Below are positions 1 through 64,000 of a DNA stretch of 64,000 nt, piece by piece. A program made the position numbers and the translations under genes. How positions within the stretch are numbered: position 1 is the stretch's first letter; every line of letters begins with the position of its first letter. The notes beneath the pieces were generated by a model. The model worked only from the letters and a program-made list of their open reading frames with translations, did no database searches and was not told the DNA's origin. This stretch comes from Halorhabdus sp. BNX81 (GTDB lineage: Archaea > Halobacteriota > Halobacteria > Halobacteriales > Haloarculaceae): contig NZ_CP107254.1 in the NCBI RefSeq assembly GCF_029229925.1, positions 1,426,001-1,490,000 on the forward strand, given 5' to 3'.

Positions 1-1699
1 CTTCCTCAAGTTCGCCGCCATAGGCGATCCCGGCCTCGACGATGAACGGATCGCCGCCGTGGACAGAGGCGTCCCGCGTGGATGCGGCGTAGAAGTCGGC
101 ATCGAACTCCTTGCGGAGCCCTTCCTCGACGAGCCGCTCGGAGATCGGGGCGAGACAGCCGGTCGGCGGCGCGATGATCTCGGTCTCACGCATCGCTTCT
201 AAGAGTTCGGCGGCCGCGTCGCGGTCGTCGGCAAGGGTCGCGACGTTCGGCACGTCGTCAGGGACCGTCGCCATCACGCTCCAAACCGCTTCGACAACGT
301 TCTCGCGGGCGGTTTCACCGATCGTCGCGTCGTCGTACTCCTCGGTGTTTTCGGCGGCTCGCTCGACGTACTCGGCGAGCTGCTCGCGGGTGCAACGGTG
401 GCGGTCATCCCTATCGGCGAACTTCGAGGCGATGCGGTCGGCCAGCCCTTCGATCGTCGCGTCGTCTTTTCGTTTGCTGGTGGCTTCGTCGACCAGGCCA
501 TAGAGGTCCGAGGCCAGCGTCTCGCGCTGATCGCCCTCGTCCGTGTCCCCGACGATCTGGGCCCAGGCTGCCGCCGTGGCTTTCTCCCGGACGGTGCTGC
601 CGAACGTCGTCCCGAAGCCCTCGGCGGCGGTTTCGGCTGCCTCGTCGACGATCGTACGGAGCTGGTGATGGGCGATCCGTTCGCGACCATCGACGGCGTC
701 GGCCACCTCACGGGCGAAGGATTTGGTGGCGTCTTTACCCTTGTTGGCGACGGCAGCCCTGACGGCCACCTCGACGTCACCTTCGTGAACCTGTGGTGGC
801 TGCCAGGCCATCTCGCGGCCGAAGTGCCGATCCCGGAAGTTGTCGAGGATCTTGTCCGACGTCTTCCCACCCACGCGGGTGAACTCCCCCTGCAAGAAGC
901 CGGACACGGAATACGAATCGGTGGCATCGAGCATCTTGAGTACCGTCCCGAGTTCGACGCCGTGGGGGTGGGGACGGATCTCTTCGGTCTCGGCCGGGAG
1001 ATCCGCGCCCTCGACGCGCTCGAACTTCGCCGGCTCGGCCATGTTCGGTTCGTGGAACTCGATACGGGCATGTGGATTAACCACGGCCGTGTGCTTGATG
1101 TAATCGTGCAGTTGCTGGCGCGCCCGGAGATTAGCTTCCAGTTCGAGTTCGATTCGCGTCCCGTGGGGGCGATCCCAGGCCGTCGTCTCGTCGACGTCGA
1201 TCTCGGGCTCGTTGGTGTCGGTGTCGATGATCAACTCGAAGTAGTGGGCCTCCTCGCTGCCCTTCGTCCGGGAGGTGATCTTGGCGGGCTTGCCGGACGT
1301 CAACTGCGAATAGAGGACGGCTGCGGAGATTCCGATCCCCTGCTGACCGCGATTCTGCTCCCGTTTGTGAAACCGGCTGCCGTACAGCAGCTTCCCGAAG
1401 ACTTTGGGGAGTTGTTCGCGCGTGATCCCCGGACCGTTGTCCTCGATGACCAGCCGGTAGTACTCGCCGACGTCCTCGATTTCGACGTAGACGTCGGGGA
1501 AGATATCGGCCTCCTCGCAGGCGTCGAGGCTGTTGTCGACACCTTCTTTGACGGCCGTGACGAGTGCGCGGGCTCCCGAGTCGAACCCGAGCATGTGCTT
1601 GTTTTTCTCGAAGAACTCGGCGATGGAGATCTGGCGCTGACTTGCGGCCAGTTCCTCGGCGATCCCCTCTTCGCCGAGCGTTGACTGCATCGATGGCAT
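1..1699 (-). CDS. top6B: DNA topoisomerase VI subunit B, 3' end cut by window
   Basis: ATPase subunit of the type IIB topoisomerase that relaxes and decatenates DNA together with Top6A. About 566 codons are visible and no stop is reached before the left edge; the haloarchaeal protein is about 800 residues. The GHKL ATP-binding fold is clear: [13 protein letters not shown] near residue 52 (Bergerat E/N box), EDNGPGI near 86, and [15 protein letters not shown] near 118. The N-terminus [11 protein letters not shown]...[17 protein letters not shown] is family-typical. Two in-frame ATGs lie 9 bases apart (1699 and 1690); 1699 is chosen because a TATA-like element sits about 32 bases upstream. It shares the top6B-regulator-gyrB-gyrA order typical of haloarchaea. 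Confidence 0.95.
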
Positions 1700-1726
1700 T
1701 CTCTATCAAATCAGGGACCGCGGTCG

Positions 1727-1736
1727 GGTTAAAGCC
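1727..1736 (-). promoter_or_regulatory. TATA-like element of top6B
   Basis: On the minus strand the bases read GGCTTTAACC, centred about 32 bases upstream of the ATG at 1699. This fits a near-leaderless haloarchaeal promoter. The assignment rests on position and composition only. Confidence 0.45.
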
Positions 1737-1768
1737 TTCCGGGTGGTCGATGGCTCGGCCGTTGGCGC

Positions 1769-2839
1769 TCACTCAGCGGCCTCGAGTGTGACCGTCCTGG
1801 CGGCGTATTCCTCCAAGAAGGCTCCGTGGCCGCCGACCGTCGTCCGTCCCTCATCGGTCTCCAGCACGAGCGTGTGTTCGATCGGGAACTCGTTCGTAAT
1901 CGGGTCGACGACCCCCTGACGGGTCGCGACGACCCGGCCGGTGACCGTTTCGGTGTCCGTCTCGGAAGCGGCCGGCGTCGCTTCGACCCGGGCAGTAATC
2001 GCAGTGTCATTTCGCAGGTGCAGCGTCGCCTGGAAAACGGCCTGTTCGATGCTCTCGTAGGTCCCCGGCAGCGACGCAGCATCGATCACGTACTGTTGGT
2101 CGGCGCTCGACCAGAAGTTCGCCAGGAACGATCCGAACAGCGTCGGGACGATCCGGTCCTGTACCAGCGAGATCGCGCGCTCGTCGCTGTTTGCGACCGT
2201 CATCATCTCCGAAGACGAGATGATGCCGAGTTCGTGATCGACGGCCAACATGACCGGAATCGGGACGTTCCAGCTCCGAACGACACTCGCGATCGGGCGA
2301 TCGTACTCGGTGAAGTCAGCTGGGTCCGAGTCGACGTCAGTTACCAACAGGAGGACGAACACGCCGCGGTCGACGGCAGCCTGTAACTCCTCGACGACTT
2401 GGGGGAGCGTCGAATACGGGATCGAGAGTGCAACACGTTGCTCGGCGTCGTCGATGTACTCGCCGATGCGTTTGACCACTGTGACCCGGGACTTGATGAC
2501 GTCGAAGCGCTGTGGGCGTGTCTCGGCTTCCGAAAAGCGGCGTTCGAGTGCCGGTTCGATTTCGTCGAGGCGATTCGAGAGGATCTCGATGACGTCTTCC
2601 GGTCGCTTGGCACGGATCTTCGTCGGGACGACGTGGTCGTTGACCTCGACGAATCCCTGATCTTCGAGTTCCTCACACACGCTGTAGACGTATCGCTTGG
2701 AAACGCCGGTCGCGTCGGCGATCGTACTCGCCTTTGCCTCTCCGTGTTCGAGGACAGCCAGATACGTCTGGATTTCGGTATCCGAGAGCCCGAAGTGTTC
2801 TAACTGCCGGGCAAGCGCCGAATCGTCGTTTTCGCTCAT
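1769..2839 (-). CDS. TrmB-family sugar-type transcriptional regulator
   Basis: Predicted 356-residue DNA-binding regulator. Residues about 15-75 form a winged helix (LSDTEIQTYLAVLEHGEAK...VSKRYVYSVCEELEDQGFVEV), the hallmark of TrmB. The region after about residue 115 (SRVTVVKRIGEYIDDAEQRVALSIP onward) matches the TrmB ligand-binding half, which in characterised members binds sugars; a beta-rich tail follows from about residue 265. It lies between top6B and the divergent gyrB promoter on the same strand as top6B, 69 bases upstream of it. The ligand cannot be deduced, and its place within the topoisomerase block may be simple synteny rather than regulation of gyrase. Confidence 0.85.
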   Translation of the reverse strand: MSENDDSALARQLEHFGLSDTEIQTYLAVLEHGEAKASTIADATGVSKRYVYSVCEELEDQGFVEVNDHVVPTKIRAKRPEDVIEILSNRLDEIEPALERRFSEAETRPQRFDVIKSRVTVVKRIGEYIDDAEQRVALSIPYSTLPQVVEELQAAVDRGVFVLLLVTDVDSDPADFTEYDRPIASVVRSWNVPIPVMLAVDHELGIISSSEMMTVANSDERAISLVQDRIVPTLFGSFLANFWSSADQQYVIDAASLPGTYESIEQAVFQATLHLRNDTAITARVEATPAASETDTETVTGRVVATRQGVVDPITNEFPIEHTLVLETDEGRTTVGGHGAFLEEYAARTVTLEAAE

Positions 2840-3057
2840 GCTTGGCCCTCGGAGGGGAACGGTCCACTTGATCGACGGTATCCTACCCGACCCGTCCCAC
2901 GACCCACCGGGAGATTGAAGACGGTTGCCACTGATCTGTTAGTCAGTAGCCCACCACACTGTTCGTTTGCCATGTTGGTACCTACTTTCGGCGCCGATCG
3001 TATAAATTGTTTGTATCATTTCTTCCCAAATCCACCGCACATGCCCGCGCGCACGTG

Positions 3058-7482
<4,425 letters not shown>

Positions 7483-7503
7483 CGATCCCCTGGGTGAATG
7501 TTC

Positions 7504-7974
7504 TCAGTGGAGGGGCGGATTGTATTCGTGTGGGACGAGCATCCGTCGAAGGTTCGTCCCGACTGCACTCCCGATCATGCCCAATATGCCACTCACCGGG
7601 ATCCACCCGATCCCACGAAGCGAAAACAGCCAGACAGCATTGGTCACACTCGTCCCGAGCTCTCCGAGTGCTACTCCGAGACTGTCAAGCCCGATGAGGA
7701 GGATCAAAAGCACCACGCTCCCGACCCAGATCATGACAGCGGCAGTGATCCCGATACGGAATCCGACCCCCCCAGCGGCGAAGGTGTTCTTTCCGAACTG
7801 AAACCCGCCAGCGAGTCCACCAACCGCCGGACTCAAGAGGGCTACATCGAATCGGCCGATAGACGCCCCGACGACAGCCGTCAGCGCCATGATCGTGAAC
7901 CCCACGACCACTGGGTGCGGGTTCGTACCGAAAACGCGGGTTTGGAGGGACTGCTGTTGAGCAGGGATGCTCAT
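7504..7974 (-). CDS. Four-helix membrane protein, paralogue A
   Basis: Unrecognised 156-residue membrane protein with about four hydrophobic segments (near VVVGFTIMALTAVVG, VALLSPAVGGLAGG, IGITAAVMIWVGSVVLLILL and VSGILGMIGSAVG). It is a clear paralogue of the next gene: both begin with a QSLxxRVF element, share GGLxxGFxFGK in the middle, and end in VGTNxRxxxxPxxYNPPLx. The start at 7974 is preferred over an ATG 39 bases upstream because a TATA box lies 24-30 bases before it, giving a leaderless transcript. It converges with gyrA (21 bases between stops). Function unknown. Confidence 0.75.
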   Translation of the reverse strand: MSIPAQQQSLQTRVFGTNPHPVVVGFTIMALTAVVGASIGRFDVALLSPAVGGLAGGFQFGKNTFAAGGVGFRIGITAAVMIWVGSVVLLILLIGLDSLGVALGELGTSVTNAVWLFSLRGIGWIPVSGILGMIGSAVGTNLRRMLVPHEYNPPLH

Positions 7975-7997
7975 ATTCGTGATTCTCAAAAAAGCAC

Positions 7998-8004
7998 TAT
8001 AAAT
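7998..8004 (-). promoter_or_regulatory. TATA box, leaderless promoter of paralogue A
   Basis: Minus-strand ATTTATA lies 24-30 bases upstream of the ATG at 7974, the standard haloarchaeal distance for a transcript that begins at or next to the start codon. Confidence 0.6.
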
Positions 8005-8184
8005 CTTTATCATTTTTGACCGTGAGAACTAGACAGAATGCGGGTACGTTCCTTCAGAGAATCGAACGAACGACTGAGTTCGATCGGACGGGTGGCAGTC
8101 GAATCGGTGTACCAACGGAGCTAGATAGTGGGTTGTCCCCGACGGACGAGCCGGGGGGTTCATCGCGGTCATTCCTTGATGGCC

Positions 8185-8763
8185 TCAGAAAAGCGGTGGA
8201 TTGTATTTATCCGGGATCACTGCCTGCCTGACGTTGGTCCCGACAATACTTCCAATCAGTGCGATCAGCGCACTTGCCGGAATGAAGAGCATACCGAAAA
8301 CGAGCAAAAATCCCATCGATATGCCGGCACTAAGTTCTTCGACGCCCGAGTCGCCTGTCGTTGCTTCGTCGACACCTGCTTCCCCCATATCCGATTCAGC
8401 CACGCCCGATTCTCCACCACCGATCCCTGACACGCCAGTCACGCCCGCGCCATCGCCGGTCGCGTCATAGACCAGCGCCCAGCTGCCACTTGCCAGCAAC
8501 ACTAGCCCGATGCACATGGCCAGGCTAGCGCCGATCAACCCGACACGCAATCCGAGCCCAGTCGTCGCTGTGCTGTGCTTGCCGAACAAGAACCCAGCGA
8601 CGAGTCCGCCAATTCCGGACGTAGCGAACAGGAGTTCCGGATTTCCAGTACCGATACTCAAAAGCCCAATCCCCAACATCACGGCAATGCCAGCGACAAC
8701 TGGTCGCCAGTTGTCGGTGAACACCCGTGAGTGGAGAGACTGAAGAAGGGCGAACAATACCAT
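8185..8763 (-). CDS. Four-helix membrane protein, paralogue B
   Basis: 192-residue membrane protein related along its length to the 7504-7974 product. Compared with its paralogue it has an inserted Gly/Ser/Asp/Glu-rich linker of about 45 residues (roughly 103-147, DATGDGAGVTGVSGIGGGES onward) between the third and last hydrophobic segments, predicted to be an extra-membrane, disordered loop. The start at 8763 is supported by a TATA box 22-30 bases upstream; an ATG 15 bases earlier is less likely. The two genes are about 210 bases apart, each with its own promoter, so they look like a tandem duplication rather than an operon. Function unknown. Confidence 0.75.
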   Translation of the reverse strand: MVLFALLQSLHSRVFTDNWRPVVAGIAVMLGIGLLSIGTGNPELLFATSGIGGLVAGFLFGKHSTATTGLGLRVGLIGASLAMCIGLVLLASGSWALVYDATGDGAGVTGVSGIGGGESGVAESDMGEAGVDEATTGDSGVEELSAGISMGFLLVFGMLFIPASALIALIGSIVGTNVRQAVIPDKYNPPLF

Positions 8764-8784
8764 GTCAATTAATATCACTCATCT

Positions 8785-8793
8785 TATATAAAT
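8785..8793 (-). promoter_or_regulatory. TATA box, leaderless promoter of paralogue B
   Basis: Minus-strand ATTTATATA sits 22-30 bases upstream of the ATG at 8763. It matches the promoter of paralogue A in sequence and spacing, so the duplication appears to have included the promoter. Confidence 0.6.
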
Positions 8794-8849
8794 CTTGTCC
8801 ACATTCGACCGTTTGAACTATACAGATCGACCCGCAACCGCTACAAACA

Positions 8850-9137
8850 ATGAGTACGATCAGACGGCTGGTCATCGACCTCCTGAAACCCAACGAGATC
8901 GAGAACGTCGAGTTCGCCCGGACGATCGCCGACCTCGACGGCGTCGAGGGGGCGAACGTCTCGCTGCTGGAATCGGACAAGGACGTCCAGAACCTCAAGA
9001 TCACGATCGAGGGAGAGGGGATCGACGACGGGAGCGTCACGACGGCGGTCGAGGACCTCGGCGGGACGGTTCACTCCGTCGACGAGGTCGTCTGTGGCGA
9101 TCGCATGGTCGAGGAAAGCGCGACCCACCAGGACTGA
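8850..9137 (+). CDS. DUF211 family protein
   Basis: 95-residue protein of the archaeal DUF211 family: it opens with IRRLVIDLLKPNE and continues VEFARTIADLDGVEGANVSLLE, ending in the GGTVHSVDEVV element of the family. The fold is ferredoxin-like (beta-alpha-beta repeats); related proteins form small homo-oligomers, and no biochemical function is established as far as I know. It lies three bases upstream of the VIT1-like gene in the same direction, so the two form an operon and may act together, perhaps with DUF211 as a cytosolic partner of a metal transporter (inference). Confidence 0.85.
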   Translation: MSTIRRLVIDLLKPNEIENVEFARTIADLDGVEGANVSLLESDKDVQNLKITIEGEGIDDGSVTTAVEDLGGTVHSVDEVVCGDRMVEESATHQD

Positions 9138-9140
9138 CCC

Positions 9141-9722
9141 GTGTCCTCGAGATTGGCCGACCTTCGGGAACTCTTAGAGGACGAGGACGTCCGCTCGATC
9201 TCTCGTCGATACTTCATCTCGAACGGCTTCGACGGGACGCTCACCACCATCGGCATCATCGTCGGTTCGTTCCTGGGTGGGAGCCAATCGAGCATGGAGA
9301 TCGTACGGGTCGTCGCTGGCGGGACCGTCGGGCTGGCCGCCTCCGGCGTCTGGAGCGTCTGGGAGATCGAGCGCGCCGAAAAGCTCGCCGAACTCAAGGC
9401 AGTCGAGGAGAAAATGCTCACCGGACTGGAGGGAACGGAACTCCACGAACGGAAAGGCGACGCCCGGAAGGTCAACGCCGCGATGAGCGGCCTCGGCCCG
9501 ACGATCGGGATGTTGCTCCCGATCATCCCGTATTTTTTCGTCGGCGTCACACTCTCGATGCTGTGGGCGACGGTCATCGGCGTGTTGATCGGCGTCTCCC
9601 TCCTGTTCGTCTTCGGGGCGTACATGGGGAACCTCTCGGAGCAGAACTGGGTCATCGCGGGGCTCCGGACCGGCCTCGTGGGTCTCGTCGTCGGCGGCAT
9701 TAACATCATCCTGCCTGGCTAA
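9141..9722 (+). CDS. VIT1/CCC1-family membrane protein (putative Fe/Mn transporter)
   Basis: 193 residues with GTG start three bases after the DUF211 stop. The N-terminus RRYFISNGFDGTLTTIGIIVGSFLGG and the first membrane segment match the VIT1/CCC1 family, which moves Fe2+ or Mn2+ across membranes. A charged amphipathic stretch (IERAEKLAELKAVEEKMLTGLEGTELHERKG, here described in two pieces: about residues 76-90 and 91-106) separates two hydrophobic halves with about five membrane helices in all. Substrate is not determinable from sequence. The GTG start is fixed by the tight spacing to the preceding gene and the absence of a nearby ATG. Confidence 0.75.
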   Translation: MSSRLADLRELLEDEDVRSISRRYFISNGFDGTLTTIGIIVGSFLGGSQSSMEIVRVVAGGTVGLAASGVWSVWEIERAEKLAELKAVEEKMLTGLEGTELHERKGDARKVNAAMSGLGPTIGMLLPIIPYFFVGVTLSMLWATVIGVLIGVSLLFVFGAYMGNLSEQNWVIAGLRTGLVGLVVGGINIILPG

Positions 9723-9753
9723 TCCAGGGTCCGACTCACTGTCAGTCGGACTG

Positions 9754-11151
9754 TTATGCCTGTGTGAGTCGGCAGACGGCCCCCGTCGAACCGACTAGCT
9801 GGCCCCGGTCACTCGTACAGACGTAGATCTCGCCGGCCCCATCGCGACCGAACGCCAGCACCAGCGAGCCGAAGCTATCATCGTCAACCGGCAGCGTCGT
9901 CGTCTCCCAGAGCCCGTCCTCCGTCGGTGTGCCGACGAACAAGGTCCCGTCAGCTTGCCAGTCGGCGAAGAGGTATCGATCACGAAGCCCAGGAATCGAC
10001 TCACCCGCGTAGAACTGCCCGCCGATGACCGCGACGCCGCTGACCGGCTGCCCGCTGTGAGGGTACTCGATAACCGGATCGAGCAGGGGTTCGCCGTCCG
10101 GGGTTTCGGTCGGGCAAGCATCGGCCGACGATCCGGGCGAGAAACACTGTGTTCCCTCACGGACGTTCCAGCCGTAATTCCCGCCGTTCGTGACGTGGTT
10201 GACCTCCTCGAAGCGGCCCTGGCCGACGTCCGCCGCGTACAACTCGCCGTCGTGAAACGCCATCCGCCAGGGGTTGCGCAATCCCCAGGCGTAGTACTCG
10301 GAGCGTCCGTCCCGGCCAACGAGCGGGTTGTCAGCGGGGATCTGATACGGCTCGTCCCCGGTGTCGGTGACGTCGATCCGGAGGATGCCCCCCAGGAGAT
10401 TCTCGGTGACGTCCTGTCCGTTCCCGCCCGCATTTGCATCGTACCAGTCCGAAACATGCCCGTTGCCGGTATCGTCAGCCCCGCCACCGTCGCCGACGGC
10501 GACGTAGAGGTGTTCCTCCGGCCCGAACTCGATCGCACCGGCGTTATGATTTGTCTGTGGCTCCGGGAGTTCGAGGATCCGCTGTTCGGTATCAGGCGCC
10601 GCGAGGAGTGCGTCCGTATCGAGCGTAAACGACGAGAGAGCAAACGTATGGGAGTACCCCTCAGGGGTTCCGGGTTGCGGTGGGGCACTGTAGCGGACGA
10701 ACAGGCGATCGTCCGCGGGATAGTCCGGGGGCAACGCAAAGCCGAGCAGCCCCCGCTCCTCGTAGCCCGAGACGTCGACCATCCGGTCCCGGAGGTCGAT
10801 CAGCGGTTCGTCCCGAACTGTCCCGCCCGAAACGACGTGGATCGTGCCGACCTGATCGGCAACGAGCAACACGTCGTCGTTCGGCAGGAACTCGACACCG
10901 ACAGGTGCCGTGAATCCGTCGGCGATTTGCTCGACACCGACGCTCCCCGGCAGGGCCCCCTCTTCAGGTTCACTCGGTGCTTCGTCCGTCTCAGTCGTCG
11001 CTGTTTCGCTCGGGGTCGATGGGGTCTCGCTGGCGTCAACTGTCTCACTGGTAGTTGGCGTCTCCGATCCATCGGAACAGCCTGCAAGTCCACCCCCGAT
11101 CGCTGTCATCCCCGCTGTGAGCATCTCCCGCCGAGTAAAATGTGAACTCAT
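9754..11151 (-). CDS. Tat-exported lipoprotein, PQQ-dependent-type sugar dehydrogenase
   Basis: 465-residue beta-propeller protein of the soluble aldose sugar/glucose-sorbosone dehydrogenase family. The N-terminus has a Tat signal (FTRREMLTAGM) ending in a lipobox, LAGC with C25 as the lipid-anchored first mature residue, followed by a Thr/Ser/Glu-rich linker of about 50 residues. Family motifs include ERGLLGFALPPDY, HNAGAIEFGPEEHLYVAVGDGG, and YYAWGLRNPWRMAFH. It should oxidise sugars or related aldehydes outside the cell using PQQ or a related electron acceptor, though haloarchaea are not known to make PQQ widely, so the cofactor is uncertain. Start at 11151 is fixed by the Tat motif. Confidence 0.85.
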   Translation of the reverse strand: MSSHFTRREMLTAGMTAIGGGLAGCSDGSETPTTSETVDASETPSTPSETATTETDEAPSEPEEGALPGSVGVEQIADGFTAPVGVEFLPNDDVLLVADQVGTIHVVSGGTVRDEPLIDLRDRMVDVSGYEERGLLGFALPPDYPADDRLFVRYSAPPQPGTPEGYSHTFALSSFTLDTDALLAAPDTEQRILELPEPQTNHNAGAIEFGPEEHLYVAVGDGGGADDTGNGHVSDWYDANAGGNGQDVTENLLGGILRIDVTDTGDEPYQIPADNPLVGRDGRSEYYAWGLRNPWRMAFHDGELYAADVGQGRFEEVNHVTNGGNYGWNVREGTQCFSPGSSADACPTETPDGEPLLDPVIEYPHSGQPVSGVAVIGGQFYAGESIPGLRDRYLFADWQADGTLFVGTPTEDGLWETTTLPVDDDSFGSLVLAFGRDGAGEIYVCTSDRGQLVGSTGAVCRLTQA

Positions 11152-11251
11152 GACATAGTTGTCCGGCCCGATGGAAAAAACGGTTCGTGTGGCGGCAGGA
11201 CGAACGCTGATCGCGAGGGGAAGGCGTTCACGACCGGCGACCGTCGTCAGG

Positions 11252-11755
11252 TCACCCGGAAAACTCGTAGAGGTCGTCGCCGACGTGGTGGATCGTGTCG
11301 ACGACCTTTCCTTCGTCGCCAAGCATTTGTGACCCGTCGACGCGTGCGCGGCCGACGGCCAGAATCTTGCCGTGGTTCTCCTCGCTGATGACGACCAGAT
11401 CGCCACTCTCGATCGAATCGTCGGCGTCGACGATGCCGGGCCGCATCACGTCGGCCCCGTCGGAGACAAACGAAATCGCGCCGGCGTCGACGGTGACGAC
11501 GTTCTCGGCGGGTGGATACGCGTTCGCGCCACGGACCGTGAGGAACGGATCGTCCGTGCTGTCCGGCGATTCGTCGTCGGGAACGTAGAAGACCGCGGGC
11601 TCGCCCTCGACGAGGACGACTTCCCAGTCGCTGTCCTCGAAGGTGACTTTCTCGTAGGTGTCGGCGTCCAGTTCGACGTCCAGTCCATCGGCGAGTGCGT
11701 CTTCGATCTCGTCGATCGCGTCGGCCCGAAGGTGGTGGCGGGATTTGACGTTCAT
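11252..11755 (-). CDS. PUA-domain RNA-binding protein (MCT-1/Tma20-like)
   Basis: 167 residues. The N-terminal half (MNVKSRHHLRADAIDEIEDAL...) is the pre-PUA domain and the C-terminal half, from about VTVDAGAISFVSDGADVMRPGI, is a PUA domain, as in the archaeal relatives of eukaryotic MCT-1/Tma20 that act in ribosome recycling or initiation. Its role in archaea is not established. A TATA box (minus-strand ATCGATTTAT region, about 11779-11788) lies 24-33 bases upstream, indicating a leaderless transcript. It is divergent from the RNB ribonuclease gene and 100 bases upstream of the sugar dehydrogenase. Confidence 0.85.
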   Translation of the reverse strand: MNVKSRHHLRADAIDEIEDALADGLDVELDADTYEKVTFEDSDWEVVLVEGEPAVFYVPDDESPDSTDDPFLTVRGANAYPPAENVVTVDAGAISFVSDGADVMRPGIVDADDSIESGDLVVISEENHGKILAVGRARVDGSQMLGDEGKVVDTIHHVGDDLYEFSG

Positions 11756-11834
11756 GTGCGATGGCTGGTCGCGAGTCGGGATAAATCGATTGTTTGTCGA
11801 AACGCCTACCTAGCGGGTCCCCGTAGCGGGTGCC

Positions 11835-13154
11835 ATGACCGCCCAGCAGGACGACGACCAGGCCGCCGCGGGCACGCCAGAGGGCCAGGGGCCCGTCGAA
11901 ATCGACGAGGAACTCGCTCGCCACCTCGAGAACAAACGGGAGGAGCTCTTCGAGAAGTTCGAGATCCCGGACGGATTCCCACCGGAAGTCCTCGAAGAGG
12001 CGAACGCGCGAACCGAGGACGTCGGAAGCGAGATCGAAGACGAGATCGACGAGCGCCGCGACCTCCGGGAGATGACGACCTGGACGACCGACCCGATCGA
12101 CGCCCAGGACTTCGACGACGCCATCTCGATCGAGCACCGCGAGGACGAGATCGTCCTGTGGGTCCACATCGCCGACGTGACCCACTACGTGAATCCTGAC
12201 ACCGCGATGTGGCGTTCGGCCGTCGAACGGGCGAACACCGTCTATCTACCGGGCTACACTGTCCACATGCTGCCGCCGATCCTCGCCGAGACAGTCTGCT
12301 CGCTGGTGCCCAACGAGGATCGGCTGGCCCACACCGTCGAGATGCACCTCGACCCCGAGAACCTCGGCTACGAGAACATCGAGATCTACAAGTCCGTCAT
12401 CCGCAGCGATGCGCGACTGACTTACACTGAGGCCGAGCGGCTGCTCGACGAACCCGAAACGGCCGAAGACGTACTGGAGGACCAGTCGGTCGACCTCGCG
12501 GAGAAGACCCAACTTGTGTGGGAACTGGCCGATCGGATGCACGAGCAACGGAAGGAAGACGGGTCGCTCGTGTTGAACCCCCGGCGCGACAGGGCACATA
12601 CCATCATCGAGGAGTGTATGCTCAAGGCCAACAAGGCCGTCACCCACGTGCTGATGTGGGAGCAGGGTGTCGAAGCGATGTACCGCGTTCACCCACAGCC
12701 CAGTCCCGAGGAGTGGAACGAGGCGCTCCAGGAGATCCAGGACCTAGACGGCGTCTCGATCCCGGGCGGGGCCTGGGACGATCCCAGACAGGCTGTCAAC
12801 GCAACACTTGAGGAGGCCCCAAAACGACAACTCGACAAGATCCAGTGGGCCGTCATGAAAGTGATGCCCCGGGCGAAGTATATGAACGACCCCTTCGGCG
12901 GCCACCACGCCCTGAACTTCGAAATCTACGGCCACTTCACGTCGCCGATCCGCCGACTCTCAGACCTCATCAACCACTGGATCGTTCACACCAACGACGT
13001 CCCCGAGGATCTGGTCGCGCTGTGTGATCGCGCCAGCGACAAACAAAAAGACGCCGAACAGTGCGAACGGGAGTATAAGAAGTTCCTCGAAGAAGTCGGT
13101 CTCGACCCGGCGGCGGTCAACAATCGCGGAATCGAGGTTATCGACGAGGAGTGA
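11835..13154 (+). CDS. RNB-domain (RNase II/R family) exoribonuclease
   Basis: 439 residues, a short form of the RNase II/R family consisting essentially of the RNB catalytic domain. The signature DPIDAQDFDDAISIEH (about residues 86-101) carries the aspartates that bind magnesium in 3'-5' exoribonucleases. Later family blocks include YTEAERLL and FGGHHALNFEIYGHFTSPIRRLSDLINHW, the conserved region near the active site. No S1 or cold-shock RNA-binding domain is present, so substrate handling must differ from bacterial RNase R. Stop at 13154. The N-terminal ~50 residues are acidic and probably flexible. Confidence 0.9.
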   Translation: MTAQQDDDQAAAGTPEGQGPVEIDEELARHLENKREELFEKFEIPDGFPPEVLEEANARTEDVGSEIEDEIDERRDLREMTTWTTDPIDAQDFDDAISIEHREDEIVLWVHIADVTHYVNPDTAMWRSAVERANTVYLPGYTVHMLPPILAETVCSLVPNEDRLAHTVEMHLDPENLGYENIEIYKSVIRSDARLTYTEAERLLDEPETAEDVLEDQSVDLAEKTQLVWELADRMHEQRKEDGSLVLNPRRDRAHTIIEECMLKANKAVTHVLMWEQGVEAMYRVHPQPSPEEWNEALQEIQDLDGVSIPGGAWDDPRQAVNATLEEAPKRQLDKIQWAVMKVMPRAKYMNDPFGGHHALNFEIYGHFTSPIRRLSDLINHWIVHTNDVPEDLVALCDRASDKQKDAEQCEREYKKFLEEVGLDPAAVNNRGIEVIDEE

Positions 13155-13247
13155 CCGCGCCGGCGACACGACAAGTGGACCTACAGGACAAGTATGTAAA
13201 ATCCGTCCGAACTGATTGGGTACGATACTTATGCTCTCTGGCGGAAT

Positions 13248-13273
13248 ACTACGATCGTAGTGAGAAGTTTAAT
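13248..13273 (+). promoter_or_regulatory. Palindrome plus TATA box upstream of crtB
   Basis: ACTACGATCGTAGT at 13248-13261 is a perfect 14-base palindrome. Seven bases downstream is the TATA-like TTTAAT (13268-13273), predicting a transcript start near 13296 and a leader of about 45 bases before the crtB ATG. A palindrome immediately upstream of the TATA/BRE is where a haloarchaeal activator or repressor would bind. The binding protein is unknown. Confidence 0.5.
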
Positions 13274-13339
13274 TCGCGTTGCAGGTGTCGTCACCATTAC
13301 AAGCGAGCCACTCTAACTGCGAGTCAACCGATTGTTGCT

Positions 13340-14314
13340 ATGACAGGCCGATCCGTCAAAACAAGCAAGGCGATTCACCGGCGGACCGGGAAGACGTTTT
13401 ACGTCGCCACCAGATTGCTTCCCGAACGAGTTCGTGAGGCAACGTACGCGCTATACGCGTTTTTCCGGATTGCTGACGATGTGGTCGACCGCCCGGACCC
13501 ACCTGACGACGATACACAGCGACAGCATCTCGAAGCGATCCGTGCTGCAGCGAAGGGCGACACCCCGCCGTCGGACGTCCTCACGGAAACCGACCGTGAA
13601 GTCCTAGAGACGTTCCGGACGCTGGCGACCGAGGCGGACATCGACCCTGAAGAGATCGACGTCTTCATCGATGCGATGGCTCAGGACATCGATCACTCTC
13701 GATACGACACCTACGAGGAGTTGCGCGGGTACATGCGCGGCTCCGCGGCTGCCGTCGGGAACATGATGCTGTCGGTCATGGACCCGCCCGAAAGCGAGGC
13801 GGCCAAACCCCATGCCAGATCCCTGGCCGAAGCCTTCCAGTTGACGAACTTCGTCAGGGACGTCCGTGAGGACATCTGCGAGTACGACCGGGTGTACCTG
13901 CCAGCGGAGACCCTGGACCAATACGGCGTGACGGAGCCACAGCTTCGAACGGGCGAGATGTCCCAGGATGTCGCTGCCGTGATCCGGACCGAACTCCACC
14001 GGACGGAGTCGCTGTACCGTCACGGCGTGGCCGGCATCCGGTATCTCCCCGAGGACTGCCAGTTCGCCGTCCTGCTCTCGGCTGTGCTGTATGCGGACCA
14101 CCATCAACAGATCCGACAGCTCGACTACGATGTGCTCGGTGGAGACGCGTCGCTGACGATGACGAGACGGCTGTGGCTGGTCGTCCGAACCTGGTATCAC
14201 TGGCGACGAACCCGGGATCCGGAGGCCGCGTTCTACGCAGCCAGCGCCATCTCCGAAGACGGGCCGGCGAGCAACCGACCGGAACCGCAGTTGCGCCCGG
14301 ACCACGTACTCTAA
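13340..14314 (+). CDS. crtB: Phytoene synthase
   Basis: 324-residue trans-isoprenyl diphosphate synthase of the phytoene/squalene synthase family. It condenses two geranylgeranyl diphosphates to phytoene, the first step to lycopene and the C50 bacterioruberins of haloarchaea. The two aspartate-rich metal sites are visible: ADDVVDRPD (about residues 50-58) and NFVRDVREDI (about 170). The N-terminus HRRTGKTFYVATRLLPERVR is typical. The open frame extends 189 bases further upstream, but the ATG at 13340 gives the family N-terminus and leaves a promoter with a palindrome. No other carotenoid genes lie in the window. Confidence 0.9.
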   Translation: MTGRSVKTSKAIHRRTGKTFYVATRLLPERVREATYALYAFFRIADDVVDRPDPPDDDTQRQHLEAIRAAAKGDTPPSDVLTETDREVLETFRTLATEADIDPEEIDVFIDAMAQDIDHSRYDTYEELRGYMRGSAAAVGNMMLSVMDPPESEAAKPHARSLAEAFQLTNFVRDVREDICEYDRVYLPAETLDQYGVTEPQLRTGEMSQDVAAVIRTELHRTESLYRHGVAGIRYLPEDCQFAVLLSAVLYADHHQQIRQLDYDVLGGDASLTMTRRLWLVVRTWYHWRRTRDPEAAFYAASAISEDGPASNRPEPQLRPDHVL

Positions 14315-14410
14315 TCAGACGATCGTCGTCCCACCGGGACGACAACCGTGCCAACGAGCGCAATCGTGTCTGACGTAAAACCTATACCCGTCCCGAACAC
14401 CGGATAAGAT

Positions 14411-14770
14411 ATGGGACTAATGAGCAAAATTCTGGGGGGATCAGGTTCCTCTCGCCGGACGGATGATTACGTCGAACTCGACGCCGGTGACGCGAATACA
14501 GCCGCCCAGGATGCGGAGACGGAAGTCCGAATCGCTCGAATCGGTGACAAAAAAGACGTCATCGAAATCAAAGACGCCGTCTACGATGGGGACATCGTCC
14601 TGGCCGACATCACGCGTCACACGACACAGGATCGAAAGATGGAGCACATCACCGACGAACTCAAGCAGGTCGCAAGCGAAGTCGGCGGCGACATCGTCCA
14701 GAAAGACGACGACCAACTCATCATTACTCCGTCCGACGTTGCGGTCAATCGCGAGCGACTCGGCCGGTAG
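14411..14770 (+). CDS. sepF: Cell division protein SepF
   Basis: 119 residues. Archaeal SepF anchors FtsZ to the membrane and is essential for division in Haloferax. The N-terminus MGLMSKILGG is a short amphipathic membrane-targeting segment; after a linker, the SepF core follows (ARIGDKKDVIEIKDAVYDGDIVLADITRHT..., to the C-terminal IITPSDVAVNRERLGR). Length fits archaeal SepF. A TATA-like ACCTATAC lies about 25-33 bases upstream, so translation is probably leaderless. It stands alone between crtB and a convergent gene. Confidence 0.9.
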   Translation: MGLMSKILGGSGSSRRTDDYVELDAGDANTAAQDAETEVRIARIGDKKDVIEIKDAVYDGDIVLADITRHTTQDRKMEHITDELKQVASEVGGDIVQKDDDQLIITPSDVAVNRERLGR

Positions 14771-14790
14771 ACGGGTCCCGCCGACTTCGA

Positions 14791-15183
14791 TCAGACCGAG
14801 TCAGGCGCATCCGCGTCGTCTTCGACCGATCGCTTCATCGAATCGCGACGGGATTTGGCGTCCCGGCCCGTCGCCATCTCCAGAAAGTCGTTTTTGACGT
14901 TGACCGCGTCCTCGGCGGCGTCGACGTGCCCTTCAGCGATAACCTCCTCCGCAGGCCGCTCTTCGATATCGAGGGCGAGTTTGTCCTTTTTGCTCCCGTA
15001 CGGAACAGTCCCGACGGTAACGCGCTCGAACACCGGGTTGTCCGGATCCTCGACGATGTATAGTTCAGTATCGTTGTACGGTTCCGTTCCCGAGATGGGG
15101 CCGAAGTACTCTTCGACCGTCTCTCGCATGTCCGGAACCCTGTCTTCGAGATACTCGCCGCGCCGCATCTTGTACTCGCGCAT
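14791..15183 (-). CDS. DUF5611-type conserved haloarchaeal protein
   Basis: 130-residue acidic protein with no known function. It starts MREYKMRRGEYLEDRVPDMR and contains DPDNPVFERVTVGTVPYGSKKDKLALDIEERPAEEVIAEG, described here as two blocks around residues 47-66 and 67-86. I recognise this as a family conserved across haloarchaea (DUF5611 from memory). The C-terminal third is helical and basic-acidic (RDAKSRRDSMKRSVEDDADA). It converges with sepF and lies 48 bases downstream of the zinc-ribbon gene on the same strand. Confidence 0.75.
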   Translation of the reverse strand: MREYKMRRGEYLEDRVPDMRETVEEYFGPISGTEPYNDTELYIVEDPDNPVFERVTVGTVPYGSKKDKLALDIEERPAEEVIAEGHVDAAEDAVNVKNDFLEMATGRDAKSRRDSMKRSVEDDADAPDSV

Positions 15184-15231
15184 AGGGGCCCGTTCGATAC
15201 TGTCGGGTTTACCCTTTTCGCGTCGGATTGA

Positions 15232-15993
15232 TCACGCCGCCTCGATGGCGAGCATCCCCTGATGACACTCGGGACAGTAATCCCCCTCACGGAGCGACGA
15301 CGACTCGATCGGGGTCGTAAATCCACACTCGCGACACCGAAACTCGCCGTCAGTGACGGTCCCGGACTCGGCGTCCGTCCGTTCGATATCGGATTCCGCC
15401 TGTTCCAGATCCGGATCGCTGCCCGACCAGACCTCCGCCTGGTCGTCCGCCACCGAGGCGGCTTCCTCGGCCATGCCGTCGGCCGGGTGGTCCGATTCGT
15501 TGCCCGGCGTGTCCGGTTCGTTTTCCTCGGCGTGGCTGACTGTCTGTGTTGGAGCCCCGGCATCGGCCTGGGCTTGTTCGTCAGGTTCGGACTCGGGCCA
15601 CTCGCCGGGATCGCGGTCGAGTTCCTCGTCTGCATCGTCTTCGAGAATAACGCCGTCGTCCTCGGCAGCGGACTCGAACTCCGTCGCATCCTCGGACGGT
15701 TCCGCCGTCGTCGTGTCGACGTCATCGACCGGTTCGCCCTCCTCGGCGTCGACGATTTCGGCGTCCGATTCTGTATCCGCTGTCGCTTCGTCGGTCGATT
15801 CCTCGCCAACGTCGTCCGGTGTCTTGATCGTGGTTACTTCCGTGTTCTCGGAGACGACGCGCGTTTCCCCACACCGGGCGCACGTTTCGATCTCTCTGAT
15901 CGTGCTAACGACCTCGTTTCCCTGTTCTTCACGGTCGCGCTCGACGGTGGTCTCACCGAAGTCGTGACCGAGCAGCGAACACTTGATACCCAT
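15232..15993 (-). CDS. Zinc-ribbon protein with long acidic linker (DUF7093-like)
   Basis: 253 residues. The N-terminus MGIKCSLLGHDFGETTVERD carries a first Cys/His cluster (C5, H10 region, then CARCGE near residue 37). The middle of about 150 residues is almost entirely Asp, Glu, Ser, Thr and Ala and is predicted disordered. The C-terminus holds a second ribbon, CRECGFTTPI...DYCPECHQGM. Such proteins are common in haloarchaea; the function is unknown. The start at 15993 rather than the in-frame ATG at 15999 is supported by a TTATAA box 25-30 bases upstream (16018-16023), which gives a leaderless transcript. Confidence 0.75.
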   Translation of the reverse strand: MGIKCSLLGHDFGETTVERDREEQGNEVVSTIREIETCARCGETRVVSENTEVTTIKTPDDVGEESTDEATADTESDAEIVDAEEGEPVDDVDTTTAEPSEDATEFESAAEDDGVILEDDADEELDRDPGEWPESEPDEQAQADAGAPTQTVSHAEENEPDTPGNESDHPADGMAEEAASVADDQAEVWSGSDPDLEQAESDIERTDAESGTVTDGEFRCRECGFTTPIESSSLREGDYCPECHQGMLAIEAA

Positions 15994-16080
15994 TGCCATG
16001 AAGTGGCCACCTGCGAGTTATAAGCGTACTGCTTGGACAGTGGGGACAAGTGTAAGACCTGCCGCCGCAAACGTATTGGT

Positions 16081-16374
16081 ATGCAAGCGAAGCCGGAGTA
16101 TCGTGACCGGGATGAGACGGACGTGGCGGTGCTCGATGCCCTGGCCGAACGTGGCGAAGATGGCATGACCGTCTTCGAGTTGCGATCGTCCGTCGACGTC
16201 GATATCGACCAACTCGAGACGGCGCTGTCGAAGCTCAAAGCTGACGACCTCATCGAAGCGACCGACGAGGGCGAACAGACACGGATCGCTCCGGATAGCG
16301 ACGTCATCGGTCCCGAAAGTGACGACGACACCGACACGTTCGTCGATCGAATCCGAGAGCGATTTTCCCTGTAA
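16081..16374 (+). CDS. Winged-helix protein (DUF6432-like)
   Basis: 97 residues. The sequence YRDRDETDVAVLDALAERGEDGMTVFELR reads as the first helices of a winged helix-turn-helix domain, followed by LETALSKLKADDLIEATDEGEQTRI, a recognition helix plus wing. A short acidic linker and a conserved C-terminal helix (FVDRIRERFSL) follow. This pattern matches a haloarchaeal family I recall as DUF6432. It is probably a DNA-binding regulator, but no target can be named. It is divergent from the zinc-ribbon gene. The open frame extends 48 bases upstream, and 16081 is chosen for the family-typical N-terminus. Confidence 0.7.
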   Translation: MQAKPEYRDRDETDVAVLDALAERGEDGMTVFELRSSVDVDIDQLETALSKLKADDLIEATDEGEQTRIAPDSDVIGPESDDDTDTFVDRIRERFSL

Positions 16375-16379
16375 TCAGG

Positions 16380-16742
16380 TCAGATCGTTACGAACACGAC
16401 CGACAGATTCTGTGCCACGATCACCATTCCGGCACCGATCATCCCGAAAAACCAGAGTCGCCATCCGGGGACTTGCTTGACTTGCTCGCGACAGGCGAGC
16501 AGGACGAAACTGGCGTAGAGGGCGACGGCTCCTTTGAGGAACACGACAGCGAAGGGATCGACCGCGAGGAGCAGCCGAAGCAGGGGATTGATTTCACTGG
16601 CCAGCGATCCCGTGACGTTTGCGGCCAACACCGTCGAAAACGTGTCTCCGATGCCCCAGATGACACCCATCAGTAGCACTAAGACGCCATACCGAGGCGT
16701 CTCGATCTCGAGTGACTGGCGGACACGATGCCGAACTGCCAT
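16380..16742 (-). CDS. Small three- to four-helix membrane protein
   Basis: 120 residues with hydrophobic segments near VLVLLMGVIWGIGDTFSTVL, AVVFLKGAVALYASFVLLA and LWFFGMIGAGMVIVAQNLSV. The pattern GDTFSTVLAANVTG...EINPLLRLLL, an aspartate in the first helix and a Glu-x-Asn-Pro turn, resembles the DUF5658 group of small membrane proteins (tentative). It is convergent with the winged-helix gene (5 bases apart). A TATA-like AT tract on the minus strand lies near 16772-16783. Function unknown. Confidence 0.65.
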   Translation of the reverse strand: MAVRHRVRQSLEIETPRYGVLVLLMGVIWGIGDTFSTVLAANVTGSLASEINPLLRLLLAVDPFAVVFLKGAVALYASFVLLACREQVKQVPGWRLWFFGMIGAGMVIVAQNLSVVFVTI

Positions 16743-16992
16743 GCAATTGCGCTAAATTCCGGCAGCCGGGGTAAAAAACACCGTGGTCGAATTATTCTTT
16801 CTGATTATTGGGTCTGGTTTCAATTTGGCGGTCAGAGAGTCTGCTATGGATTTTACCCAAATAGATAATGGAATTGAATTATCAAATGTGGAAGTAGCCT
16901 ACGTCGGCTCGTCCCCGGTGTGCGTGCCGGATCACCCGGGATCGCTCCATCGGGCATGATGGGGCCTCCGTGGTTGATCCCGATGCAGTGAG

Positions 16993-17799
16993 CTATCCTT
17001 CCGACGCCGGACTGTGTTTCGGGCCATCGCCAGCCGTTTCGACGGCCGATTGCCCGCCGCAAGTCTGACAGTCCGGCCGGGATTCGAACCCAACCTCGGA
17101 GAAGGACATCGACCGGGCATCGTATCTGAGTAGTCGCCCGGTAAGCGTCCCGTCGATATCCAGAAGTAGTTTTATCGCTTCACTCGCCTGGATCGACCCG
17201 ATTACGCTCGGGACGGCACCCAGTACGCCCGCCGTTGCACAATCCGGAACCGCGCCGTCCGGTGGTGCCTCCGGGAACAGACACCGATAGCATGGGTCCC
17301 CGCCGTCGAATGTCGAAACCTGGCCGTCAAACCCTGAAACGGCCCCGTGGACGAGTGGCCGGTCGGCCGCCGTACAGGCGTCATTCAGCGCGTAGAGGGC
17401 CGATAGACTATCAGTCGCATCGACCACGACGTCGTACCCCTCAAGTATCTCCCCATCGCCGTCGAACCGCAGCTCGTAGCGATCGACGGTGACATCGGGG
17501 TTGAGTTCGGCGACGAACTCGGCGGCACTGTCCACCTTGGCCCGGCCGATGTCGCTGGTTCCGTGGACGACCTGTCGCTGGAGGTTACTCCGCTCGACGA
17601 TGTCGTCATCGACGAGCCCCAGGGTACCGACACCCGCGGCCGCCAGATACTGGACGACGGGTGCGCCGAGCCCGCCGACGCCGACGACGAGCACGGACCC
17701 CTCAAGGAGTTTGGCCTGTCCGCTCGGGCCGATGTCGTCCATGACGATCTGTCGGGCGTAGCGATCGAGTTGCCCCTGATCCAGATCCGGTGATGGCAT
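16993..17799 (-). CDS. ubaA: Ubiquitin-like E1 activating enzyme (ThiF/MoeB/UbaA type)
   Basis: 268 residues. E1-like enzyme that adenylates the C-terminus of ubiquitin-like small archaeal modifier proteins (SAMPs) for protein conjugation and for sulfur transfer to tRNA and molybdopterin. The nucleotide-binding GVGGLGAPVVQYLAAAG, the acidic loop DDDIVERSNLQRQVVH, the active-site cysteine in VPDCATAGVLGAVPSVIG and two zinc CxxC pairs (CYRC and CQTC) are all present. Haloarchaea usually have one such enzyme serving all SAMPs. The start at 17799 gives the family N-terminus (LDRYARQIVMDDIG); the frame extends another 66 bases. Molybdenum genes elsewhere in the window (moaA, nasA) would depend on it. 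Confidence 0.9.
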   Translation of the reverse strand: MPSPDLDQGQLDRYARQIVMDDIGPSGQAKLLEGSVLVVGVGGLGAPVVQYLAAAGVGTLGLVDDDIVERSNLQRQVVHGTSDIGRAKVDSAAEFVAELNPDVTVDRYELRFDGDGEILEGYDVVVDATDSLSALYALNDACTAADRPLVHGAVSGFDGQVSTFDGGDPCYRCLFPEAPPDGAVPDCATAGVLGAVPSVIGSIQASEAIKLLLDIDGTLTGRLLRYDARSMSFSEVGFESRPDCQTCGGQSAVETAGDGPKHSPASEG

Positions 17800-17882
17800 G
17801 GCGGAAACTACTGTCTTCCGCGTGGATAAGGGATCCGCCCTAATATGAAAATGCTTAGTACACATGAACTGTCACCATCGCT

Positions 17883-18488
17883 ATGGCCCCAACCACGCCG
17901 CTTCGAAGCCCCTCCGAGTACTTTCAACGCAACGATCGCCCCTCGCTGTTACTCGGTGCTGGGATCATTCTGTCTGAAGCGATTCTCGTGGCGATCCTCG
18001 CCTGGCAGTTCCTTCGGGACGTCATGGCACAAATCGACATGTCCCCCGCTGAACGTGCCAGCGTGGAGGGTGTGATCAATAACGGCGTTTTCAGAATCTT
18101 CATCAGCATTTTTCTCGGCTGGCTGCTCATCGCCGCCATCTTGCACGTCTTCGTCTGGTTCGCCGACGGCGACCGGGGATTCGGGACGACGCTGGCGGTC
18201 GTCGGCGAGGCGGACCTGGTCTCGATCGTTCTCTTGCCGGTCACAGCCGCTGGGCTGTTTCTGATGGTTGGAACGGTCCCATCGGATCCCGCTGAAGCCG
18301 CCAGGTTCTTAGAGCGGACCGGGGTCCATTCGTCGGCGGTTGGGTTGTTCGCGAGTATCTTCGGACTCGTATGGAAAGCGAGCATCCAGGGGATTGGACT
18401 CGCCGAAGCCCACGATGTCTCCGTGAGCAAAATGCTGACGGTAACGTTCGTGCTCGGCTTTCTCGGTTTCCTGCTCAATCTGGCCTGA
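17883..18488 (+). CDS. YIP1-family membrane protein
   Basis: 201-residue integral membrane protein with about five hydrophobic segments. N-terminal SPSEYFQRNDRPSLLLGAGI and the helix beginning LLIAAILHVFVWFADGDRGFGTTLAVVGEA are typical of prokaryotic Yip1-domain proteins. Function is unknown; eukaryotic relatives act in membrane traffic. It diverges from ubaA, with 83 bases between the two starts and a TATA-like TAATATG about 35 bases upstream of this start. Confidence 0.75.
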   Translation: MAPTTPLRSPSEYFQRNDRPSLLLGAGIILSEAILVAILAWQFLRDVMAQIDMSPAERASVEGVINNGVFRIFISIFLGWLLIAAILHVFVWFADGDRGFGTTLAVVGEADLVSIVLLPVTAAGLFLMVGTVPSDPAEAARFLERTGVHSSAVGLFASIFGLVWKASIQGIGLAEAHDVSVSKMLTVTFVLGFLGFLLNLA

Positions 18489-18523
18489 GCCCTGCTGACA
18501 GGGAGTGACTTCAGCAGAGAGAA

Positions 18524-20017
18524 TCAGAGATCGTACAGGGCCCCGTACTTTTCCGTCACATACTCTAAGAAATGATCAGCGGTGTAGGCTTGCCCGGTCG
18601 CTTCCTCGATGAGGGCGTCGGTCGTGTATCGCTTGCCGTGTCGGTGGACGTTCTGCGTGAGCCACTCGTGGAGGTCCTCGAACTCACCGGCGCGAACGGC
18701 GTCGTCGATCGGGCCGATGGCCGCCTCGGCAGCATCGTAGAGTTGGGCCGCCAGCACGCTCCCCAGTGAGTACGTCGGGAAGTAGCCGAAGGTGCCGTTC
18801 GTCCAGTGGATATCCTGCAGACACCCCTCGGCGTCAGTGTCCGGCCGGATGCCCAGGTACTCCTCCATCTTGTCGTTCCAGACCGCCGGGACCTCGCTGA
18901 CGTCCAGATCGCCGGCGATCAGATCGCGTTCGATCTCGAACCGGAGGACGATGTGCATGTGATAGGTGAGTTCGTCCGCCTCGACCCGAATGGGATTGTC
19001 GTCGTAGACCCGGTTGACCGCGCAGTATGCGTCTTCGGCACTCGTTTCGATACCGAGGTGATCCTTGACAGTCGGCATGAAATACTCCCAGAAGGCGTGT
19101 GAGCGGCCGACGTGGTTCTCCCAGAGACGTGATTGTGACTCGTGGACTGTCAGGTCCCGGGCATCGCCCAGCGGCGTGCCGTACTGCTCGTCGGGAAGTC
19201 CGAGGGCATACGTCGCGTGGCCGAACTCGTGGATCGTCGAGGACAGTGAGTCGAGTGGCTTCGCCTCGTCGAACCGCGTCGTGATCCGGGCGTCGAACTG
19301 GGTCCCGGACGTGAACGGATGCGATGAGGTATCGAGTCGCCCGCGATCCCAGTCGAACCCCAGGTCCTCCAGCGCCGCACGGACCAACGCCTCCTGCTCG
19401 TCGACGGGATACGTCCCATCGAATGGACGGGGCTGGGTCACCTCACTATCGGCTATCTCGTCTATCAGTGGGACGAGTTCGTCTCGAAGTCGACCAAGAA
19501 TCCGCTCGGCGGTGTCCAGCCCGAGATGCGGTTCGAACTCCTCGAAGAGAACTGCATATGGATCACGGTCAGGGTCGATGGCTTCAGCGTACTCCCGGCG
19601 AAGGTCCACCAGCTCCTCCAAGACGGGTGCGTACGTCTCAAAGTCGTCGTCCGCCCGTGCCTGCTCCCAGACTGGCAAGGCTTCCGACGTGGCCTCCGAA
19701 ATCCGCTCGACGAGATCCCGCGGAACCTTCCGCGCACGTTCGTGTTCGCGGCGGATCTCCCGTACGACCGCTTGCTGTTCGGGGTCGAGCGACGTATCTT
19801 CGAGGGCCGCGAGGTATTCGCCCAGATCGTCGTCCGTCAGGAGATCGTGATGAAGCGTCGAGAGTGCCGACTGCTGTTTGGATCGTGCGGGTGTCCCGCC
19901 CTCCGGCATCATCACCTGTTGGTCCCACTGGAGCAAGCCGCCTGCATCGGCCACGTAGCTGAGTTGCTGTACGTGATCGAGAAACTCGTCGTACACATCT
20001 GGCGTGTCGGCTGACAT
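18524..20017 (-). CDS. M32-family metallocarboxypeptidase (Taq-type)
   Basis: 497-residue cytosolic zinc carboxypeptidase that removes C-terminal amino acids from peptides. The zinc motif HEFGH is seen in STIHEFGHATYALGLPDEQY, with the family block LTVHESQSRLWENHVGRS supplying the third ligand glutamate downstream; DIHWTNGTFGYFPTYSLG near the C-terminus is also a family signature. Length is normal for M32. No signal peptide is present. The ATG at 20017 gives the expected N-terminus MSADTPDVYDEFLDHVQQ. It is convergent with the Yip1 gene and transcribed alone. Confidence 0.93.
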   Translation of the reverse strand: MSADTPDVYDEFLDHVQQLSYVADAGGLLQWDQQVMMPEGGTPARSKQQSALSTLHHDLLTDDDLGEYLAALEDTSLDPEQQAVVREIRREHERARKVPRDLVERISEATSEALPVWEQARADDDFETYAPVLEELVDLRREYAEAIDPDRDPYAVLFEEFEPHLGLDTAERILGRLRDELVPLIDEIADSEVTQPRPFDGTYPVDEQEALVRAALEDLGFDWDRGRLDTSSHPFTSGTQFDARITTRFDEAKPLDSLSSTIHEFGHATYALGLPDEQYGTPLGDARDLTVHESQSRLWENHVGRSHAFWEYFMPTVKDHLGIETSAEDAYCAVNRVYDDNPIRVEADELTYHMHIVLRFEIERDLIAGDLDVSEVPAVWNDKMEEYLGIRPDTDAEGCLQDIHWTNGTFGYFPTYSLGSVLAAQLYDAAEAAIGPIDDAVRAGEFEDLHEWLTQNVHRHGKRYTTDALIEEATGQAYTADHFLEYVTEKYGALYDL

Positions 20018-20172
20018 ACCGAGCAGTTCGGTCGGCCCCGGCAAAGACCCGACGGTTCAGTCGGAACTCGCCGGCGACCGAACTCCCAGTTGCCCGTTCG
20101 GAGTGTGTGCATGGTCGAAAGCGGTGCAGTTCCGTAATCTGGGCCACCGGCGGAGCGAAACGCCGATCCTCG

Positions 20173-20991
20173 TCACTGTATACCCGGGAGATGTAGCTCC
20201 CCGACCCACTCGGGGGCATCCCCGCGCCACTCCTTGCTGGGTACTTCCGCCGGTGTCTTCGCAGTTTCGTACCAGGTGCTGTTCCCTCGGAGGGCCCCAA
20301 ACTGTGCACGAAGCCGGGACACGTTACCAACGCCGCGTCGGACGTACAGCGCGGGGACCGACACCGGAGTGGACCGGTAGATCGAAAGCGATGACGGGGC
20401 ACGGAACTCGTCGGTTGCCGCCAGCGCGACCCGTTCGTTGTCGAGTGCCTCCCCGGATGGGGCAGTATGCCACCGCACCCGTGTCGGCGGTACCCGCAAG
20501 TTCCCCACGCTGGCGAGCGCGGCGTGGGCCGGTGTCGAAAGCGGGTCGCCAACTGCAATCCAGCGATCCTCTGGCAGGCGGTCCAGGTCCGGGTTCCTGG
20601 TGACGATCCGCACGTCGTAGGTCATCCCGTGGTCGGTACCGCCGAGACTAGGCCACACGAGCGGGTCCACCAATTCCGCCTCCAGCGCGGCAGTCCCCGC
20701 GACGGCACCTAACTCGACCACGTCGTAGTCACCGTCAGCGAGCCCCCGGAGAAGTCTGTATTCATTGTGTGCCCGTCCGACACGCACGTTCATCAACAAC
20801 GGTAGGGCGTTCTCAAGCTGGTCGATGACCCGCCGGCGAGCAGCGGCGCGATAGTCTGTAGGGACCACAGGGGCCAGGCCGACGCGGAGCTGCCCGCCGA
20901 AGGACCTCCAGGCGTCATTAGTTGCCACAGCGGTCACCGCAAGCCCGCCGGCGCTCGTTCCCGCGAGCGCGAGCAGGCGACGGCGGTTCAT
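20173..20991 (-). CDS. Tat-exported PhnD-like binding protein, last gene of phosphorus-type operon
   Basis: 272 residues. The N-terminus MNRRRLLALAGTSAGG is a Tat signal without a lipobox cysteine; the predicted mature protein starts near QLRVGLAPVVPTDYRAAA. This fold (periplasmic binding protein type 2, PhnD/PtxB-like) binds phosphonate, phosphite or phosphate in characterised relatives, as suggested by the block GDYDVVELGAVAGTAALEAELVDPLVWP and the dipeptide-rich TPAHAALASVGN. Its start overlaps the stop of the phosphoesterase gene (ATGA), so it is the sixth and last gene of the operon. It has no permease of its own here. The ligand is inferred from family and context only. Confidence 0.75.
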   Translation of the reverse strand: MNRRRLLALAGTSAGGLAVTAVATNDAWRSFGGQLRVGLAPVVPTDYRAAARRRVIDQLENALPLLMNVRVGRAHNEYRLLRGLADGDYDVVELGAVAGTAALEAELVDPLVWPSLGGTDHGMTYDVRIVTRNPDLDRLPEDRWIAVGDPLSTPAHAALASVGNLRVPPTRVRWHTAPSGEALDNERVALAATDEFRAPSSLSIYRSTPVSVPALYVRRGVGNVSRLRAQFGALRGNSTWYETAKTPAEVPSKEWRGDAPEWVGELHLPGIQ

Positions 20992-21893
20992 TGTGGCTCT
21001 GACCCCACGCGATCGGCAGCGAGTGTGACGACTGCCTGGCCGAGATCCGTCCCAGTCGCCCCGAGCATGTAGGCCTCGGTCCGCTCTGCTGGGGTCGTGA
21101 CAGGCATCCGGCGGACGGTCGTACCCTCCGGCCCCACGTCGATGACAAGATACGATGGCGGATACGAACACAGCGCCGGCGCGATCACCTCGTGAACGTC
21201 ACCATCGCGCTGGACGGACGGAATGTGATGATGCCCGCTGACGACGAGCACCGGCCCGTGCCCGGTGAGAACGTCCTGCAGGGCGTCCGCGTTCTGGAGC
21301 GGAAAGTTCCGCCAGAATCCGCCGGTGTGTTCCGGCTGTGCGAACAGGTTGTGGTGGACGACGACCACCGGCACTCTGGGACCATCAAGCCGCTCGGCCA
21401 GCCAGTCTAGCTGGTCCTGGGAGACGCGTCCACCCCAGGTGTCACGGAGCGACCCGTCGGTGGTTGCCGCGCTGTTCAGACAGTAGACGTCGAGTCCACC
21501 GACCCGCTCACGGAACGGGTAGCCACCCGACGTGTACCGGTCGGCGAAATCTTCGACGGGCAGCACCTCGTGGTCGACGAACGACTTGGGGACGTCGTGG
21601 TTACCCGGAACCGTCAGTGGGCCCGAGAGTGGGGCGACGAGTTCGTCATAGCGGTCGAAATTAGCTGGTTCGCCGTCCTTCGTAAGGTCGCCCGCGACGA
21701 CCGTGGCATCGGGCGACGCCGACTGGATACCGTCGACAGCCCGACTGAGGAACGTCTCGGTTCGGTGGTAGCACTTCCAGGTGCCCTGTGCTCGCGTCGA
21801 CAGGTGTGGGTCAGCGATAACCCCCAATCGGGTTCGTTTGGCTGCCGTCACTGCGGGGAGGCGGGCAAGGAGGTGCCCATCGACCCCGTTCAT
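20988..21893 (-). CDS. Calcineurin-like metallophosphoesterase
   Basis: 301 residues. The binuclear metal motifs of the calcineurin superfamily appear in order: ADPHLS (D-x-H), GDLTKDG, PGNHD, VVHHNLF and SGHHH. It resembles the cAMP/glycerophosphodiester phosphodiesterase (Icc/GpdQ) branch, so it probably hydrolyses phosphodiesters or monoesters. No signal peptide is visible, so it acts in the cytosol, on substrate that has been imported. It overlaps the ATPase gene upstream and the PhnD-like gene downstream by 4 bases each, which binds its expression to the importer. Substrate unproven. Confidence 0.88.
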   Translation of the reverse strand: MNGVDGHLLARLPAVTAAKRTRLGVIADPHLSTRAQGTWKCYHRTETFLSRAVDGIQSASPDATVVAGDLTKDGEPANFDRYDELVAPLSGPLTVPGNHDVPKSFVDHEVLPVEDFADRYTSGGYPFRERVGGLDVYCLNSAATTDGSLRDTWGGRVSQDQLDWLAERLDGPRVPVVVVHHNLFAQPEHTGGFWRNFPLQNADALQDVLTGHGPVLVVSGHHHIPSVQRDGDVHEVIAPALCSYPPSYLVIDVGPEGTTVRRMPVTTPAERTEAYMLGATGTDLGQAVVTLAADRVGSEPQ

Positions 21894-22924
21894 GCGTTGG
21901 CGGCGTCCGTCGGGAGCAGGTGGACACGGTCCGAATCGAGCGAGAGTGTTACGTCGCCGTTATCAGGCGCGTTCTCGGGGTCAAAGCGCAGTGTCAACTG
22001 CTGGTCGTCAGGCGTTCGCGCGCTCACCCGGACGTGTTCACCCAGATAAAAGCGATCCTCGACGGTCGCCTCGACGGGACCGCCGTCGAGGGCGAAGGCC
22101 TCCGGACGGGCGACCACCGTCACGTCGCCCTCCGGGGCACCCGGGGGTGCCTCGATGGCCGCGTGACCCAGATCCAGCGTCCCGTTTTGGACCGTCGCGT
22201 CCAGCCGGTTCGACGTGCCGACGAAATCGGCCACGAAGCCATTGGCCGGTGACTCATATATCTCCGCCGGGGTGCCCACCTGTTCGATGCGGCCGTCGTT
22301 CATCACCGCGAGACGATCACACATCACCATCGCCTCGGCCTGGTCGTGGGTGACGTACAGCGACGTAACGTCGATATCCTCCAGCAGCGTGCCGATTTCC
22401 TCTTGCAGCCGAGATTTGAGTTTCGCATCCAGGCCGGTCATCGGCTCGTCGAGCAACAGGACGCGTGGCTCGATGGCCAGTGCCCGGGCGAGTCCAACTC
22501 GCTGCTGTTGGCCGCCCGAGAGTGTCGTCGGGTCGCGGTCGCCCAGCCCGCCGATATCGAGCAGGTCGAGCAACTCGCTCGCCCGCTTTGCCCGTTGTTC
22601 CGGGGACACGTCCCGCATCTGCAGGCCGAACTCGACGTTTTCCCGAACGGTCATGTTATCGAACAGCGCGTAGGACTGAAAAACCAGTCCGACATCGCGC
22701 TGTTCGGGCGGGACGTGGGTCACCGCCTCGTCGTCAAACAGTACCCGTCCCGCATCGGGAGTTTCGAAGCCCGCGACGGTTCGGAGGGTCGTGGTCTTGC
22801 CACAACCTGAGGGACCGACGAGTCCCAGCGTCTCACCCGGTTCGACCGTCAACGAGACGTCGTCGACGGCGAGCGTTTCGTCGAAGCGTTTCGTGATGTC
22901 GTCGATTCTAACACGTTCGGCCAT
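21890..22924 (-). CDS. ABC importer ATP-binding subunit (PotA/UgpC/MalK type)
   Basis: 344 residues. Walker A GPSGCGKTTTL (about residue 35), the Q-loop, signature LSGGQQQRVGLARALA and Walker B VLLLDEPMTGLD are complete, followed by a C-terminal TOBE domain (from about residue 265, EDRFYLGEHVRVSART). This domain order is found in importers for polyamines, sugars, glycerol-3-phosphate, iron and 2-aminoethylphosphonate. It overlaps the phosphoesterase gene by 4 bases and follows the permease gene directly, so it powers the two permeases encoded upstream. Confidence 0.93.
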   Translation of the reverse strand: MAERVRIDDITKRFDETLAVDDVSLTVEPGETLGLVGPSGCGKTTTLRTVAGFETPDAGRVLFDDEAVTHVPPEQRDVGLVFQSYALFDNMTVRENVEFGLQMRDVSPEQRAKRASELLDLLDIGGLGDRDPTTLSGGQQQRVGLARALAIEPRVLLLDEPMTGLDAKLKSRLQEEIGTLLEDIDVTSLYVTHDQAEAMVMCDRLAVMNDGRIEQVGTPAEIYESPANGFVADFVGTSNRLDATVQNGTLDLGHAAIEAPPGAPEGDVTVVARPEAFALDGGPVEATVEDRFYLGEHVRVSARTPDDQQLTLRFDPENAPDNGDVTLSLDSDRVHLLPTDAANA

Positions 22925-23923
22925 CTATTGGACACCTCCAACCGAAAATCCGTTCTCACCGACGTAGTTCAACAGCGCCGTCACCGCGGCCACGATGACG
23001 AAATAGATGGAGATGGCGGCCGCGGCCCGCAAAAACGGGTTGTTCGAGATGTTCTCGAAGAGGAACAACGAGAACGGACGTGGGCCACTCGCGTAGATCA
23101 CGTACGAGAAATTGAATTCGGCGGCCGCAAGCGTCCAGCAAATGATCGATCCCGAGATAATGCCCTGCTTTGCGCCGGGGACGATGACCCGGAGAAACGT
23201 GGTCGTCCAGGAAGCCCCGAGCGACCGGGCGCTTTCCTCCATGCTGCGCAAGTCCATCGATTCGAACGCCGACTGGACCGCAAGCACCATGTAGGGAATC
23301 TTCAGCAACGAGTAGCCAAGCACCAGCGCGATGATGCTTGGCAAGTTGGGGTAGGTTTTCAGGAAGGCGATCCCGAGGATGATGCCCGGGACGATCGGCA
23401 GGACGGCGAAGGTATTCATCCACCGCCGGCCGGTGAACTCGTAGCGAGTCACCGCGTAGGCGATCGGAACGCCGACGAGGAGGTTGATACACACGCCCGC
23501 AAGCGCCAGCAGGACGCTGAGTCCGAGCGCCATCGGGATCGGCGTCTGTACGGCAAAATCGAACGGGAAGTGCACCGTCAAATCGGGCACCACGGGCAGT
23601 TGGAGGACGAAAAGGATATCCGGCGCGACGAACGTCCAGAACCCCCCCATCCCGCGCTGTGCGCCGAGGTCGCCTCCCGCGATGCCGAGCGCCTGCGCCC
23701 AGTTATCCAGTGTGAGTCCGCCGCTGGGCAAGATACCGGTCCAGTTCTCGAAGAACGATCCGACGACGGTTATCAGCACTGGTCCGATGAGGAAAGCCAC
23801 GGTGGCAAACAAAAGCGCCGTGATCACCGTCCGGCCGTATCGGGCGGACAGCCGACCCAGACGGCCCGGCGTGCGATCGGGGACCGTCCCCGTTACGATC
23901 CCCGTCTCGTCGGGAGCGGTCAT
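22925..23923 (-). CDS. ABC importer permease 2
   Basis: 332 residues with six or seven membrane segments. The coupling (EAA) loop that contacts the ATPase is EESARSLGASWTTTFLRVIVPG (about residues 230-251). A long extracytoplasmic loop lies between the first and second helices (about residues 50-125). The reading frame remains open far upstream, but the ATG at 23923 overlaps the stop of permease 1 by 4 bases and gives a normal permease N-terminus. Confidence 0.9.
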   Translation of the reverse strand: MTAPDETGIVTGTVPDRTPGRLGRLSARYGRTVITALLFATVAFLIGPVLITVVGSFFENWTGILPSGGLTLDNWAQALGIAGGDLGAQRGMGGFWTFVAPDILFVLQLPVVPDLTVHFPFDFAVQTPIPMALGLSVLLALAGVCINLLVGVPIAYAVTRYEFTGRRWMNTFAVLPIVPGIILGIAFLKTYPNLPSIIALVLGYSLLKIPYMVLAVQSAFESMDLRSMEESARSLGASWTTTFLRVIVPGAKQGIISGSIICWTLAAAEFNFSYVIYASGPRPFSLFLFENISNNPFLRAAAAISIYFVIVAAVTALLNYVGENGFSVGGVQ

Positions 23924-24933
23924 CGCCCCACCTCCGCGCTGGTATAGCGCAGGCCGAGAAAGGTAAACAGGACCGTGAAGACAAAGAACACACTCGCGAG
24001 CGCGGAGGCGATGTTCAGTTCGTAGCCGACCCCGACCAGTTGATCGAACCGGAACGTCACGACTGACAGAGACTTCAGGACGAGGACGGTCCCGAAGATG
24101 GCGAGTGCCGTCCGGAATGTGAGGATGAGGGCACCGACGATACCCGGCCGAATCTGCGGGAGAGTGACGTACCGGAACGTCTGAAGGGGAGTCGCACCCA
24201 GCGATCGGGCAGCCTCCTCGGCATCGGTGTTGACCTCCGCGTAGGTGCCACGCAACAACAGCGTCGCCCGGGGAATCATCGAGTAGATGTAGCCGAAGAA
24301 CAGCCCGACGATGGCCAGGGTCGTTCCGGAAGGCTGGCCGGTGAGTTGGATGTCGACCGGTTCGGCACCGGTTATGACGGCGAAAACATTGGTCAGAAAC
24401 CCAGTCTGACCGAACAGCACGATCATCATGAAGGCGGCGACGATCCCTGGCAGGCTGATGGGGAAGGAAATGAGCGTTATTAGCATGTCCTTGCGGGGGA
24501 GATCGTACTTCTCGAGCCCGTGGGCGATAGCGATACCGAGCGCCACACTCGCGACGGTAGTAACCGCGCCGAACCACAGGGAGTTCCAGATGGTCCGCCC
24601 GTAGACCGGATTGACGGCCTCGCCCCCGACCGCGATGGCGGCCGAGAGGTCCGTCCCGACGACCGGGACGAACGCAGCAATGGAGGCGAACAATTGCCGA
24701 TAGGGCTCCAGGGTCCACCCCTGAACCTCGTAGAGGAACTGCTCGGAGACGCTGATCCGGAACATCTTCACCAGCGGAATGAAGGCCCCGAACGTCGCGA
24801 GGGCGAAAAACGGGACCGCCAGCAGCGCGATACGACGACGCTTGCGGCCCCGCTCGGTGGCTGGGAAAGCCAGCCGCCCCGGGCGGGTTTCCCTGATGCG
24901 ACCACGCAGGCCGGACTCCTCAAGTGTGGACAT
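23920..24933 (-). CDS. ABC importer permease 1
   Basis: 337 residues with six membrane segments. The first helix (IALLAVPFFALATFGAFIPLV) follows an N-terminal basic stretch. The EAA loop is EEAARSLGATPLQTFRYVTLPQ. It resembles the CysT/PotB class of permeases and is the partner of permease 2. It starts 4 bases after the stop of the binding-protein gene upstream (24938), so the first three genes form one transcription unit. Confidence 0.9.
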   Translation of the reverse strand: MSTLEESGLRGRIRETRPGRLAFPATERGRKRRRIALLAVPFFALATFGAFIPLVKMFRISVSEQFLYEVQGWTLEPYRQLFASIAAFVPVVGTDLSAAIAVGGEAVNPVYGRTIWNSLWFGAVTTVASVALGIAIAHGLEKYDLPRKDMLITLISFPISLPGIVAAFMMIVLFGQTGFLTNVFAVITGAEPVDIQLTGQPSGTTLAIVGLFFGYIYSMIPRATLLLRGTYAEVNTDAEEAARSLGATPLQTFRYVTLPQIRPGIVGALILTFRTALAIFGTVLVLKSLSVVTFRFDQLVGVGYELNIASALASVFFVFTVLFTFLGLRYTSAEVGR

Positions 24934-24937
24934 GGAC

Positions 24938-26113
24938 TCAGTAGCCGGTTAGGCCGACGCCCTGGCCGATTTCCTTGATGATGCTTTCCTGATTGTCGAT
25001 CAGTTTGCCATAGTCGACTTGGAACTCTTTGCCCTCATAACGGTCCTGGGATGGGAATTTTTCCGGCGTTTCGAGTTCGTCCGCGCGAATCGGGCGGACG
25101 AAGGCGTCGAAGAATTTTCGCTGCCCGTCCTTCGAGAGCACGTAGTCCATAAACAGCTTGCAGGCCTCAGGGTTGGGCGCATCCTTCAGCATTGCGTAGC
25201 CGTATGGCTGGTTCAGCGCACCCATGCCTTCGGGGCCGTTCAAGAACCTGACGCCGACCTGGTCCTCGGAGACGGAGTCCGCGTTGTACTTCAAGTCCAG
25301 CCCGGTATAGTCATATTCGACGAAGGTCTGGATCTCGCCTTTGCTGAACTTCTGCTCGACGTTACCGGCAAAGACTGCGCCCTTGCGCTTGACCTCGTTG
25401 TAGAAGTCGATGACCGGCTGGACATCGTCCAAGGAGCCGCCATAGGCGTTGTTGATCGAGAGCGCCCCAGCTAGCCCGACGGCTGCCTGCGGGGGCTGGT
25501 ACTGGGTCTTGGCAGCGATCTCCTCCTGTTTGAGATCCTCCCAGGTCTCGGGTGGATCGATATCCTGCTCCTCGTAGAGGTCCTTCCGGTAAATGACCGC
25601 GGTGGTCATCCGACGCGTCGCGGTGACGTGGCCGTCATCGGTCTTCAACGAGTCCGGCACCTTGTCGTAGTTGGCCGGCTTGTAGGGCTGGGTGAGCCCC
25701 TCGTTGCGAGCGATCACGCCGAAGGTGTAGCCACCGTTCATCGCCGAGTGATTCGGATTCTGGGCGTTCTGGCGGGCATGGGAGAGTGCCTCGCCGGAGG
25801 AGCGCTGGTCGTCGTTGAGTGAGACGTCGTACTCATTCTCGAAGCCCTCCATAAGCGCCTCCCAGTTCGACCACCCCGTCTGGACGGCGTAGATGAAGAG
25901 TTTATCCGGAAAGGTACTCGCTGAGACCGTCGTCCTATAATCACCGTAGCCGACTTCATGAGTCCCACCGCTACCACCCGATCCATCGGCGTCACCGGGA
26001 GCATCGGTACCCGCACCGCCGCCCCCGTCATCACTGTTCGCCGAACAGCCCGTGAGTCCAGCCCCGGCTGCGATACTGATACCAGTCAAGAACCGCCGTC
26101 TGGTGGAGTTCAT
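24938..26113 (-). CDS. Tat lipoprotein, ABC solute-binding protein (family 1)
   Basis: 391 residues. The N-terminus MNSTRRRFLTGISIAAGAG is a Tat signal ending in the lipobox LTGC, with C23 as lipid anchor; a Gly/Asp-rich linker follows (about residues 24-55). The mature protein is a type 2 binding protein with blocks such as DPPETWEDLKQEE and RPIRADELETP found in binding proteins of the PotD/thiamine/iron/aminoethylphosphonate classes. The first gene of the operon. The 37 codons of open frame upstream of 26113 are not used because the Tat motif fixes the start. Confidence 0.88.
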   Translation of the reverse strand: MNSTRRRFLTGISIAAGAGLTGCSANSDDGGGGAGTDAPGDADGSGGSGGTHEVGYGDYRTTVSASTFPDKLFIYAVQTGWSNWEALMEGFENEYDVSLNDDQRSSGEALSHARQNAQNPNHSAMNGGYTFGVIARNEGLTQPYKPANYDKVPDSLKTDDGHVTATRRMTTAVIYRKDLYEEQDIDPPETWEDLKQEEIAAKTQYQPPQAAVGLAGALSINNAYGGSLDDVQPVIDFYNEVKRKGAVFAGNVEQKFSKGEIQTFVEYDYTGLDLKYNADSVSEDQVGVRFLNGPEGMGALNQPYGYAMLKDAPNPEACKLFMDYVLSKDGQRKFFDAFVRPIRADELETPEKFPSQDRYEGKEFQVDYGKLIDNQESIIKEIGQGVGLTGY

Positions 26114-26147
26114 CCAGGTGGACCGGCGGACGAACCCAACAAAGGGG

Positions 26148-26155
26148 TTTATAAT
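26148..26155 (-). promoter_or_regulatory. TATA box of the ABC/phosphoesterase operon
   Basis: Minus-strand ATTATAAA lies 35-42 bases upstream of the binding-protein ATG and predicts a leader of about 10 bases. The box is flanked by GGGT on one side and ACCC on the other, a short inverted repeat that a repressor could occupy (inference). Confidence 0.55.
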
Positions 26156-28024
26156 ACCCGTATCGGGTAGTCGGTTCGGCTCATGCCCCCTGGTCTGTGA
26201 TCTAGTCTCAGTGGGAGCCAACAAGACCGATCACGAGCAGTTTATAGATTATTGACCCACTATAGAGACTCTACAGCGGGCGATGGATGAGATGAAACCC
26301 ACAGTGAGCAGTCCTCACTGACGGGACTCACCGCTCATTTCCTGACCGGTCACGACCAAGCGAGCTACTCAAAGTCCGTATCTCCGAGATCTCCCAAGGT
26401 TCGCGAGCACTCCGATCAGACCACCAACTCTCGGCACACACCTCATGAGACAATCAGTCTCAACTGCTGGAGAAGACTGAGATCATATAGCGATATTTGG
26501 TTTACGAGTGGCAGATGCGAGGATAATACGTATACCGACCATTGAGAACCCATCACTGAAAATTATAGTTTTGGGCTGGTCCTGGGGAACGAAGCACTGG
26601 ACAAGGGCCCATTGTAGGTCCTGGACTCGCCTCGAATGAACAATCAGCGCCATTCGCACGCCCATGGAGTCGCTACTGTGGGGCCCCCACACGAACTACG
26701 GTGAAAGCGCCCGAAAGGCGTGTCAATCGTTTCGTATACGGCCTGCGGATTCAACGTCGTACAACGACAATGGGACTCCAAAACGGACTGAAAGCTGAAC
26801 GTATCCTCCTCACGCTGTCCCGGGTTGCTGTGTGTAGACTACGACATGATGCAAGCACGCCTCATCGGTAGTGGTTAGTAAACGAATTCGGCTGCGAACA
26901 GCCAGAAATCCCCGGCCAGCGACCCTGGCGTCCGCGGCTATGCCGCGTCGCTCGGGAAAGCACCGCTCTGCCGGTGACGCACGCACTGGAGCGCAGCGAG
27001 CAGCGAGACCTCGGCTGTTCGACAGGGTTCGGCGCAACCCGTGAGAACGAAACGACCCGTCGAGGCCGCGGGAGCTGGGAATGCGGGGACTCGCTCTCTG
27101 AACTGCTTCCCGCTACCCGACACACGAGGCTCATCGACCGAAACTACCACGTCTCGGCTCCAGGACCCTCACCCCAAGTCCGCGTTGGGTTGGCAAGGCC
27201 ACCAGCAAACGTAGTGAAACCACGAGAGAAGTCCACATTAGAACTCTTCGGCGGTAGCTCATCGACAATCGCCCATTCGACATCCGGGGATCTGAGAAAC
27301 CGATACGCAGTGCAGGAATCCACGCCGATGAGTTCAAACGCTTAGATCCGCCCGAAAGACTCAACCAGAACCACATCTTTCCTCTTGGACTGCCCCGGTC
27401 GCTGGGAAATGGATTTGGGAGCGATAGATGAACGAAACGACGCCAAGATGAAAAGCATCCCTACGGAAGCAAAATTGTAACCGAAATATCGATCGACGGA
27501 GCCAATCGACATCGAAGCGTGATGTACCACAGAGGGTTCCAACCCCCAGACCACTGAAACCGTATCGAGAAACGGCCGGTAACCGAAGGCCTACAACCAA
27601 TCAGCTGTCCGCGGATGCAATGCCAACTCATCTCGAACGCTGACGTGCCGTGAGTGGTTTTGAACCAACATATTACTGCCGCCCCATCACGGATGGACGA
27701 TATCGGGACCGAAGATGCGCTCTGCCCCGGCCCCCATTCAGTATGGTGGAGCCGTGTTTTCGAACGATGACCCCCAGGGTTTGACCGCCGAAAAGAGGCC
27801 TTTGTGCACACGGGCATATTTGTTAGTGTATCGTCAAGACACGGCCCTGTGCAACGGTGAATTTAGTTATCCGTGTATATGCAACTATACGATACCTAGT
27901 ATACATAGATTTACGGAATAAAAACCGCATCCCTCGGGGAGAGATGGTGATATCTACACGGATAACCCCTCTTATCGGCAATTGTAGGGACAGATTGAAG
28001 GTGGGACGAATCGAACGACCGAGC
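26156..28024. other. Gene-poor region of about 1.9 kb, possible decayed mobile DNA
   Basis: No frame in this stretch has the acidic, GC3-rich composition of the surrounding genes; the open frames are short, overlapping and Ser/Arg-rich. Base composition is lower in GC than the flanks, particularly at 27350-27560 and 27810-27960. The interval 26930-27340 is more GC-rich and might be a relic of a transposon end or a structured RNA, but no transposase motif, terminal repeat or target duplication was found. At 27886-27903 there is a small inverted repeat, TATAC and GTATA, separated by eight bases. It precedes a recombinase gene pair, which is consistent with an integration hotspot. Confidence 0.4.
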
Positions 28025-28432
28025 ATGCCGGATGAAGAGTCGACGTCCCGAACAGCTGTCAAGACGTACGTCCCGGCCTACCAAAAAGATGCCTGGCAGT
28101 CCCATGCCGACGAACTTGGGATGAGCCAAAGCGAGTTCGTCAGGACGATGGTCCAGGCCGGACGGCGGCATTTTTCAGAGGACGAGACAGTTGACGCTAC
28201 TCGGACACCTCAGCCGAAACCCACTGACGTTAGCCAGACAGGCGAAGGTGGCCTGGCCGATCGCGTCCGCGAGCAGCTGTCAAGCGCGGGCGCACTAACA
28301 TGGGACGAGCTGGTCGCCGCCTTGACAGACGACATCGAGGCACGGCTCGAAGATACACTGGACGAACTCCAGGAGAAAAACGCCATCAAGTATAGTGGCC
28401 GTGAGGGCGGCTACACCCTGGTCGAACCATGA
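28025..28432 (+). CDS. Ribbon/winged-helix small DNA-binding protein paired with integrase (DUF5805-like)
   Basis: 135 residues. The N-terminal ~55 residues (TAVKTYVPAYQKDAWQSHADELGMSQSEFVRTMVQAGRR, described in two pieces around 10-29 and 30-48) look like a ribbon-helix-helix domain; the C-terminal part from about residue 75 (LADRVREQLSSAGALTWDELVAAL...) reads as a winged helix ending in GYTLVEP. It precedes the recombinase with ATGA overlap, so the pair is cotranscribed. In haloarchaea this type of protein commonly accompanies XerC/D-like recombinases and may act as an accessory or directionality factor (inference). The frame continues upstream but 28025 gives the conserved N-terminus. Confidence 0.75.
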   Translation: MPDEESTSRTAVKTYVPAYQKDAWQSHADELGMSQSEFVRTMVQAGRRHFSEDETVDATRTPQPKPTDVSQTGEGGLADRVREQLSSAGALTWDELVAALTDDIEARLEDTLDELQEKNAIKYSGREGGYTLVEP

Positions 28433-29490
28433 GTGCCGGTACTGCCATCCCAGAGGAGGTTGAAGATCCGATCGAGTACTTCCTGACGGATATTACCTAC
28501 CAGGGAAAGAGCCAGCGGACGAGTGACGCTTACGAACGGGTCCTCAGGGACTTCGAAGCATCACTCCGTGAGAACGGCGAGAAGCCCCTCGCTGTGGCCT
28601 CACATCGTGATTGTATGGCGTGGATCCATTCCCAGCGAGAAGAACTCTCAGAGAGCACTGTGGCCACGTACGCGTCCTATCTACACCGATTTTACGCCTA
28701 TATGACCCAGATCGGCGTCTTCGATTCGAATCCGATGGCGATCGTCGTCGAAGAGATGGACGAACGGATCGACGCTGATCCGGCTCGTCGCGACGTTTCG
28801 ATCCCGGAAATGCAGGGCTTCGTCTCCGGAATCGATCATCCGCTGGACCGTGCGGTAATCGTCACGTTGCTGAAGACCGGGATGCGAGTCGGCGAGCTGT
28901 GTAATCTCGATCAGCGCGACCTCCATCTGTCCGATGATCCCCGCGAATCGGTAACGACACGACCCGCCCTCGATGGGCGACCCGACTCACTGTTCGTCGC
29001 AAGTGAGCCCTCCCGGGGTGCAACAGTGAATGGCGAGCAGCGGGCTGCCTCGAACAAGCGCCGGCGAGACACAGTCGTTCCTGTCGATGACGATCTGGCC
29101 GAGACGCTCCGGGCCTGGCTGGATGTTCGTCCTGACCCGGTTTCGTCCGCGCGTCCGCTGTTTACCAGTACGACGGACAACTGGGGCCAGCGGATCACGA
29201 CTGATGGGGTACGTCACATCGTCACCAGCCACGCAAGTGAGCATGGGTGGTACGACAACGGTGGCGGTGTCGAGGAAAACGTCACTCCACATTACTTCCG
29301 GCACTTCTTCACCACACACCTTCGAGATCGAACCGGTGACCGTGGGATCGTGAAGTATCTGCGCGGTGACGTCGCCCAGGATATCATCGATACGTACACC
29401 CACGATTGGGGAGATCGGGTTCGTGACGTATACGAAAATCACATTTATCAGCTTCCGGTGGCTGCATATTGTACGATGCCAGAGACATAA
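28429..29490 (+). CDS. Tyrosine recombinase / integrase (XerC/D-like)
   Basis: 353 residues. The N-terminal SAM-like DNA-binding domain (about residues 10-105) is followed by the catalytic domain. Visible active-site residues are R153 in TGMRVGE, H288 and R291 in HYFRHFF, H325 in TYTHDW and the nucleophile Y335 in VRDVYENHIY. All are present, so the enzyme should be active in site-specific strand exchange. It could serve an integrated element or be a resident Xer-type recombinase; no element genes lie next to it and no att or dif site was identified with confidence. Confidence 0.9.
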   Translation: MSAGTAIPEEVEDPIEYFLTDITYQGKSQRTSDAYERVLRDFEASLRENGEKPLAVASHRDCMAWIHSQREELSESTVATYASYLHRFYAYMTQIGVFDSNPMAIVVEEMDERIDADPARRDVSIPEMQGFVSGIDHPLDRAVIVTLLKTGMRVGELCNLDQRDLHLSDDPRESVTTRPALDGRPDSLFVASEPSRGATVNGEQRAASNKRRRDTVVPVDDDLAETLRAWLDVRPDPVSSARPLFTSTTDNWGQRITTDGVRHIVTSHASEHGWYDNGGGVEENVTPHYFRHFFTTHLRDRTGDRGIVKYLRGDVAQDIIDTYTHDWGDRVRDVYENHIYQLPVAAYCTMPET

Positions 29491-29562
29491 ATCACATATC
29501 GCTATATAGATATCGGCCCCATCCGGGACGCATGGTTGCACCCACAAACGCGACAATGAGCG

Positions 29563-31908
29563 CTAGCTGATCGGCTCGATACTGGTTTGGGTGAGGTACG
29601 AGCGAGCGGAGCGCGGTACGGCCTTCGTGTCCGTCACGTCGAACGCAGCAGTGTCGACGATATCGGCCGCGGATGTGCCGACGCGGAGTTCGTATGGCCC
29701 CTCTTCGACGACGAGGCTCATGGCCAAATCGTGGTAGGCAAGCCGAGTCATGTCGATTTCGAAGCTGACGCGCTTTGACTCGCCGGGTTCGAGATGCACG
29801 CGCTCGAAGCCGAGCAGTTCCTGGACGGGACGGGCCTGGTTCGGGTTCTCGGCGTGCTGGTAGAGCTGGACGACGTCGTCACCGGCGACGTCACCTGCAT
29901 TCGTAACTGTGATAGTCGCAGTAAGTGTCCCCATCGGCGCGACCGTCTCGGCGTCGAGTTCGAGATCGCCGTACTCGAAGTCGGTGTAACTCAGCCCGTA
30001 GCCGAACGGATACAGCGGCTCGCCATCGTCGTAGACGTGCTCCTCGTTCGCGGAATTGGGTTTGCGGCTGTAGTAGACTGGCTGCTGCCCGACGGATTTA
30101 GGGATCGAAAGTGGCAGGTGTCCGCTCGGATTGTGGTCGCCGAACAGCACGTCCACGATTCCGTTGCCGCCCTCCTCGCCGGGTAGCCACGCGTGAAGCA
30201 GGGATGAGACTGTCTCGGCAATCTCCGGGATCGCGTGGGGTTTGCCGCTGACCAGCACGACGATCACCGGCGTCTCCGTCTCGGTGAGGCGGTCGAGCAG
30301 GTCCGCCTGCACGCCCGGCAGCCCGAGATCGGTGACGTCGCTCCCCTCACCGCTGGTCGGGATCATCGACTGGTTGCGGTGCGCGAGATCGTCGTCGGAG
30401 AGATCGACGGCCGAGCGTGCGCCGACGCAGGCGATCGCCACGTCCGCATCCGTGGCTGCCTCGGCAGCCATCTCGAACTGCTCGGTCGAGGGGCCGGACG
30501 TGGTACAGCCTTCGACGTATTCGACGGCGAACCCAGCGTCTATACCGCGCGTTTCGAGGGCGTCACGTGGCGTCGTCGCCTCGAAGTCGGTTTCTTCCTG
30601 ATTGAAGTGCGCGGGGTATGCGTAATCACCTAGGAGTTCCTGATCGTCGTCGGCCTTCGGGCCGAGGAGGGCGACCGTGTCGAGGTCGCCTCCCAACGGA
30701 AGCAGCCCATCGTTTTCCAGCAGCGTGATCGACTTACGGGCCGCCTTCTGGGCAAGTCTGGCTTGTTCGTCGGTGTTGAAGGCTTGCGGGGCAGCTTCGG
30801 GATCGACGAACGGATCATCGAGCACCCCGGTTTCGATCTTCGCCCGGAGGACGCGACCGACGGCGGTGTCGATCGTCGCTTCGCTTACCTCTCCCGCCTC
30901 GAACGCTTCGAGCAGTGGGTCACCGTAGCAGTCGGTATTTGGCAACTCGACATCGAGACCGGCCTCCAGTGCGGCCACGCCGGCCTCGCGTTTGTTGGCG
31001 GCGACGCCATGTTCGCCATCGAGCAGAGCGACGCTGCCGTAGTCCGAGATGACTGGCCCCTCGAATCCCCACTCTCCCCGGAGGACGTCCGTCAGGAGCC
31101 ACTCGGAACTGGCACAGGGGACGCCGTCGATGTCGTGATACGCGTTCATGATCGAGGCGGCGTCGCCGTTCCGGATCACCGCCTCGTAGGGGTAAAGGTG
31201 GACCTCCCGGAGTTCACGCTCACCGAGCTGGACCGACGAGCGGTTCTTGCCGCCTTCCCCCATTGCGTGGCCAGCAAAGTGCTTGAGTGTGGCGTGGACG
31301 TCACGACCGTCTCCCCGAACGGTGTCCGTGGCCTGTAATCCCGAAACGTAGGCACGCGCCATCGCTGCCACGAGCTGGGGGTCTTCGCCGAACGTCTCCT
31401 CGACGCGGCCCCAGCGGAGGTCGCGCGCGACGTCGAGCACCGGCGAAAGCCCGTGGACCGCACCGATCGCCTGCAGCTGGGTTCGGACCACGCCGGTGAC
31501 CGATTCGAGCAGTTGCGGCGACCACGTGCTCGCCATGCCGATCATCTGCGGGAAGACGGTTCCCTGGGGACCCATGTAGCCGCTCAGGCACTCCTCGTGT
31601 GGAATCGCCGGAATCCCGAGCCGCGTTTCCTCGATGAGGTACTCCTGGAGTTGGTTCGTGAGTAGCGCGGCCCGTTTCGGATCGAGATCGCCCTCGCCGG
31701 CAGTGCGGGTGAGATGACCGATCCCGTCGCGCAGCTGTGCTTCGACGCCGTCTCTCTCGAGCGTTTCGTCCTCGATGAAATGCGACGGATTGGCCGAGCC
31801 GAGTTGTGCAACCTTCTCCTCGATGGTCATTCGGTCGAGCAGGTTCGAAACCCGTCGTTCAGTGCGTCCCGTGGTTTTCCGCTCCGAATGATCGTCTGAT
31901 GGGGCCAC
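29563..31908 (-). CDS. GH3-family glycoside hydrolase (beta-glucosidase/xylosidase type)
   Basis: 781 residues, cytosolic (no signal peptide). GH3 features: LKHFAGH (substrate-binding K-H, about residue 208), the nucleophile aspartate in VISDYGSVALL (about residue 290), the second alpha/beta domain with the GSDVTDLGLPG region, and a C-terminal fibronectin-III-like domain that begins after PFGYGLSYTDFEYG. GH3 enzymes remove beta-linked glucose, xylose or arabinose from the non-reducing end with retention. In this cluster it probably trims side chains of imported oligosaccharides. It lies 66 bases downstream of the rhamnosidase gene on the same strand. The exact sugar is not predictable. Confidence 0.92.
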   Translation of the reverse strand: MAPSDDHSERKTTGRTERRVSNLLDRMTIEEKVAQLGSANPSHFIEDETLERDGVEAQLRDGIGHLTRTAGEGDLDPKRAALLTNQLQEYLIEETRLGIPAIPHEECLSGYMGPQGTVFPQMIGMASTWSPQLLESVTGVVRTQLQAIGAVHGLSPVLDVARDLRWGRVEETFGEDPQLVAAMARAYVSGLQATDTVRGDGRDVHATLKHFAGHAMGEGGKNRSSVQLGERELREVHLYPYEAVIRNGDAASIMNAYHDIDGVPCASSEWLLTDVLRGEWGFEGPVISDYGSVALLDGEHGVAANKREAGVAALEAGLDVELPNTDCYGDPLLEAFEAGEVSEATIDTAVGRVLRAKIETGVLDDPFVDPEAAPQAFNTDEQARLAQKAARKSITLLENDGLLPLGGDLDTVALLGPKADDDQELLGDYAYPAHFNQEETDFEATTPRDALETRGIDAGFAVEYVEGCTTSGPSTEQFEMAAEAATDADVAIACVGARSAVDLSDDDLAHRNQSMIPTSGEGSDVTDLGLPGVQADLLDRLTETETPVIVVLVSGKPHAIPEIAETVSSLLHAWLPGEEGGNGIVDVLFGDHNPSGHLPLSIPKSVGQQPVYYSRKPNSANEEHVYDDGEPLYPFGYGLSYTDFEYGDLELDAETVAPMGTLTATITVTNAGDVAGDDVVQLYQHAENPNQARPVQELLGFERVHLEPGESKRVSFEIDMTRLAYHDLAMSLVVEEGPYELRVGTSAADIVDTAAFDVTDTKAVPRSARSYLTQTSIEPIS

Positions 31909-31974
31909 AACGACGGTCCGTGCTCGGCACGCGGAGTTGAACGTTTCGGAGGCAGGGGGGACCGGGGAAGACGG

Positions 31975-34900
31975 TTACCGGACCGAGAAATCGAACTGGC
32001 CGGCGTCGACAGCCAGGACAACCACGTCATCCTCGTAGTCGATCGATCGGACTCCCTCGGGTGTGGGAGTCGCCTCGACGGATAGATCGACTCCCGATTC
32101 GGACACCGACCTACCGGCCGCGTCGGGGAGCCTGATGGTCGCCGACGTGTTCCAGGGCACCCACACCGACAGATCGTAGCCCCCGCCGGTCCGCTCCCAG
32201 TCGACGGCCAGTTCACCGTTGCGTGTCTCGTAGCTGGCTTCGACCCATTCCAGGTCCTCGACGAGCGAGGGCGCGATCGTGACGTGGTCAGTCACTGGCC
32301 GGTCCCCGATATGGATCCCGGCCAGCACCTCGTAGAAGTATTCCGAGACGTGTGTGAGCGGGGAGTGGTTCAGCGAGTTCATGCCCGAGCCGATGCTGTC
32401 GTCCGAATTCCAGCGCTCCCACATCGTGGTCGCGCCGTTACGCGCCATGTACACCCACCCCGGCCGTTCGGGCTGGCTGACAACCTCGTATGCCAGGTCG
32501 TCGTAGCCGTGTTCGGCGAGCGTCTGAATGAGTGGGCGAGTTCCCAGGAACCCGGTCTTGAGCTTCCCGCCGTCGGAACGGACCTCCTCTGCCAGCCCAG
32601 CCGCGACCGTCTCGACGTGTTCGTCGGGGACGAGCCCGAGGAACAGCGCCACGGCGTAGGAGGCCTGCGTCCCGGGCCGATAGCGGCCCGCCGCGGGTTC
32701 GAAGAACTCCTCGTTGAACGCCGTCCGGAGCCGATCAGCCCACTCGCGATAGCGGGCGGCGTCGCCATCATTGTCGACCACATCGGCGATCTTCGCGAGA
32801 ACAGCCGTGATCTGGTAGACGAACGCTGTCGTGAACAGATCGTAGGGGAGGCCACGCCGACCGTCGGTGTTCTCGAAGGCCAGCCAGTCGCCGAACTTGC
32901 CGTAGGATGGGGGAACCAGATCGTCCTCGGTCACCGACAACCAGTACTCGACGTGTGCGCGCATGCCCTCGAACTGTTCTTCGAGAATGCGCTCGTCGCC
33001 GTCGTGGCGGTAGCGATACCAGGGAATCACGACGCGGGTAATCGTCCACGTCGGGTCGCCCGGGTTCTCCGGGGCCTTATTCGGAATGACGTCCGGCGCG
33101 TACCCCAGGTCGCTCGCCGCATCGTCGTGATCGTGCGCCCACTTCTCGTGGAAGCGTGCGGCGTCGAAGTTGAACGCAAGCGACTGGGCGGCGATCTGGG
33201 CGTCACCGGTCCAACCGAAGCGTTCGTCGCGCTGTGGACAGTCCTCCGGGATCGAGTGGGCGTTACCGGCCAGCCCCCAGACGGCGTTGTGCTGGACCTG
33301 GTTCAGGTCGTCATTCGAGCAGGCGAACTCCCCGCGTCGATCGATCGCCGTGTGGACGACCTTCGCCGTGACGGCGTCGGGATCAATATTGCCTGGGTAT
33401 CCTTCGATCTGGGCGTACCGGAACCCGTGGTAGGTGAAGCGGGGTTCATACGTCTCGCTATCCGCTCCACGCGCGACATACGTATCAGTCGCGTCGGCAC
33501 CGCGGAGATCGACCGTCGCGAGGTTGCCCTCCTCGGTCAGCGTTTCGGCGTGCTGGAACGTGATCTCGTCGCCAGCCGCCGGGTCCTCGATTTCGATTTC
33601 GAGCCACCCGGTGAGGTTCTGGCCGAAGTCGAGGATCGGCCCGTCCGGGTGTTCGTGGACCGCCTCGACGTCGAACGTCTCGACAACTTCCATGGGTTCG
33701 ATCCGCTCAGGTCTGAGCGTTCCTCCCGGGGAGTCGACGATTTGGGCCCCGTCCCACCCGGACGCGTCGAAGCCCGGCTGTCGCCAGCCGTCGGCTTCGC
33801 GGCGGGCATCGTAGGTCTCGCCGTCGTAGATGTCGTTTTCGACGATCGGGCTCTCCCGGGCCGCCCAGTCGCCGTCGGTAGATATCCGGCGGGTCGTCCC
33901 GTCCGTGAACTCGACGGAGAGGACGGCCCTGGCTCGCGGGGAGCCGTCGGCAACCCAGTAGGCCCCGCGTTTGGCGAACCAGCCGCGACCGAGCCACAGC
34001 CCGACGGCGTTGTCGCCCTCGGTCAGCTGCTCGGTGACGTCGTACGTCGAGTAGAGGACACGCTTCTCGTACTCGGTCCAGGCCGGGTCGAGCACGCGGT
34101 CGCCGACTTTCTCGCCGTTGATCGAGAACTCGCCGTACCCGACCGCAGCGACGTGCGCACGGGCCCGTTCGACCGGCTTCGCCAGTTCGAACTCCCGGCG
34201 GAGCTGCGGCGACGTCGACGCCAGTCGCGAGTCGGTGTGGCCGTCCAGGAGATGCTCGCGGCCCCAGGTCGCCGTCTCGACCGACGAGGCGGTGTCCACC
34301 GCTGCACTCTCGGTCAGGTCTGCCCCATCGCCGTCCCGGACGGTGACGCCGGCGAGGGCGAAGCACTGCCAGGGGTGGACTTGCTCGGTCTTGCGGGAGT
34401 CGGCCGCGTCCCGGCGCGTCGAGGGGACGAACTCGAAGAGGTCGGTCGCCGTGATGCGGAGGTACCGCCCCCCGGCGTCGAGGCCGTCGTGGGTCTGGGG
34501 CGGCGTCGCGAGGTCGGTCGGGAGCCCATCGGTCGTGCTTTCGCCCTGGTCCGGCATCCTCCGCTCGGCGACGACGGTACTCTCCGCGAAATCGGGGTCC
34601 TCGGACAGTTCGATCCGGTAGGTCTCGGGGAAGCCAAAGCCAGCGAGTGGGTTCGACGACCAGTGGATCGTCACCGCCACATCGTCGGGGGTCCGCACGA
34701 CCGAGATCGGATCGGCCGGCTGGAGCGTGATCTCCTCGACCGAGCGGGTCTCACCGAGGTCGATCTGGACCCACTCCTCGGCGTCCTCCTCGGGACGGTG
34801 CCACTGGCTGCGCCAGCCGTCGGTGTCGCCGACGCCGGGCTGGTGGGCGATCCACTCGCCCGACCAGTCCGCGGGACGGAGCGCCGTCGCGAACCTCGCC

Positions 34901-35229
34901 GCTTCGGCCCAGTCGGTCTCGCCTTCGTCCGTCCAGAGCTTCACCGACCAGTGGTACGTGGTGTCGGCCGCGAGGTCGGGACCGTCGTAGACGACGTTCG
35001 TCGCGCTGTCCGAGGTGATCTTTCCGGAATCCCACAGCGTCCCTTCGCCGTCAGCGACCGCGTCGGGGTCGCGACCGACGACGAGGCGGTAGGCCCGCTG
35101 GACCGCGCCGCGACGATCCGTCACGATACGCCAGGAGAAACGGGGCGGACGCGACGGGTCGACGTTCGTCGGCGATGTCTCGTACTCGACGCGGAGGTGA
35201 GTCGGTGTCGCGTCCGCCGGTGTGGCCAT
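31975..35229 (-). CDS. GH78 alpha-L-rhamnosidase
   Basis: 1084 residues, normal for the bacterial multidomain form. Order: N-terminal beta domains (HLRVEYETSPTNVD...PRFSWRI), a discoidin-like carbohydrate-binding segment (about 150-330), the domain with GYGEFSINGEKVGDRVLDPAWTEYEKRVLYSTYDV (two blocks around 365-400), LDFGQNLTGWLEI, then the (alpha/alpha)6 catalytic barrel with DCPQRDERFGWTGDAQ, which contains the acidic catalytic pair, and SLNHSPLTHVSEYFYEVLAGI near its end, and a C-terminal beta domain. It releases rhamnose from rhamnogalacturonan or rhamnosides. No signal peptide is seen, so it acts inside the cell. The ATG at 35229 is preferred over one 33 bases upstream. Confidence 0.95.
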   Translation of the reverse strand: MATPADATPTHLRVEYETSPTNVDPSRPPRFSWRIVTDRRGAVQRAYRLVVGRDPDAVADGEGTLWDSGKITSDSATNVVYDGPDLAADTTYHWSVKLWTDEGETDWAEAARFATALRPADWSGEWIAHQPGVGDTDGWRSQWHRPEEDAEEWVQIDLGETRSVEEITLQPADPISVVRTPDDVAVTIHWSSNPLAGFGFPETYRIELSEDPDFAESTVVAERRMPDQGESTTDGLPTDLATPPQTHDGLDAGGRYLRITATDLFEFVPSTRRDAADSRKTEQVHPWQCFALAGVTVRDGDGADLTESAAVDTASSVETATWGREHLLDGHTDSRLASTSPQLRREFELAKPVERARAHVAAVGYGEFSINGEKVGDRVLDPAWTEYEKRVLYSTYDVTEQLTEGDNAVGLWLGRGWFAKRGAYWVADGSPRARAVLSVEFTDGTTRRISTDGDWAARESPIVENDIYDGETYDARREADGWRQPGFDASGWDGAQIVDSPGGTLRPERIEPMEVVETFDVEAVHEHPDGPILDFGQNLTGWLEIEIEDPAAGDEITFQHAETLTEEGNLATVDLRGADATDTYVARGADSETYEPRFTYHGFRYAQIEGYPGNIDPDAVTAKVVHTAIDRRGEFACSNDDLNQVQHNAVWGLAGNAHSIPEDCPQRDERFGWTGDAQIAAQSLAFNFDAARFHEKWAHDHDDAASDLGYAPDVIPNKAPENPGDPTWTITRVVIPWYRYRHDGDERILEEQFEGMRAHVEYWLSVTEDDLVPPSYGKFGDWLAFENTDGRRGLPYDLFTTAFVYQITAVLAKIADVVDNDGDAARYREWADRLRTAFNEEFFEPAAGRYRPGTQASYAVALFLGLVPDEHVETVAAGLAEEVRSDGGKLKTGFLGTRPLIQTLAEHGYDDLAYEVVSQPERPGWVYMARNGATTMWERWNSDDSIGSGMNSLNHSPLTHVSEYFYEVLAGIHIGDRPVTDHVTIAPSLVEDLEWVEASYETRNGELAVDWERTGGGYDLSVWVPWNTSATIRLPDAAGRSVSESGVDLSVEATPTPEGVRSIDYEDDVVVLAVDAGQFDFSVR

Positions 35230-35289
35230 GGCCGCGGATGAGGATGGCAGCGGGCAAAACACTGTGGGTCGCGGGACAGCCCCTCACTC

Positions 35290-36771
35290 TCAGTCCTCGA
35301 TCTCGCCGGTCAACAGATCGACGTGGTGACCGAGGTGCTCTTCGAGAAACGCGTAGTGATCGTCCTCGTATTCGCGAAGCGTCGCCAGCAGGTCGTCTTT
35401 GAACCGGAACTCCCCGTTTTCATCCGTGGCTGACAGCACCGAGCCGTAGGTGATGTGTAGCAGCTGTCGGCCGTCGTCGCCCTCGAGGATCGTGGGGAGT
35501 TCGTCGTCCGCCAGGTCGTCGATGTCCGGCACGTTCGAGAGGTCGGTGTTGACGTGGTAGGTGGCCTTGTCCTCCTCGAAGCGTTCGAGGGCGAACGCGT
35601 GAATCTCCCGATAGAGATCGGGATCGTGCTCGGCGACGACGCGGATCGCCTCGAGATAGCTCGTCCCGGCGGTCTTGACGTGCTGGTAGTCGCTGGCGTA
35701 CTTCTCAAAGAAGGGGTAGATGCTGAACTTGTCCGACCCCGAGTGCAGCGAAAGGCGGTAGGGGCCGTAGGTCTCGGCGATCGCGACGTGTCCCCTGAGA
35801 TGTTCCTCGAACTCGTCGCGGTCGCCGATGTAGTCGATGCCCTTCTCCAGGGAGCCGACGAACCGCGGGGCGAGGCTGGTCACCTCGACGCCGCGGCGGT
35901 CGAGTTCGCTAGCGATGAGGGCGTGTTCGAGGTGAGTCGTCGGCGTCTCGGTCTCGTCGACGGAGACCTCGAAGTCGAAGTCGCCGTCGACCGCCGCTTC
36001 GACCCAGCCATAGAGCTTCTCGGCAAACTCGATGGCCGCGTAATACTTCACCGCCGCCCGCTTGAGTTCGATCTCAGAGAAGGAGTCCGACCAGGTGTAC
36101 CCGTCAGTCTCGGCCTCGAAGGTCTCCCCAGCGTAGCGATCAAGGATCGCCTCGCTGTCGTCGAGGTCGGCGAAGGCATCCTCGACTGCAGCCTCGCTCA
36201 TCGAGTCCGCGTCGGCGACGACGTGCTCGCTCGGATCGCAGGTGAACATCGTGAAGCCGACCCCGGCCGTGCGTTCGACGTCCTCGCGGGCCATGAGGTG
36301 GTCGGCGTCGGCGACGAATCCGCCCTCGTAGCCCTCTTCGAAGACGCCGAAGATTGCCGTCGCGAGGACGTCCTTAGGCGAGCGCCCGGTTCGATCCATC
36401 TCGCGGATCGACTGCTGGGCGAACACCGGGACGAGGCCAGAGTCACGCACGGCGCGGACGTGGCCCGGCGTCGCCAGACCGATCCGGTCGCCGAAGCCGA
36501 AGGCCGACTGCCGACCGGCGGTTGTCGGTTCGAGCCAGGGGAAGACATCGGCCAGCGCCGTCGCGTTCCCGTAGGTCAGCGGGAAGACCTGGCCGTCGCC
36601 CTGGACTGTGCCACCGTCGAAGTCCGTGGCCGCCGGTCCCTCGACGTAGAGACGGCGGATGCCGTCCGCATCGTTGACGAGGGCGAACGTCGAGTCCCCC
36701 TCGCTGTAGACCGATCGTTCGTAGACAGTCACGTCCGGGGGTAACGCCGCCTGGAAGTCTTCGGTCGCCAT
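35290..36771 (-). CDS. uxaE: Tagaturonate/fructuronate epimerase (UxaE family)
   Basis: 493 residues. This family converts D-tagaturonate to D-fructuronate (C4 epimerisation), linking galacturonate breakdown to the glucuronate route. Recognisable blocks are GNATALADVFPWLEP, FGFGDRIGLATPGHVRA, FVADADHLMARED and LHSGSDKFSIYPFFEKYAS, the last containing the metal/substrate site of the family. It is 60 bases upstream of the rhamnosidase on the same strand and faces uronate isomerase across the divergent region, so both steps of the galacturonate branch are encoded together. The start at 36771 removes nine weakly supported residues. Confidence 0.85.
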   Translation of the reverse strand: MATEDFQAALPPDVTVYERSVYSEGDSTFALVNDADGIRRLYVEGPAATDFDGGTVQGDGQVFPLTYGNATALADVFPWLEPTTAGRQSAFGFGDRIGLATPGHVRAVRDSGLVPVFAQQSIREMDRTGRSPKDVLATAIFGVFEEGYEGGFVADADHLMAREDVERTAGVGFTMFTCDPSEHVVADADSMSEAAVEDAFADLDDSEAILDRYAGETFEAETDGYTWSDSFSEIELKRAAVKYYAAIEFAEKLYGWVEAAVDGDFDFEVSVDETETPTTHLEHALIASELDRRGVEVTSLAPRFVGSLEKGIDYIGDRDEFEEHLRGHVAIAETYGPYRLSLHSGSDKFSIYPFFEKYASDYQHVKTAGTSYLEAIRVVAEHDPDLYREIHAFALERFEEDKATYHVNTDLSNVPDIDDLADDELPTILEGDDGRQLLHITYGSVLSATDENGEFRFKDDLLATLREYEDDHYAFLEEHLGHHVDLLTGEIED

Positions 36772-36880
36772 GGCGGGTCGTTCTCCGGTGGGTCCCATAA
36801 GCGTTCATCCAGCCGGGCAGTGATATGAGCGAACGCAGAATTCGTTCACCAACGGCGTCGCAGAATCGACCGTTCAGTGA

Positions 36881-36919
36881 AGGGATTCGTGCTGGCGCTC
36901 GTGCTCATGACGAATCCCT
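36881..36919 (-). repeat. Perfect 10-base inverted repeat (hairpin)
   Basis: AGGGATTCGT at 36881-36890 pairs exactly with ACGAATCCCT at 36910-36919 across a 19-base loop. It overlaps the last codons of the 49-residue membrane protein gene. In the minus-strand transcript no U-run follows, so it is not a classical terminator, but it could be a processing or stability element between that gene and uxaE. Confidence 0.5.
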
Positions 36920-37054
36920 GAATTCCGTGTCTTCCACCTCCTGATCGTACCCCTCTTTGAGCCACTTATACAGGAACGACACGACGAGTGCGAGAATCGG
37001 CAGGAGGATGATCAGCGACCCGACCAGCATCTCGGTTCCACCTGGTATCGGCAT
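36905..37054 (-). CDS. 49-residue single-helix membrane protein
   Basis: Small open frame that starts MPIPGGTEMLVGSLIILLP and ends ...EDTEFRDSS. One membrane helix spans about residues 9-30 (MLVGSLIILLPILALVVSF), followed by a positively charged KWLKEGY and an acidic C-terminal tail. A TATA box 25-32 bases upstream of the ATG supports a real, leaderless gene. It precedes uxaE on the same strand with a 133-base gap that contains a hairpin. Haloarchaeal sugar and transport loci often encode such one-helix proteins; a transporter accessory role is only a guess. Confidence 0.7.
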   Translation of the reverse strand: MPIPGGTEMLVGSLIILLPILALVVSFLYKWLKEGYDQEVEDTEFRDSS

Positions 37055-37078
37055 ACGTCGGAGTTTTTTCCTATGCTG

Positions 37079-37087
37079 TTATATTTC
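37079..37087 (-). promoter_or_regulatory. TATA box of the divergent pectin-cluster region
   Basis: Minus-strand GAAATATAA is centred 29 bases upstream of the ATG at 37054. The stretch 37079-37096 is the only strongly AT-rich part of the divergent region, so regulation of both arms of the cluster is likely to act here. Confidence 0.6.
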
Positions 37088-37206
37088 TTTTTTGGTAGTT
37101 GTTGGGAGCTAACGACAAGCCATGAGGGGATCGGTGAACAGACGAAGAGACGGACCGAACCACGCGGTGGGGAAGATTGATTCGACCCTTCGCCGAAGGC
37201 CCTGCC

Positions 37207-38571
37207 ATGGCGTTCATCGACGACGAGTACCTCCTCGAGACGGAGACGGCCGTCGAACTGTACGAGGCGATCGGCGACGCACCGATCCTGGACCCGCACA
37301 GTCACGTGGACCTGCAGGAAGTCGTCGCAAACGACGGCTGGTCGGACATCTGGGAAGTCCAGGGGGCGACCGATCACTACGTCTGGGAACTCATGCGAAA
37401 GCGCGGGGTCCCCGAGGCGAAGATCACTGGTGACGCCTCGAACAAGGAGAAGTGGCTCGCCCTCGCGGAGATTTTCCCCGAATTGGTCGGCAATCCGACC
37501 TACGAGTGGGTCCACCTCGACCTCAAGCGCCGATTCGGGATTGAGAAACGGATTTCGCCCGAGACAGCCGAGGAGATCTGGATGGAGACGAAAGACCTCC
37601 TCGATCAGCCCGAGTACAAGCCCCAGGCACTCCTCGAGGACATGAACGTCGAGGTGATGTGCTCGACCGACGATCCGACGGATGACCTCGCTCTTCACGA
37701 ACGTGCGGCCGAAGAACTCGACGGGATCGCGGTCAAGCCGACCTGGCGGCCCGACCGGGCGATCAAGATCGCCGACGACGGCTGGCGGGATTTCGTCGAT
37801 GAACTCGAAGAAGCGCGCGGGATCGAGACGACTACGCTCGATGGGTTCCTCGCCGCAATGGAAGACAGCCACGACCACTTCGACGACCACGGTTGCGTCG
37901 CAAGTGATCTGGGAATCAAGCAGCCGATCTCGAAACCCGTCAGCGAGGAGCGCGCCGCGCGGATCTACAAGCGAGCAATCGCCGGCGCGAACCTCGATCC
38001 CGACGAAGTCCGGGACTTCGAGGCGTTCATGCTCGAGCAGATCGGCGAGTGGAACCGCGAAGCCGACTGGGTGACCCAGCTCCATATCGGGGCTGTCCGG
38101 GACTACCGTCAGGACCTCTACGAGGAGTTGGGTCCCGACACCGGCGGCGACATCTCCACACAGGACATCGAACTCGTCGATGCGCTGGAATACTTCCTCA
38201 ATACCTTCGACAGAGAGCTCGATATCGTCCTCTACACCGTCGACCCGACGCACTACCCGACGACAGCGACGATCGCGCGGGCGTTCCCGAACGTCAGCCT
38301 CGGCGCAGCCTGGTGGTTCAACGACAGCCCGTTCGGGATGGAACAACAGCTGAAGTACGTCGGGACGGTCGATCTCCTCTCGAACTATGCGGGGATGGTC
38401 AGCGATTCTCGAAAGCTCGTCTCGTATGGCTCGCGCTTCGAGATGTTCCGCCGGAGTCTCGCCAACGCCGTCGGCGACATGGTCGAACGCGGGCAGGTTC
38501 CCAAGCCGGAGGCCCGCGACCTCGTCGAACGGATGGCGTACGACCGGCCGAAGGAACTGTTCGGATTCTGA
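37207..38571 (+). CDS. uxaC: Uronate isomerase
   Basis: 454 residues, amidohydrolase superfamily. It isomerises D-galacturonate to D-tagaturonate and D-glucuronate to D-fructuronate. The metal-binding DPHSHVDLQEV (about residue 28) and the C-terminal blocks LYTVDPTHYPTTATIARAFPNVSLGAAWWFNDSPFGM (two pieces around 345-380) and SDSRKLVSYGSRFEMFRR are UxaC signatures. The ATG at 37207 gives the family start; an in-frame ATG ten codons upstream is less likely. It is followed 77 bases later by the GH4 gene in the same direction, so the free galacturonate released by GH4 would be its substrate. Confidence 0.95.
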   Translation: MAFIDDEYLLETETAVELYEAIGDAPILDPHSHVDLQEVVANDGWSDIWEVQGATDHYVWELMRKRGVPEAKITGDASNKEKWLALAEIFPELVGNPTYEWVHLDLKRRFGIEKRISPETAEEIWMETKDLLDQPEYKPQALLEDMNVEVMCSTDDPTDDLALHERAAEELDGIAVKPTWRPDRAIKIADDGWRDFVDELEEARGIETTTLDGFLAAMEDSHDHFDDHGCVASDLGIKQPISKPVSEERAARIYKRAIAGANLDPDEVRDFEAFMLEQIGEWNREADWVTQLHIGAVRDYRQDLYEELGPDTGGDISTQDIELVDALEYFLNTFDRELDIVLYTVDPTHYPTTATIARAFPNVSLGAAWWFNDSPFGMEQQLKYVGTVDLLSNYAGMVSDSRKLVSYGSRFEMFRRSLANAVGDMVERGQVPKPEARDLVERMAYDRPKELFGF

Positions 38572-38648
38572 TCGACTCCGCGCCAGACCGCTCTCTCCGA
38601 GAAGCCGGAACCAGTACTTTCCTGGGCTCTGCTTTCCTGGTGCTTGCT

Positions 38649-40082
38649 ATGCGTGAGTCCCACGAGGAAGACGGCCGGTTCGAGGACGTGACGATCGGGT
38701 TCGTCGGCGGTGGTTCTCGCGACTGGGCGGCGAAAATGATGACGGACCTTGCCACGCAGGACACCCTCCACGGCGAGGTTCGCCTCTACGACGTCGATCG
38801 GGCGAGCGCCGAACAGAACGCGCGCCTCGGGAAACTGATCCAGGACCGCGAGGAGGCGATCGCCGAGTGGGACTACCGGGCCGTCCCGTCCCTCGCCGAC
38901 GCGCTCGACGGCGCGGACGTCGTTGTCCTCTCGACGCAGGACCCGCCGGCCGAGACATTCGCCCACGACCTCGACATCCCCGCCGAGTACGGCATCTACC
39001 AGTCCGTCGGCGACACGGTCGGCCCCGGTGGGACGTTCCGAGCGATGCGGGCCATCCCCCAGTACCGCGAGATCGCGGCCGCGATCCGCGAACACTGCCC
39101 CGACGCCTGGGTACTCAACTACACCAACCCGATGACCGTCTGTACCCGGACGCTCTACGAGGAATTCCCTGATATACAGGCCGTCGGGCTCTGTCACGAG
39201 GTGCTCCACGTCAAGGACGATCTCGCCGAGTACGTCGAGAAACACCGAAACTTGGGGGAGGGTCAGTCGGTCAGCGGCGACGACCTCCGGGTGAACGTCA
39301 AGGGAATCAACCACTTCACCTGGATCGACGACGTCCGCTTCCGGAGCGAGGACGTCTTCGACGTGATCGACGCCGAACTCGATTCCCAGCGCCCACTCCT
39401 CGGCGGGTTCGAACCCGGCGACCTCGACGACGAGACGTTCTACGTCAACAACGACCGGATCGCGCTGGATCTCTATCGTCGCTTTGGGATCTTTCCCGCC
39501 GCGGGCGACCGCCACCTCGCCGAGTTCGTCCCGTGGTACCTGAACATCGACGATCCGAAAGACGTCCAGCGGTGGGGCATTCGCCTAACGCCGAGCGAGC
39601 ATCGGATCGAGCACTGGCCGGCGAACGAACGGGAGCGCGAGCGCTATTTGGCGGGCGAAGAAGCGTTCGAGTTCACCGACACCGGCGAGAAAATGGTCGA
39701 TATCATGACGGCACTGCTGGGCGGCGAGGAACTCGTCACGAACGTCAACCTTCCCAACCAGGGGCAACTTTCCGGGGTTCGCGAGAGTGCGGTCGTCGAG
39801 ACGAACGCGCTGGTGACGGACGACGACATCGTCCCGCACGCCGCTGGGGAGCTTCCGGAGCAGGTCCGGAGCATGGTCAGGACACACGTGAGCAACCAGG
39901 AGACGCTCATCGAGGCCGGGTTCGACGGCGACCTCGATCTGGCGTACCGGGCGTTCCTGAACGATCCACTCGTGACGCTGCCGCCCGAGGACGCCCGAAA
40001 CCTCTTCGTCGACCTCGTCGACGCTGAACGCCCCTATCTCACTGACTGGAATCTAGACGAGGCAACAGTCCTCGAAAGATAA
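38649..40082 (+). CDS. GH4 glycosidase with CHEV motif, probable alpha-galacturonidase
   Basis: 477 residues. GH4 enzymes use NAD+ and a divalent metal (usually Mn2+) and cleave by oxidation-elimination. The NAD-binding N-terminus is IGFVGGGSRDWAAKMMTDL, the metal cysteine lies in GLCHEVLH, and NYTNPM and GDRHLAEFVPWYL are typical. The four-residue motif at the metal site divides GH4 by substrate: CHSV in alpha-galactosidases, CNxP in 6-phosphoglycosidases, CHEV in alpha-galacturonidases. This protein has CHEV, which with the adjacent uxaC and uxaE points to removal of galacturonate from pectic oligosaccharides. The frame is open far upstream into uxaC, and 38649 is the first ATG that gives the GH4 N-terminus. 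Confidence 0.85.
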   Translation: MRESHEEDGRFEDVTIGFVGGGSRDWAAKMMTDLATQDTLHGEVRLYDVDRASAEQNARLGKLIQDREEAIAEWDYRAVPSLADALDGADVVVLSTQDPPAETFAHDLDIPAEYGIYQSVGDTVGPGGTFRAMRAIPQYREIAAAIREHCPDAWVLNYTNPMTVCTRTLYEEFPDIQAVGLCHEVLHVKDDLAEYVEKHRNLGEGQSVSGDDLRVNVKGINHFTWIDDVRFRSEDVFDVIDAELDSQRPLLGGFEPGDLDDETFYVNNDRIALDLYRRFGIFPAAGDRHLAEFVPWYLNIDDPKDVQRWGIRLTPSEHRIEHWPANERERERYLAGEEAFEFTDTGEKMVDIMTALLGGEELVTNVNLPNQGQLSGVRESAVVETNALVTDDDIVPHAAGELPEQVRSMVRTHVSNQETLIEAGFDGDLDLAYRAFLNDPLVTLPPEDARNLFVDLVDAERPYLTDWNLDEATVLER

Positions 40083-40093
40083 CGCCGGGTCGG

Positions 40094-40921
40094 TTATTGC
40101 TCGCCCGGGTCGTCAGGTCCGGCCCGGAGCTCTCGTAGTCGTCCAACGGCTTCCGCGACGGACAGCGGCAGTTCGTCGAACCCTGCCTGCCGGAAGATTT
40201 CGACGAGTTGAGGCGGCGAGACGCCCACGTCCCGCAGGAGATCCCCGTCGGTGAGCACTGCCCTGACCGGGCCGTCCCGGACGACCGATCCCTCGCGATC
40301 CAGCAGGACGACGCGATCGGCGACTTGTGGGACCAGGTCGGCGTCGGGCGTCGAGACGACGATGGTCGTGCCTGCCTCGTGCCGTCGATCGAGCGCGTCG
40401 AGAATCGTCGCCCGGTGGTCGGCGTCCACGTCGGCAACCGGTTCGTCGAGCAAGAGCAGGTCGGGCTCGACGGCGAGGGCGGCCGCCACCGCGGCCCGGC
40501 GCTGTTCGCCGCCGCTCAGCCGGAACGGTGGTTTCTCCAGCAGGCCGTCGAGATCGAACTCGGCGGCCAGGGCGTCAACTCGCTCATCCGCTTCCCGGCG
40601 ATCGATTTCCAGTTGTGCCGGCCCGTACTCCAGATCCTCGCGGACGGTCGCGTTGAAGAGGTAATCGGCCGGCGTCTGCGGGCAGTGGGCGATCCGATCC
40701 CGAAGTTCGTCGGCCGGCTCGTCCGTTCCGAAGTACCGAACCTCGCCACTCGCGGGGTCGCGCAAGCCCGCCAGCAGCGAGAGCAGCGTGCTCTTGCCCG
40801 CGCCGTTGGGACCGAGGATCGCCACGCGCTCGCCCGCCTCGATCGTCAGGTCGATCCCCTCCAGAGCGGTCGTCGCGTCGGGGTACGCGAAGGCGAGGTC
40901 ACGAGCGTCCAGAGCGTTCAC
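40094..40921 (-). CDS. cbiO: Energy-coupling-type Ni/Co importer ATPase CbiO
   Basis: 275 residues. Walker A GPNGAGKSTLL, Q-loop, signature LSGGEQRRAAVAAALA and Walker B LLLLDEPVADVD are complete. The YLFNATVREDLEYGP element is typical of ECF-type ATPases. It supplies energy to the CbiMQ membrane complex that takes up Ni2+ or Co2+. Its start overlaps the cbiQ stop by 4 bases. It ends 11 bases from the convergent GH4 gene. Confidence 0.92.
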   Translation of the reverse strand: MNALDARDLAFAYPDATTALEGIDLTIEAGERVAILGPNGAGKSTLLSLLAGLRDPASGEVRYFGTDEPADELRDRIAHCPQTPADYLFNATVREDLEYGPAQLEIDRREADERVDALAAEFDLDGLLEKPPFRLSGGEQRRAAVAAALAVEPDLLLLDEPVADVDADHRATILDALDRRHEAGTTIVVSTPDADLVPQVADRVVLLDREGSVVRDGPVRAVLTDGDLLRDVGVSPPQLVEIFRQAGFDELPLSVAEAVGRLRELRAGPDDPGEQ

Positions 40922-41712
40922 GCCAGTAACACCCCCGCGGCGACGGTCGCGAAGACGACGAACGCGAAGGCGGCGTCGGCCGTCCCGACGGCCTGCCGGC
41001 GGGTGTACGCCCGGCCCGCTGTCCCGCCCCGCGAACGGGCCGCCCGCCCGACGCGCTCGCCGCGGTCCAGCGCTCGCAGGAGGAAGGTTCCGAGCAGCGA
41101 GCCGGCTTCACGCCAGGACTCCCGCAGCGTCGCGGGCCGGACCCGACGACTCCGCCTCGCGAGTACGAGCCGCGAGAGTTCTTCGAAGACGACCAGCAGG
41201 TACCGGTAGGTGATCGCCAGCAGCGTGACGGCCGTTCGGGGGACGCGGAGGGTCCGCAGAGCGCCCACCAGCGCGGCGAACCGCGTCGTCGAGAGCAACA
41301 GCCCGAGCAGCGAGACGCTCGCGCCGACGCGGAGGGTGAACGTCGCCACGTAGGTCGAACCCGGAACGGTGACCGGCCCGGCGAGTGTTGCGCCCGGAAG
41401 GAGGACGGCCTGTGGCGCGACGATCAGCAGCGAGACGGTCATCGGCACGCCCGTCCGGAGCGCGTGGGTGCCCAGCGGGACCCGGGAGAGGACTGCCGCG
41501 AAGACAGTCATTGCGAGCATCGCGGCGGGTGGCCCCGGCCGGTCGAACGTGACGGTGACGACCAGCAGCGCTAGGACGCCGAGCAGTTTCAGAACGGGGT
41601 GGACGGCCTGGAGCCAGCCCCGTCGATCGGCGACGCGCTCGTCGGCCAGGAGACCCCGCGCCCGATCGGTCAGCGTGCCCGCCGATCGGCTGACGGGATC
41701 AGCGCGGGTCAC
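40918..41712 (-). CDS. cbiQ: Ni/Co importer transmembrane subunit CbiQ
   Basis: 264 residues with about five membrane helices and the coupling helices of ECF T-components: TVTLLAITYRYLLVVFEELSRLVLARRSR (two pieces around 155-185) and the second Ala-Arg-Gly-type motif RALDRGERVGRAARSRG. It links the metal-binding CbiM to CbiO. It overlaps cbiM upstream by 14 bases and cbiO downstream by 4, so the three are translated from one message. Confidence 0.88.
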   Translation of the reverse strand: MTRADPVSRSAGTLTDRARGLLADERVADRRGWLQAVHPVLKLLGVLALLVVTVTFDRPGPPAAMLAMTVFAAVLSRVPLGTHALRTGVPMTVSLLIVAPQAVLLPGATLAGPVTVPGSTYVATFTLRVGASVSLLGLLLSTTRFAALVGALRTLRVPRTAVTLLAITYRYLLVVFEELSRLVLARRSRRVRPATLRESWREAGSLLGTFLLRALDRGERVGRAARSRGGTAGRAYTRRQAVGTADAAFAFVVFATVAAGVLLA

Positions 41713-42631
41713 GTTGGGCGGTCAGCGGGCGGCCGGCGAGCCAGCCGATCACAAGGACGAGCGCCGCACCGACGAGCCCCGAGACGAGCGTCCCGACGTA
41801 GGGATCGACGCCCGCGAGCCCGTAGTCCGGAAGCAGGGCGGGCAGCGTCGAGACGGTGTGGGCGGTCGCGCCGGTCGCGCTCGCAGCGTGTTCCAGCGGT
41901 TCAGTGTAGCCAACCTGTCCAGCCGCCCAGGCAAAAAGCGGCGAGAGGACGACCAGGGCACCGACGACGCCGGCCCCGCGGCGGAGCAGACGTCGGCGGT
42001 CGATCGTTGGCGTCCGCTCGGCGAGCAGGTCGGGGCGGGTTTCGGCGACGAACTCGTAGGCCAGCAGCGTGATCGCGCCCTCGGCGATCCCCAGGAGGAC
42101 GTGCCAGCCACCGACGATCGCCAGGACGGTCGTCAGTTCGTAGGCGAAGGCCTCGGAGATGCCGAGCATGACCGCCGCGACGAGGGCGGCCGCCGAGATG
42201 CCGACCCAGCCGGCGGCGAAGACGGCCCCGCGCTCGTGATAGGGGGCCAGCGCCCGGTAGACGGCGTAGCCGACGTAGACCTCGACGATCGCCATCGCGA
42301 AGACGTTCCCCCCCATGACTACCAGGCCGCCGTCGCCGAACACCAGCGCCTGGATCGCGAAGACGCTGGTCATCGCCAGCGCCGCGAGATGGGGGCCAAG
42401 CAGGATGGCAGCGAAGGCCCCGCCGACGAAGTGGACGCTCGTCCCGCCGGGGATGGGGAGGTTCAGCATCTGTGCGGCGAAGATCGCGGCCGCCGTGACG
42501 CCAAGCAGCGGCGCGCGCGGGCCCTCAAGGTCGCCCGCCGAGCGCCGCGCGGCCCACGCCAGGGCGACGACCGACAGCAGGCCAGCCCCGGCGGCGATCC
42601 AGAGGTCGAGGTATCCATCGGCGATGTGCAT
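41699..42631 (-). CDS. cbiM: Ni/Co importer CbiM fused to a PDGLE (CbiN-like) domain
   Basis: 310 residues. CbiM binds Ni2+ or Co2+ with its free N-terminus, and MHIADGYLD at 42631 is exactly the required N-terminal Met-His signature, which sets the start over an ATG 21 bases upstream. NLPIPGGTSVHFVGGAFAAILLGP is the second conserved block. After about residue 205 a separate hydrophobic unit follows, with PALLPDYGLAGVDPYVGTLVSGLVG matching the PDGLE domain that substitutes for CbiN/NikN. Divergent from nikR, so nickel is the likely metal. Confidence 0.92.
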   Translation of the reverse strand: MHIADGYLDLWIAAGAGLLSVVALAWAARRSAGDLEGPRAPLLGVTAAAIFAAQMLNLPIPGGTSVHFVGGAFAAILLGPHLAALAMTSVFAIQALVFGDGGLVVMGGNVFAMAIVEVYVGYAVYRALAPYHERGAVFAAGWVGISAAALVAAVMLGISEAFAYELTTVLAIVGGWHVLLGIAEGAITLLAYEFVAETRPDLLAERTPTIDRRRLLRRGAGVVGALVVLSPLFAWAAGQVGYTEPLEHAASATGATAHTVSTLPALLPDYGLAGVDPYVGTLVSGLVGAALVLVIGWLAGRPLTAQRDPR

Positions 42632-42661
42632 CGATGGACGGGAGTAGGCCACTCCAGGTAA

Positions 42662-42688
42662 TAATACGTTTCGGAGTTTCGGTAATAC
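42662..42688. promoter_or_regulatory. Nested direct repeat between cbiM and nikR, candidate NikR operator
   Basis: The 27 bases consist of TAATAC, GTTTCGG, a single A, GTTTCGG and TAATAC, so two different motifs are each repeated exactly in the same orientation. The element is 31-57 bases upstream of the cbiM start and 50-76 bases upstream of the nikR start. On the minus strand GTATTATT at its edge can serve as the cbiM TATA box. Its place makes it the natural candidate for nickel-dependent control, though known NikR sites are inverted rather than direct repeats. Confidence 0.45.
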
Positions 42689-42737
42689 TGGGAACGCGAG
42701 TTACAAGCCTGATATGGCCACCAGTCCAATCGGCCGT

Positions 42738-43220
42738 ATGGCCGACGATCTCGACCGGGTGAGCCTCACCTTGCCGCCCGAGATGACCGACCGCCTCGAC
42801 GGGATCGTGGCGGACTGGAACTATGGAAGCCGATCGGAAGCGGTCCGGGACGCGCTGCGGGACTTCTTTACGACGTACGAATGGGAGGGTGGCGACGAGA
42901 CGCGCCATTACGGCACGATCGTTATCGCCCACGAACATGACCACGACAGTGACGTGGCGAGTCGGCTCCAGACGATCCAACACGAATACGCCGACGTTGT
43001 CACGTCAGTCCAGCACATCCATCTCTCGGAAGACCGGTGTATGGAAACCCTCGTCGTCGATGGCACCGCCGGCCAGATCGATGAACTCGCCAATCGCTTG
43101 CGAGCGCTTGCGGGCGTCAAGCAGGTGAAAGTCGTCGTAGTCGGCGGCGATGCCGACTCGGGCGACGGACATGAACACGATCAGGGCAGCCGCCGACCCG
43201 ATCACGGTCACGAACACTGA
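42738..43220 (+). CDS. nikR: Nickel-responsive regulator NikR
   Basis: 160 residues. N-terminal ribbon-helix-helix domain (DRVSLTLPPEMTDRLDGIV...YGSRSEAVRDALRDFF) and C-terminal ACT-like nickel-binding domain. The high-affinity nickel ligands of NikR are visible in VQHIHLSEDRC: two histidines and the cysteine; the first histidine is in the HEHDHD stretch. The protein ends in an additional histidine-rich tail (GHEHDQ...DHGHEH) that could bind nickel too. It probably represses the divergent cbiMQO operon when nickel is plentiful. The ATG at 42738 fits the family start better than the one 24 bases upstream. Confidence 0.93.
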   Translation: MADDLDRVSLTLPPEMTDRLDGIVADWNYGSRSEAVRDALRDFFTTYEWEGGDETRHYGTIVIAHEHDHDSDVASRLQTIQHEYADVVTSVQHIHLSEDRCMETLVVDGTAGQIDELANRLRALAGVKQVKVVVVGGDADSGDGHEHDQGSRRPDHGHEH

Positions 43221-43265
43221 GGCCATCGGTCACACGACACCGGTGAGTGCAGCCCCCCGGTCTTC

Positions 43266-44039
43266 TTAGGCTGAGGACTCGTCCGTCTGTCGTTGCCGTC
43301 CGGACTCCATGCCCGACTGCATGAACTGTGCGAGGATGCGACCGATACTCGACTCGGCCGTCCACAACGCCTCCTCCTCGGTGCCACCCTCAGCCCTCGC
43401 GACGGCAAGCAGGACCGTTGCCTCGTCGACCATCAGTGCCCGTCCGGCGAAATCCGCCGGATTGTCTTCCCCCATGACAATCACGTGGACGGGGTCAGCA
43501 TCGAATCGATCACCGAGTGCCGGTTCAGCGGTGACAAGCACGACATTGACGCCCGTGGTGGCCCGTTCGCGTAGCGATGCCGCAATATCCGGGGAAAGGG
43601 ACGATCCCGCCGGTGCGACGAATACCGCAGAGTCCCGGGCAGTTTCGAGCAGTGCGATGATACGTTCGTCGATCGGTTGCCGCCCGCGCACCGTCGAGAC
43701 GCCCTGCACCCGTCGGTCGTGGGCTGCTTCGTCCTGTAACGCATCGAGGTTCTCGAAGGCACGCTCACGTTCACGTTCGATCCGTGCGGTGAGTTGCTCG
43801 CGTGCCGCTGTGAGACTCACTGGCCGGTATTCCTTGGGGGTGGACTGAGTCACCTCCACCAGCCCGCGTTCCGCCAGGTCGTCGGCCGCACCGTAGACCT
43901 GCGAGCGGGGCACGTCCGAGGTGTCGCTTATCGCTTCGGCCGTTCCCGATCCAAGCTGCTGGAGTGCAACGAAGACTCCCGCCTCGTACTTCGAAAGGCC
44001 GAGTCGCCTCAGGGACTCGACTGCATCTTGCGTGCTCAT
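43266..44039 (-). CDS. TrmB-family transcriptional regulator 2
   Basis: 257 residues. The N-terminal winged helix is typical of TrmB (LRRLGLSKYEAGVFVALQQLGSGTAEAISDTSDVPRSQVYGAADDLAERGLVEV, in blocks from residues 8 to 60), followed by a coiled-coil helix (AREQLTARIERERERAFENLDALQDEA) and a domain that resembles a phospholipase-D-like TrmB effector domain. It is shorter than the sugar-binding TrmB at 1769-2839. It is divergent from the 44212 gene, which it may control. The start at 44039 is chosen because the 39 residues upstream do not look like a protein of this family. Confidence 0.83.
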   Translation of the reverse strand: MSTQDAVESLRRLGLSKYEAGVFVALQQLGSGTAEAISDTSDVPRSQVYGAADDLAERGLVEVTQSTPKEYRPVSLTAAREQLTARIERERERAFENLDALQDEAAHDRRVQGVSTVRGRQPIDERIIALLETARDSAVFVAPAGSSLSPDIAASLRERATTGVNVVLVTAEPALGDRFDADPVHVIVMGEDNPADFAGRALMVDEATVLLAVARAEGGTEEEALWTAESSIGRILAQFMQSGMESGRQRQTDESSA

Positions 44040-44178
44040 ACAAAGACTGCCAATCCGATATTTGGGAACGAAACACATCAATCGAGCGGTTGTCCGACGG
44101 AGAGTCAGTATCCGATACCCGCCAGAGATGGTACCAAATGTCGACCAGGAAGGCATAGAAGTATTGGACTACCAATAG

Positions 44179-44186
44179 TTTTAAAA
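44179..44186 (+). promoter_or_regulatory. TATA box of the 44212 gene
   Basis: TTTTAAAA lies 26-33 bases upstream of the ATG at 44212, the spacing of a leaderless haloarchaeal promoter. Confidence 0.55.
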
Positions 44187-44211
44187 GGATATCCTGTTGA
44201 TACTACACACT

Positions 44212-44871
44212 ATGGCAGGCGATCTAGAACGCAACGAACAGGAGTATGAACGACACCGCGAAGAACTGAACGACGAAGTCGACGGCGGTGGGTGTGCGGA
44301 GACCTGGGAAACGCTCTCGGAGAAGCGAACTCCCGATGATGAGGCGAGTGACGAGCAGACTCAGGACGTCGAATCGATCCTGCTCGACATCGACTGTCTC
44401 CAGTTCACCAACGACAACAACGATTTCGAACTCGACCCCTCGTTTCGGCGTGCCTGGCGATCCGCGATCGACGATCTCGACGACTCAGCGCTCGATTCTG
44501 CCATTGCGGACATTTTCTCCGTCGACGAACCGGTCCAGATCGAGGAGACCGAACAGGCAGTCCATGCTAATCGAGACGGACGGCTGCTCGCCCAGTGGGT
44601 ATCACATCCGGCGATGGTTGCCGACCTCGCCGCGTGTCGCGTGTTCGAACACCGGGATGACGACTGGGACGACCGGTCACCCGGGAAACGGAGCCAATTG
44701 GCCGGTAGCGTCCGACTGTACCTGGAGTTCTGCCCCGACTGTGGCGGGCGAGCGACCTTCGATACGGAAGTCGTGACCTCCTGCTGTAACGATTTCGAGG
44801 TCGCAACCGTCTCCTGTGATGACTGTGAGGTAACACTCTTCGAGATGCCGGTGTCTACAGCAGAATCGTAA
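44212..44871 (+). CDS. Conserved haloarchaeal Cys-motif protein of unknown function
   Basis: 219 residues, soluble and acidic. Near the N-terminus (about residues 24-38) is GGGCAETWETLSEKR, which matches the GCGCAEVWEHLSEQR element of the small protein at 63311-63457. A middle helical domain follows, and the C-terminus carries a likely zinc ribbon: CPDCGG, then CC and CDDC (about residues 170-207). No family name is recognised. It is divergent from the TrmB-2 regulator and has its own TATA box. A role in metal or redox sensing is possible but only suggested by the cysteines. Confidence 0.65.
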   Translation: MAGDLERNEQEYERHREELNDEVDGGGCAETWETLSEKRTPDDEASDEQTQDVESILLDIDCLQFTNDNNDFELDPSFRRAWRSAIDDLDDSALDSAIADIFSVDEPVQIEETEQAVHANRDGRLLAQWVSHPAMVADLAACRVFEHRDDDWDDRSPGKRSQLAGSVRLYLEFCPDCGGRATFDTEVVTSCCNDFEVATVSCDDCEVTLFEMPVSTAES

Positions 44872-44928
44872 GATCTGGATAAAATAGTGGCCTACCGACG
44901 GAGCGATCGGTTGTTTCACACCGGCCGA

Positions 44929-45186
44929 TCACCCACGAAAGTGATCGACCGTCCGGAAGCACACGTAGAGGATAGCGTTGAGGATCCCCGTCAGCCAGAA
45001 TATCGACCCGACACTCAGACCGAAAGCTCCGGGGCGGCTCGCCGCGATGATGTCGTCGAACACCCAGGCGACCGCGACGGCGATGATCCCCCAGACGAGC
45101 AGGATTGCGGCGATTCGTGCGCCCTCTTCGATGTAGTCGGTGAGCGGATTCGCATCGCTCGGAGTCGAATCGAGTGGCATACTCAT
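44929..45186 (-). CDS. Small two-helix membrane protein
   Basis: 85 residues. Hydrophobic segments at about 24-42 (ARIAAILLVWGIIAVAVAW) and 55-75 (FGLSVGSIFWLTGILNAILYV), with an acidic N-terminus. Short C-terminus RTVDHFRG. No family recognised. It is 38 bases downstream of the FAD oxidoreductase gene on the same strand and could be cotranscribed with it. Confidence 0.6.
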   Translation of the reverse strand: MSMPLDSTPSDANPLTDYIEEGARIAAILLVWGIIAVAVAWVFDDIIAASRPGAFGLSVGSIFWLTGILNAILYVCFRTVDHFRG

Positions 45187-45224
45187 CCGTCCGCTCTATC
45201 CGGGATAAGTCTTCCCCAGAACAC

Positions 45225-46235
45225 TCACCGGTTCCCGGCCAGCCGTCGCCCGGCGTCCAGTCCCGTCTCCAGGGCCGCGTGCGTTCGTCCGGTTCCCGCG
45301 AGCCAGTCCCCCGCAAGCCCGAGATCATGAGCGAGGGCTTGCTCGAACAGCGCCGGATTAACCCGGTCACCCGGCAGTGCGTGCGTGAACCGTTCGTGAT
45401 CCCACCAGTCCGGCTCGGCCAGTCGGTCGTCGCCGAGCAGGGTCGCGGCGTGAGTGCTCGCGGCGTCGGCCGCTTCCGTCGGCGTCGCGTCCGGGCGTCC
45501 GGCTGCCCAGGCTGGACTCAACTGGACGATCAGGATTTCCTCGCCATCGGGGACGTGGCCAGGTTTGCACGACTCCCTGGAGAGCCACCCGACGGCGTGT
45601 TCCTTGTCGGTGTTGACCAGGGCGTAATAAGGGACGTCAATTTCGAAGGGATAGTGCAGCGCGACCGAATCGATCGTTCGATAGGACTGTCGCTGCCGGG
45701 CGGCCACCAGCGTTTCTCGAAAGTCGGCTTCCCAGTCCGCGCTGGCGAGGAGATCCCCGGTCGGCGGCGTCACGACGATCGCATCGGACGCCAGCCGTTC
45801 GCCGTCGGCGACAACCGTCCAGCCGTCCGCCGTACGGGCGAGGCGGTCGACTGTCGTGTGCTCCTGAACTGTCGCTCCGCTGGCATCGAGGAACGCACGG
45901 ACGATTTCGTCGATACCGTCACGCCCGGTCAGTTTGACCCCCTGATTCGGCCGGCCTTCCTCGATCTCACCGGACTCGTCAAAGATCCATACGTCGCCGG
46001 TCGTGACGGCGAGTTGCTTTCCGACGATCGAACGGAAGCGCTCTTCGACGCGGTCGTTCGGTGGATCGACGTAGTTGGCACCGTAATCGTAGACACAGCC
46101 GTCCCGGTGGCCCGAAACCATCCGGCCACCGACAGTCCCGGCCTCGAATACCGTCACGTCGGCCGCTTCATCCAGCGCGTGAGCGGCACCTGCCCCGGCA
46201 ATTCCGGCTCCGACGATGCTTACCTTCGGTGTCAC
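45225..46235 (-). CDS. FAD-dependent amine-oxidase-like oxidoreductase (renalase type)
   Basis: 336 residues. The FAD-binding Rossmann motif VSIVGAGIAGAGAAHAL and the following GGRM element are those of the amine oxidase/renalase group. A second nucleotide-contact block, SDAIVVTPPTGDLLAS, and the C-terminal ALEQ-like ALAHDLGLAGDWLAG segment complete the fold. The substrate is unknown; prokaryotic relatives include renalase-like enzymes that oxidise aberrant NAD(P)H isomers. It is transcribed independently of NucS, which is 76 bases upstream on the same strand. Confidence 0.82.
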   Translation of the reverse strand: MTPKVSIVGAGIAGAGAAHALDEAADVTVFEAGTVGGRMVSGHRDGCVYDYGANYVDPPNDRVEERFRSIVGKQLAVTTGDVWIFDESGEIEEGRPNQGVKLTGRDGIDEIVRAFLDASGATVQEHTTVDRLARTADGWTVVADGERLASDAIVVTPPTGDLLASADWEADFRETLVAARQRQSYRTIDSVALHYPFEIDVPYYALVNTDKEHAVGWLSRESCKPGHVPDGEEILIVQLSPAWAAGRPDATPTEAADAASTHAATLLGDDRLAEPDWWDHERFTHALPGDRVNPALFEQALAHDLGLAGDWLAGTGRTHAALETGLDAGRRLAGNR

Positions 46236-46311
46236 GCGTTTGGATACGGGAGCCAGCGGGTAAAGGAATGGGGCGGCCCCTAGAGACGGCCGTCAGCTGT
46301 CGCCGCATTCA

Positions 46312-47073
46312 TCAGGTCGGCAACGGGTCCAGCGCCACGAATTCCAGGTCGTTCTCGGCCAGGAGTTCCTGCGCCCGGTCCGTCGCCGAGGGCGCAACGA
46401 GGACGCCACGAATCTCCCGGTCGGCGTGAAGATCGCGGGCCAGCGCCCCCACGTAGCGATCAAGTTGGCCGACGGCATCCGGCCCGACGCGTCGGCGTTT
46501 GAGTTCGACCACGACTGCCCGGTTGTCGCTATCCTCACCGTAGATATCTATCGCGCCGGCGGGCGTCGGTCGCTCGGTCGCTAGCGGTTGGAACCCGGAT
46601 TCGATCAACCCGGGCGACTCCAGAACCCGCTCGCGGAGGTCTTCCTCCGTGCCGGACAGCGAGAGGTCCTCCGGATCAGTCACGTCGACGGTCGTGACGT
46701 ATTCGATCGACTCGAACGTGACTTCGAGGTATTCCTCGGGGCCTGTCCGGTGACTTTCGACCTGAAGCTGGTCGTCCTCGACCCTCACGTCGTGCGTCGA
46801 GCCCGGTGGCTGCCAGTTGACCGGCTGGTGGCCTTCGTCGGTATGGACCAGGGCCGTGCCGTCGGGCTTGAGTACGAGCAGTCGATCCCCGGGACCGAGT
46901 GTGCTTTTCGCACGGCCGTCGTACTCGACGCGACACCGACCGAAGACCGTCACCATGTCGCCCCGATCGACGGCTCGCGCGACCCGTTCACGCGCAGTCT
47001 CTGCCGGCGGATCGACCACGGGCTCGCGGTTGCCCTCGGCTCCCTGCTTGCGTCCGTCGCCCGTGTCAGTCAC
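46312..47073 (-). CDS. nucS: Mismatch-specific endonuclease NucS (EndoMS)
   Basis: 253 residues, normal length. NucS makes double-strand cuts at mismatched bases and is the non-MutS mismatch repair enzyme of many archaea and actinobacteria. The N-terminal DNA-binding domain covers about residues 30-125. The C-terminal RecB-like nuclease shows GAIDIYG...AVVVELKRRRVG, with the D-x-(E)xK catalytic pattern. In archaea it works with the sliding clamp PCNA. A gene of unknown function ends 5 bases upstream of its start on the same strand, so the two are cotranscribed. Confidence 0.93.
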   Translation of the reverse strand: MTDTGDGRKQGAEGNREPVVDPPAETARERVARAVDRGDMVTVFGRCRVEYDGRAKSTLGPGDRLLVLKPDGTALVHTDEGHQPVNWQPPGSTHDVRVEDDQLQVESHRTGPEEYLEVTFESIEYVTTVDVTDPEDLSLSGTEEDLRERVLESPGLIESGFQPLATERPTPAGAIDIYGEDSDNRAVVVELKRRRVGPDAVGQLDRYVGALARDLHADREIRGVLVAPSATDRAQELLAENDLEFVALDPLPT

Positions 47074-47078
47074 GGCCC

Positions 47079-47591
47079 TCAGTAGCTCGTCCGGTCACAA
47101 AAGCGTCGCGAGTCGCGATCACTCCCAAATTTCCCGACCGCCATTTCGCGATTTCCCGCTCGTTGGCGAAGGCCAACCAGCAACTGCCGTCGTCCGGCCA
47201 TGATCGACAGCTCGTTCGCACGGACTGCGTCGGCGACAGTCGCTTTCGCCCCTCGGAGCCAGGTTCGCAGTGCTGTCTCTTCCCGGGGGGAGTAGATCGC
47301 AACTACCGCCCCGTCACCGCATGGTTCCGGGACTGGCTTCCCCAGATAGTGCTCGACCGCCAGCCAACAGGCCAGAAACGCGGTCCACTCGCCACCTGCG
47401 CGGCGGTACATGCCGTCAAATCGGGCGAAATCCAGCGACCCAACGACGTCCCGAAGCGAGTCTGACTCGAACGGCGTTTCTCGAGGGGGTCGCCAGCCAT
47501 CCGGTGGTTCGGTTCGGTCTTCCCGCCAGACTGTTTCACCACGTAGCCACCCACTCTGGCCGGAAACGACGACGAGGGCACGATGACTCAC
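47079..47591 (-). CDS. Hypothetical protein cotranscribed with nucS
   Basis: 170 residues, no family recognised. The codon choice is coherent over the whole frame but with lower third-position GC than neighbours, and the protein has many arginine and tryptophan residues instead of the usual acidic bias (for example RREDRTEPPDGWRPPRE is present in similar form near residue 24-39). A central hydrophobic block (EWTAFLACWLAVEHYLGKPV) could be a buried helix. Its stop lies 5 bases before the nucS ATG, which suggests one transcript and perhaps a link to DNA repair. Confidence 0.6.
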   Translation of the reverse strand: MSHRALVVVSGQSGWLRGETVWREDRTEPPDGWRPPRETPFESDSLRDVVGSLDFARFDGMYRRAGGEWTAFLACWLAVEHYLGKPVPEPCGDGAVVAIYSPREETALRTWLRGAKATVADAVRANELSIMAGRRQLLVGLRQRAGNREMAVGKFGSDRDSRRFCDRTSY

Positions 47592-47746
47592 CGTAGCTTC
47601 CCCCGTTGGCCGTTGGCTATGGACGCTTGTCCGATCATAGCGGCCGTGGTTCCGGCACGGTATATGAATCTGCGGGGCGAAAGCGACGAATCACGAGAAC
47701 GTCTTCGGCGTGGCCTATTTGACGTGGGATCCCGTTGTGTGGATAG

Positions 47747-48859
47747 ATGCTGGAAGACGACTTCGGTCGCGAACTCACCGGCCTCCGGGTGTCGCTGACC
47801 GACCGGTGCAATTTCGATTGCGTGTACTGCCACAACGAGGGACTGGGCGACACGCGCGGGCCGATGGCTCCCGCAGAAGGCGAACTCTCGACCGGGGAGG
47901 TCGTCCGCATCCTCGAGGTCGCCAGCGACCACGGCGTCGAGGCCGTGAAGTTCACCGGCGGCGAGCCGATGCTCCGGGCCGACCTGGAAGAGATTGTCCG
48001 CCGGACGCCCGACGAACTGGAAGTCTCGCTGACGACCAACGGCACGTTCCTGCCCGACCGCGCCCAGGCACTCGCGGACGCTGGCCTCGAACGCGTCAAC
48101 GTCTCACAGGACGCCCTCGATCCGGAGGACTTCGCGACGCTCACACAGTCGGGGGCTTACGACCAGGTACTCTCGGGCGTCGAGGCCGCCCTCGACGCCG
48201 GACTCGCGCCGGTGAAACTCAACATGGTCGTCTTCGAGCACACGGCGGGGTACGTCCCGGAGATGGTCGAGCACGTCGCCGACGGCGACGGCCTGCGCCT
48301 GCAACTCATCGAGTACATGCCCGAACTCGCCGGCCGGCCCGAGTGGGCGATCGACATCGACCGCGTCCACGACTGGCTGGCCGAGCAGGCCACCGACGTC
48401 ACCGCGCGGGAAATGCACGACCGGACGCGCTACTGGATCGACGGCACGCCCGCGGACGACGCGGGCGGCCTCGTCGAAGTGGTCGACCCGGTCGGCAACA
48501 CGGACTTCTGTGAGAACTGCCACCGGGTCCGGGTCACCCACGACGGCTATTTGAAGGGCTGTCTCAACCGCAACGACGACCTCCGGTCGCTGGGCGATCG
48601 CTCCCGGGAGGCCATCGAGGCCGCCCTGCGGGACACCGTCGCCGAGCGCGTCCCCTACTACGGCGAGTACCTGATTGAAGACGACAACGGCGAGTGGGTG
48701 CCCAATCCGGAATACGCGGACAGCGAGGGCGACCGTGCGCCCTACGAGTACGCCCGGGACGAGTCATCGGCGAGTGACGAGGCTGCGCCAGCGGAGGGCG
48801 AGGAGGCCGGGAAGGCGGCCCCCGATGGCGGTGACGTGGTCGGCGACGAAGACAGGTGA
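47747..48859 (+). CDS. moaA: GTP 3',8-cyclase MoaA with acidic tail
   Basis: 370 residues. Radical-SAM enzyme that starts molybdopterin synthesis from GTP. The SAM cluster motif is C21, C25, C28 ([11 protein letters not shown]). The second, C-terminal cluster is [18 protein letters not shown]. The SAM-contact FTGGEPMLR is normal. The last about 60 residues, after [13 protein letters not shown], are an Asp/Glu/Ala-rich extension not found in bacterial MoaA, and the terminal GG of the classical enzyme is absent. It supplies cofactor for the molybdoenzyme NasA encoded downstream on the other strand. Confidence 0.93.
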
Positions 48860-48905
48860 ATGACATCACCAGCAAACTTTTGGAGATCCACTCTAACCCG
48901 TACGT

Positions 48906-49058
48906 ATGAGTCTCACGACGGATGATTTCGAAGATCTTAAGGCAGCAGATCCGGACGACGACGAAACGATCCCGTTCGGAGATGCGCTGGCCGAGTTGGC
49001 GGTCGACGTTGACGTGGATTCCGTCGAGGCAGTTCGTGACGTTCGAGAGCGCCTCTGA
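48906..49058 (+). CDS. 50-residue acidic small protein
   Basis: Short open frame from ATG at 48906 to TGA at 49058. The protein begins MSLTTDDFEDLKAADPDDDE and ends VEAVRDVRERL; it is 28 percent Asp plus Glu and predicted mostly helical. It follows moaA by 46 bases and faces the end of nasA. It looks like a real haloarchaeal small protein by composition, but no family is recognised and expression is not shown. Confidence 0.5.
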   Translation: MSLTTDDFEDLKAADPDDDETIPFGDALAELAVDVDVDSVEAVRDVRERL

Positions 49059-49090
49059 AGGTCTTTCTTGAATGTGCCTGACCGGAAAAG

Positions 49091-51178
49091 TCAGTCCGCC
49101 CGCCCGCTCTCGGCCAGCGCCGCGGCAGTCTCGACAGGTGCCAGCCGGACCGCACACTGCTTGAAGTTGGGTTCGTCCGAATCGGGATCGGTCGCGGGAA
49201 TCGTGAGTTCGTTAACCGCCGGGTGGTGGATCGGCAGCCAGACGATCCCCGGCGGGATCGCGTCGTCTTCGTCCACCTCGGTGGTCACGCTGCCGCGCCG
49301 CGAGGCGATCCGAACGCGCTCGGTCCCACTCGGGCCCGCGCAGTGGGTCTCGACGGTCTCGGGGTGGACCCGGGCCACGAGGGGATCGGGCTCCTCGGGG
49401 GCCGACCGCGAGCGAACGCCCGTGTTGTAGCCGTCGGCCTCGCGGGCGGTCGTCAGCGTCAGCGGGTACGCCTCGTCGGGCGGTTCGGGTTGCTCGCGGC
49501 CGGTCCCGCCGGCGAAGCGGGCCCGACCCGACGGGGTTGGGAACTCCCATTCGCCGTCTTCGCCCCCGTCGTAGCGATAGCCCGCGTCGGCCGTCTCGTC
49601 GGGTGCCGGCCAGCGGATCGCCAGTTCCTCGGCGAGGCGATCGTAGGAGATGCCCGAGCAGTCGGCGGCCGTGCCCGCGGTCAGGTCGGCGAACTCTTCG
49701 AAGACCATCGCGGGGTCGGTGTCCGGGAACAGATCGTCCCGGAGGGCGTTGCCGATCGTCGCGATGATGTCGAGATCGGTTCGGACGCCCGGCGGGAGGT
49801 TCGAGGCCGCCCGCACGCGGGAGACCCGTCGCTCCATGTTCATCGTCGTGCCCTCGCTCTCACCCCAGGTCGCCGCCGGCAGGATCACGTCGGCGTGCTC
49901 GACGGTCGCCGTCCGGAAGGCGTCCTGGACGACGAGGAAGGCCTCATCCAGCGCCGCCGAGACGTTTCCGGCGTCGGGCGCGCCCGCGACGGGGTTGGTC
50001 GCGACGGCGTAGACCGCCTCAACCGGGCCATCCTCGATGGCTTCGATGATCCCCACCGGGCCTGGCCCGGTCTCTGCGGGCAATCGCGCTTTCGGCACGT
50101 CCCAGGCATCCGCGATGACCTGGCGGTGGTGCGGGTCGTCGAAGGCGCGGTGGCCGGGCCAGGTGCCTTTCGATGAGCAGACCCGGGTGCCCATCGAGTT
50201 GGCCTGGCCGGTCAGCGAGAACGGGCCGGTCCCCGGGCCAAGGTTCCCGGTCGCCAGGCAGAGGTCGATCAGCGCGCCGGCGGTGTCGGTCCCCTGGACG
50301 GACTGGTTGACGCCCATGCCCCAGTAGATGAGCGTGTCCGATTCGAGCAGGTCGACCAGTCGATCGACTGCGTCCATGTCGACCCCTGCCTCTTCGGCAG
50401 CCACCTCGGGATCGGGGAGGTCCGCAACCAGTTCTTCGAAGCCAGTCGTCGCCTCCGCGACGAACTCCCGGTCGACGCAACCGGACTCGACGAGTCGCGC
50501 GAGGACGGCCCGCGCGAGGTCGAGGTCGCCGCCGGGGTCGGGCGCGACGTGGCCGTCGGCGGCCTCGGCGGTCTCGCTGTGGACGGGATCGACGACGACC
50601 ATCTCGCTCCCCTCGTCGTCGGCGCTGTCGGCGAGCCACCGGAACATGACTGGGTGGGCCACGCGGGGGTTGGCCCCCCAGACGAGGTGGGTCTCGGCGT
50701 CGGGGATGTCGTCGTAGGTCGGCGGCGGGGCGTCGCTGCCGAAGGCGTCGTAGTACGCCGTGACGGCCGAGGCCATACACAGCGTCGTGTTGGCGTCGTA
50801 GTACTCGGTGCCGATGCCGCCCCTAGCGAGTTTGCCCAGCGCGTAGGCGGCCTCGTTGGTTTGCTGGCCGCTGCCCAGGACGGCGATCCGGTCGGGCTCG
50901 TCGAGTCGATCACGGAACTCGGCGACGATCCGGCCGATGGCGACGTCCCAGGTAGTGGCTTCGAGGTCGCCGTCCCGGCGGATCACTGGCTGTGTCAGCC
51001 AGTCACCCTCGGGTTCGGCAGTCTCCTTGATTCCGCGCCCGCAGGCCAGCCCCTGGTTGACGGGATGGGCCGAGTCGCCGCGGACGGTGTCGAGCCCGTA
51101 GCCGTCGTCGACGCCCATCTGGACGTGGCCACAGCCGACCGCACACCGCATGCAGGTCGTCGGTACCCAGTCGCTCAC
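49091..51178 (-). CDS. nasA: Assimilatory nitrate reductase (molybdopterin)
   Basis: 695 residues. Catalytic subunit that reduces nitrate to nitrite in the cytosol for nitrogen assimilation. One [4Fe-4S] cluster is bound by C9, C12, C16 and C46 (TTCMRCAVGCG ... LACGRG). Molybdopterin oxidoreductase blocks include WGANPRVAHPVMFRW, YWGMGVNQSVQGTDTAGALIDL (two pieces around residue 265), and LTGQANSMGTRVCSSKGTWPGHR; the C-terminal domain carries the molybdopterin dinucleotide-binding fold. No Tat signal, as expected of the assimilatory enzyme. It is the last gene of the nitrate group; a 136-base gap separates it from the DUF6360 gene and could hold its own promoter. Confidence 0.94.
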   Translation of the reverse strand: MSDWVPTTCMRCAVGCGHVQMGVDDGYGLDTVRGDSAHPVNQGLACGRGIKETAEPEGDWLTQPVIRRDGDLEATTWDVAIGRIVAEFRDRLDEPDRIAVLGSGQQTNEAAYALGKLARGGIGTEYYDANTTLCMASAVTAYYDAFGSDAPPPTYDDIPDAETHLVWGANPRVAHPVMFRWLADSADDEGSEMVVVDPVHSETAEAADGHVAPDPGGDLDLARAVLARLVESGCVDREFVAEATTGFEELVADLPDPEVAAEEAGVDMDAVDRLVDLLESDTLIYWGMGVNQSVQGTDTAGALIDLCLATGNLGPGTGPFSLTGQANSMGTRVCSSKGTWPGHRAFDDPHHRQVIADAWDVPKARLPAETGPGPVGIIEAIEDGPVEAVYAVATNPVAGAPDAGNVSAALDEAFLVVQDAFRTATVEHADVILPAATWGESEGTTMNMERRVSRVRAASNLPPGVRTDLDIIATIGNALRDDLFPDTDPAMVFEEFADLTAGTAADCSGISYDRLAEELAIRWPAPDETADAGYRYDGGEDGEWEFPTPSGRARFAGGTGREQPEPPDEAYPLTLTTAREADGYNTGVRSRSAPEEPDPLVARVHPETVETHCAGPSGTERVRIASRRGSVTTEVDEDDAIPPGIVWLPIHHPAVNELTIPATDPDSDEPNFKQCAVRLAPVETAAALAESGRAD

Positions 51179-51314
51179 GGGGACACCGTCCTTCTCGCAG
51201 CCTGGCGGATCGGGCCGCGGCCACTCGTTCGCCCCCGGACACGGCTCCGACGCCCGTTCGTGAAGCAGTTTGCAAGCGAGTCAACTTCCTGTGTAGTGAG
51301 TGCTCGTGACATGA

Positions 51315-51614
51315 TCAGTCACCGAGACGGCGCGGTCGCGTCACGTCACGTGTTTCGCCGGCCGCAGATTCGAGTGCAGCAGCGAGATCTCGGGCGCGAT
51401 CCGGCGACAGCCTGAGCCGGTCCATGTGTTGATCCACGTGGGCCTGATCGGCCGGGTCGAGTTCGAACGCGAGGACGACTGCGTCGGGGTCGTCGCGCGG
51501 GGTGTACACGTCGAGGACGCCCACCCCCTCGTCAGTCCAGTCGGCTCCGCGAACGCTTCCCTGGACGTGGTCGAGGGTGGTGCTCGCTGTCACGTCGAGG
51601 AGTCGGCCCGCCAT
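51315..51614 (-). CDS. DUF6360-like small protein in the nitrate operon
   Basis: 99 residues from the ATG at 51614. MAGRLLDVTASTTLDHVQGS, GVLDVYTPRDDPDAVVLAFEL and LSPDRARDLAAALESAA match a haloarchaeal family I recall as DUF6360, which is commonly found beside assimilatory nitrate and nitrite reductase genes. It starts one base after the nirA stop, so it is cotranscribed and probably coupled. Function unknown; a role in regulating or maturing NirA or NasA is inferred only from this position. Confidence 0.75.
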   Translation of the reverse strand: MAGRLLDVTASTTLDHVQGSVRGADWTDEGVGVLDVYTPRDDPDAVVLAFELDPADQAHVDQHMDRLRLSPDRARDLAAALESAAGETRDVTRPRRLGD

Positions 51615-51615
51615 C

Positions 51616-53382
51616 TCAGTCACCCATCTCGATCGGCGTCCCGTCGGGTTTGGTCGGCGCTGGGCTCGGGCCGGAATCGAAGGGGTACCAGGACTGTTTG
51701 GCGTCGTGCAGACAAGGGTCCTCGTAGCCGGCGACCTCCTCGGGTTCGGCGAGGTCGACGATGGCCTCCTGTCCCGTGGCATCGACCCACTCCCTGAACG
51801 TCTGTCCCTCCTCGCGGAGTGCTGCATACGCCTCAACCATGTTGGCGATCATTCCCGGCACTTCGTCGGCGGGAACGCGCTGGCGGACCCACTCGATGAA
51901 ACGGGGGTCCTCGCCGATCCCGCCCCCGACGCCGACGTCCAAGGCTTCGACCATCTCGTCGTTCTTGCGAGCACGCATCCCTTGCAGACCGATGTCGGCG
52001 GTCATCGCCTGGCCGCAGTCGGCGGTACAGCCCGAGTAATGGATCTTGATCCGGTCGACGTCGTCGGGCAGGTCGGTGTTCGCACCGAGCCAGCGTAGCA
52101 TGCGGGCCATCCGGGCCTTTGTCTCGGTCAGTGCCAGCGAGCAGAACTCCGTGCCGGTACAGGCCATCGCCCCCCGGACGAACGGGTTGGGCTCCGGCGG
52201 GTACTCGGAGAGCAGCGGCTCGTTGAGCAGGTTCGCGAGGTTGCCGTCCGGCACGTCCATGATCAGGGGGTTCTGCCGGCGGGAGAGCCTGATCTCGCCG
52301 CTCCCGTAGGCGTCGGCCAGGTCGGCGAGTTCTATCGCGTCTTCAGCGGGCATTCGCCCCACCGGGACCGAGAGGCCGACGTAGTTGGTGCCGTCTTCTT
52401 GGTCGTAAACCCCGACGTGGTCGTGAGCGCCGCGCTCGACCGGCTTGCCCGCGTTGTAGGTGTACTCCCCGCGGAAGTCCGTCCCCGCCGGTTCGGGCTC
52501 GAAGGAGAGCCGGTCGACCATCGCCTCGCGGATCTTCTCGGTGCCCCACTCGTCGACGAAAAAGCGCCCGCGGTTCTTCGAGCGGTTCTCGCGGTTGCCC
52601 TCCTCGTGGTAGAGTTCGACGAACGTCCGGACGGTCTCGTAGGCCTGCTCGGGCCGGACGAACATGTCCAGCGAGCGGGCTTTGCGGGGCTCGCGGCCGC
52701 CCAAGCCACCACCCGCACGGACGTTGAATCCCTTGACTTCTTCCCCATCGATAATGGTGTGGGCCGCTTCGAGGCCGACGTCGTTGATCGAGTCCTGGGC
52801 ACAGCCCTGCCGGCAGCCAGTCACCGAGATGTTGAACTTCCGGGGCATGTTGGCCAGGGCGTTGTCCCCGCGAATGCCGTCCTGGATCTCGTCGAGCAGG
52901 TCGCGGCTCTCGACGTACTCCTCGGCCTTGCCGGCGACCGGACACCCCGAGATGTTGCGCATCGTGTCCCCGCCCGCGGAGCGCGAGGAGACGCCGACGG
53001 CCTCGAGTTTCTCCCAGATATCGGGGATGTCCTCGAGTTTGAGCCAGTGGAGCTGGATGGATTGGCGCGTCGTGAAGTCGATCCAGCCGTTGCCGAACTC
53101 GGGGTTCTCGACCGGCCCCTGGGCGTACTCGCGGGCCACCTCGCCGATCGTTCGGAGTTGGTCGGGTTCGAGGACGCCCCCGCAGTTGGTCAGGCGCATC
53201 ATGAAGTAGCTCTCCTGGCCGCCCCGATGATGGAAGACACCCCAGAACTTGAACCGCGAGAACCACTTCTCGCGTTCCTCCTCGGGGATGGAGTCCCAGC
53301 CCGTCTCGGCGAACTCCTCGATCTTTTCGCGCACTTGGTCGCCGTACATCTCCGCTTTCCAGTCTTCTTTCTTGTGTGGCAT
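51616..53382 (-). CDS. nirA: Ferredoxin-dependent nitrite reductase
   Basis: 588 residues. Siroheme/[4Fe-4S] enzyme that reduces nitrite to ammonium with six electrons from ferredoxin. Two tandem siroheme-reductase repeats are seen, each with a ferrodoxin-like domain. The cluster and siroheme cysteines are in CTGTEFC (Cx5C) and SGCTADCGQ (Cx3C), the canonical arrangement. The first-half block SVTGCRQGCAQDSINDVGLEA is also typical. It lies 72 bases downstream of narK and one base upstream of the DUF6360 gene. Sequence is more like NirA than like the second siroheme enzyme at 59664-62045. Confidence 0.93.
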   Translation of the reverse strand: MPHKKEDWKAEMYGDQVREKIEEFAETGWDSIPEEEREKWFSRFKFWGVFHHRGGQESYFMMRLTNCGGVLEPDQLRTIGEVAREYAQGPVENPEFGNGWIDFTTRQSIQLHWLKLEDIPDIWEKLEAVGVSSRSAGGDTMRNISGCPVAGKAEEYVESRDLLDEIQDGIRGDNALANMPRKFNISVTGCRQGCAQDSINDVGLEAAHTIIDGEEVKGFNVRAGGGLGGREPRKARSLDMFVRPEQAYETVRTFVELYHEEGNRENRSKNRGRFFVDEWGTEKIREAMVDRLSFEPEPAGTDFRGEYTYNAGKPVERGAHDHVGVYDQEDGTNYVGLSVPVGRMPAEDAIELADLADAYGSGEIRLSRRQNPLIMDVPDGNLANLLNEPLLSEYPPEPNPFVRGAMACTGTEFCSLALTETKARMARMLRWLGANTDLPDDVDRIKIHYSGCTADCGQAMTADIGLQGMRARKNDEMVEALDVGVGGGIGEDPRFIEWVRQRVPADEVPGMIANMVEAYAALREEGQTFREWVDATGQEAIVDLAEPEEVAGYEDPCLHDAKQSWYPFDSGPSPAPTKPDGTPIEMGD

Positions 53383-53454
53383 TGTGTCGATCACTCCGTC
53401 CGCAGTCGCTCGATCCGTCGGTCGATACAGGTCGAACCGCGACGATCCGCCGCA

Positions 53455-54762
53455 TCAATCGTCACCACCCGGTGGTGCCGACGTCGTCCCGGCATCCGAT
53501 CCGATGAAGCCAGCCTCGTTGGCCACATTGGCGATCTTCGGCCGGAACACCCAGGCCGTCAGCGCGACGATGGGGACCATCGACGCGGCGACCACCGTGT
53601 AGCCCATGTGGAGATTTGGCATCGCCGCCGAGGAGTACACCAGCGGGTAGACGATCCCGCCAACGGTACCGACGCCGCCGACGACGCCCGCGACCGCGCC
53701 GGAGCTGTTCGGGAACATCGCCGGGACCTGCGCGAAGATCGATCCCTCCGCGAACGCACAGGCCATCCCGACCATGAACCCGGCCCCGACCGCGAGCAGG
53801 ACCTCACCCGAGAGGCCCGCAAACGTCATGCCGACCATCGTCACGACGACGAAACACAGCGTGACGAACGTCCACTGCTCGCGGTACCGGCCGGTGAAGA
53901 CCGGCAGGATGTTCTTCTCCTTGCGGGCGAGCACGTCGCTGACGTAGCCGCCGATCGGCCGCAGCAGGCCGGCCGCGACCGAGAACGTCGCCGCGAAGTA
54001 ACTCGCCAGCTCGAGACTCTGGTTGAACCCTCGGTCGTAATAGGTCGCCAGCCAGCCGTTCATCGATAGTTCCAGGCCGAAGGTCATCACGTACGCCAGC
54101 GCAAGCACGACCGTCCCGTAGCGCGTGGCCGTGTGGATCCAGTCGTCGAAACTGGCCTTCTCGGCGGTGGCCTGGCGCTTGTGCTCGCTCTTTGCGGCCT
54201 CGCCCAGCAGGTAGTAAGCGATGCCGAGGAAGATGGCGACGACGCCCGTGTAGAAAAAGGCCGCCCGCCAGCGGGTATCGAAGATCGGCCCGCTCCATCC
54301 GGCGTAGAATACGGTCGGGAGGATGAGTGCGCCGGCAGCCGCGCCGGCGTTGCCGATCCCGGCGTAGATCCCCTCGGCCATCCCGAGGTTCTCCTCCTCG
54401 AACCACTCCGAAACGTGCTGGATCCCGATGACGAAGGTGATCCCCGCCGTCGCGACGATCAATCGCTCGACGAAGAACACCTCGTAACTCTGGGCGAACG
54501 CCGAGGCCATCGAGAACACACCGACGTATACCAAGACGATCGCAAACACTGTCGGTGCGCCGAACTTGTCCGAAAGCCACCCCGTCAGGATCCGCCCGAA
54601 CGGGGCCAGCCAGATCGCCGCGCTCGCCAGGATCCCGATCTCGGCCGTCGAGAGGCCGAACTCCTCGGCCATCGGCCCCGTGAAGGGTGCAAAGGAGAAC
54701 CAGATCAGAAACGAGAAGTTGAATCCGATCGTGGCGAGGATCAGCGTTCGCCACTTGGTCAT
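53455..54762 (-). CDS. Nitrate/nitrite transporter (MFS, NarK type)
   Basis: 435 residues from the ATG at 54762, with 12 membrane helices. Nitrate-porter signatures include [25 protein letters not shown] in helix 1 and [16 protein letters not shown] and [16 protein letters not shown], the two glycine-rich NarK motifs. It should import nitrate and/or export nitrite for the NasA-NirA pathway encoded just downstream. An in-frame ATG at 54816 would add 18 residues that do not resemble the family; no TATA box fixes the start. The C-terminal tail is short and soluble. Confidence 0.9.
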
Positions 54763-55186
54763 CCTGATCAGGCCCACGTCGATCCCTCCGCCGAGAATCC
54801 GGCGATGTCCGGCCACGACCGACCCGCCGCCCTCTCCGTCGGTGGGAGGATCTCCGCATCCGATATCTGACGAACGATTAATTCATGGCTATACTTTACA
54901 ATCATCGTCCACCTTTCGGACCCAGTGGTGAGACTTCAGCTACTACCATTCGACTCTGTCGATCAATCGAACACTTATATCTGTTTTCAGCAAACACTCT
55001 AGGGAGATCGGTGAGACCTGTTTTAATAACCCCAAATATAAGGGGTTATAACGGTACATGTTCGGCACAGCGCAAAGGTGGCGCTACAGCGGAAGATGTT
55101 CGTCCAGCGACGGGCTAGGGGTCCGTCGCGACGCCCGGGCGACGAATCAATCCCTTCAAGTTACCCGCGAGCGTCGATTCACCCGT
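54763..55186. promoter_or_regulatory. Divergent control region of narK-nirA-nasA and lysW
   Basis: No convincing gene in 420 bases. The AT-rich part (54870-55050) holds several TATA-like elements. At 55028-55047 there is an inverted repeat, AACCCC and GGGGTT, around an 8-base AT loop that itself looks like a TATA box; and at 55052-55065 there is a partial copy (GTTCGG half complete, other half 4 of 6) of the CCGAAC-NN-GTTCGG palindrome found upstream of the genes at 56161 and 57587. This is where nitrogen control of the nitrate operon would act. Confidence 0.5.
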
Positions 55187-55351
55187 ATGACAGACTGTCC
55201 GGAATGCGGGGCCGAGGTCTCCCTGCACGACGACGTCGAAGTCGGAGAGATCGTCGACTGTGCAACCTGCGGTGCGGAACTCGAAGTCGTCGCGGATGAG
55301 CCCGCGACGCTCGAACCCGCCCCGGAACTCGAAGAAGACTGGGGCGAGTGA
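55187..55351 (+). CDS. lysW: LysW/ArgW amino-group carrier protein
   Basis: 54 residues. LysW is the carrier whose C-terminal glutamate is joined to alpha-aminoadipate or glutamate during lysine or arginine synthesis. All signs are here: zinc-binding CPECG and CATCG pairs, acidic body and the C-terminal EEDWGE, where the last Glu is the attachment site. Carrier genes usually sit beside argX/lysX, argC and argB; here none of them is adjacent. The ATG at 55187 gives the family start MTDCPECGAEV; the frame continues upstream without support. Confidence 0.9.
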   Translation: MTDCPECGAEVSLHDDVEVGEIVDCATCGAELEVVADEPATLEPAPELEEDWGE

Positions 55352-55388
55352 CGACGTTACCTTTTCGAGCAGACACCGACGACCAGCC

Positions 55389-55652
55389 CTAGCCCTCCCG
55401 CCAGATGACCGTGACCGTCGCGTCGTCTGTCTCGACGGTGTCATGAGAGAGACCGCGATCGTCGAGTTTCGGATAGAGGTGCTGTGGCGCGCGATCGTTG
55501 TACTGGACCAGTACTTCGTCCTCGGCGAGGTCGGCCGTCGCTTCCAGCGTTTTCTGCAACGGCTTGGGCGGGCCGAGGTTCCGAACGTCCAATTCGATGC
55601 TTGAGCGACCGCCCGGGGCCTCACTCGCCGCCACCGGATCCTCGGCGTTCAT
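55389..55652 (-). CDS. DUF2249 domain protein
   Basis: 87 residues. The block IELDVRNLGPPKPLQKTLEA followed by LAEDEVLVQYNDRAPQHLYPKL is the DUF2249 domain (a TusA-like alpha/beta fold), often found with nitrogen-oxide and respiratory genes. An N-terminal ~15 residues are unstructured. Its start overlaps the stop of the upstream gene by 4 bases (ATGA), so both are translated together. The TusA relation suggests sulfur or metal handling, but no biochemical function is established. Confidence 0.85.
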   Translation of the reverse strand: MNAEDPVAASEAPGGRSSIELDVRNLGPPKPLQKTLEATADLAEDEVLVQYNDRAPQHLYPKLDDRGLSHDTVETDDATVTVIWREG

Positions 55653-56161
55653 GGCGATCCCTCCGTGAGGGCATCGGGACCTGGAACTTCGCCAGTCTCC
55701 TCGAAGATATCTTCAAGACGCTGGAGGTCGTCGTTCAGCGACTCGCTCTCGTTGTGCATCTCGGCGACACGGACCCGAACGAGATCGTAGTCGTGACGCT
55801 CGGAAAGTCCGTTCCAGGCCCGGAACGCGCCGATCGCCAGGGAATTGCCCGCCGGACAGAACTCCGTCGTCGGCGTGAACTCCGCCCTGAGGACGCCATC
55901 TTCGTCGGCGTCCTCAGCGTAGCGAAAGCCAGCCATCGGGTGGCGTGTGTCGAGATTCAGCTTCGCCAGGTTGTAGCCGAAGGTCATGTCGTAGACGCCG
56001 CGTTCCTCGAAGAGGTCCCAGGTCGTCGCGTGAAAGTCGACGTGGTCTTCGCCCGCCAGGACGTCGTGCCCGTCGAGAAATGCGTCCGGTTCAGGCACAT
56101 TCTCGGGGACAAACGACCCTTCCTCGTCGAACGTGTCGCTGCTTGCACCGAGTCGCTTCAT
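55649..56161 (-). CDS. Conserved protein of unknown function, cotranscribed with DUF2249 gene
   Basis: 170 residues, soluble. The central block TPTTEFCPAGNSLAIGAFRAWNGLSERHDYDLVRVRVAEMHN (three pieces around residues 95-135) resembles iron-sulfur-assembly DUF59-type domains, especially a Cys in a CPxG context, but I cannot assign it firmly. It begins MKRLGASSDTFDEEGSF; the frame continues upstream past a palindrome, and 56161 is chosen because that palindrome then sits at the same distance as the one before the 57587 gene. Confidence 0.7.
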   Translation of the reverse strand: MKRLGASSDTFDEEGSFVPENVPEPDAFLDGHDVLAGEDHVDFHATTWDLFEERGVYDMTFGYNLAKLNLDTRHPMAGFRYAEDADEDGVLRAEFTPTTEFCPAGNSLAIGAFRAWNGLSERHDYDLVRVRVAEMHNESESLNDDLQRLEDIFEETGEVPGPDALTEGSP

Positions 56162-56198
56162 GGTTTCACGTATGTCTCCGGGGCCCCCGGAGGTTGTG

Positions 56199-56212
56199 CC
56201 GAACGTGTTCGG
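56199..56212. promoter_or_regulatory. Palindrome CCGAAC-GT-GTTCGG, candidate activator site
   Basis: Six-base inverted repeat with a 2-base centre, located with its centre 44.5 bases upstream of the ATG at 56161. An equivalent palindrome upstream of the 57587 gene has its centre at the same 44.5 bases. For leaderless genes this is just upstream of the BRE/TATA, an activator position. A CGAAC/GTTCG-type palindrome is associated with the haloarchaeal anaerobic/denitrification regulator NarO, but I cannot confirm the spacing from memory. Confidence 0.6.
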
Positions 56213-56249
56213 GTTGCTTGCTGATATCGTCCTCTCACGCCGGTTGTCG

Positions 56250-57587
56250 TCAGGCGTCCTCGGCTGGCCCAGCCGACAGCGACGGGAGCAATAGCCCACT
56301 CAGCGAGTGCGGTCCGTGGTGGCGGACAGTGAGCGCGAGGTTGAGGGCGACGATGACAAAGCCAGCCCCAATAGCAACGACCCCTGCGAGTTCGATCGTG
56401 GAACCGACGTCTATGACTCCGCTGACGGCCTGAACGAGCACGCCAGCCAGGAGGACGACCAAATCCGCGCCGGCGAGCCGGCTGTCGTAGAGGTCTTCGA
56501 CCATCGGCACGGGCTCGTAGCCGATGCGGTCGCTGTAGGTTTCCAGCCAGACCAGGAACGGCACAATGTGATACAATGTGCCGATGACGACGAACCCGAG
56601 CACGCCGACCAGCAGGACGGGCTCACTTGCCGGCGTACCGAGCACTGTCAGGCGGTTGGTCGGTTCGGCCAGCCAGGCCGGCAGTGTCAGCCCCGCCCAG
56701 GTGACCATTGCGACTGCCACGACCGCGTATCGCCTGAGAACGGTCGATATCTCGGTCCGGGCCCGGAATAGCTTCCGGGCGAGATAGAGTCCAACGATGG
56801 CGATCGATCCAGTCACGAAGACGACACCGATCCGGGCGACCGTGGCCTGACTGAGCAGTCGACCCAGGGCCAGGGCGGCGACGCCGAACGGGTACGCGAC
56901 GAGTTCGCCGCGCTGGACGAGCCTGTCGAGGCGGTCGTCGTCAGCCTGCGTGAACATCTCGCCGAGTTGGTAGAGCGCGCCGATCACCGTCGTCAGAAAG
57001 GCCCCGAAGACGGCGACGGTCACGTGCGCGCTCGCCACGCCGGTTCGGGTGATCGCACGATCGACGAACAGCGGCTGGGTGTAATCAAGCGAGAGGAGGT
57101 ACCCCAGTATCGTCAGGACAAAGAAAGCCAGCAGCGCGATGGCGAAGTGCCACTCCGTGATGTCGAGGGGCCGCGCCCGCCAGAGCGTTCGTGCGATGTT
57201 GTAGACGAATACCCAGATCCCGGCGACAAGCAAGGTGCCGGCGACGTGCAACATCGTCAGTTCGGCGGTAAGCATCGACGCGACGAAGCCGATCAGGCCG
57301 GCGACGACCAGCCAGGCTTCGACCGCACTCAGCCGCTGGGAGTACAGTCCAACGCCGGACCAGACGGGGACGAACTGGGTCATCGCTCCCATGATCGTCA
57401 CACCGACGAAACCGGCGAGAAACAGATGGGTGTGAGCGATCCCCGAGAGTCCGATCGGGGTATCGACGGTCGCCGCAGCGAGTATCTGCCCGGCGAGTGC
57501 GACCAGCACCGCAAGGGCCACGTGATGGAGCGTGATCGCGACCGGCGGCCCCTTTTCAGTATCTACGTCCTGCGTGAGGGTACGCAT
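56250..57587 (-). CDS. Heme-copper-oxidase-like integral membrane protein
   Basis: 445 residues with about 12 membrane helices. Histidines occur in the pattern of the heme-copper oxidase subunit I superfamily (AHTHLF, LHVAGTLL, EWHFAI, SAHVTVAVFG, YHIVPFLVW), but the Glu and ligand set is incomplete compared with true oxidases, so it may be a distant member near NO reductases, or an NnrS-like heme protein. It is followed by the 56161/DUF2249 pair on the same strand (88 bases apart), a group seen near nitrite and NO reductase genes in haloarchaea. No nirK or norB lies in the window. The start at 57587 is supported by the palindrome spacing. Confidence 0.7.
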   Translation of the reverse strand: MRTLTQDVDTEKGPPVAITLHHVALAVLVALAGQILAAATVDTPIGLSGIAHTHLFLAGFVGVTIMGAMTQFVPVWSGVGLYSQRLSAVEAWLVVAGLIGFVASMLTAELTMLHVAGTLLVAGIWVFVYNIARTLWRARPLDITEWHFAIALLAFFVLTILGYLLSLDYTQPLFVDRAITRTGVASAHVTVAVFGAFLTTVIGALYQLGEMFTQADDDRLDRLVQRGELVAYPFGVAALALGRLLSQATVARIGVVFVTGSIAIVGLYLARKLFRARTEISTVLRRYAVVAVAMVTWAGLTLPAWLAEPTNRLTVLGTPASEPVLLVGVLGFVVIGTLYHIVPFLVWLETYSDRIGYEPVPMVEDLYDSRLAGADLVVLLAGVLVQAVSGVIDVGSTIELAGVVAIGAGFVIVALNLALTVRHHGPHSLSGLLLPSLSAGPAEDA

Positions 57588-57625
57588 ACGTCCCCGTTGG
57601 ACCGCTCGCATCCTGCCACATTTGC

Positions 57626-57637
57626 CGAACATGTTCG
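57626..57637. promoter_or_regulatory. Palindrome CGAACATGTTCG, candidate activator site
   Basis: A perfect 12-base palindrome centred 44.5 bases upstream of the ATG at 57587, in the gap between the 95-residue membrane protein gene and this gene. It shares half-site sequence and spacing with the palindrome at 56199-56212. Confidence 0.65.
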
Positions 57638-57724
57638 ATAGCGTTCCACCAACCGCGTCGATGGGCAGCGATGGCACGGCGGCTTGCTATCGGGCCAGCG
57701 AAAATGGGGAAGGGAGCGATCCGA

Positions 57725-58012
57725 TCAGGCTTCCTCGGGTTCGGGGGGTGCGTCGATATCGACCGCCGGCTCGTCAGTGTCGTCCTCGCCACGTTCGAGT
57801 AGCAGACCCGTGATTCCCGCGGCGAGAAGTCCAATGCCGGCCGCTCGCACCGCATCGAGATACCACGCTTTGGGCTCGAGTTCCTCGGGATTTTCGAAGC
57901 CACATAACGAGAGCCGTGTTGAAAGTTTCACCAGCTGTTTCGGCAGGAGGGCGGCGAGCAGTCCCTGCAGGGCGATCCATCCGTATCCAACGCGGCGGAG
58001 TATTCCGAGCAT
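57725..58012 (-). CDS. Small membrane protein of unknown function
   Basis: 95 residues. The N-terminal part (LGILRRVGYGWIALQGLLAALLPKQLVKLSTR) has one amphipathic and one hydrophobic helix, and a second segment lies at AAGIGLLAAGITGLLLERG; the C-terminus is acidic. No family recognised. Upstream start codons exist; 58012 is chosen as the first ATG that avoids a basic N-terminal extension. It is divergent from the histidine kinase. Confidence 0.6.
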   Translation of the reverse strand: MLGILRRVGYGWIALQGLLAALLPKQLVKLSTRLSLCGFENPEELEPKAWYLDAVRAAGIGLLAAGITGLLLERGEDDTDEPAVDIDAPPEPEEA

Positions 58013-58209
58013 CGCGTTCGTTTGGACCCGGAAACCCCTCAACTTGTGGGTCCGGGACAGTAGGCACGATATCAGCCGTCGTCCAATAGCGATCAGTACG
58101 TACTCCGATTGGGATGCGCACTGAATCGGGCCTAATCCAGTCTTTGCGTTCCGAGACCCGGTACTGGTATTCCCCTAGTCTTCTTAGGTTTCTGGCAATA
58201 ACTATGTGT

Positions 58210-59178
58210 ATGGACTGGCTTGCATCGTGGTCAAATGAAGCGTGGCCTAAACAAGGGCTCGTCGCTGATTTCTGGGCATCGCTTTCCCGGTGGGAGCTGA
58301 CACCCGGGCGTATCGCTGCTGTGTACCTCCTCTTTGGATTCGTCGGGCTGTATATCTCAGATGTCATATTTGCCAGTATTTTCGCCGAACCCCTTCGCAG
58401 TCAGATCCAGGCGCTCAAGGGCGCGGTCGAGATTCTGGTCACTGCCGGGTTCATCTACGCCATCAGTGTCGCGAGTCGCCACCAGCTCGAACGGACTAAT
58501 CGCCGACTCGAACGGCGGAACGAGGAATTGCACGTTCTCCATCGAGTACTGCGGCACAACCTTCGCAACGACCTCAACGTGATCGAGGGCCACGCCGAGT
58601 ACGTCGTCGAATCCCAGCGTGATGAGGAGGATCTATCCGAGCCATGTAAGACGATTCTTCGGAAGACGGAGGCGATCATCTCCTACATTCAACGTGCGGG
58701 CCAGATCAGACGGTTAAACGAACGGGAGTCCGTCGAGACGTACGACCTCCCGGAGATCATCCCTTCTGTCGTCGAACGCAGCGAAGCGATCACGGATGCA
58801 GTGGATGTGACGACCGAGATACCCGAGGAAGCCACGATCTGGGCCAATCATATGTTTCCGGCCGCGCTCGATGAACTCCTCACGAACGCGGTCATCCACG
58901 CCGACAGCGATACACCCCAGGTTTCGATCAGCGTCTCGAAGACTGATGGACCAGACGGAATGACCGCCGTCGATATCGCGGACGATGGTCCCGGCATCCC
59001 CGAGTCAGTCCGACGCGTCATCGAGTCCGACGAACACGACCAACTGGCCCATCTCAGCGGGCTCGGTCTGTGGTTCGTCCACTGGACACTCACCGACGCC
59101 GGTGGTTCCCTTTCGTTTGACACAGATGGAGACGGAACGACGGTCCGGATGCTGGTTCCGACCGCCGACAGTTCGTAA
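58210..59178 (+). CDS. Membrane sensor histidine kinase
   Basis: 322 residues. Two membrane helices at the N-terminus (about 30-50 and 64-90), then a dimerisation helix with the phospho-acceptor histidine in LHRVLRHNLRNDLNVI and the ATPase domain with N-box DELLTNAVIHAD, G1 ADDGPGIP and G2 GLGLWFV. This is a typical haloarchaeal two-component sensor with no large extracellular domain. No response regulator is adjacent; the partner must be elsewhere. Two alternative ATGs lie 6 and 96 bases upstream. Signal unknown. Confidence 0.85.
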   Translation: MDWLASWSNEAWPKQGLVADFWASLSRWELTPGRIAAVYLLFGFVGLYISDVIFASIFAEPLRSQIQALKGAVEILVTAGFIYAISVASRHQLERTNRRLERRNEELHVLHRVLRHNLRNDLNVIEGHAEYVVESQRDEEDLSEPCKTILRKTEAIISYIQRAGQIRRLNERESVETYDLPEIIPSVVERSEAITDAVDVTTEIPEEATIWANHMFPAALDELLTNAVIHADSDTPQVSISVSKTDGPDGMTAVDIADDGPGIPESVRRVIESDEHDQLAHLSGLGLWFVHWTLTDAGGSLSFDTDGDGTTVRMLVPTADSS

Positions 59179-59663
59179 CGAGCCCCATAGAAGACGCCGT
59201 TTTCGCTTCGCTGTTTGATGACGCCGAAAATCTCGCTGTAGCCTCCTCGACGGGCCCATGGTCCATGATTGTCCGATTTTGGAGCCAGAGCCCCCTCCAA
59301 GAAACAGGCAAAAATAACCGCATAATGCGACACAATTCGGCTTTGTCTTGCGTATGGGCCCATATCAATAACGATTTATCAACTTATATGCAGTGGACAG
59401 ACGGTTTCGGACGGCGCTCATAATAGCCCCCAATATCGGGGTTGGCCACTCACGGGAAAACAGCATCTCTCGGAAAGAATATATATTGGCGGACCTGGTG
59501 ACCTGGGCCCAGAGATTGAAAGAATCAAACTCTGTCCGAATATATTCCAACAAAGTGAATTATACCACGGATAAGTCGATATATTTTCGTCATGGGGCGC
59601 GGCAAGAGATGGGCCGAAGCAGGCAACTATGACCGGTAAGGTTCGAATACTGAGTACTGTCAC
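59179..59663. promoter_or_regulatory. AT-rich control region upstream of the rhodanese-sulfite reductase unit
   Basis: 485 bases without a supported gene. The AT-rich core at 59320-59600 includes a short inverted repeat CCCC-N7-GGGG at 59427-59441, AT-rich tracts at 59475-59485 and 59536-59545, and a TATA-like GATATATTTTC at 59578-59588, about 75-85 bases upstream of the ATG at 59664, which predicts a leader near 50 bases. Small open frames on both strands here lack haloarchaeal codon bias. Confidence 0.45.
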
Positions 59664-62045
59664 ATGAGTGCTATCGAATTCATCCCGCCGGCTGCGCTCG
59701 GCGACCGAGACGCGGCGATCGTCGACGTCCGCGAGGCGTCGGCGTACACCGACCTCGGTCACGTCCCGGGCGCAGCCAATATCCCCGTCGATCGGTTCCG
59801 GGACCCGACCGGGATCGCAAGGGGGATGCTGCCCGATCCGACGGACCTGGCAACGTGGCTCGGTGAGGCCGGAATCAGCCCCACCGATCCAGTGATCGCC
59901 TACGACGACGACTGTGGCGTCTACGCCGCTCGCTTCCTGGCAACGCTTGGGGCGTTCGGTCACGACGGCGACCTGTATCTCCTGGACGGGGACTACAGCG
60001 TCTACGAACGCGAGGCAGACGTCACGGTCGAACAGCCGGACATCGAGCCTGTCGAATACGAGCCGGGCGACCTCGACGAGACTCTTCTCGCCGACCGCGA
60101 GGACGTCGAGGCGGCAGTCGACGGCGAGGCGATCGTCGTCGACACCCGGACCGAACCGGAGTTCGAGCAGGCCCACATTCCCGGGGCCGTCCAGCTCGAC
60201 TGGAAGGCTTTCGTCGACGACGAGACCGGACGACGACGGAGCGTCGAGGCGGTCGAGTCAACCCTCGCTGAACACGGCCTCGAACCCGATCGACCGGTCG
60301 TCCTCTACTGTAACACGGCTCGCCGACTGAGTTACGTCTTTGCGGTACTCGAAGACCTCGGCTACGGGGACGTCAGATTCTACGAGGGGAGTCTCGAAGA
60401 CTGGCTTCGCACCGAGACCGACGACTGGGACCCCGCCGAGATCAAGCGCCGCGTCCGCGAACACGCCAACGAGGGACCGGAGACGGTCAAAGAAGCCCTC
60501 GGGGAGGACGCCGCGGCGAAGCTCAAGCTGGTCGGCCTCTACGAGCAGAAGCAAAGCGGCTATTTCATGTTCCGGACGAAGATTCCGGGCGGTGTCCTGA
60601 CAGCCGACGCGGCCAGGGCGCTCGGGACGGTCGCCGAGGAGTACGCCACGCTGCCCGAAGAGCGCGACCCCGAACGGTCGCCGTTCGGTGACGGCTATCT
60701 CGACGTGACCACCCGACAGGACGTGCAGTTCCACTGGATCCGAATGGCGGACGTCCCCGAAATCTGGGAGCTGCTGGATCCGGCCGGCGTCTCGACGTTC
60801 CAGACCGGCGGCAACTCCGTCCGGAACGTCGTCTCGTGTCCGGCAGCGGGCGTCGCCGACGACGAGGTGCTCGACGCCCGCCCGGTCGCCGAGGCGATCA
60901 CCGAGGCGTTTCTGGCCGACCGCCGGTACGCCAACCTGCCCCGGAAGCTGAAGGTTAGCGTCAACGGCTGTCGCGGGGCCTGTGCCCAGCCGGAGATCAA
61001 CGACCTCGGATTCACCCCCGCGCGGAAGGGCGATCGGGTGGGCTTCAACCTCGCCGCCGGGGGCGGCCTCTCGGACAGTCCACGCGTCGCCAGCGACCTC
61101 GATGTCTTCGTCGAACGGGACCAGGTCGTGGACGTGGTGCGAGCCACGGCGGACCTGTTCATCGAACACGGGAGTTATCTCGACACGGCAGTCAATCGCC
61201 TGCGCTTTCTCGTCGAGGAGTGGGGGGCCGAACAGTTCCGCGAGGAACTACAGCGCTTTGCCCCCTTTGAGTTCGAATCTGCCGGTGAGGACCTCGTCAC
61301 GCATCACCACCCCGACCACGTCGGCGTCCACGACCAGGCCGACGGAGACAAGTACGTCGGCCTCTCGATCCCGGTCGGCCGGATCGACGGGACGGACTTC
61401 CGGGGGATGGCCGATCTCGCGGGATCTTACGGGAACAGCGAGATTCGACTGACCACCCAGCAGAACCTCCTGCTTCCGGACGTTGCCGATGGGGATCTCG
61501 ACGACCTGCGAGCCGAACCGCTCCTCGACGAGTACTCCCCCGATCCCGGGCCGTTCACACGCGGCGTCGTCACCTGCACCGGTCGGGAGTTCTGTAATTA
61601 CGCCCTTGTCGAAACAAAAGCCCGCGCGAAACGCTGGGCCGCCGAACTCGACGAGCGGGTCGACATCGATCAGGATCGGGTCGGGTTGCGCTTCAGCGGG
61701 TGTACCGCTTCCTGCGCCCAGCCACAGATCGACGACATCGGCCTGCGTGGGGAAACTCGCCAGACCGACGACGGAGTGGAGAGTGCTGTCGACATCGCCG
61801 TCGGCGGCAAACTCGATGTCGATCCACAGTTCGCGACCTGGATCGCACCACGCGTCCCCATCGAGTCCGCCCCCGATGCGATCGAGCGACTGGTCGCGGT
61901 CTTCGAACGCGAAGGGCGCGATGGCGAGCAACTCCACGAGTTCTGTCGACGGGTGGACGATGATCGACTCGCGGAGGTACTGCATCCAGCAGCAATCGAT
62001 CCTGTCGAAGCCGCTGCAAACGGAGGGCGAACCGATGCCGACTGA
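59664..62045 (+). CDS. Double rhodanese fused to siroheme sulfite/nitrite reductase
   Basis: 793 residues. Residues 1-255 are two rhodanese domains (3-mercaptopyruvate/thiosulfate sulfurtransferase layout) with cysteines C84 (DDDCGVYAAR) and C216 (LYCNTARR), the second at the expected catalytic loop. Residues about 275-793 are a complete siroheme/[4Fe-4S] reductase: SGYFMFRTKIPGG, NGCRGACAQPEINDLGF and the cluster cysteines C638, C644, C680, C684 (CTGREFC and SGCTASC). A plausible reaction is reduction of sulfite, perhaps generated from thiosulfate by the rhodanese part, to sulfide. NirA elsewhere covers nitrite. The next gene overlaps its stop by 11 bases. Confidence 0.85.
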   Translation: MSAIEFIPPAALGDRDAAIVDVREASAYTDLGHVPGAANIPVDRFRDPTGIARGMLPDPTDLATWLGEAGISPTDPVIAYDDDCGVYAARFLATLGAFGHDGDLYLLDGDYSVYEREADVTVEQPDIEPVEYEPGDLDETLLADREDVEAAVDGEAIVVDTRTEPEFEQAHIPGAVQLDWKAFVDDETGRRRSVEAVESTLAEHGLEPDRPVVLYCNTARRLSYVFAVLEDLGYGDVRFYEGSLEDWLRTETDDWDPAEIKRRVREHANEGPETVKEALGEDAAAKLKLVGLYEQKQSGYFMFRTKIPGGVLTADAARALGTVAEEYATLPEERDPERSPFGDGYLDVTTRQDVQFHWIRMADVPEIWELLDPAGVSTFQTGGNSVRNVVSCPAAGVADDEVLDARPVAEAITEAFLADRRYANLPRKLKVSVNGCRGACAQPEINDLGFTPARKGDRVGFNLAAGGGLSDSPRVASDLDVFVERDQVVDVVRATADLFIEHGSYLDTAVNRLRFLVEEWGAEQFREELQRFAPFEFESAGEDLVTHHHPDHVGVHDQADGDKYVGLSIPVGRIDGTDFRGMADLAGSYGNSEIRLTTQQNLLLPDVADGDLDDLRAEPLLDEYSPDPGPFTRGVVTCTGREFCNYALVETKARAKRWAAELDERVDIDQDRVGLRFSGCTASCAQPQIDDIGLRGETRQTDDGVESAVDIAVGGKLDVDPQFATWIAPRVPIESAPDAIERLVAVFEREGRDGEQLHEFCRRVDDDRLAEVLHPAAIDPVEAAANGGRTDAD

Positions 62046-63309
62046 GAAATCACCACAGCCCCGTGCGCCCGCAGTGGGCGACGATCCACGGGAAGCGACG
62101 ACCGACGTACAGCCACCGGACGGGAAAGTGCGCTTTCGCCACCTCGACGAGGCCGTCATCGAGGCCGATCGGTGTGTGCAGTGTGGCTCGTGTGTTGCCG
62201 CCTGCCCCTCGGACTCGATCGGAATCGCCGACAGCGATCGCCGGCCGACCCTCGTGAAAATGTGTACGGGCTGTTCGCGCTGCTGGGACACCTGTCCGCG
62301 GGCCGGCCTCCGGTATGAAAGACTGCCGACGCTCGACGGTGCCGATCCCGAAACGGTCGACGGCGGCATCGGTCCGATCGAGGACGGCTACGCCGCAAGC
62401 GCGGCCGCCGACGTGGCCGGCGCACAGCACGGCGGGGTCGTCACTGCATTGCTTGCGGCCCTGCTCGAATCCCCCGATGGGATCGACGGGGCCGTTGTCG
62501 CCACGGAAGCAACGGACGGCACCGGACTCGCCGAGCCGGCGCTGGCGACCACGCCAGCCGAGGTTCAGGAATACGCCGGGACGTTGTTCACCCAACCGCT
62601 GCAACTTGCAGCGCTTGAGGAACTGCTCGCTGCTGCTGACTTGCCGGCGGACCCGAGCCTGGCACTTGTCGGCACGCCCTGCGTGATCGAGGGTGTGGCT
62701 GCACTCGACCGGAGTCCCTACCGCGAGGATCGCTTCGACGAATCGCGACCGCTCGATCACGTCGACCTGACGATCGCACTCACGTGCACGCAAGCGCTGG
62801 ACGACGAGGGCCTCGAACACGTCCTCTCCCGGGAGTACGACCTCGATCCTGACGACGTGGCGGGCCTGGATCTCGTCGGCCAGGGGATCCGGATCGACCT
62901 GACCGATGGCGGAGACGAGCGCGCCCCGCTCGGGGACTTTCGGGGAGCGATCTTAGACGGGTGTCTGGAGTGTGCCGACGCGACGGGGGGGACAGCCGAC
63001 CTCACGGTCGGGACCGTCGGCAGCGCACAGGGGGAGTCGACGGTGCTGGTCAGGACCGAGCGAGGGGCAGCGGCGTTCGACCGTGCTGAGGCTTCACTCG
63101 ACGCCAGGCCACTCGAAGCCCTCGCGCCCGTCGAACAGCTCGCACAGTGGAACGCGGATCGCGCCCGAGAGGCGACGGCCCGCGATATCGACCCCGAGGG
63201 CGACCTGTGGATCCCCTACAGCGCCCACCGGGAAGCGTACGATGACACCGACCGCGCGCCGGTCGCGTTCAACCCGGCACGCGTTCACCAGTACGAGGAG
63301 TGGTGCTAA
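62035..63309 (+). CDS. FrhB-type F420-dependent iron-sulfur oxidoreductase
   Basis: 424 residues. Two [4Fe-4S] motifs at the N-terminus: C47, C50, C53, C57 and C77, C80, C83, C87. The FrhB/FdhB domain follows: QHGGVVTALLAALLESPDGIDGAVV (around 125-150), ALVGTPCVIEGVAALD and, near the C-terminus, LDGCLECADATGGTADLTVG. These domains bind FAD and reduced coenzyme F420 in methanogen enzymes. In the methanogen sulfite reductase Fsr, an FrhB-like part feeds electrons to a siroheme reductase in one polypeptide; here they are two overlapping genes. Start at 62035 overlaps the reductase stop by 11 bases. Confidence 0.85.
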   Translation: MPTEKSPQPRAPAVGDDPREATTDVQPPDGKVRFRHLDEAVIEADRCVQCGSCVAACPSDSIGIADSDRRPTLVKMCTGCSRCWDTCPRAGLRYERLPTLDGADPETVDGGIGPIEDGYAASAAADVAGAQHGGVVTALLAALLESPDGIDGAVVATEATDGTGLAEPALATTPAEVQEYAGTLFTQPLQLAALEELLAAADLPADPSLALVGTPCVIEGVAALDRSPYREDRFDESRPLDHVDLTIALTCTQALDDEGLEHVLSREYDLDPDDVAGLDLVGQGIRIDLTDGGDERAPLGDFRGAILDGCLECADATGGTADLTVGTVGSAQGESTVLVRTERGAAAFDRAEASLDARPLEALAPVEQLAQWNADRAREATARDIDPEGDLWIPYSAHREAYDDTDRAPVAFNPARVHQYEEWC

Positions 63310-63310
63310 G

Positions 63311-63457
63311 ATGTCCGACACAAAACAGTCGACGACAGACGACGAGCAGACGGACGGAGCACAGTCCACTGAAGACGACCACCTCGAAGATGTCGAGGAC
63401 GGGTGTGGGTGTGCGGAGGTCTGGGAACACCTCTCCGAACAGCGCGAGGACACCTAG
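63311..63457 (+). CDS. 48-residue Cys-motif small protein
   Basis: Starts one base after the FrhB stop and so is the third gene of the unit. The N-terminal 28 residues are Asp/Thr/Gln-rich and disordered. The C-terminal part is DGCGCAEVWEHLSEQRE, matching GGGCAETWETLSEKR in the 44212 protein. Two cysteines in a CxC arrangement are followed by an amphipathic helix. It might carry a metal or a sulfur atom, or bind the reductase, but no function is known. Confidence 0.75.
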   Translation: MSDTKQSTTDDEQTDGAQSTEDDHLEDVEDGCGCAEVWEHLSEQREDT

Positions 63458-63531
63458 GGGCGTCTCTGGAACGAAGGGGACACGGCAAACCGCTCGACAC
63501 CATTATCAGCACACGGAACATATCCTCAGGT

Positions 63532-63738
63532 ATGGGAAAGCGAATCGAAAAAGCGGTCAGTCGGGCAAAGTTCGCAGCCATCGGCGGGGCCATTGGGGCC
63601 GCTGTCGGCGGGTTCGTGAGCCGGAAGGCTGCCAGTACCGGAGCCGGCATCGGCGCGCTCGTCGGTGCGTCGATCGGTGAGAAGCGCGTCGACCTCGGCG
63701 AAATGGCCGAGAAGGTGACGGATCGCTCGGGCGAGTAA
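63532..63738 (+). CDS. Glycine-zipper small membrane-associated protein
   Basis: 68 residues from the ATG at 63532. The middle ([35 protein letters not shown]) has repeated GxxxG spacing over two short hydrophobic helices, flanked by basic residues at the N-terminus and an acidic-basic tail. Such glycine-zipper peptides insert in or lie along membranes. No known function. The frame extends further upstream, but 63532 is the natural start. It lies 74 bases after the Cys-motif gene and just before aroC. Confidence 0.65.
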
Positions 63739-63802
63739 CAGGGTTCACGAGAGAACCCCGGCATCTCAAAGCCTAAATGCGCCCGCGCCTCACACCGGAA
63801 CA

Positions 63803-64000
63803 ATGAACGGTAACAGCTTCGGTCGGCTTTTTCAGGTGACCACGTACGGCGAGTCACACGGTGAGGCGATGGGGTGTACGGTCTCGGGCGTCCCGGCGGG
63901 CGTCGAACTCGACGAGGACGACATCCAGCACGACCTCGACCGGCGCAAACCCGGCCAGTCGATGATCACGACCTCGCGGGACGAACCCGACGCCGTCACG
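63803..64000 (+). CDS. aroC: Chorismate synthase, 5' end only
   Basis: 66 codons before the window edge. The start [20 protein letters not shown] contains the first chorismate synthase signature (GxxxxxTTxGESHG), and [17 protein letters not shown] continues the expected N-terminal domain. It converts EPSP to chorismate, the last shared step of aromatic amino acid synthesis, using reduced FMN. A typical haloarchaeal protein is about 380 residues, so most of the gene lies outside. Confidence 0.95.

Follow-up and report, generated by a model that had tools for sequence, protein, structure and literature searches.

Organization and conservation of the cluster

The chromosome of the host, Halorhabdus sp. 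BNX81, is a single contig of 2.83 Mb, of which a 64-kb stretch, bases 1426001–1490000 (the window), was analysed. Positions 29563–40082 of the window contain five enzyme genes and one short open reading frame (ORF), distributed over the two strands around a common intergenic region:

29563–31908, minus strand: GH3 of the beta-xylosidase/alpha-L-arabinosidase type, 781 aa (PF00933/PF01915/PF14310)
31975–35229, minus strand: GH78 alpha-L-rhamnosidase, 1084 aa from the methionine at 35229 (Pfam and solved relatives)
35290–36798, minus strand: UxaE, tagaturonate/fructuronate epimerase, 502 aa (PF16257; alternative start at 36771)
36905–37054, minus strand: ORF of 49 aa with one hydrophobic segment (from the ORF list)
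36799–37206, no strand: intergenic region between the divergent units uxaE-GH78-GH3 and uxaC-GH4, presumed to hold their promoters (from the gene layout)
37207–38571, plus strand: UxaC, glucuronate/galacturonate isomerase, 454 aa (PF02614, PRK02925)
38649–40082, plus strand: GH4, LplD-like predicted alpha-galacturonidase, 477 aa (PF02056/PF11975, match to 3FEF, trees)

Pfam and NCBIfam profiles confirm the families, places and strands of the preliminary description, namely GH3, GH78 and UxaE on the minus strand, and UxaC and a GH4 enzyme bearing the GLCHEV sequence on the plus strand. The starts of UxaC (37207) and GH78 (35229, in a frame open from 35262) were corrected, and for GH4 the likeliest start is 38649, as the frame in its longest form would begin at 38049 and overlap uxaC out of frame. 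The N-termini of the five enzymes show neither a hydrophobic stretch nor a Tat signal, in agreement with the earlier reading of the glycosidases as lacking an export signal.

The five-enzyme block recurs in H. utahensis with identical gene order; identity amounts to 94% over positions 27955–36809 and 93% over 37169–40093, and dN/dS values of 0.10–0.20 for all five enzyme genes indicate purifying selection. The intervening 359 bp (36810–37168), which hold the 49-residue ORF, have no counterpart in H. utahensis, where about 45 unrelated bases are found instead and the divergent intergenic region is only ~94 bp long. The ORF matches nothing in the Pfam or NCBIfam scans and has no clear relative in the six other Halorhabdus genomes (best E value 0.06, at chance level). 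Since its stretch is replaced in H. utahensis, the ORF is, judging from these genomes, strain- or species-specific and does not belong to the conserved cluster; the membrane protein initially counted as a cluster member exists as an ORF, but has to be removed from the list.

A predicted route from galacturonate to 2-keto-3-deoxygluconate

UxaC is recognised by PF02614 (495 bits) and by PRK02925 (532 bits, above the cut-off of 387). UxaE matches PF16257 over its full length (549 bits), and, among solved structures, the tagaturonate/fructuronate epimerase 9lhu (446 bits) as well as 6il9 from Cohnella (376 bits). In the alignment with the Cohnella enzyme, E133 and D166 of UxaE fall on the pair of residues named as catalytic in PMC11194214; this is our own reading of the alignment, in which the offset between chain and paper numbering was settled by a one-residue shift between 6il9 and 6ila. 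Thus profiles, solved relatives and aligned catalytic residues support the predicted conversion of galacturonate to tagaturonate and fructuronate, as first proposed.

The altronate dehydratase domain PF04295 is absent from the host genome, so that UxaE is the sole predicted exit for tagaturonate. Moreover, a cell has need of UxaE only when it forms tagaturonate, the product of galacturonate isomerisation, which supports the galacturonate route. The lower pathway lies at 765–768 kb of the chromosome, where a UxuA family protein (above the PRK03906 cut-off) is encoded together with a short-chain dehydrogenase/reductase (SDR) matched by no specific model; with these, every step of the UxaC-UxaE-UxuB-UxuA route to 2-keto-3-deoxygluconate (KDG) is encoded. 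A comparable association is found in H. amylolytica, in which UxaE and UxaC are divergent and adjoined, at a contig end, by UxuA and a D-mannonate oxidoreductase of the SDR type (375 bits, above the cut-off of 281). Similarly, one bacterial locus has an SDR, a UxuA-like and a UxaC-like gene after UxaE, the names of these neighbours having been read from the starts of their sequences.

Distribution and probable origin of UxaE

Of 391 Halobacteria genomes, only 3 encode UxaE; these are Halorhabdus genomes, and three of the seven in this genus have the gene. The UxaE tree places the three Halorhabdus sequences together with a planctomycete sequence (support 98/95) and joins these to Thermotogota and Halanaerobiaceae at the next level (99/97); every row other than Halorhabdus is bacterial. 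Because UxaE is confined, among Halobacteria, to Halorhabdus and is nested among bacterial sequences, it is probably a bacterial acquisition. Since the sequences of the tree were collected with short peptide patterns derived from a single query, the tree does not identify the donor. Our literature search found no work joining UxaE with an archaeon.

The GH4 enzyme and two clades carrying CHEV

Both GH4 domains score above their cut-offs (PF02056 and PF11975; 161.7 + 144.4 bits), and the GLCHEV sequence occupies residues 180–185 of the 477-aa protein, with the cysteine at 182. Among solved structures, B. subtilis LplD (3FEF) comes first with 363 bits, the next solved GH4 scoring 97.7 and the Thermotoga GH4 1vjt/7br4 only 43 bits. 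Automatic naming may mislead in this case, since the top-scoring curated model is named alpha-galactosidase, its score remaining below the cut-off.

The preliminary description took CHEV, a metal-site motif, as the mark of GH4 alpha-galacturonidases. Sampled Halobacteria GH4s split into those with CHSV (31 loci) and those with CHEV, and the latter form two clades. In the first, UxaC and UxuA accompany the GH4 gene in 18 of 18 sampled loci, which were chosen for their UxaC linkage, and CHEV is present in all 19 sampled GH4s on this glucuronate-linked side of the tree. The second is linked to pectin: genes for PL11 (rhamnogalacturonan lyase), GH28, GH78, PL1-like proteins or PF04295 dehydratases lie near GH4 in 14 of its 20 loci versus 0 of 18 (p = 4e-6). 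As five of these 20 loci had been chosen for PF04295, the comparison without them gives 9/15 versus 0/18 (p ~1e-4, calculated by hand); loci of one genus are not independent, and by our count 8 of the 13 genera have the markers. The cluster GH4 is 55–58% identical to members of the pectin-linked clade. Its exclusion from the UxaC-linked clade has a support of 100/99, while its join to the pectin-linked one reaches only 92/79. This result rules out CHEV as sole proof of a galacturonidase: because the motif also marks GH4s found together with the glucuronate pathway, the assignment rests on the kinship with LplD and on the clade, from which the enzyme is still predicted to be an alpha-galacturonidase. 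The motif rule is corrected accordingly, haloarchaeal CHEV marking two GH4 clades, in pectin- and glucuronate-linked contexts, that can be separated by phylogeny.

Phylogeny and context favour a galacturonide over a glucuronide as the predicted substrate, although the specificity could be broader than galacturonides, since haloarchaeal CHEV enzymes of the other clade are associated with glucuronate. The cluster might also be read as a second glucuronate or glucuronoxylan module, with GH4 as alpha-glucuronidase, UxaC acting on glucuronate and UxaE being accessory or running in reverse. UxaC serves both uronates, the sampled haloarchaeal GH4s adjoining UxaC all carry CHEV and are accompanied by UxuA and often by GH67 and GH3, and 9 of the 18 genomes of the UxaC-linked clade lack both UxaE and PF04295. 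Furthermore, the cluster GH3 is 69–70% identical to the GH3s of Halorhabdus glucuronate loci (69% in the case of the host's own). However, a pathway for glucuronate alone has no known need of UxaE, the relationships of GH4 point to LplD and the pectin-linked clade, and the host already possesses a full glucuronate locus, comprising a second UxaC, UxuA, an SDR, GH67, GH3 and a second GH4 with CHEV (773–775 kb). We consider such a duplicate module improbable and retain galacturonides as the preferred substrate.

GH3, GH78 and a probable mosaic cluster

GH3 (255.6 bits in Pfam) has as its best NCBIfam model the beta-xylosidase/alpha-L-arabinosidase NF052329, with 675 bits, below the cut-off of 1050, and as its best solved relative the beta-xylosidase 7zb3. 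GH78 consists of four Bac_rhamnosid domains plus Ig_Rha78A_N according to Pfam; it matches the solved enzymes 6i60 (610 bits) and 3w5m (483 bits), and the glutamates of DER and of MWERW are conserved. It is closer to these solved bacterial enzymes, 6i60 above all, than to the other haloarchaeal GH78s found, with which it shares 24–28% identity over most of their length. The cluster UxaC is 60–66% identical to UxaCs of haloarchaeal glucuronate loci outside the genus. Overall, the cluster would probably be a mosaic, in which UxaC, GH3 and GH4 are related to haloarchaeal genes and UxaE is likely of bacterial origin.

Source of the substrate

Rhamnogalacturonan oligosaccharides had been named as the material trimmed inside the cell. 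The trimming of uronides in the cytoplasm is upheld as a prediction, while rhamnogalacturonan as the parent polymer is an extra step not supported by the host genome. Among seven Halorhabdus genomes, rhamnogalacturonan lyase (PF18370), GH28 and RhaA were found in none, the search having been for RhaA and not for the oxidative haloarchaeal rhamnose route; GH88/105 (PF07470), the group that includes the GH105 unsaturated rhamnogalacturonyl hydrolases, was found only in H. tiamatea, hence not in the host. An origin from plant rhamnogalacturonan I would fit the position of GH78 next to an LplD-type GH4, and GH78 likewise accompanies a GH4 of the pectin-linked clade in three to four further haloarchaeal loci; on the other hand, the GH78s of those paired loci are the ones with just 24–28% identity to that of the cluster. 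With these enzymes missing, we regard rhamnogalacturonan I as quite improbable.

The galacturonides might instead derive from rhamnose- and uronate-bearing exopolysaccharides of brine cyanobacteria or algae, a variant of our preferred reading in which only the polymer differs. In favour of this origin, the genus lacks the rhamnogalacturonan lyase, GH28 and RhaA expected for pectin, and GH78, GH3 and a galacturonidase would, on general grounds, also suit such polymers. In addition, haloarchaeal enrichments on pectin failed (PMC9726719). Against it, relatives of the cluster GH4 adjoin PL11 and GH28 genes, and the host encodes, at 1.215–1.218 Mb, an exported PL1-like protein of 1011 residues, starting with a Tat-like signal (RRTFLRAF), which is 42–54% identical to proteins found beside pectin-linked GH4s. 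Its PL1-like domain scores 22.4 bits with PF00544 (cut-off 24) and 49 bits with the pectate lyase 9buj. Two probable PL1 pectate lyases have been reported for H. utahensis (PMC3102087). Our preferred reading nevertheless calls for caution, as other haloarchaea rich in pectinase genes failed to grow on any of pectin, polygalacturonate and rhamnogalacturonan (PMC9726719). A brine exopolysaccharide is thus a possible source, albeit an unlikely one.

As to uptake, no importer was identified. The ABC transporter at 20–26 kb of the window was rejected as a candidate, its best models being of the phosphonate/polyamine type and its stretch being missing at the syntenic place of H. utahensis; the CbiM/CbiQ-type ECF genes at 40–42.6 kb are of the metal-uptake type and were judged unrelated. 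The preliminary description did not include the UxuA and SDR genes at 765–768 kb, the PL1-like protein at 1.217 Mb, the second CHEV GH4 or the probable bacterial origin of UxaE.

Proposed role of the cluster

Most likely, the cluster serves the cytoplasmic trimming of galacturonide oligosaccharides, followed by conversion of galacturonate via UxaC and UxaE. This proposal draws on sequence evidence: the families, the kinship with characterised enzymes, the catalytic residues of UxaE and GH78, selection, and the locus context in relatives; substrate specificity, direction of flux, co-regulation, importer and parent polymer are what we infer. Imported oligosaccharides would be trimmed in the cytoplasm, where GH4, using the NAD- and metal-dependent mechanism of its family, would release terminal alpha-D-galacturonate residues, while GH78 would take off alpha-L-rhamnose and GH3 beta-xylose or alpha-L-arabinose. 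UxaC would then convert galacturonate to tagaturonate, and UxaE tagaturonate to fructuronate; UxaE would thereby stand in for the altronate branch (UxaB/UxaA), for which the host has no dehydratase. Finally, fructuronate would be converted to mannonate and KDG by the SDR reductase and UxuA encoded at 765–768 kb.

Every part of the cluster is a known kind of enzyme, while the archaeal combination is unusual and not described in the literature searched and the bacterial-type route is present in no other archaeal genus searched. On balance, we favour the view that some Halorhabdus have joined a UxaE-dependent galacturonate pathway of bacterial derivation to native uronate and glycosidase genes, linking galacturonate to the archaeal glucuronate pathway, and that this is, as far as the literature searched shows, the first such case described in an archaeon. 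The cluster would illustrate how an archaeon could gain a carbon source by means of one bacterial epimerase feeding an existing glucuronate pathway, and offers a compact test case for the use of pectic sugars by haloarchaea.

Comparison with known systems

Within haloarchaea, the closest system is the glucuronate locus, reported in part for H. utahensis (Huta_0869-0871; PMC3102087). Its UxaC and GH3 are paralogous to those of the cluster and its GH4 falls in the same LplD-like group; unlike the cluster, it has neither UxaE nor GH78, and its GH4 belongs to a different clade.

The UxaR pectin/galacturonate regulon of Thermotoga maritima (PMC3750489) takes galacturonate to KDG through UxaC, UxaE, UxuB and UxuA, bypassing altronate, and breaks down imported galacturonides in the cytoplasm; both features are predicted for Halorhabdus as well. 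T. maritima uses the cytoplasmic exo-polygalacturonase PelB and the AguEFG transporter, whereas in Halorhabdus the exo-enzyme would be an LplD-type GH4; furthermore, 0.7 Mb separates the Halorhabdus cluster from the genes of the lower pathway, and the cluster itself shows no recognisable transporter or UxaR-like regulator.

As for the GH4 enzyme itself, the alpha-galacturonidase LplD of B. subtilis (3FEF) is ~41% identical over 445 residues to the H. utahensis orthologue, and LplD and the cluster GH4 have CHEV in common. The Halorhabdus enzyme differs in being archaeal and acidic and in having UxaC, UxaE, GH78 and GH3 as its neighbours, while those of LplD are the lpl genes.

Comparison of the cluster surroundings and related loci

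Two features flank the putative galacturonide cluster on one side and a third lies within it:

Window 20173-26224: ABC transporter gene set (substrate-binding protein, two permeases, PotA/PhnT-like ATPase, metallophosphoesterase)
Window 28429-29490: XerC/D-like tyrosine recombinase, adjoining the cluster
Window 36810-37168: 359-bp stretch between the divergent units of the cluster, 54% GC

The position of the recombinase is kept in H. utahensis. The 20058-27955 region, which contains the transporter genes, is without counterpart at the syntenic place of that genome. The 359-bp stretch, inside which the orphan 49-aa membrane ORF sits, is also missing there. No tRNA was found in the 64-kb window.

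Two further loci of strain BNX81 carry the following genes:

L160 779-3814: predicted exported protein of 1011 aa, with repeated modules and a PL1-like domain at the C-terminal end
L077 6141-8795: transketolase encoded by split genes, together with a transaldolase-like gene, 3′ of a GlcS-like sugar-binding protein gene, adjoining the second GH4

The Pfam match of the PL1-like domain is weak; relatives of the protein recur adjoining pectin-linked haloarchaeal GH4 genes. The L077 genes, identified by sequence reading with the exception of GlcS, likely serve the use of pentose derived from xylan.

Three other haloarchaeal loci (L151, L152, and L153) each contain an adjacent pair of oppositely oriented CHEV GH4 genes. 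Since one member clusters with the glucuronate-linked clade and the other lies outside it, these sequence placements suggest that the paired enzymes differ in substrate.
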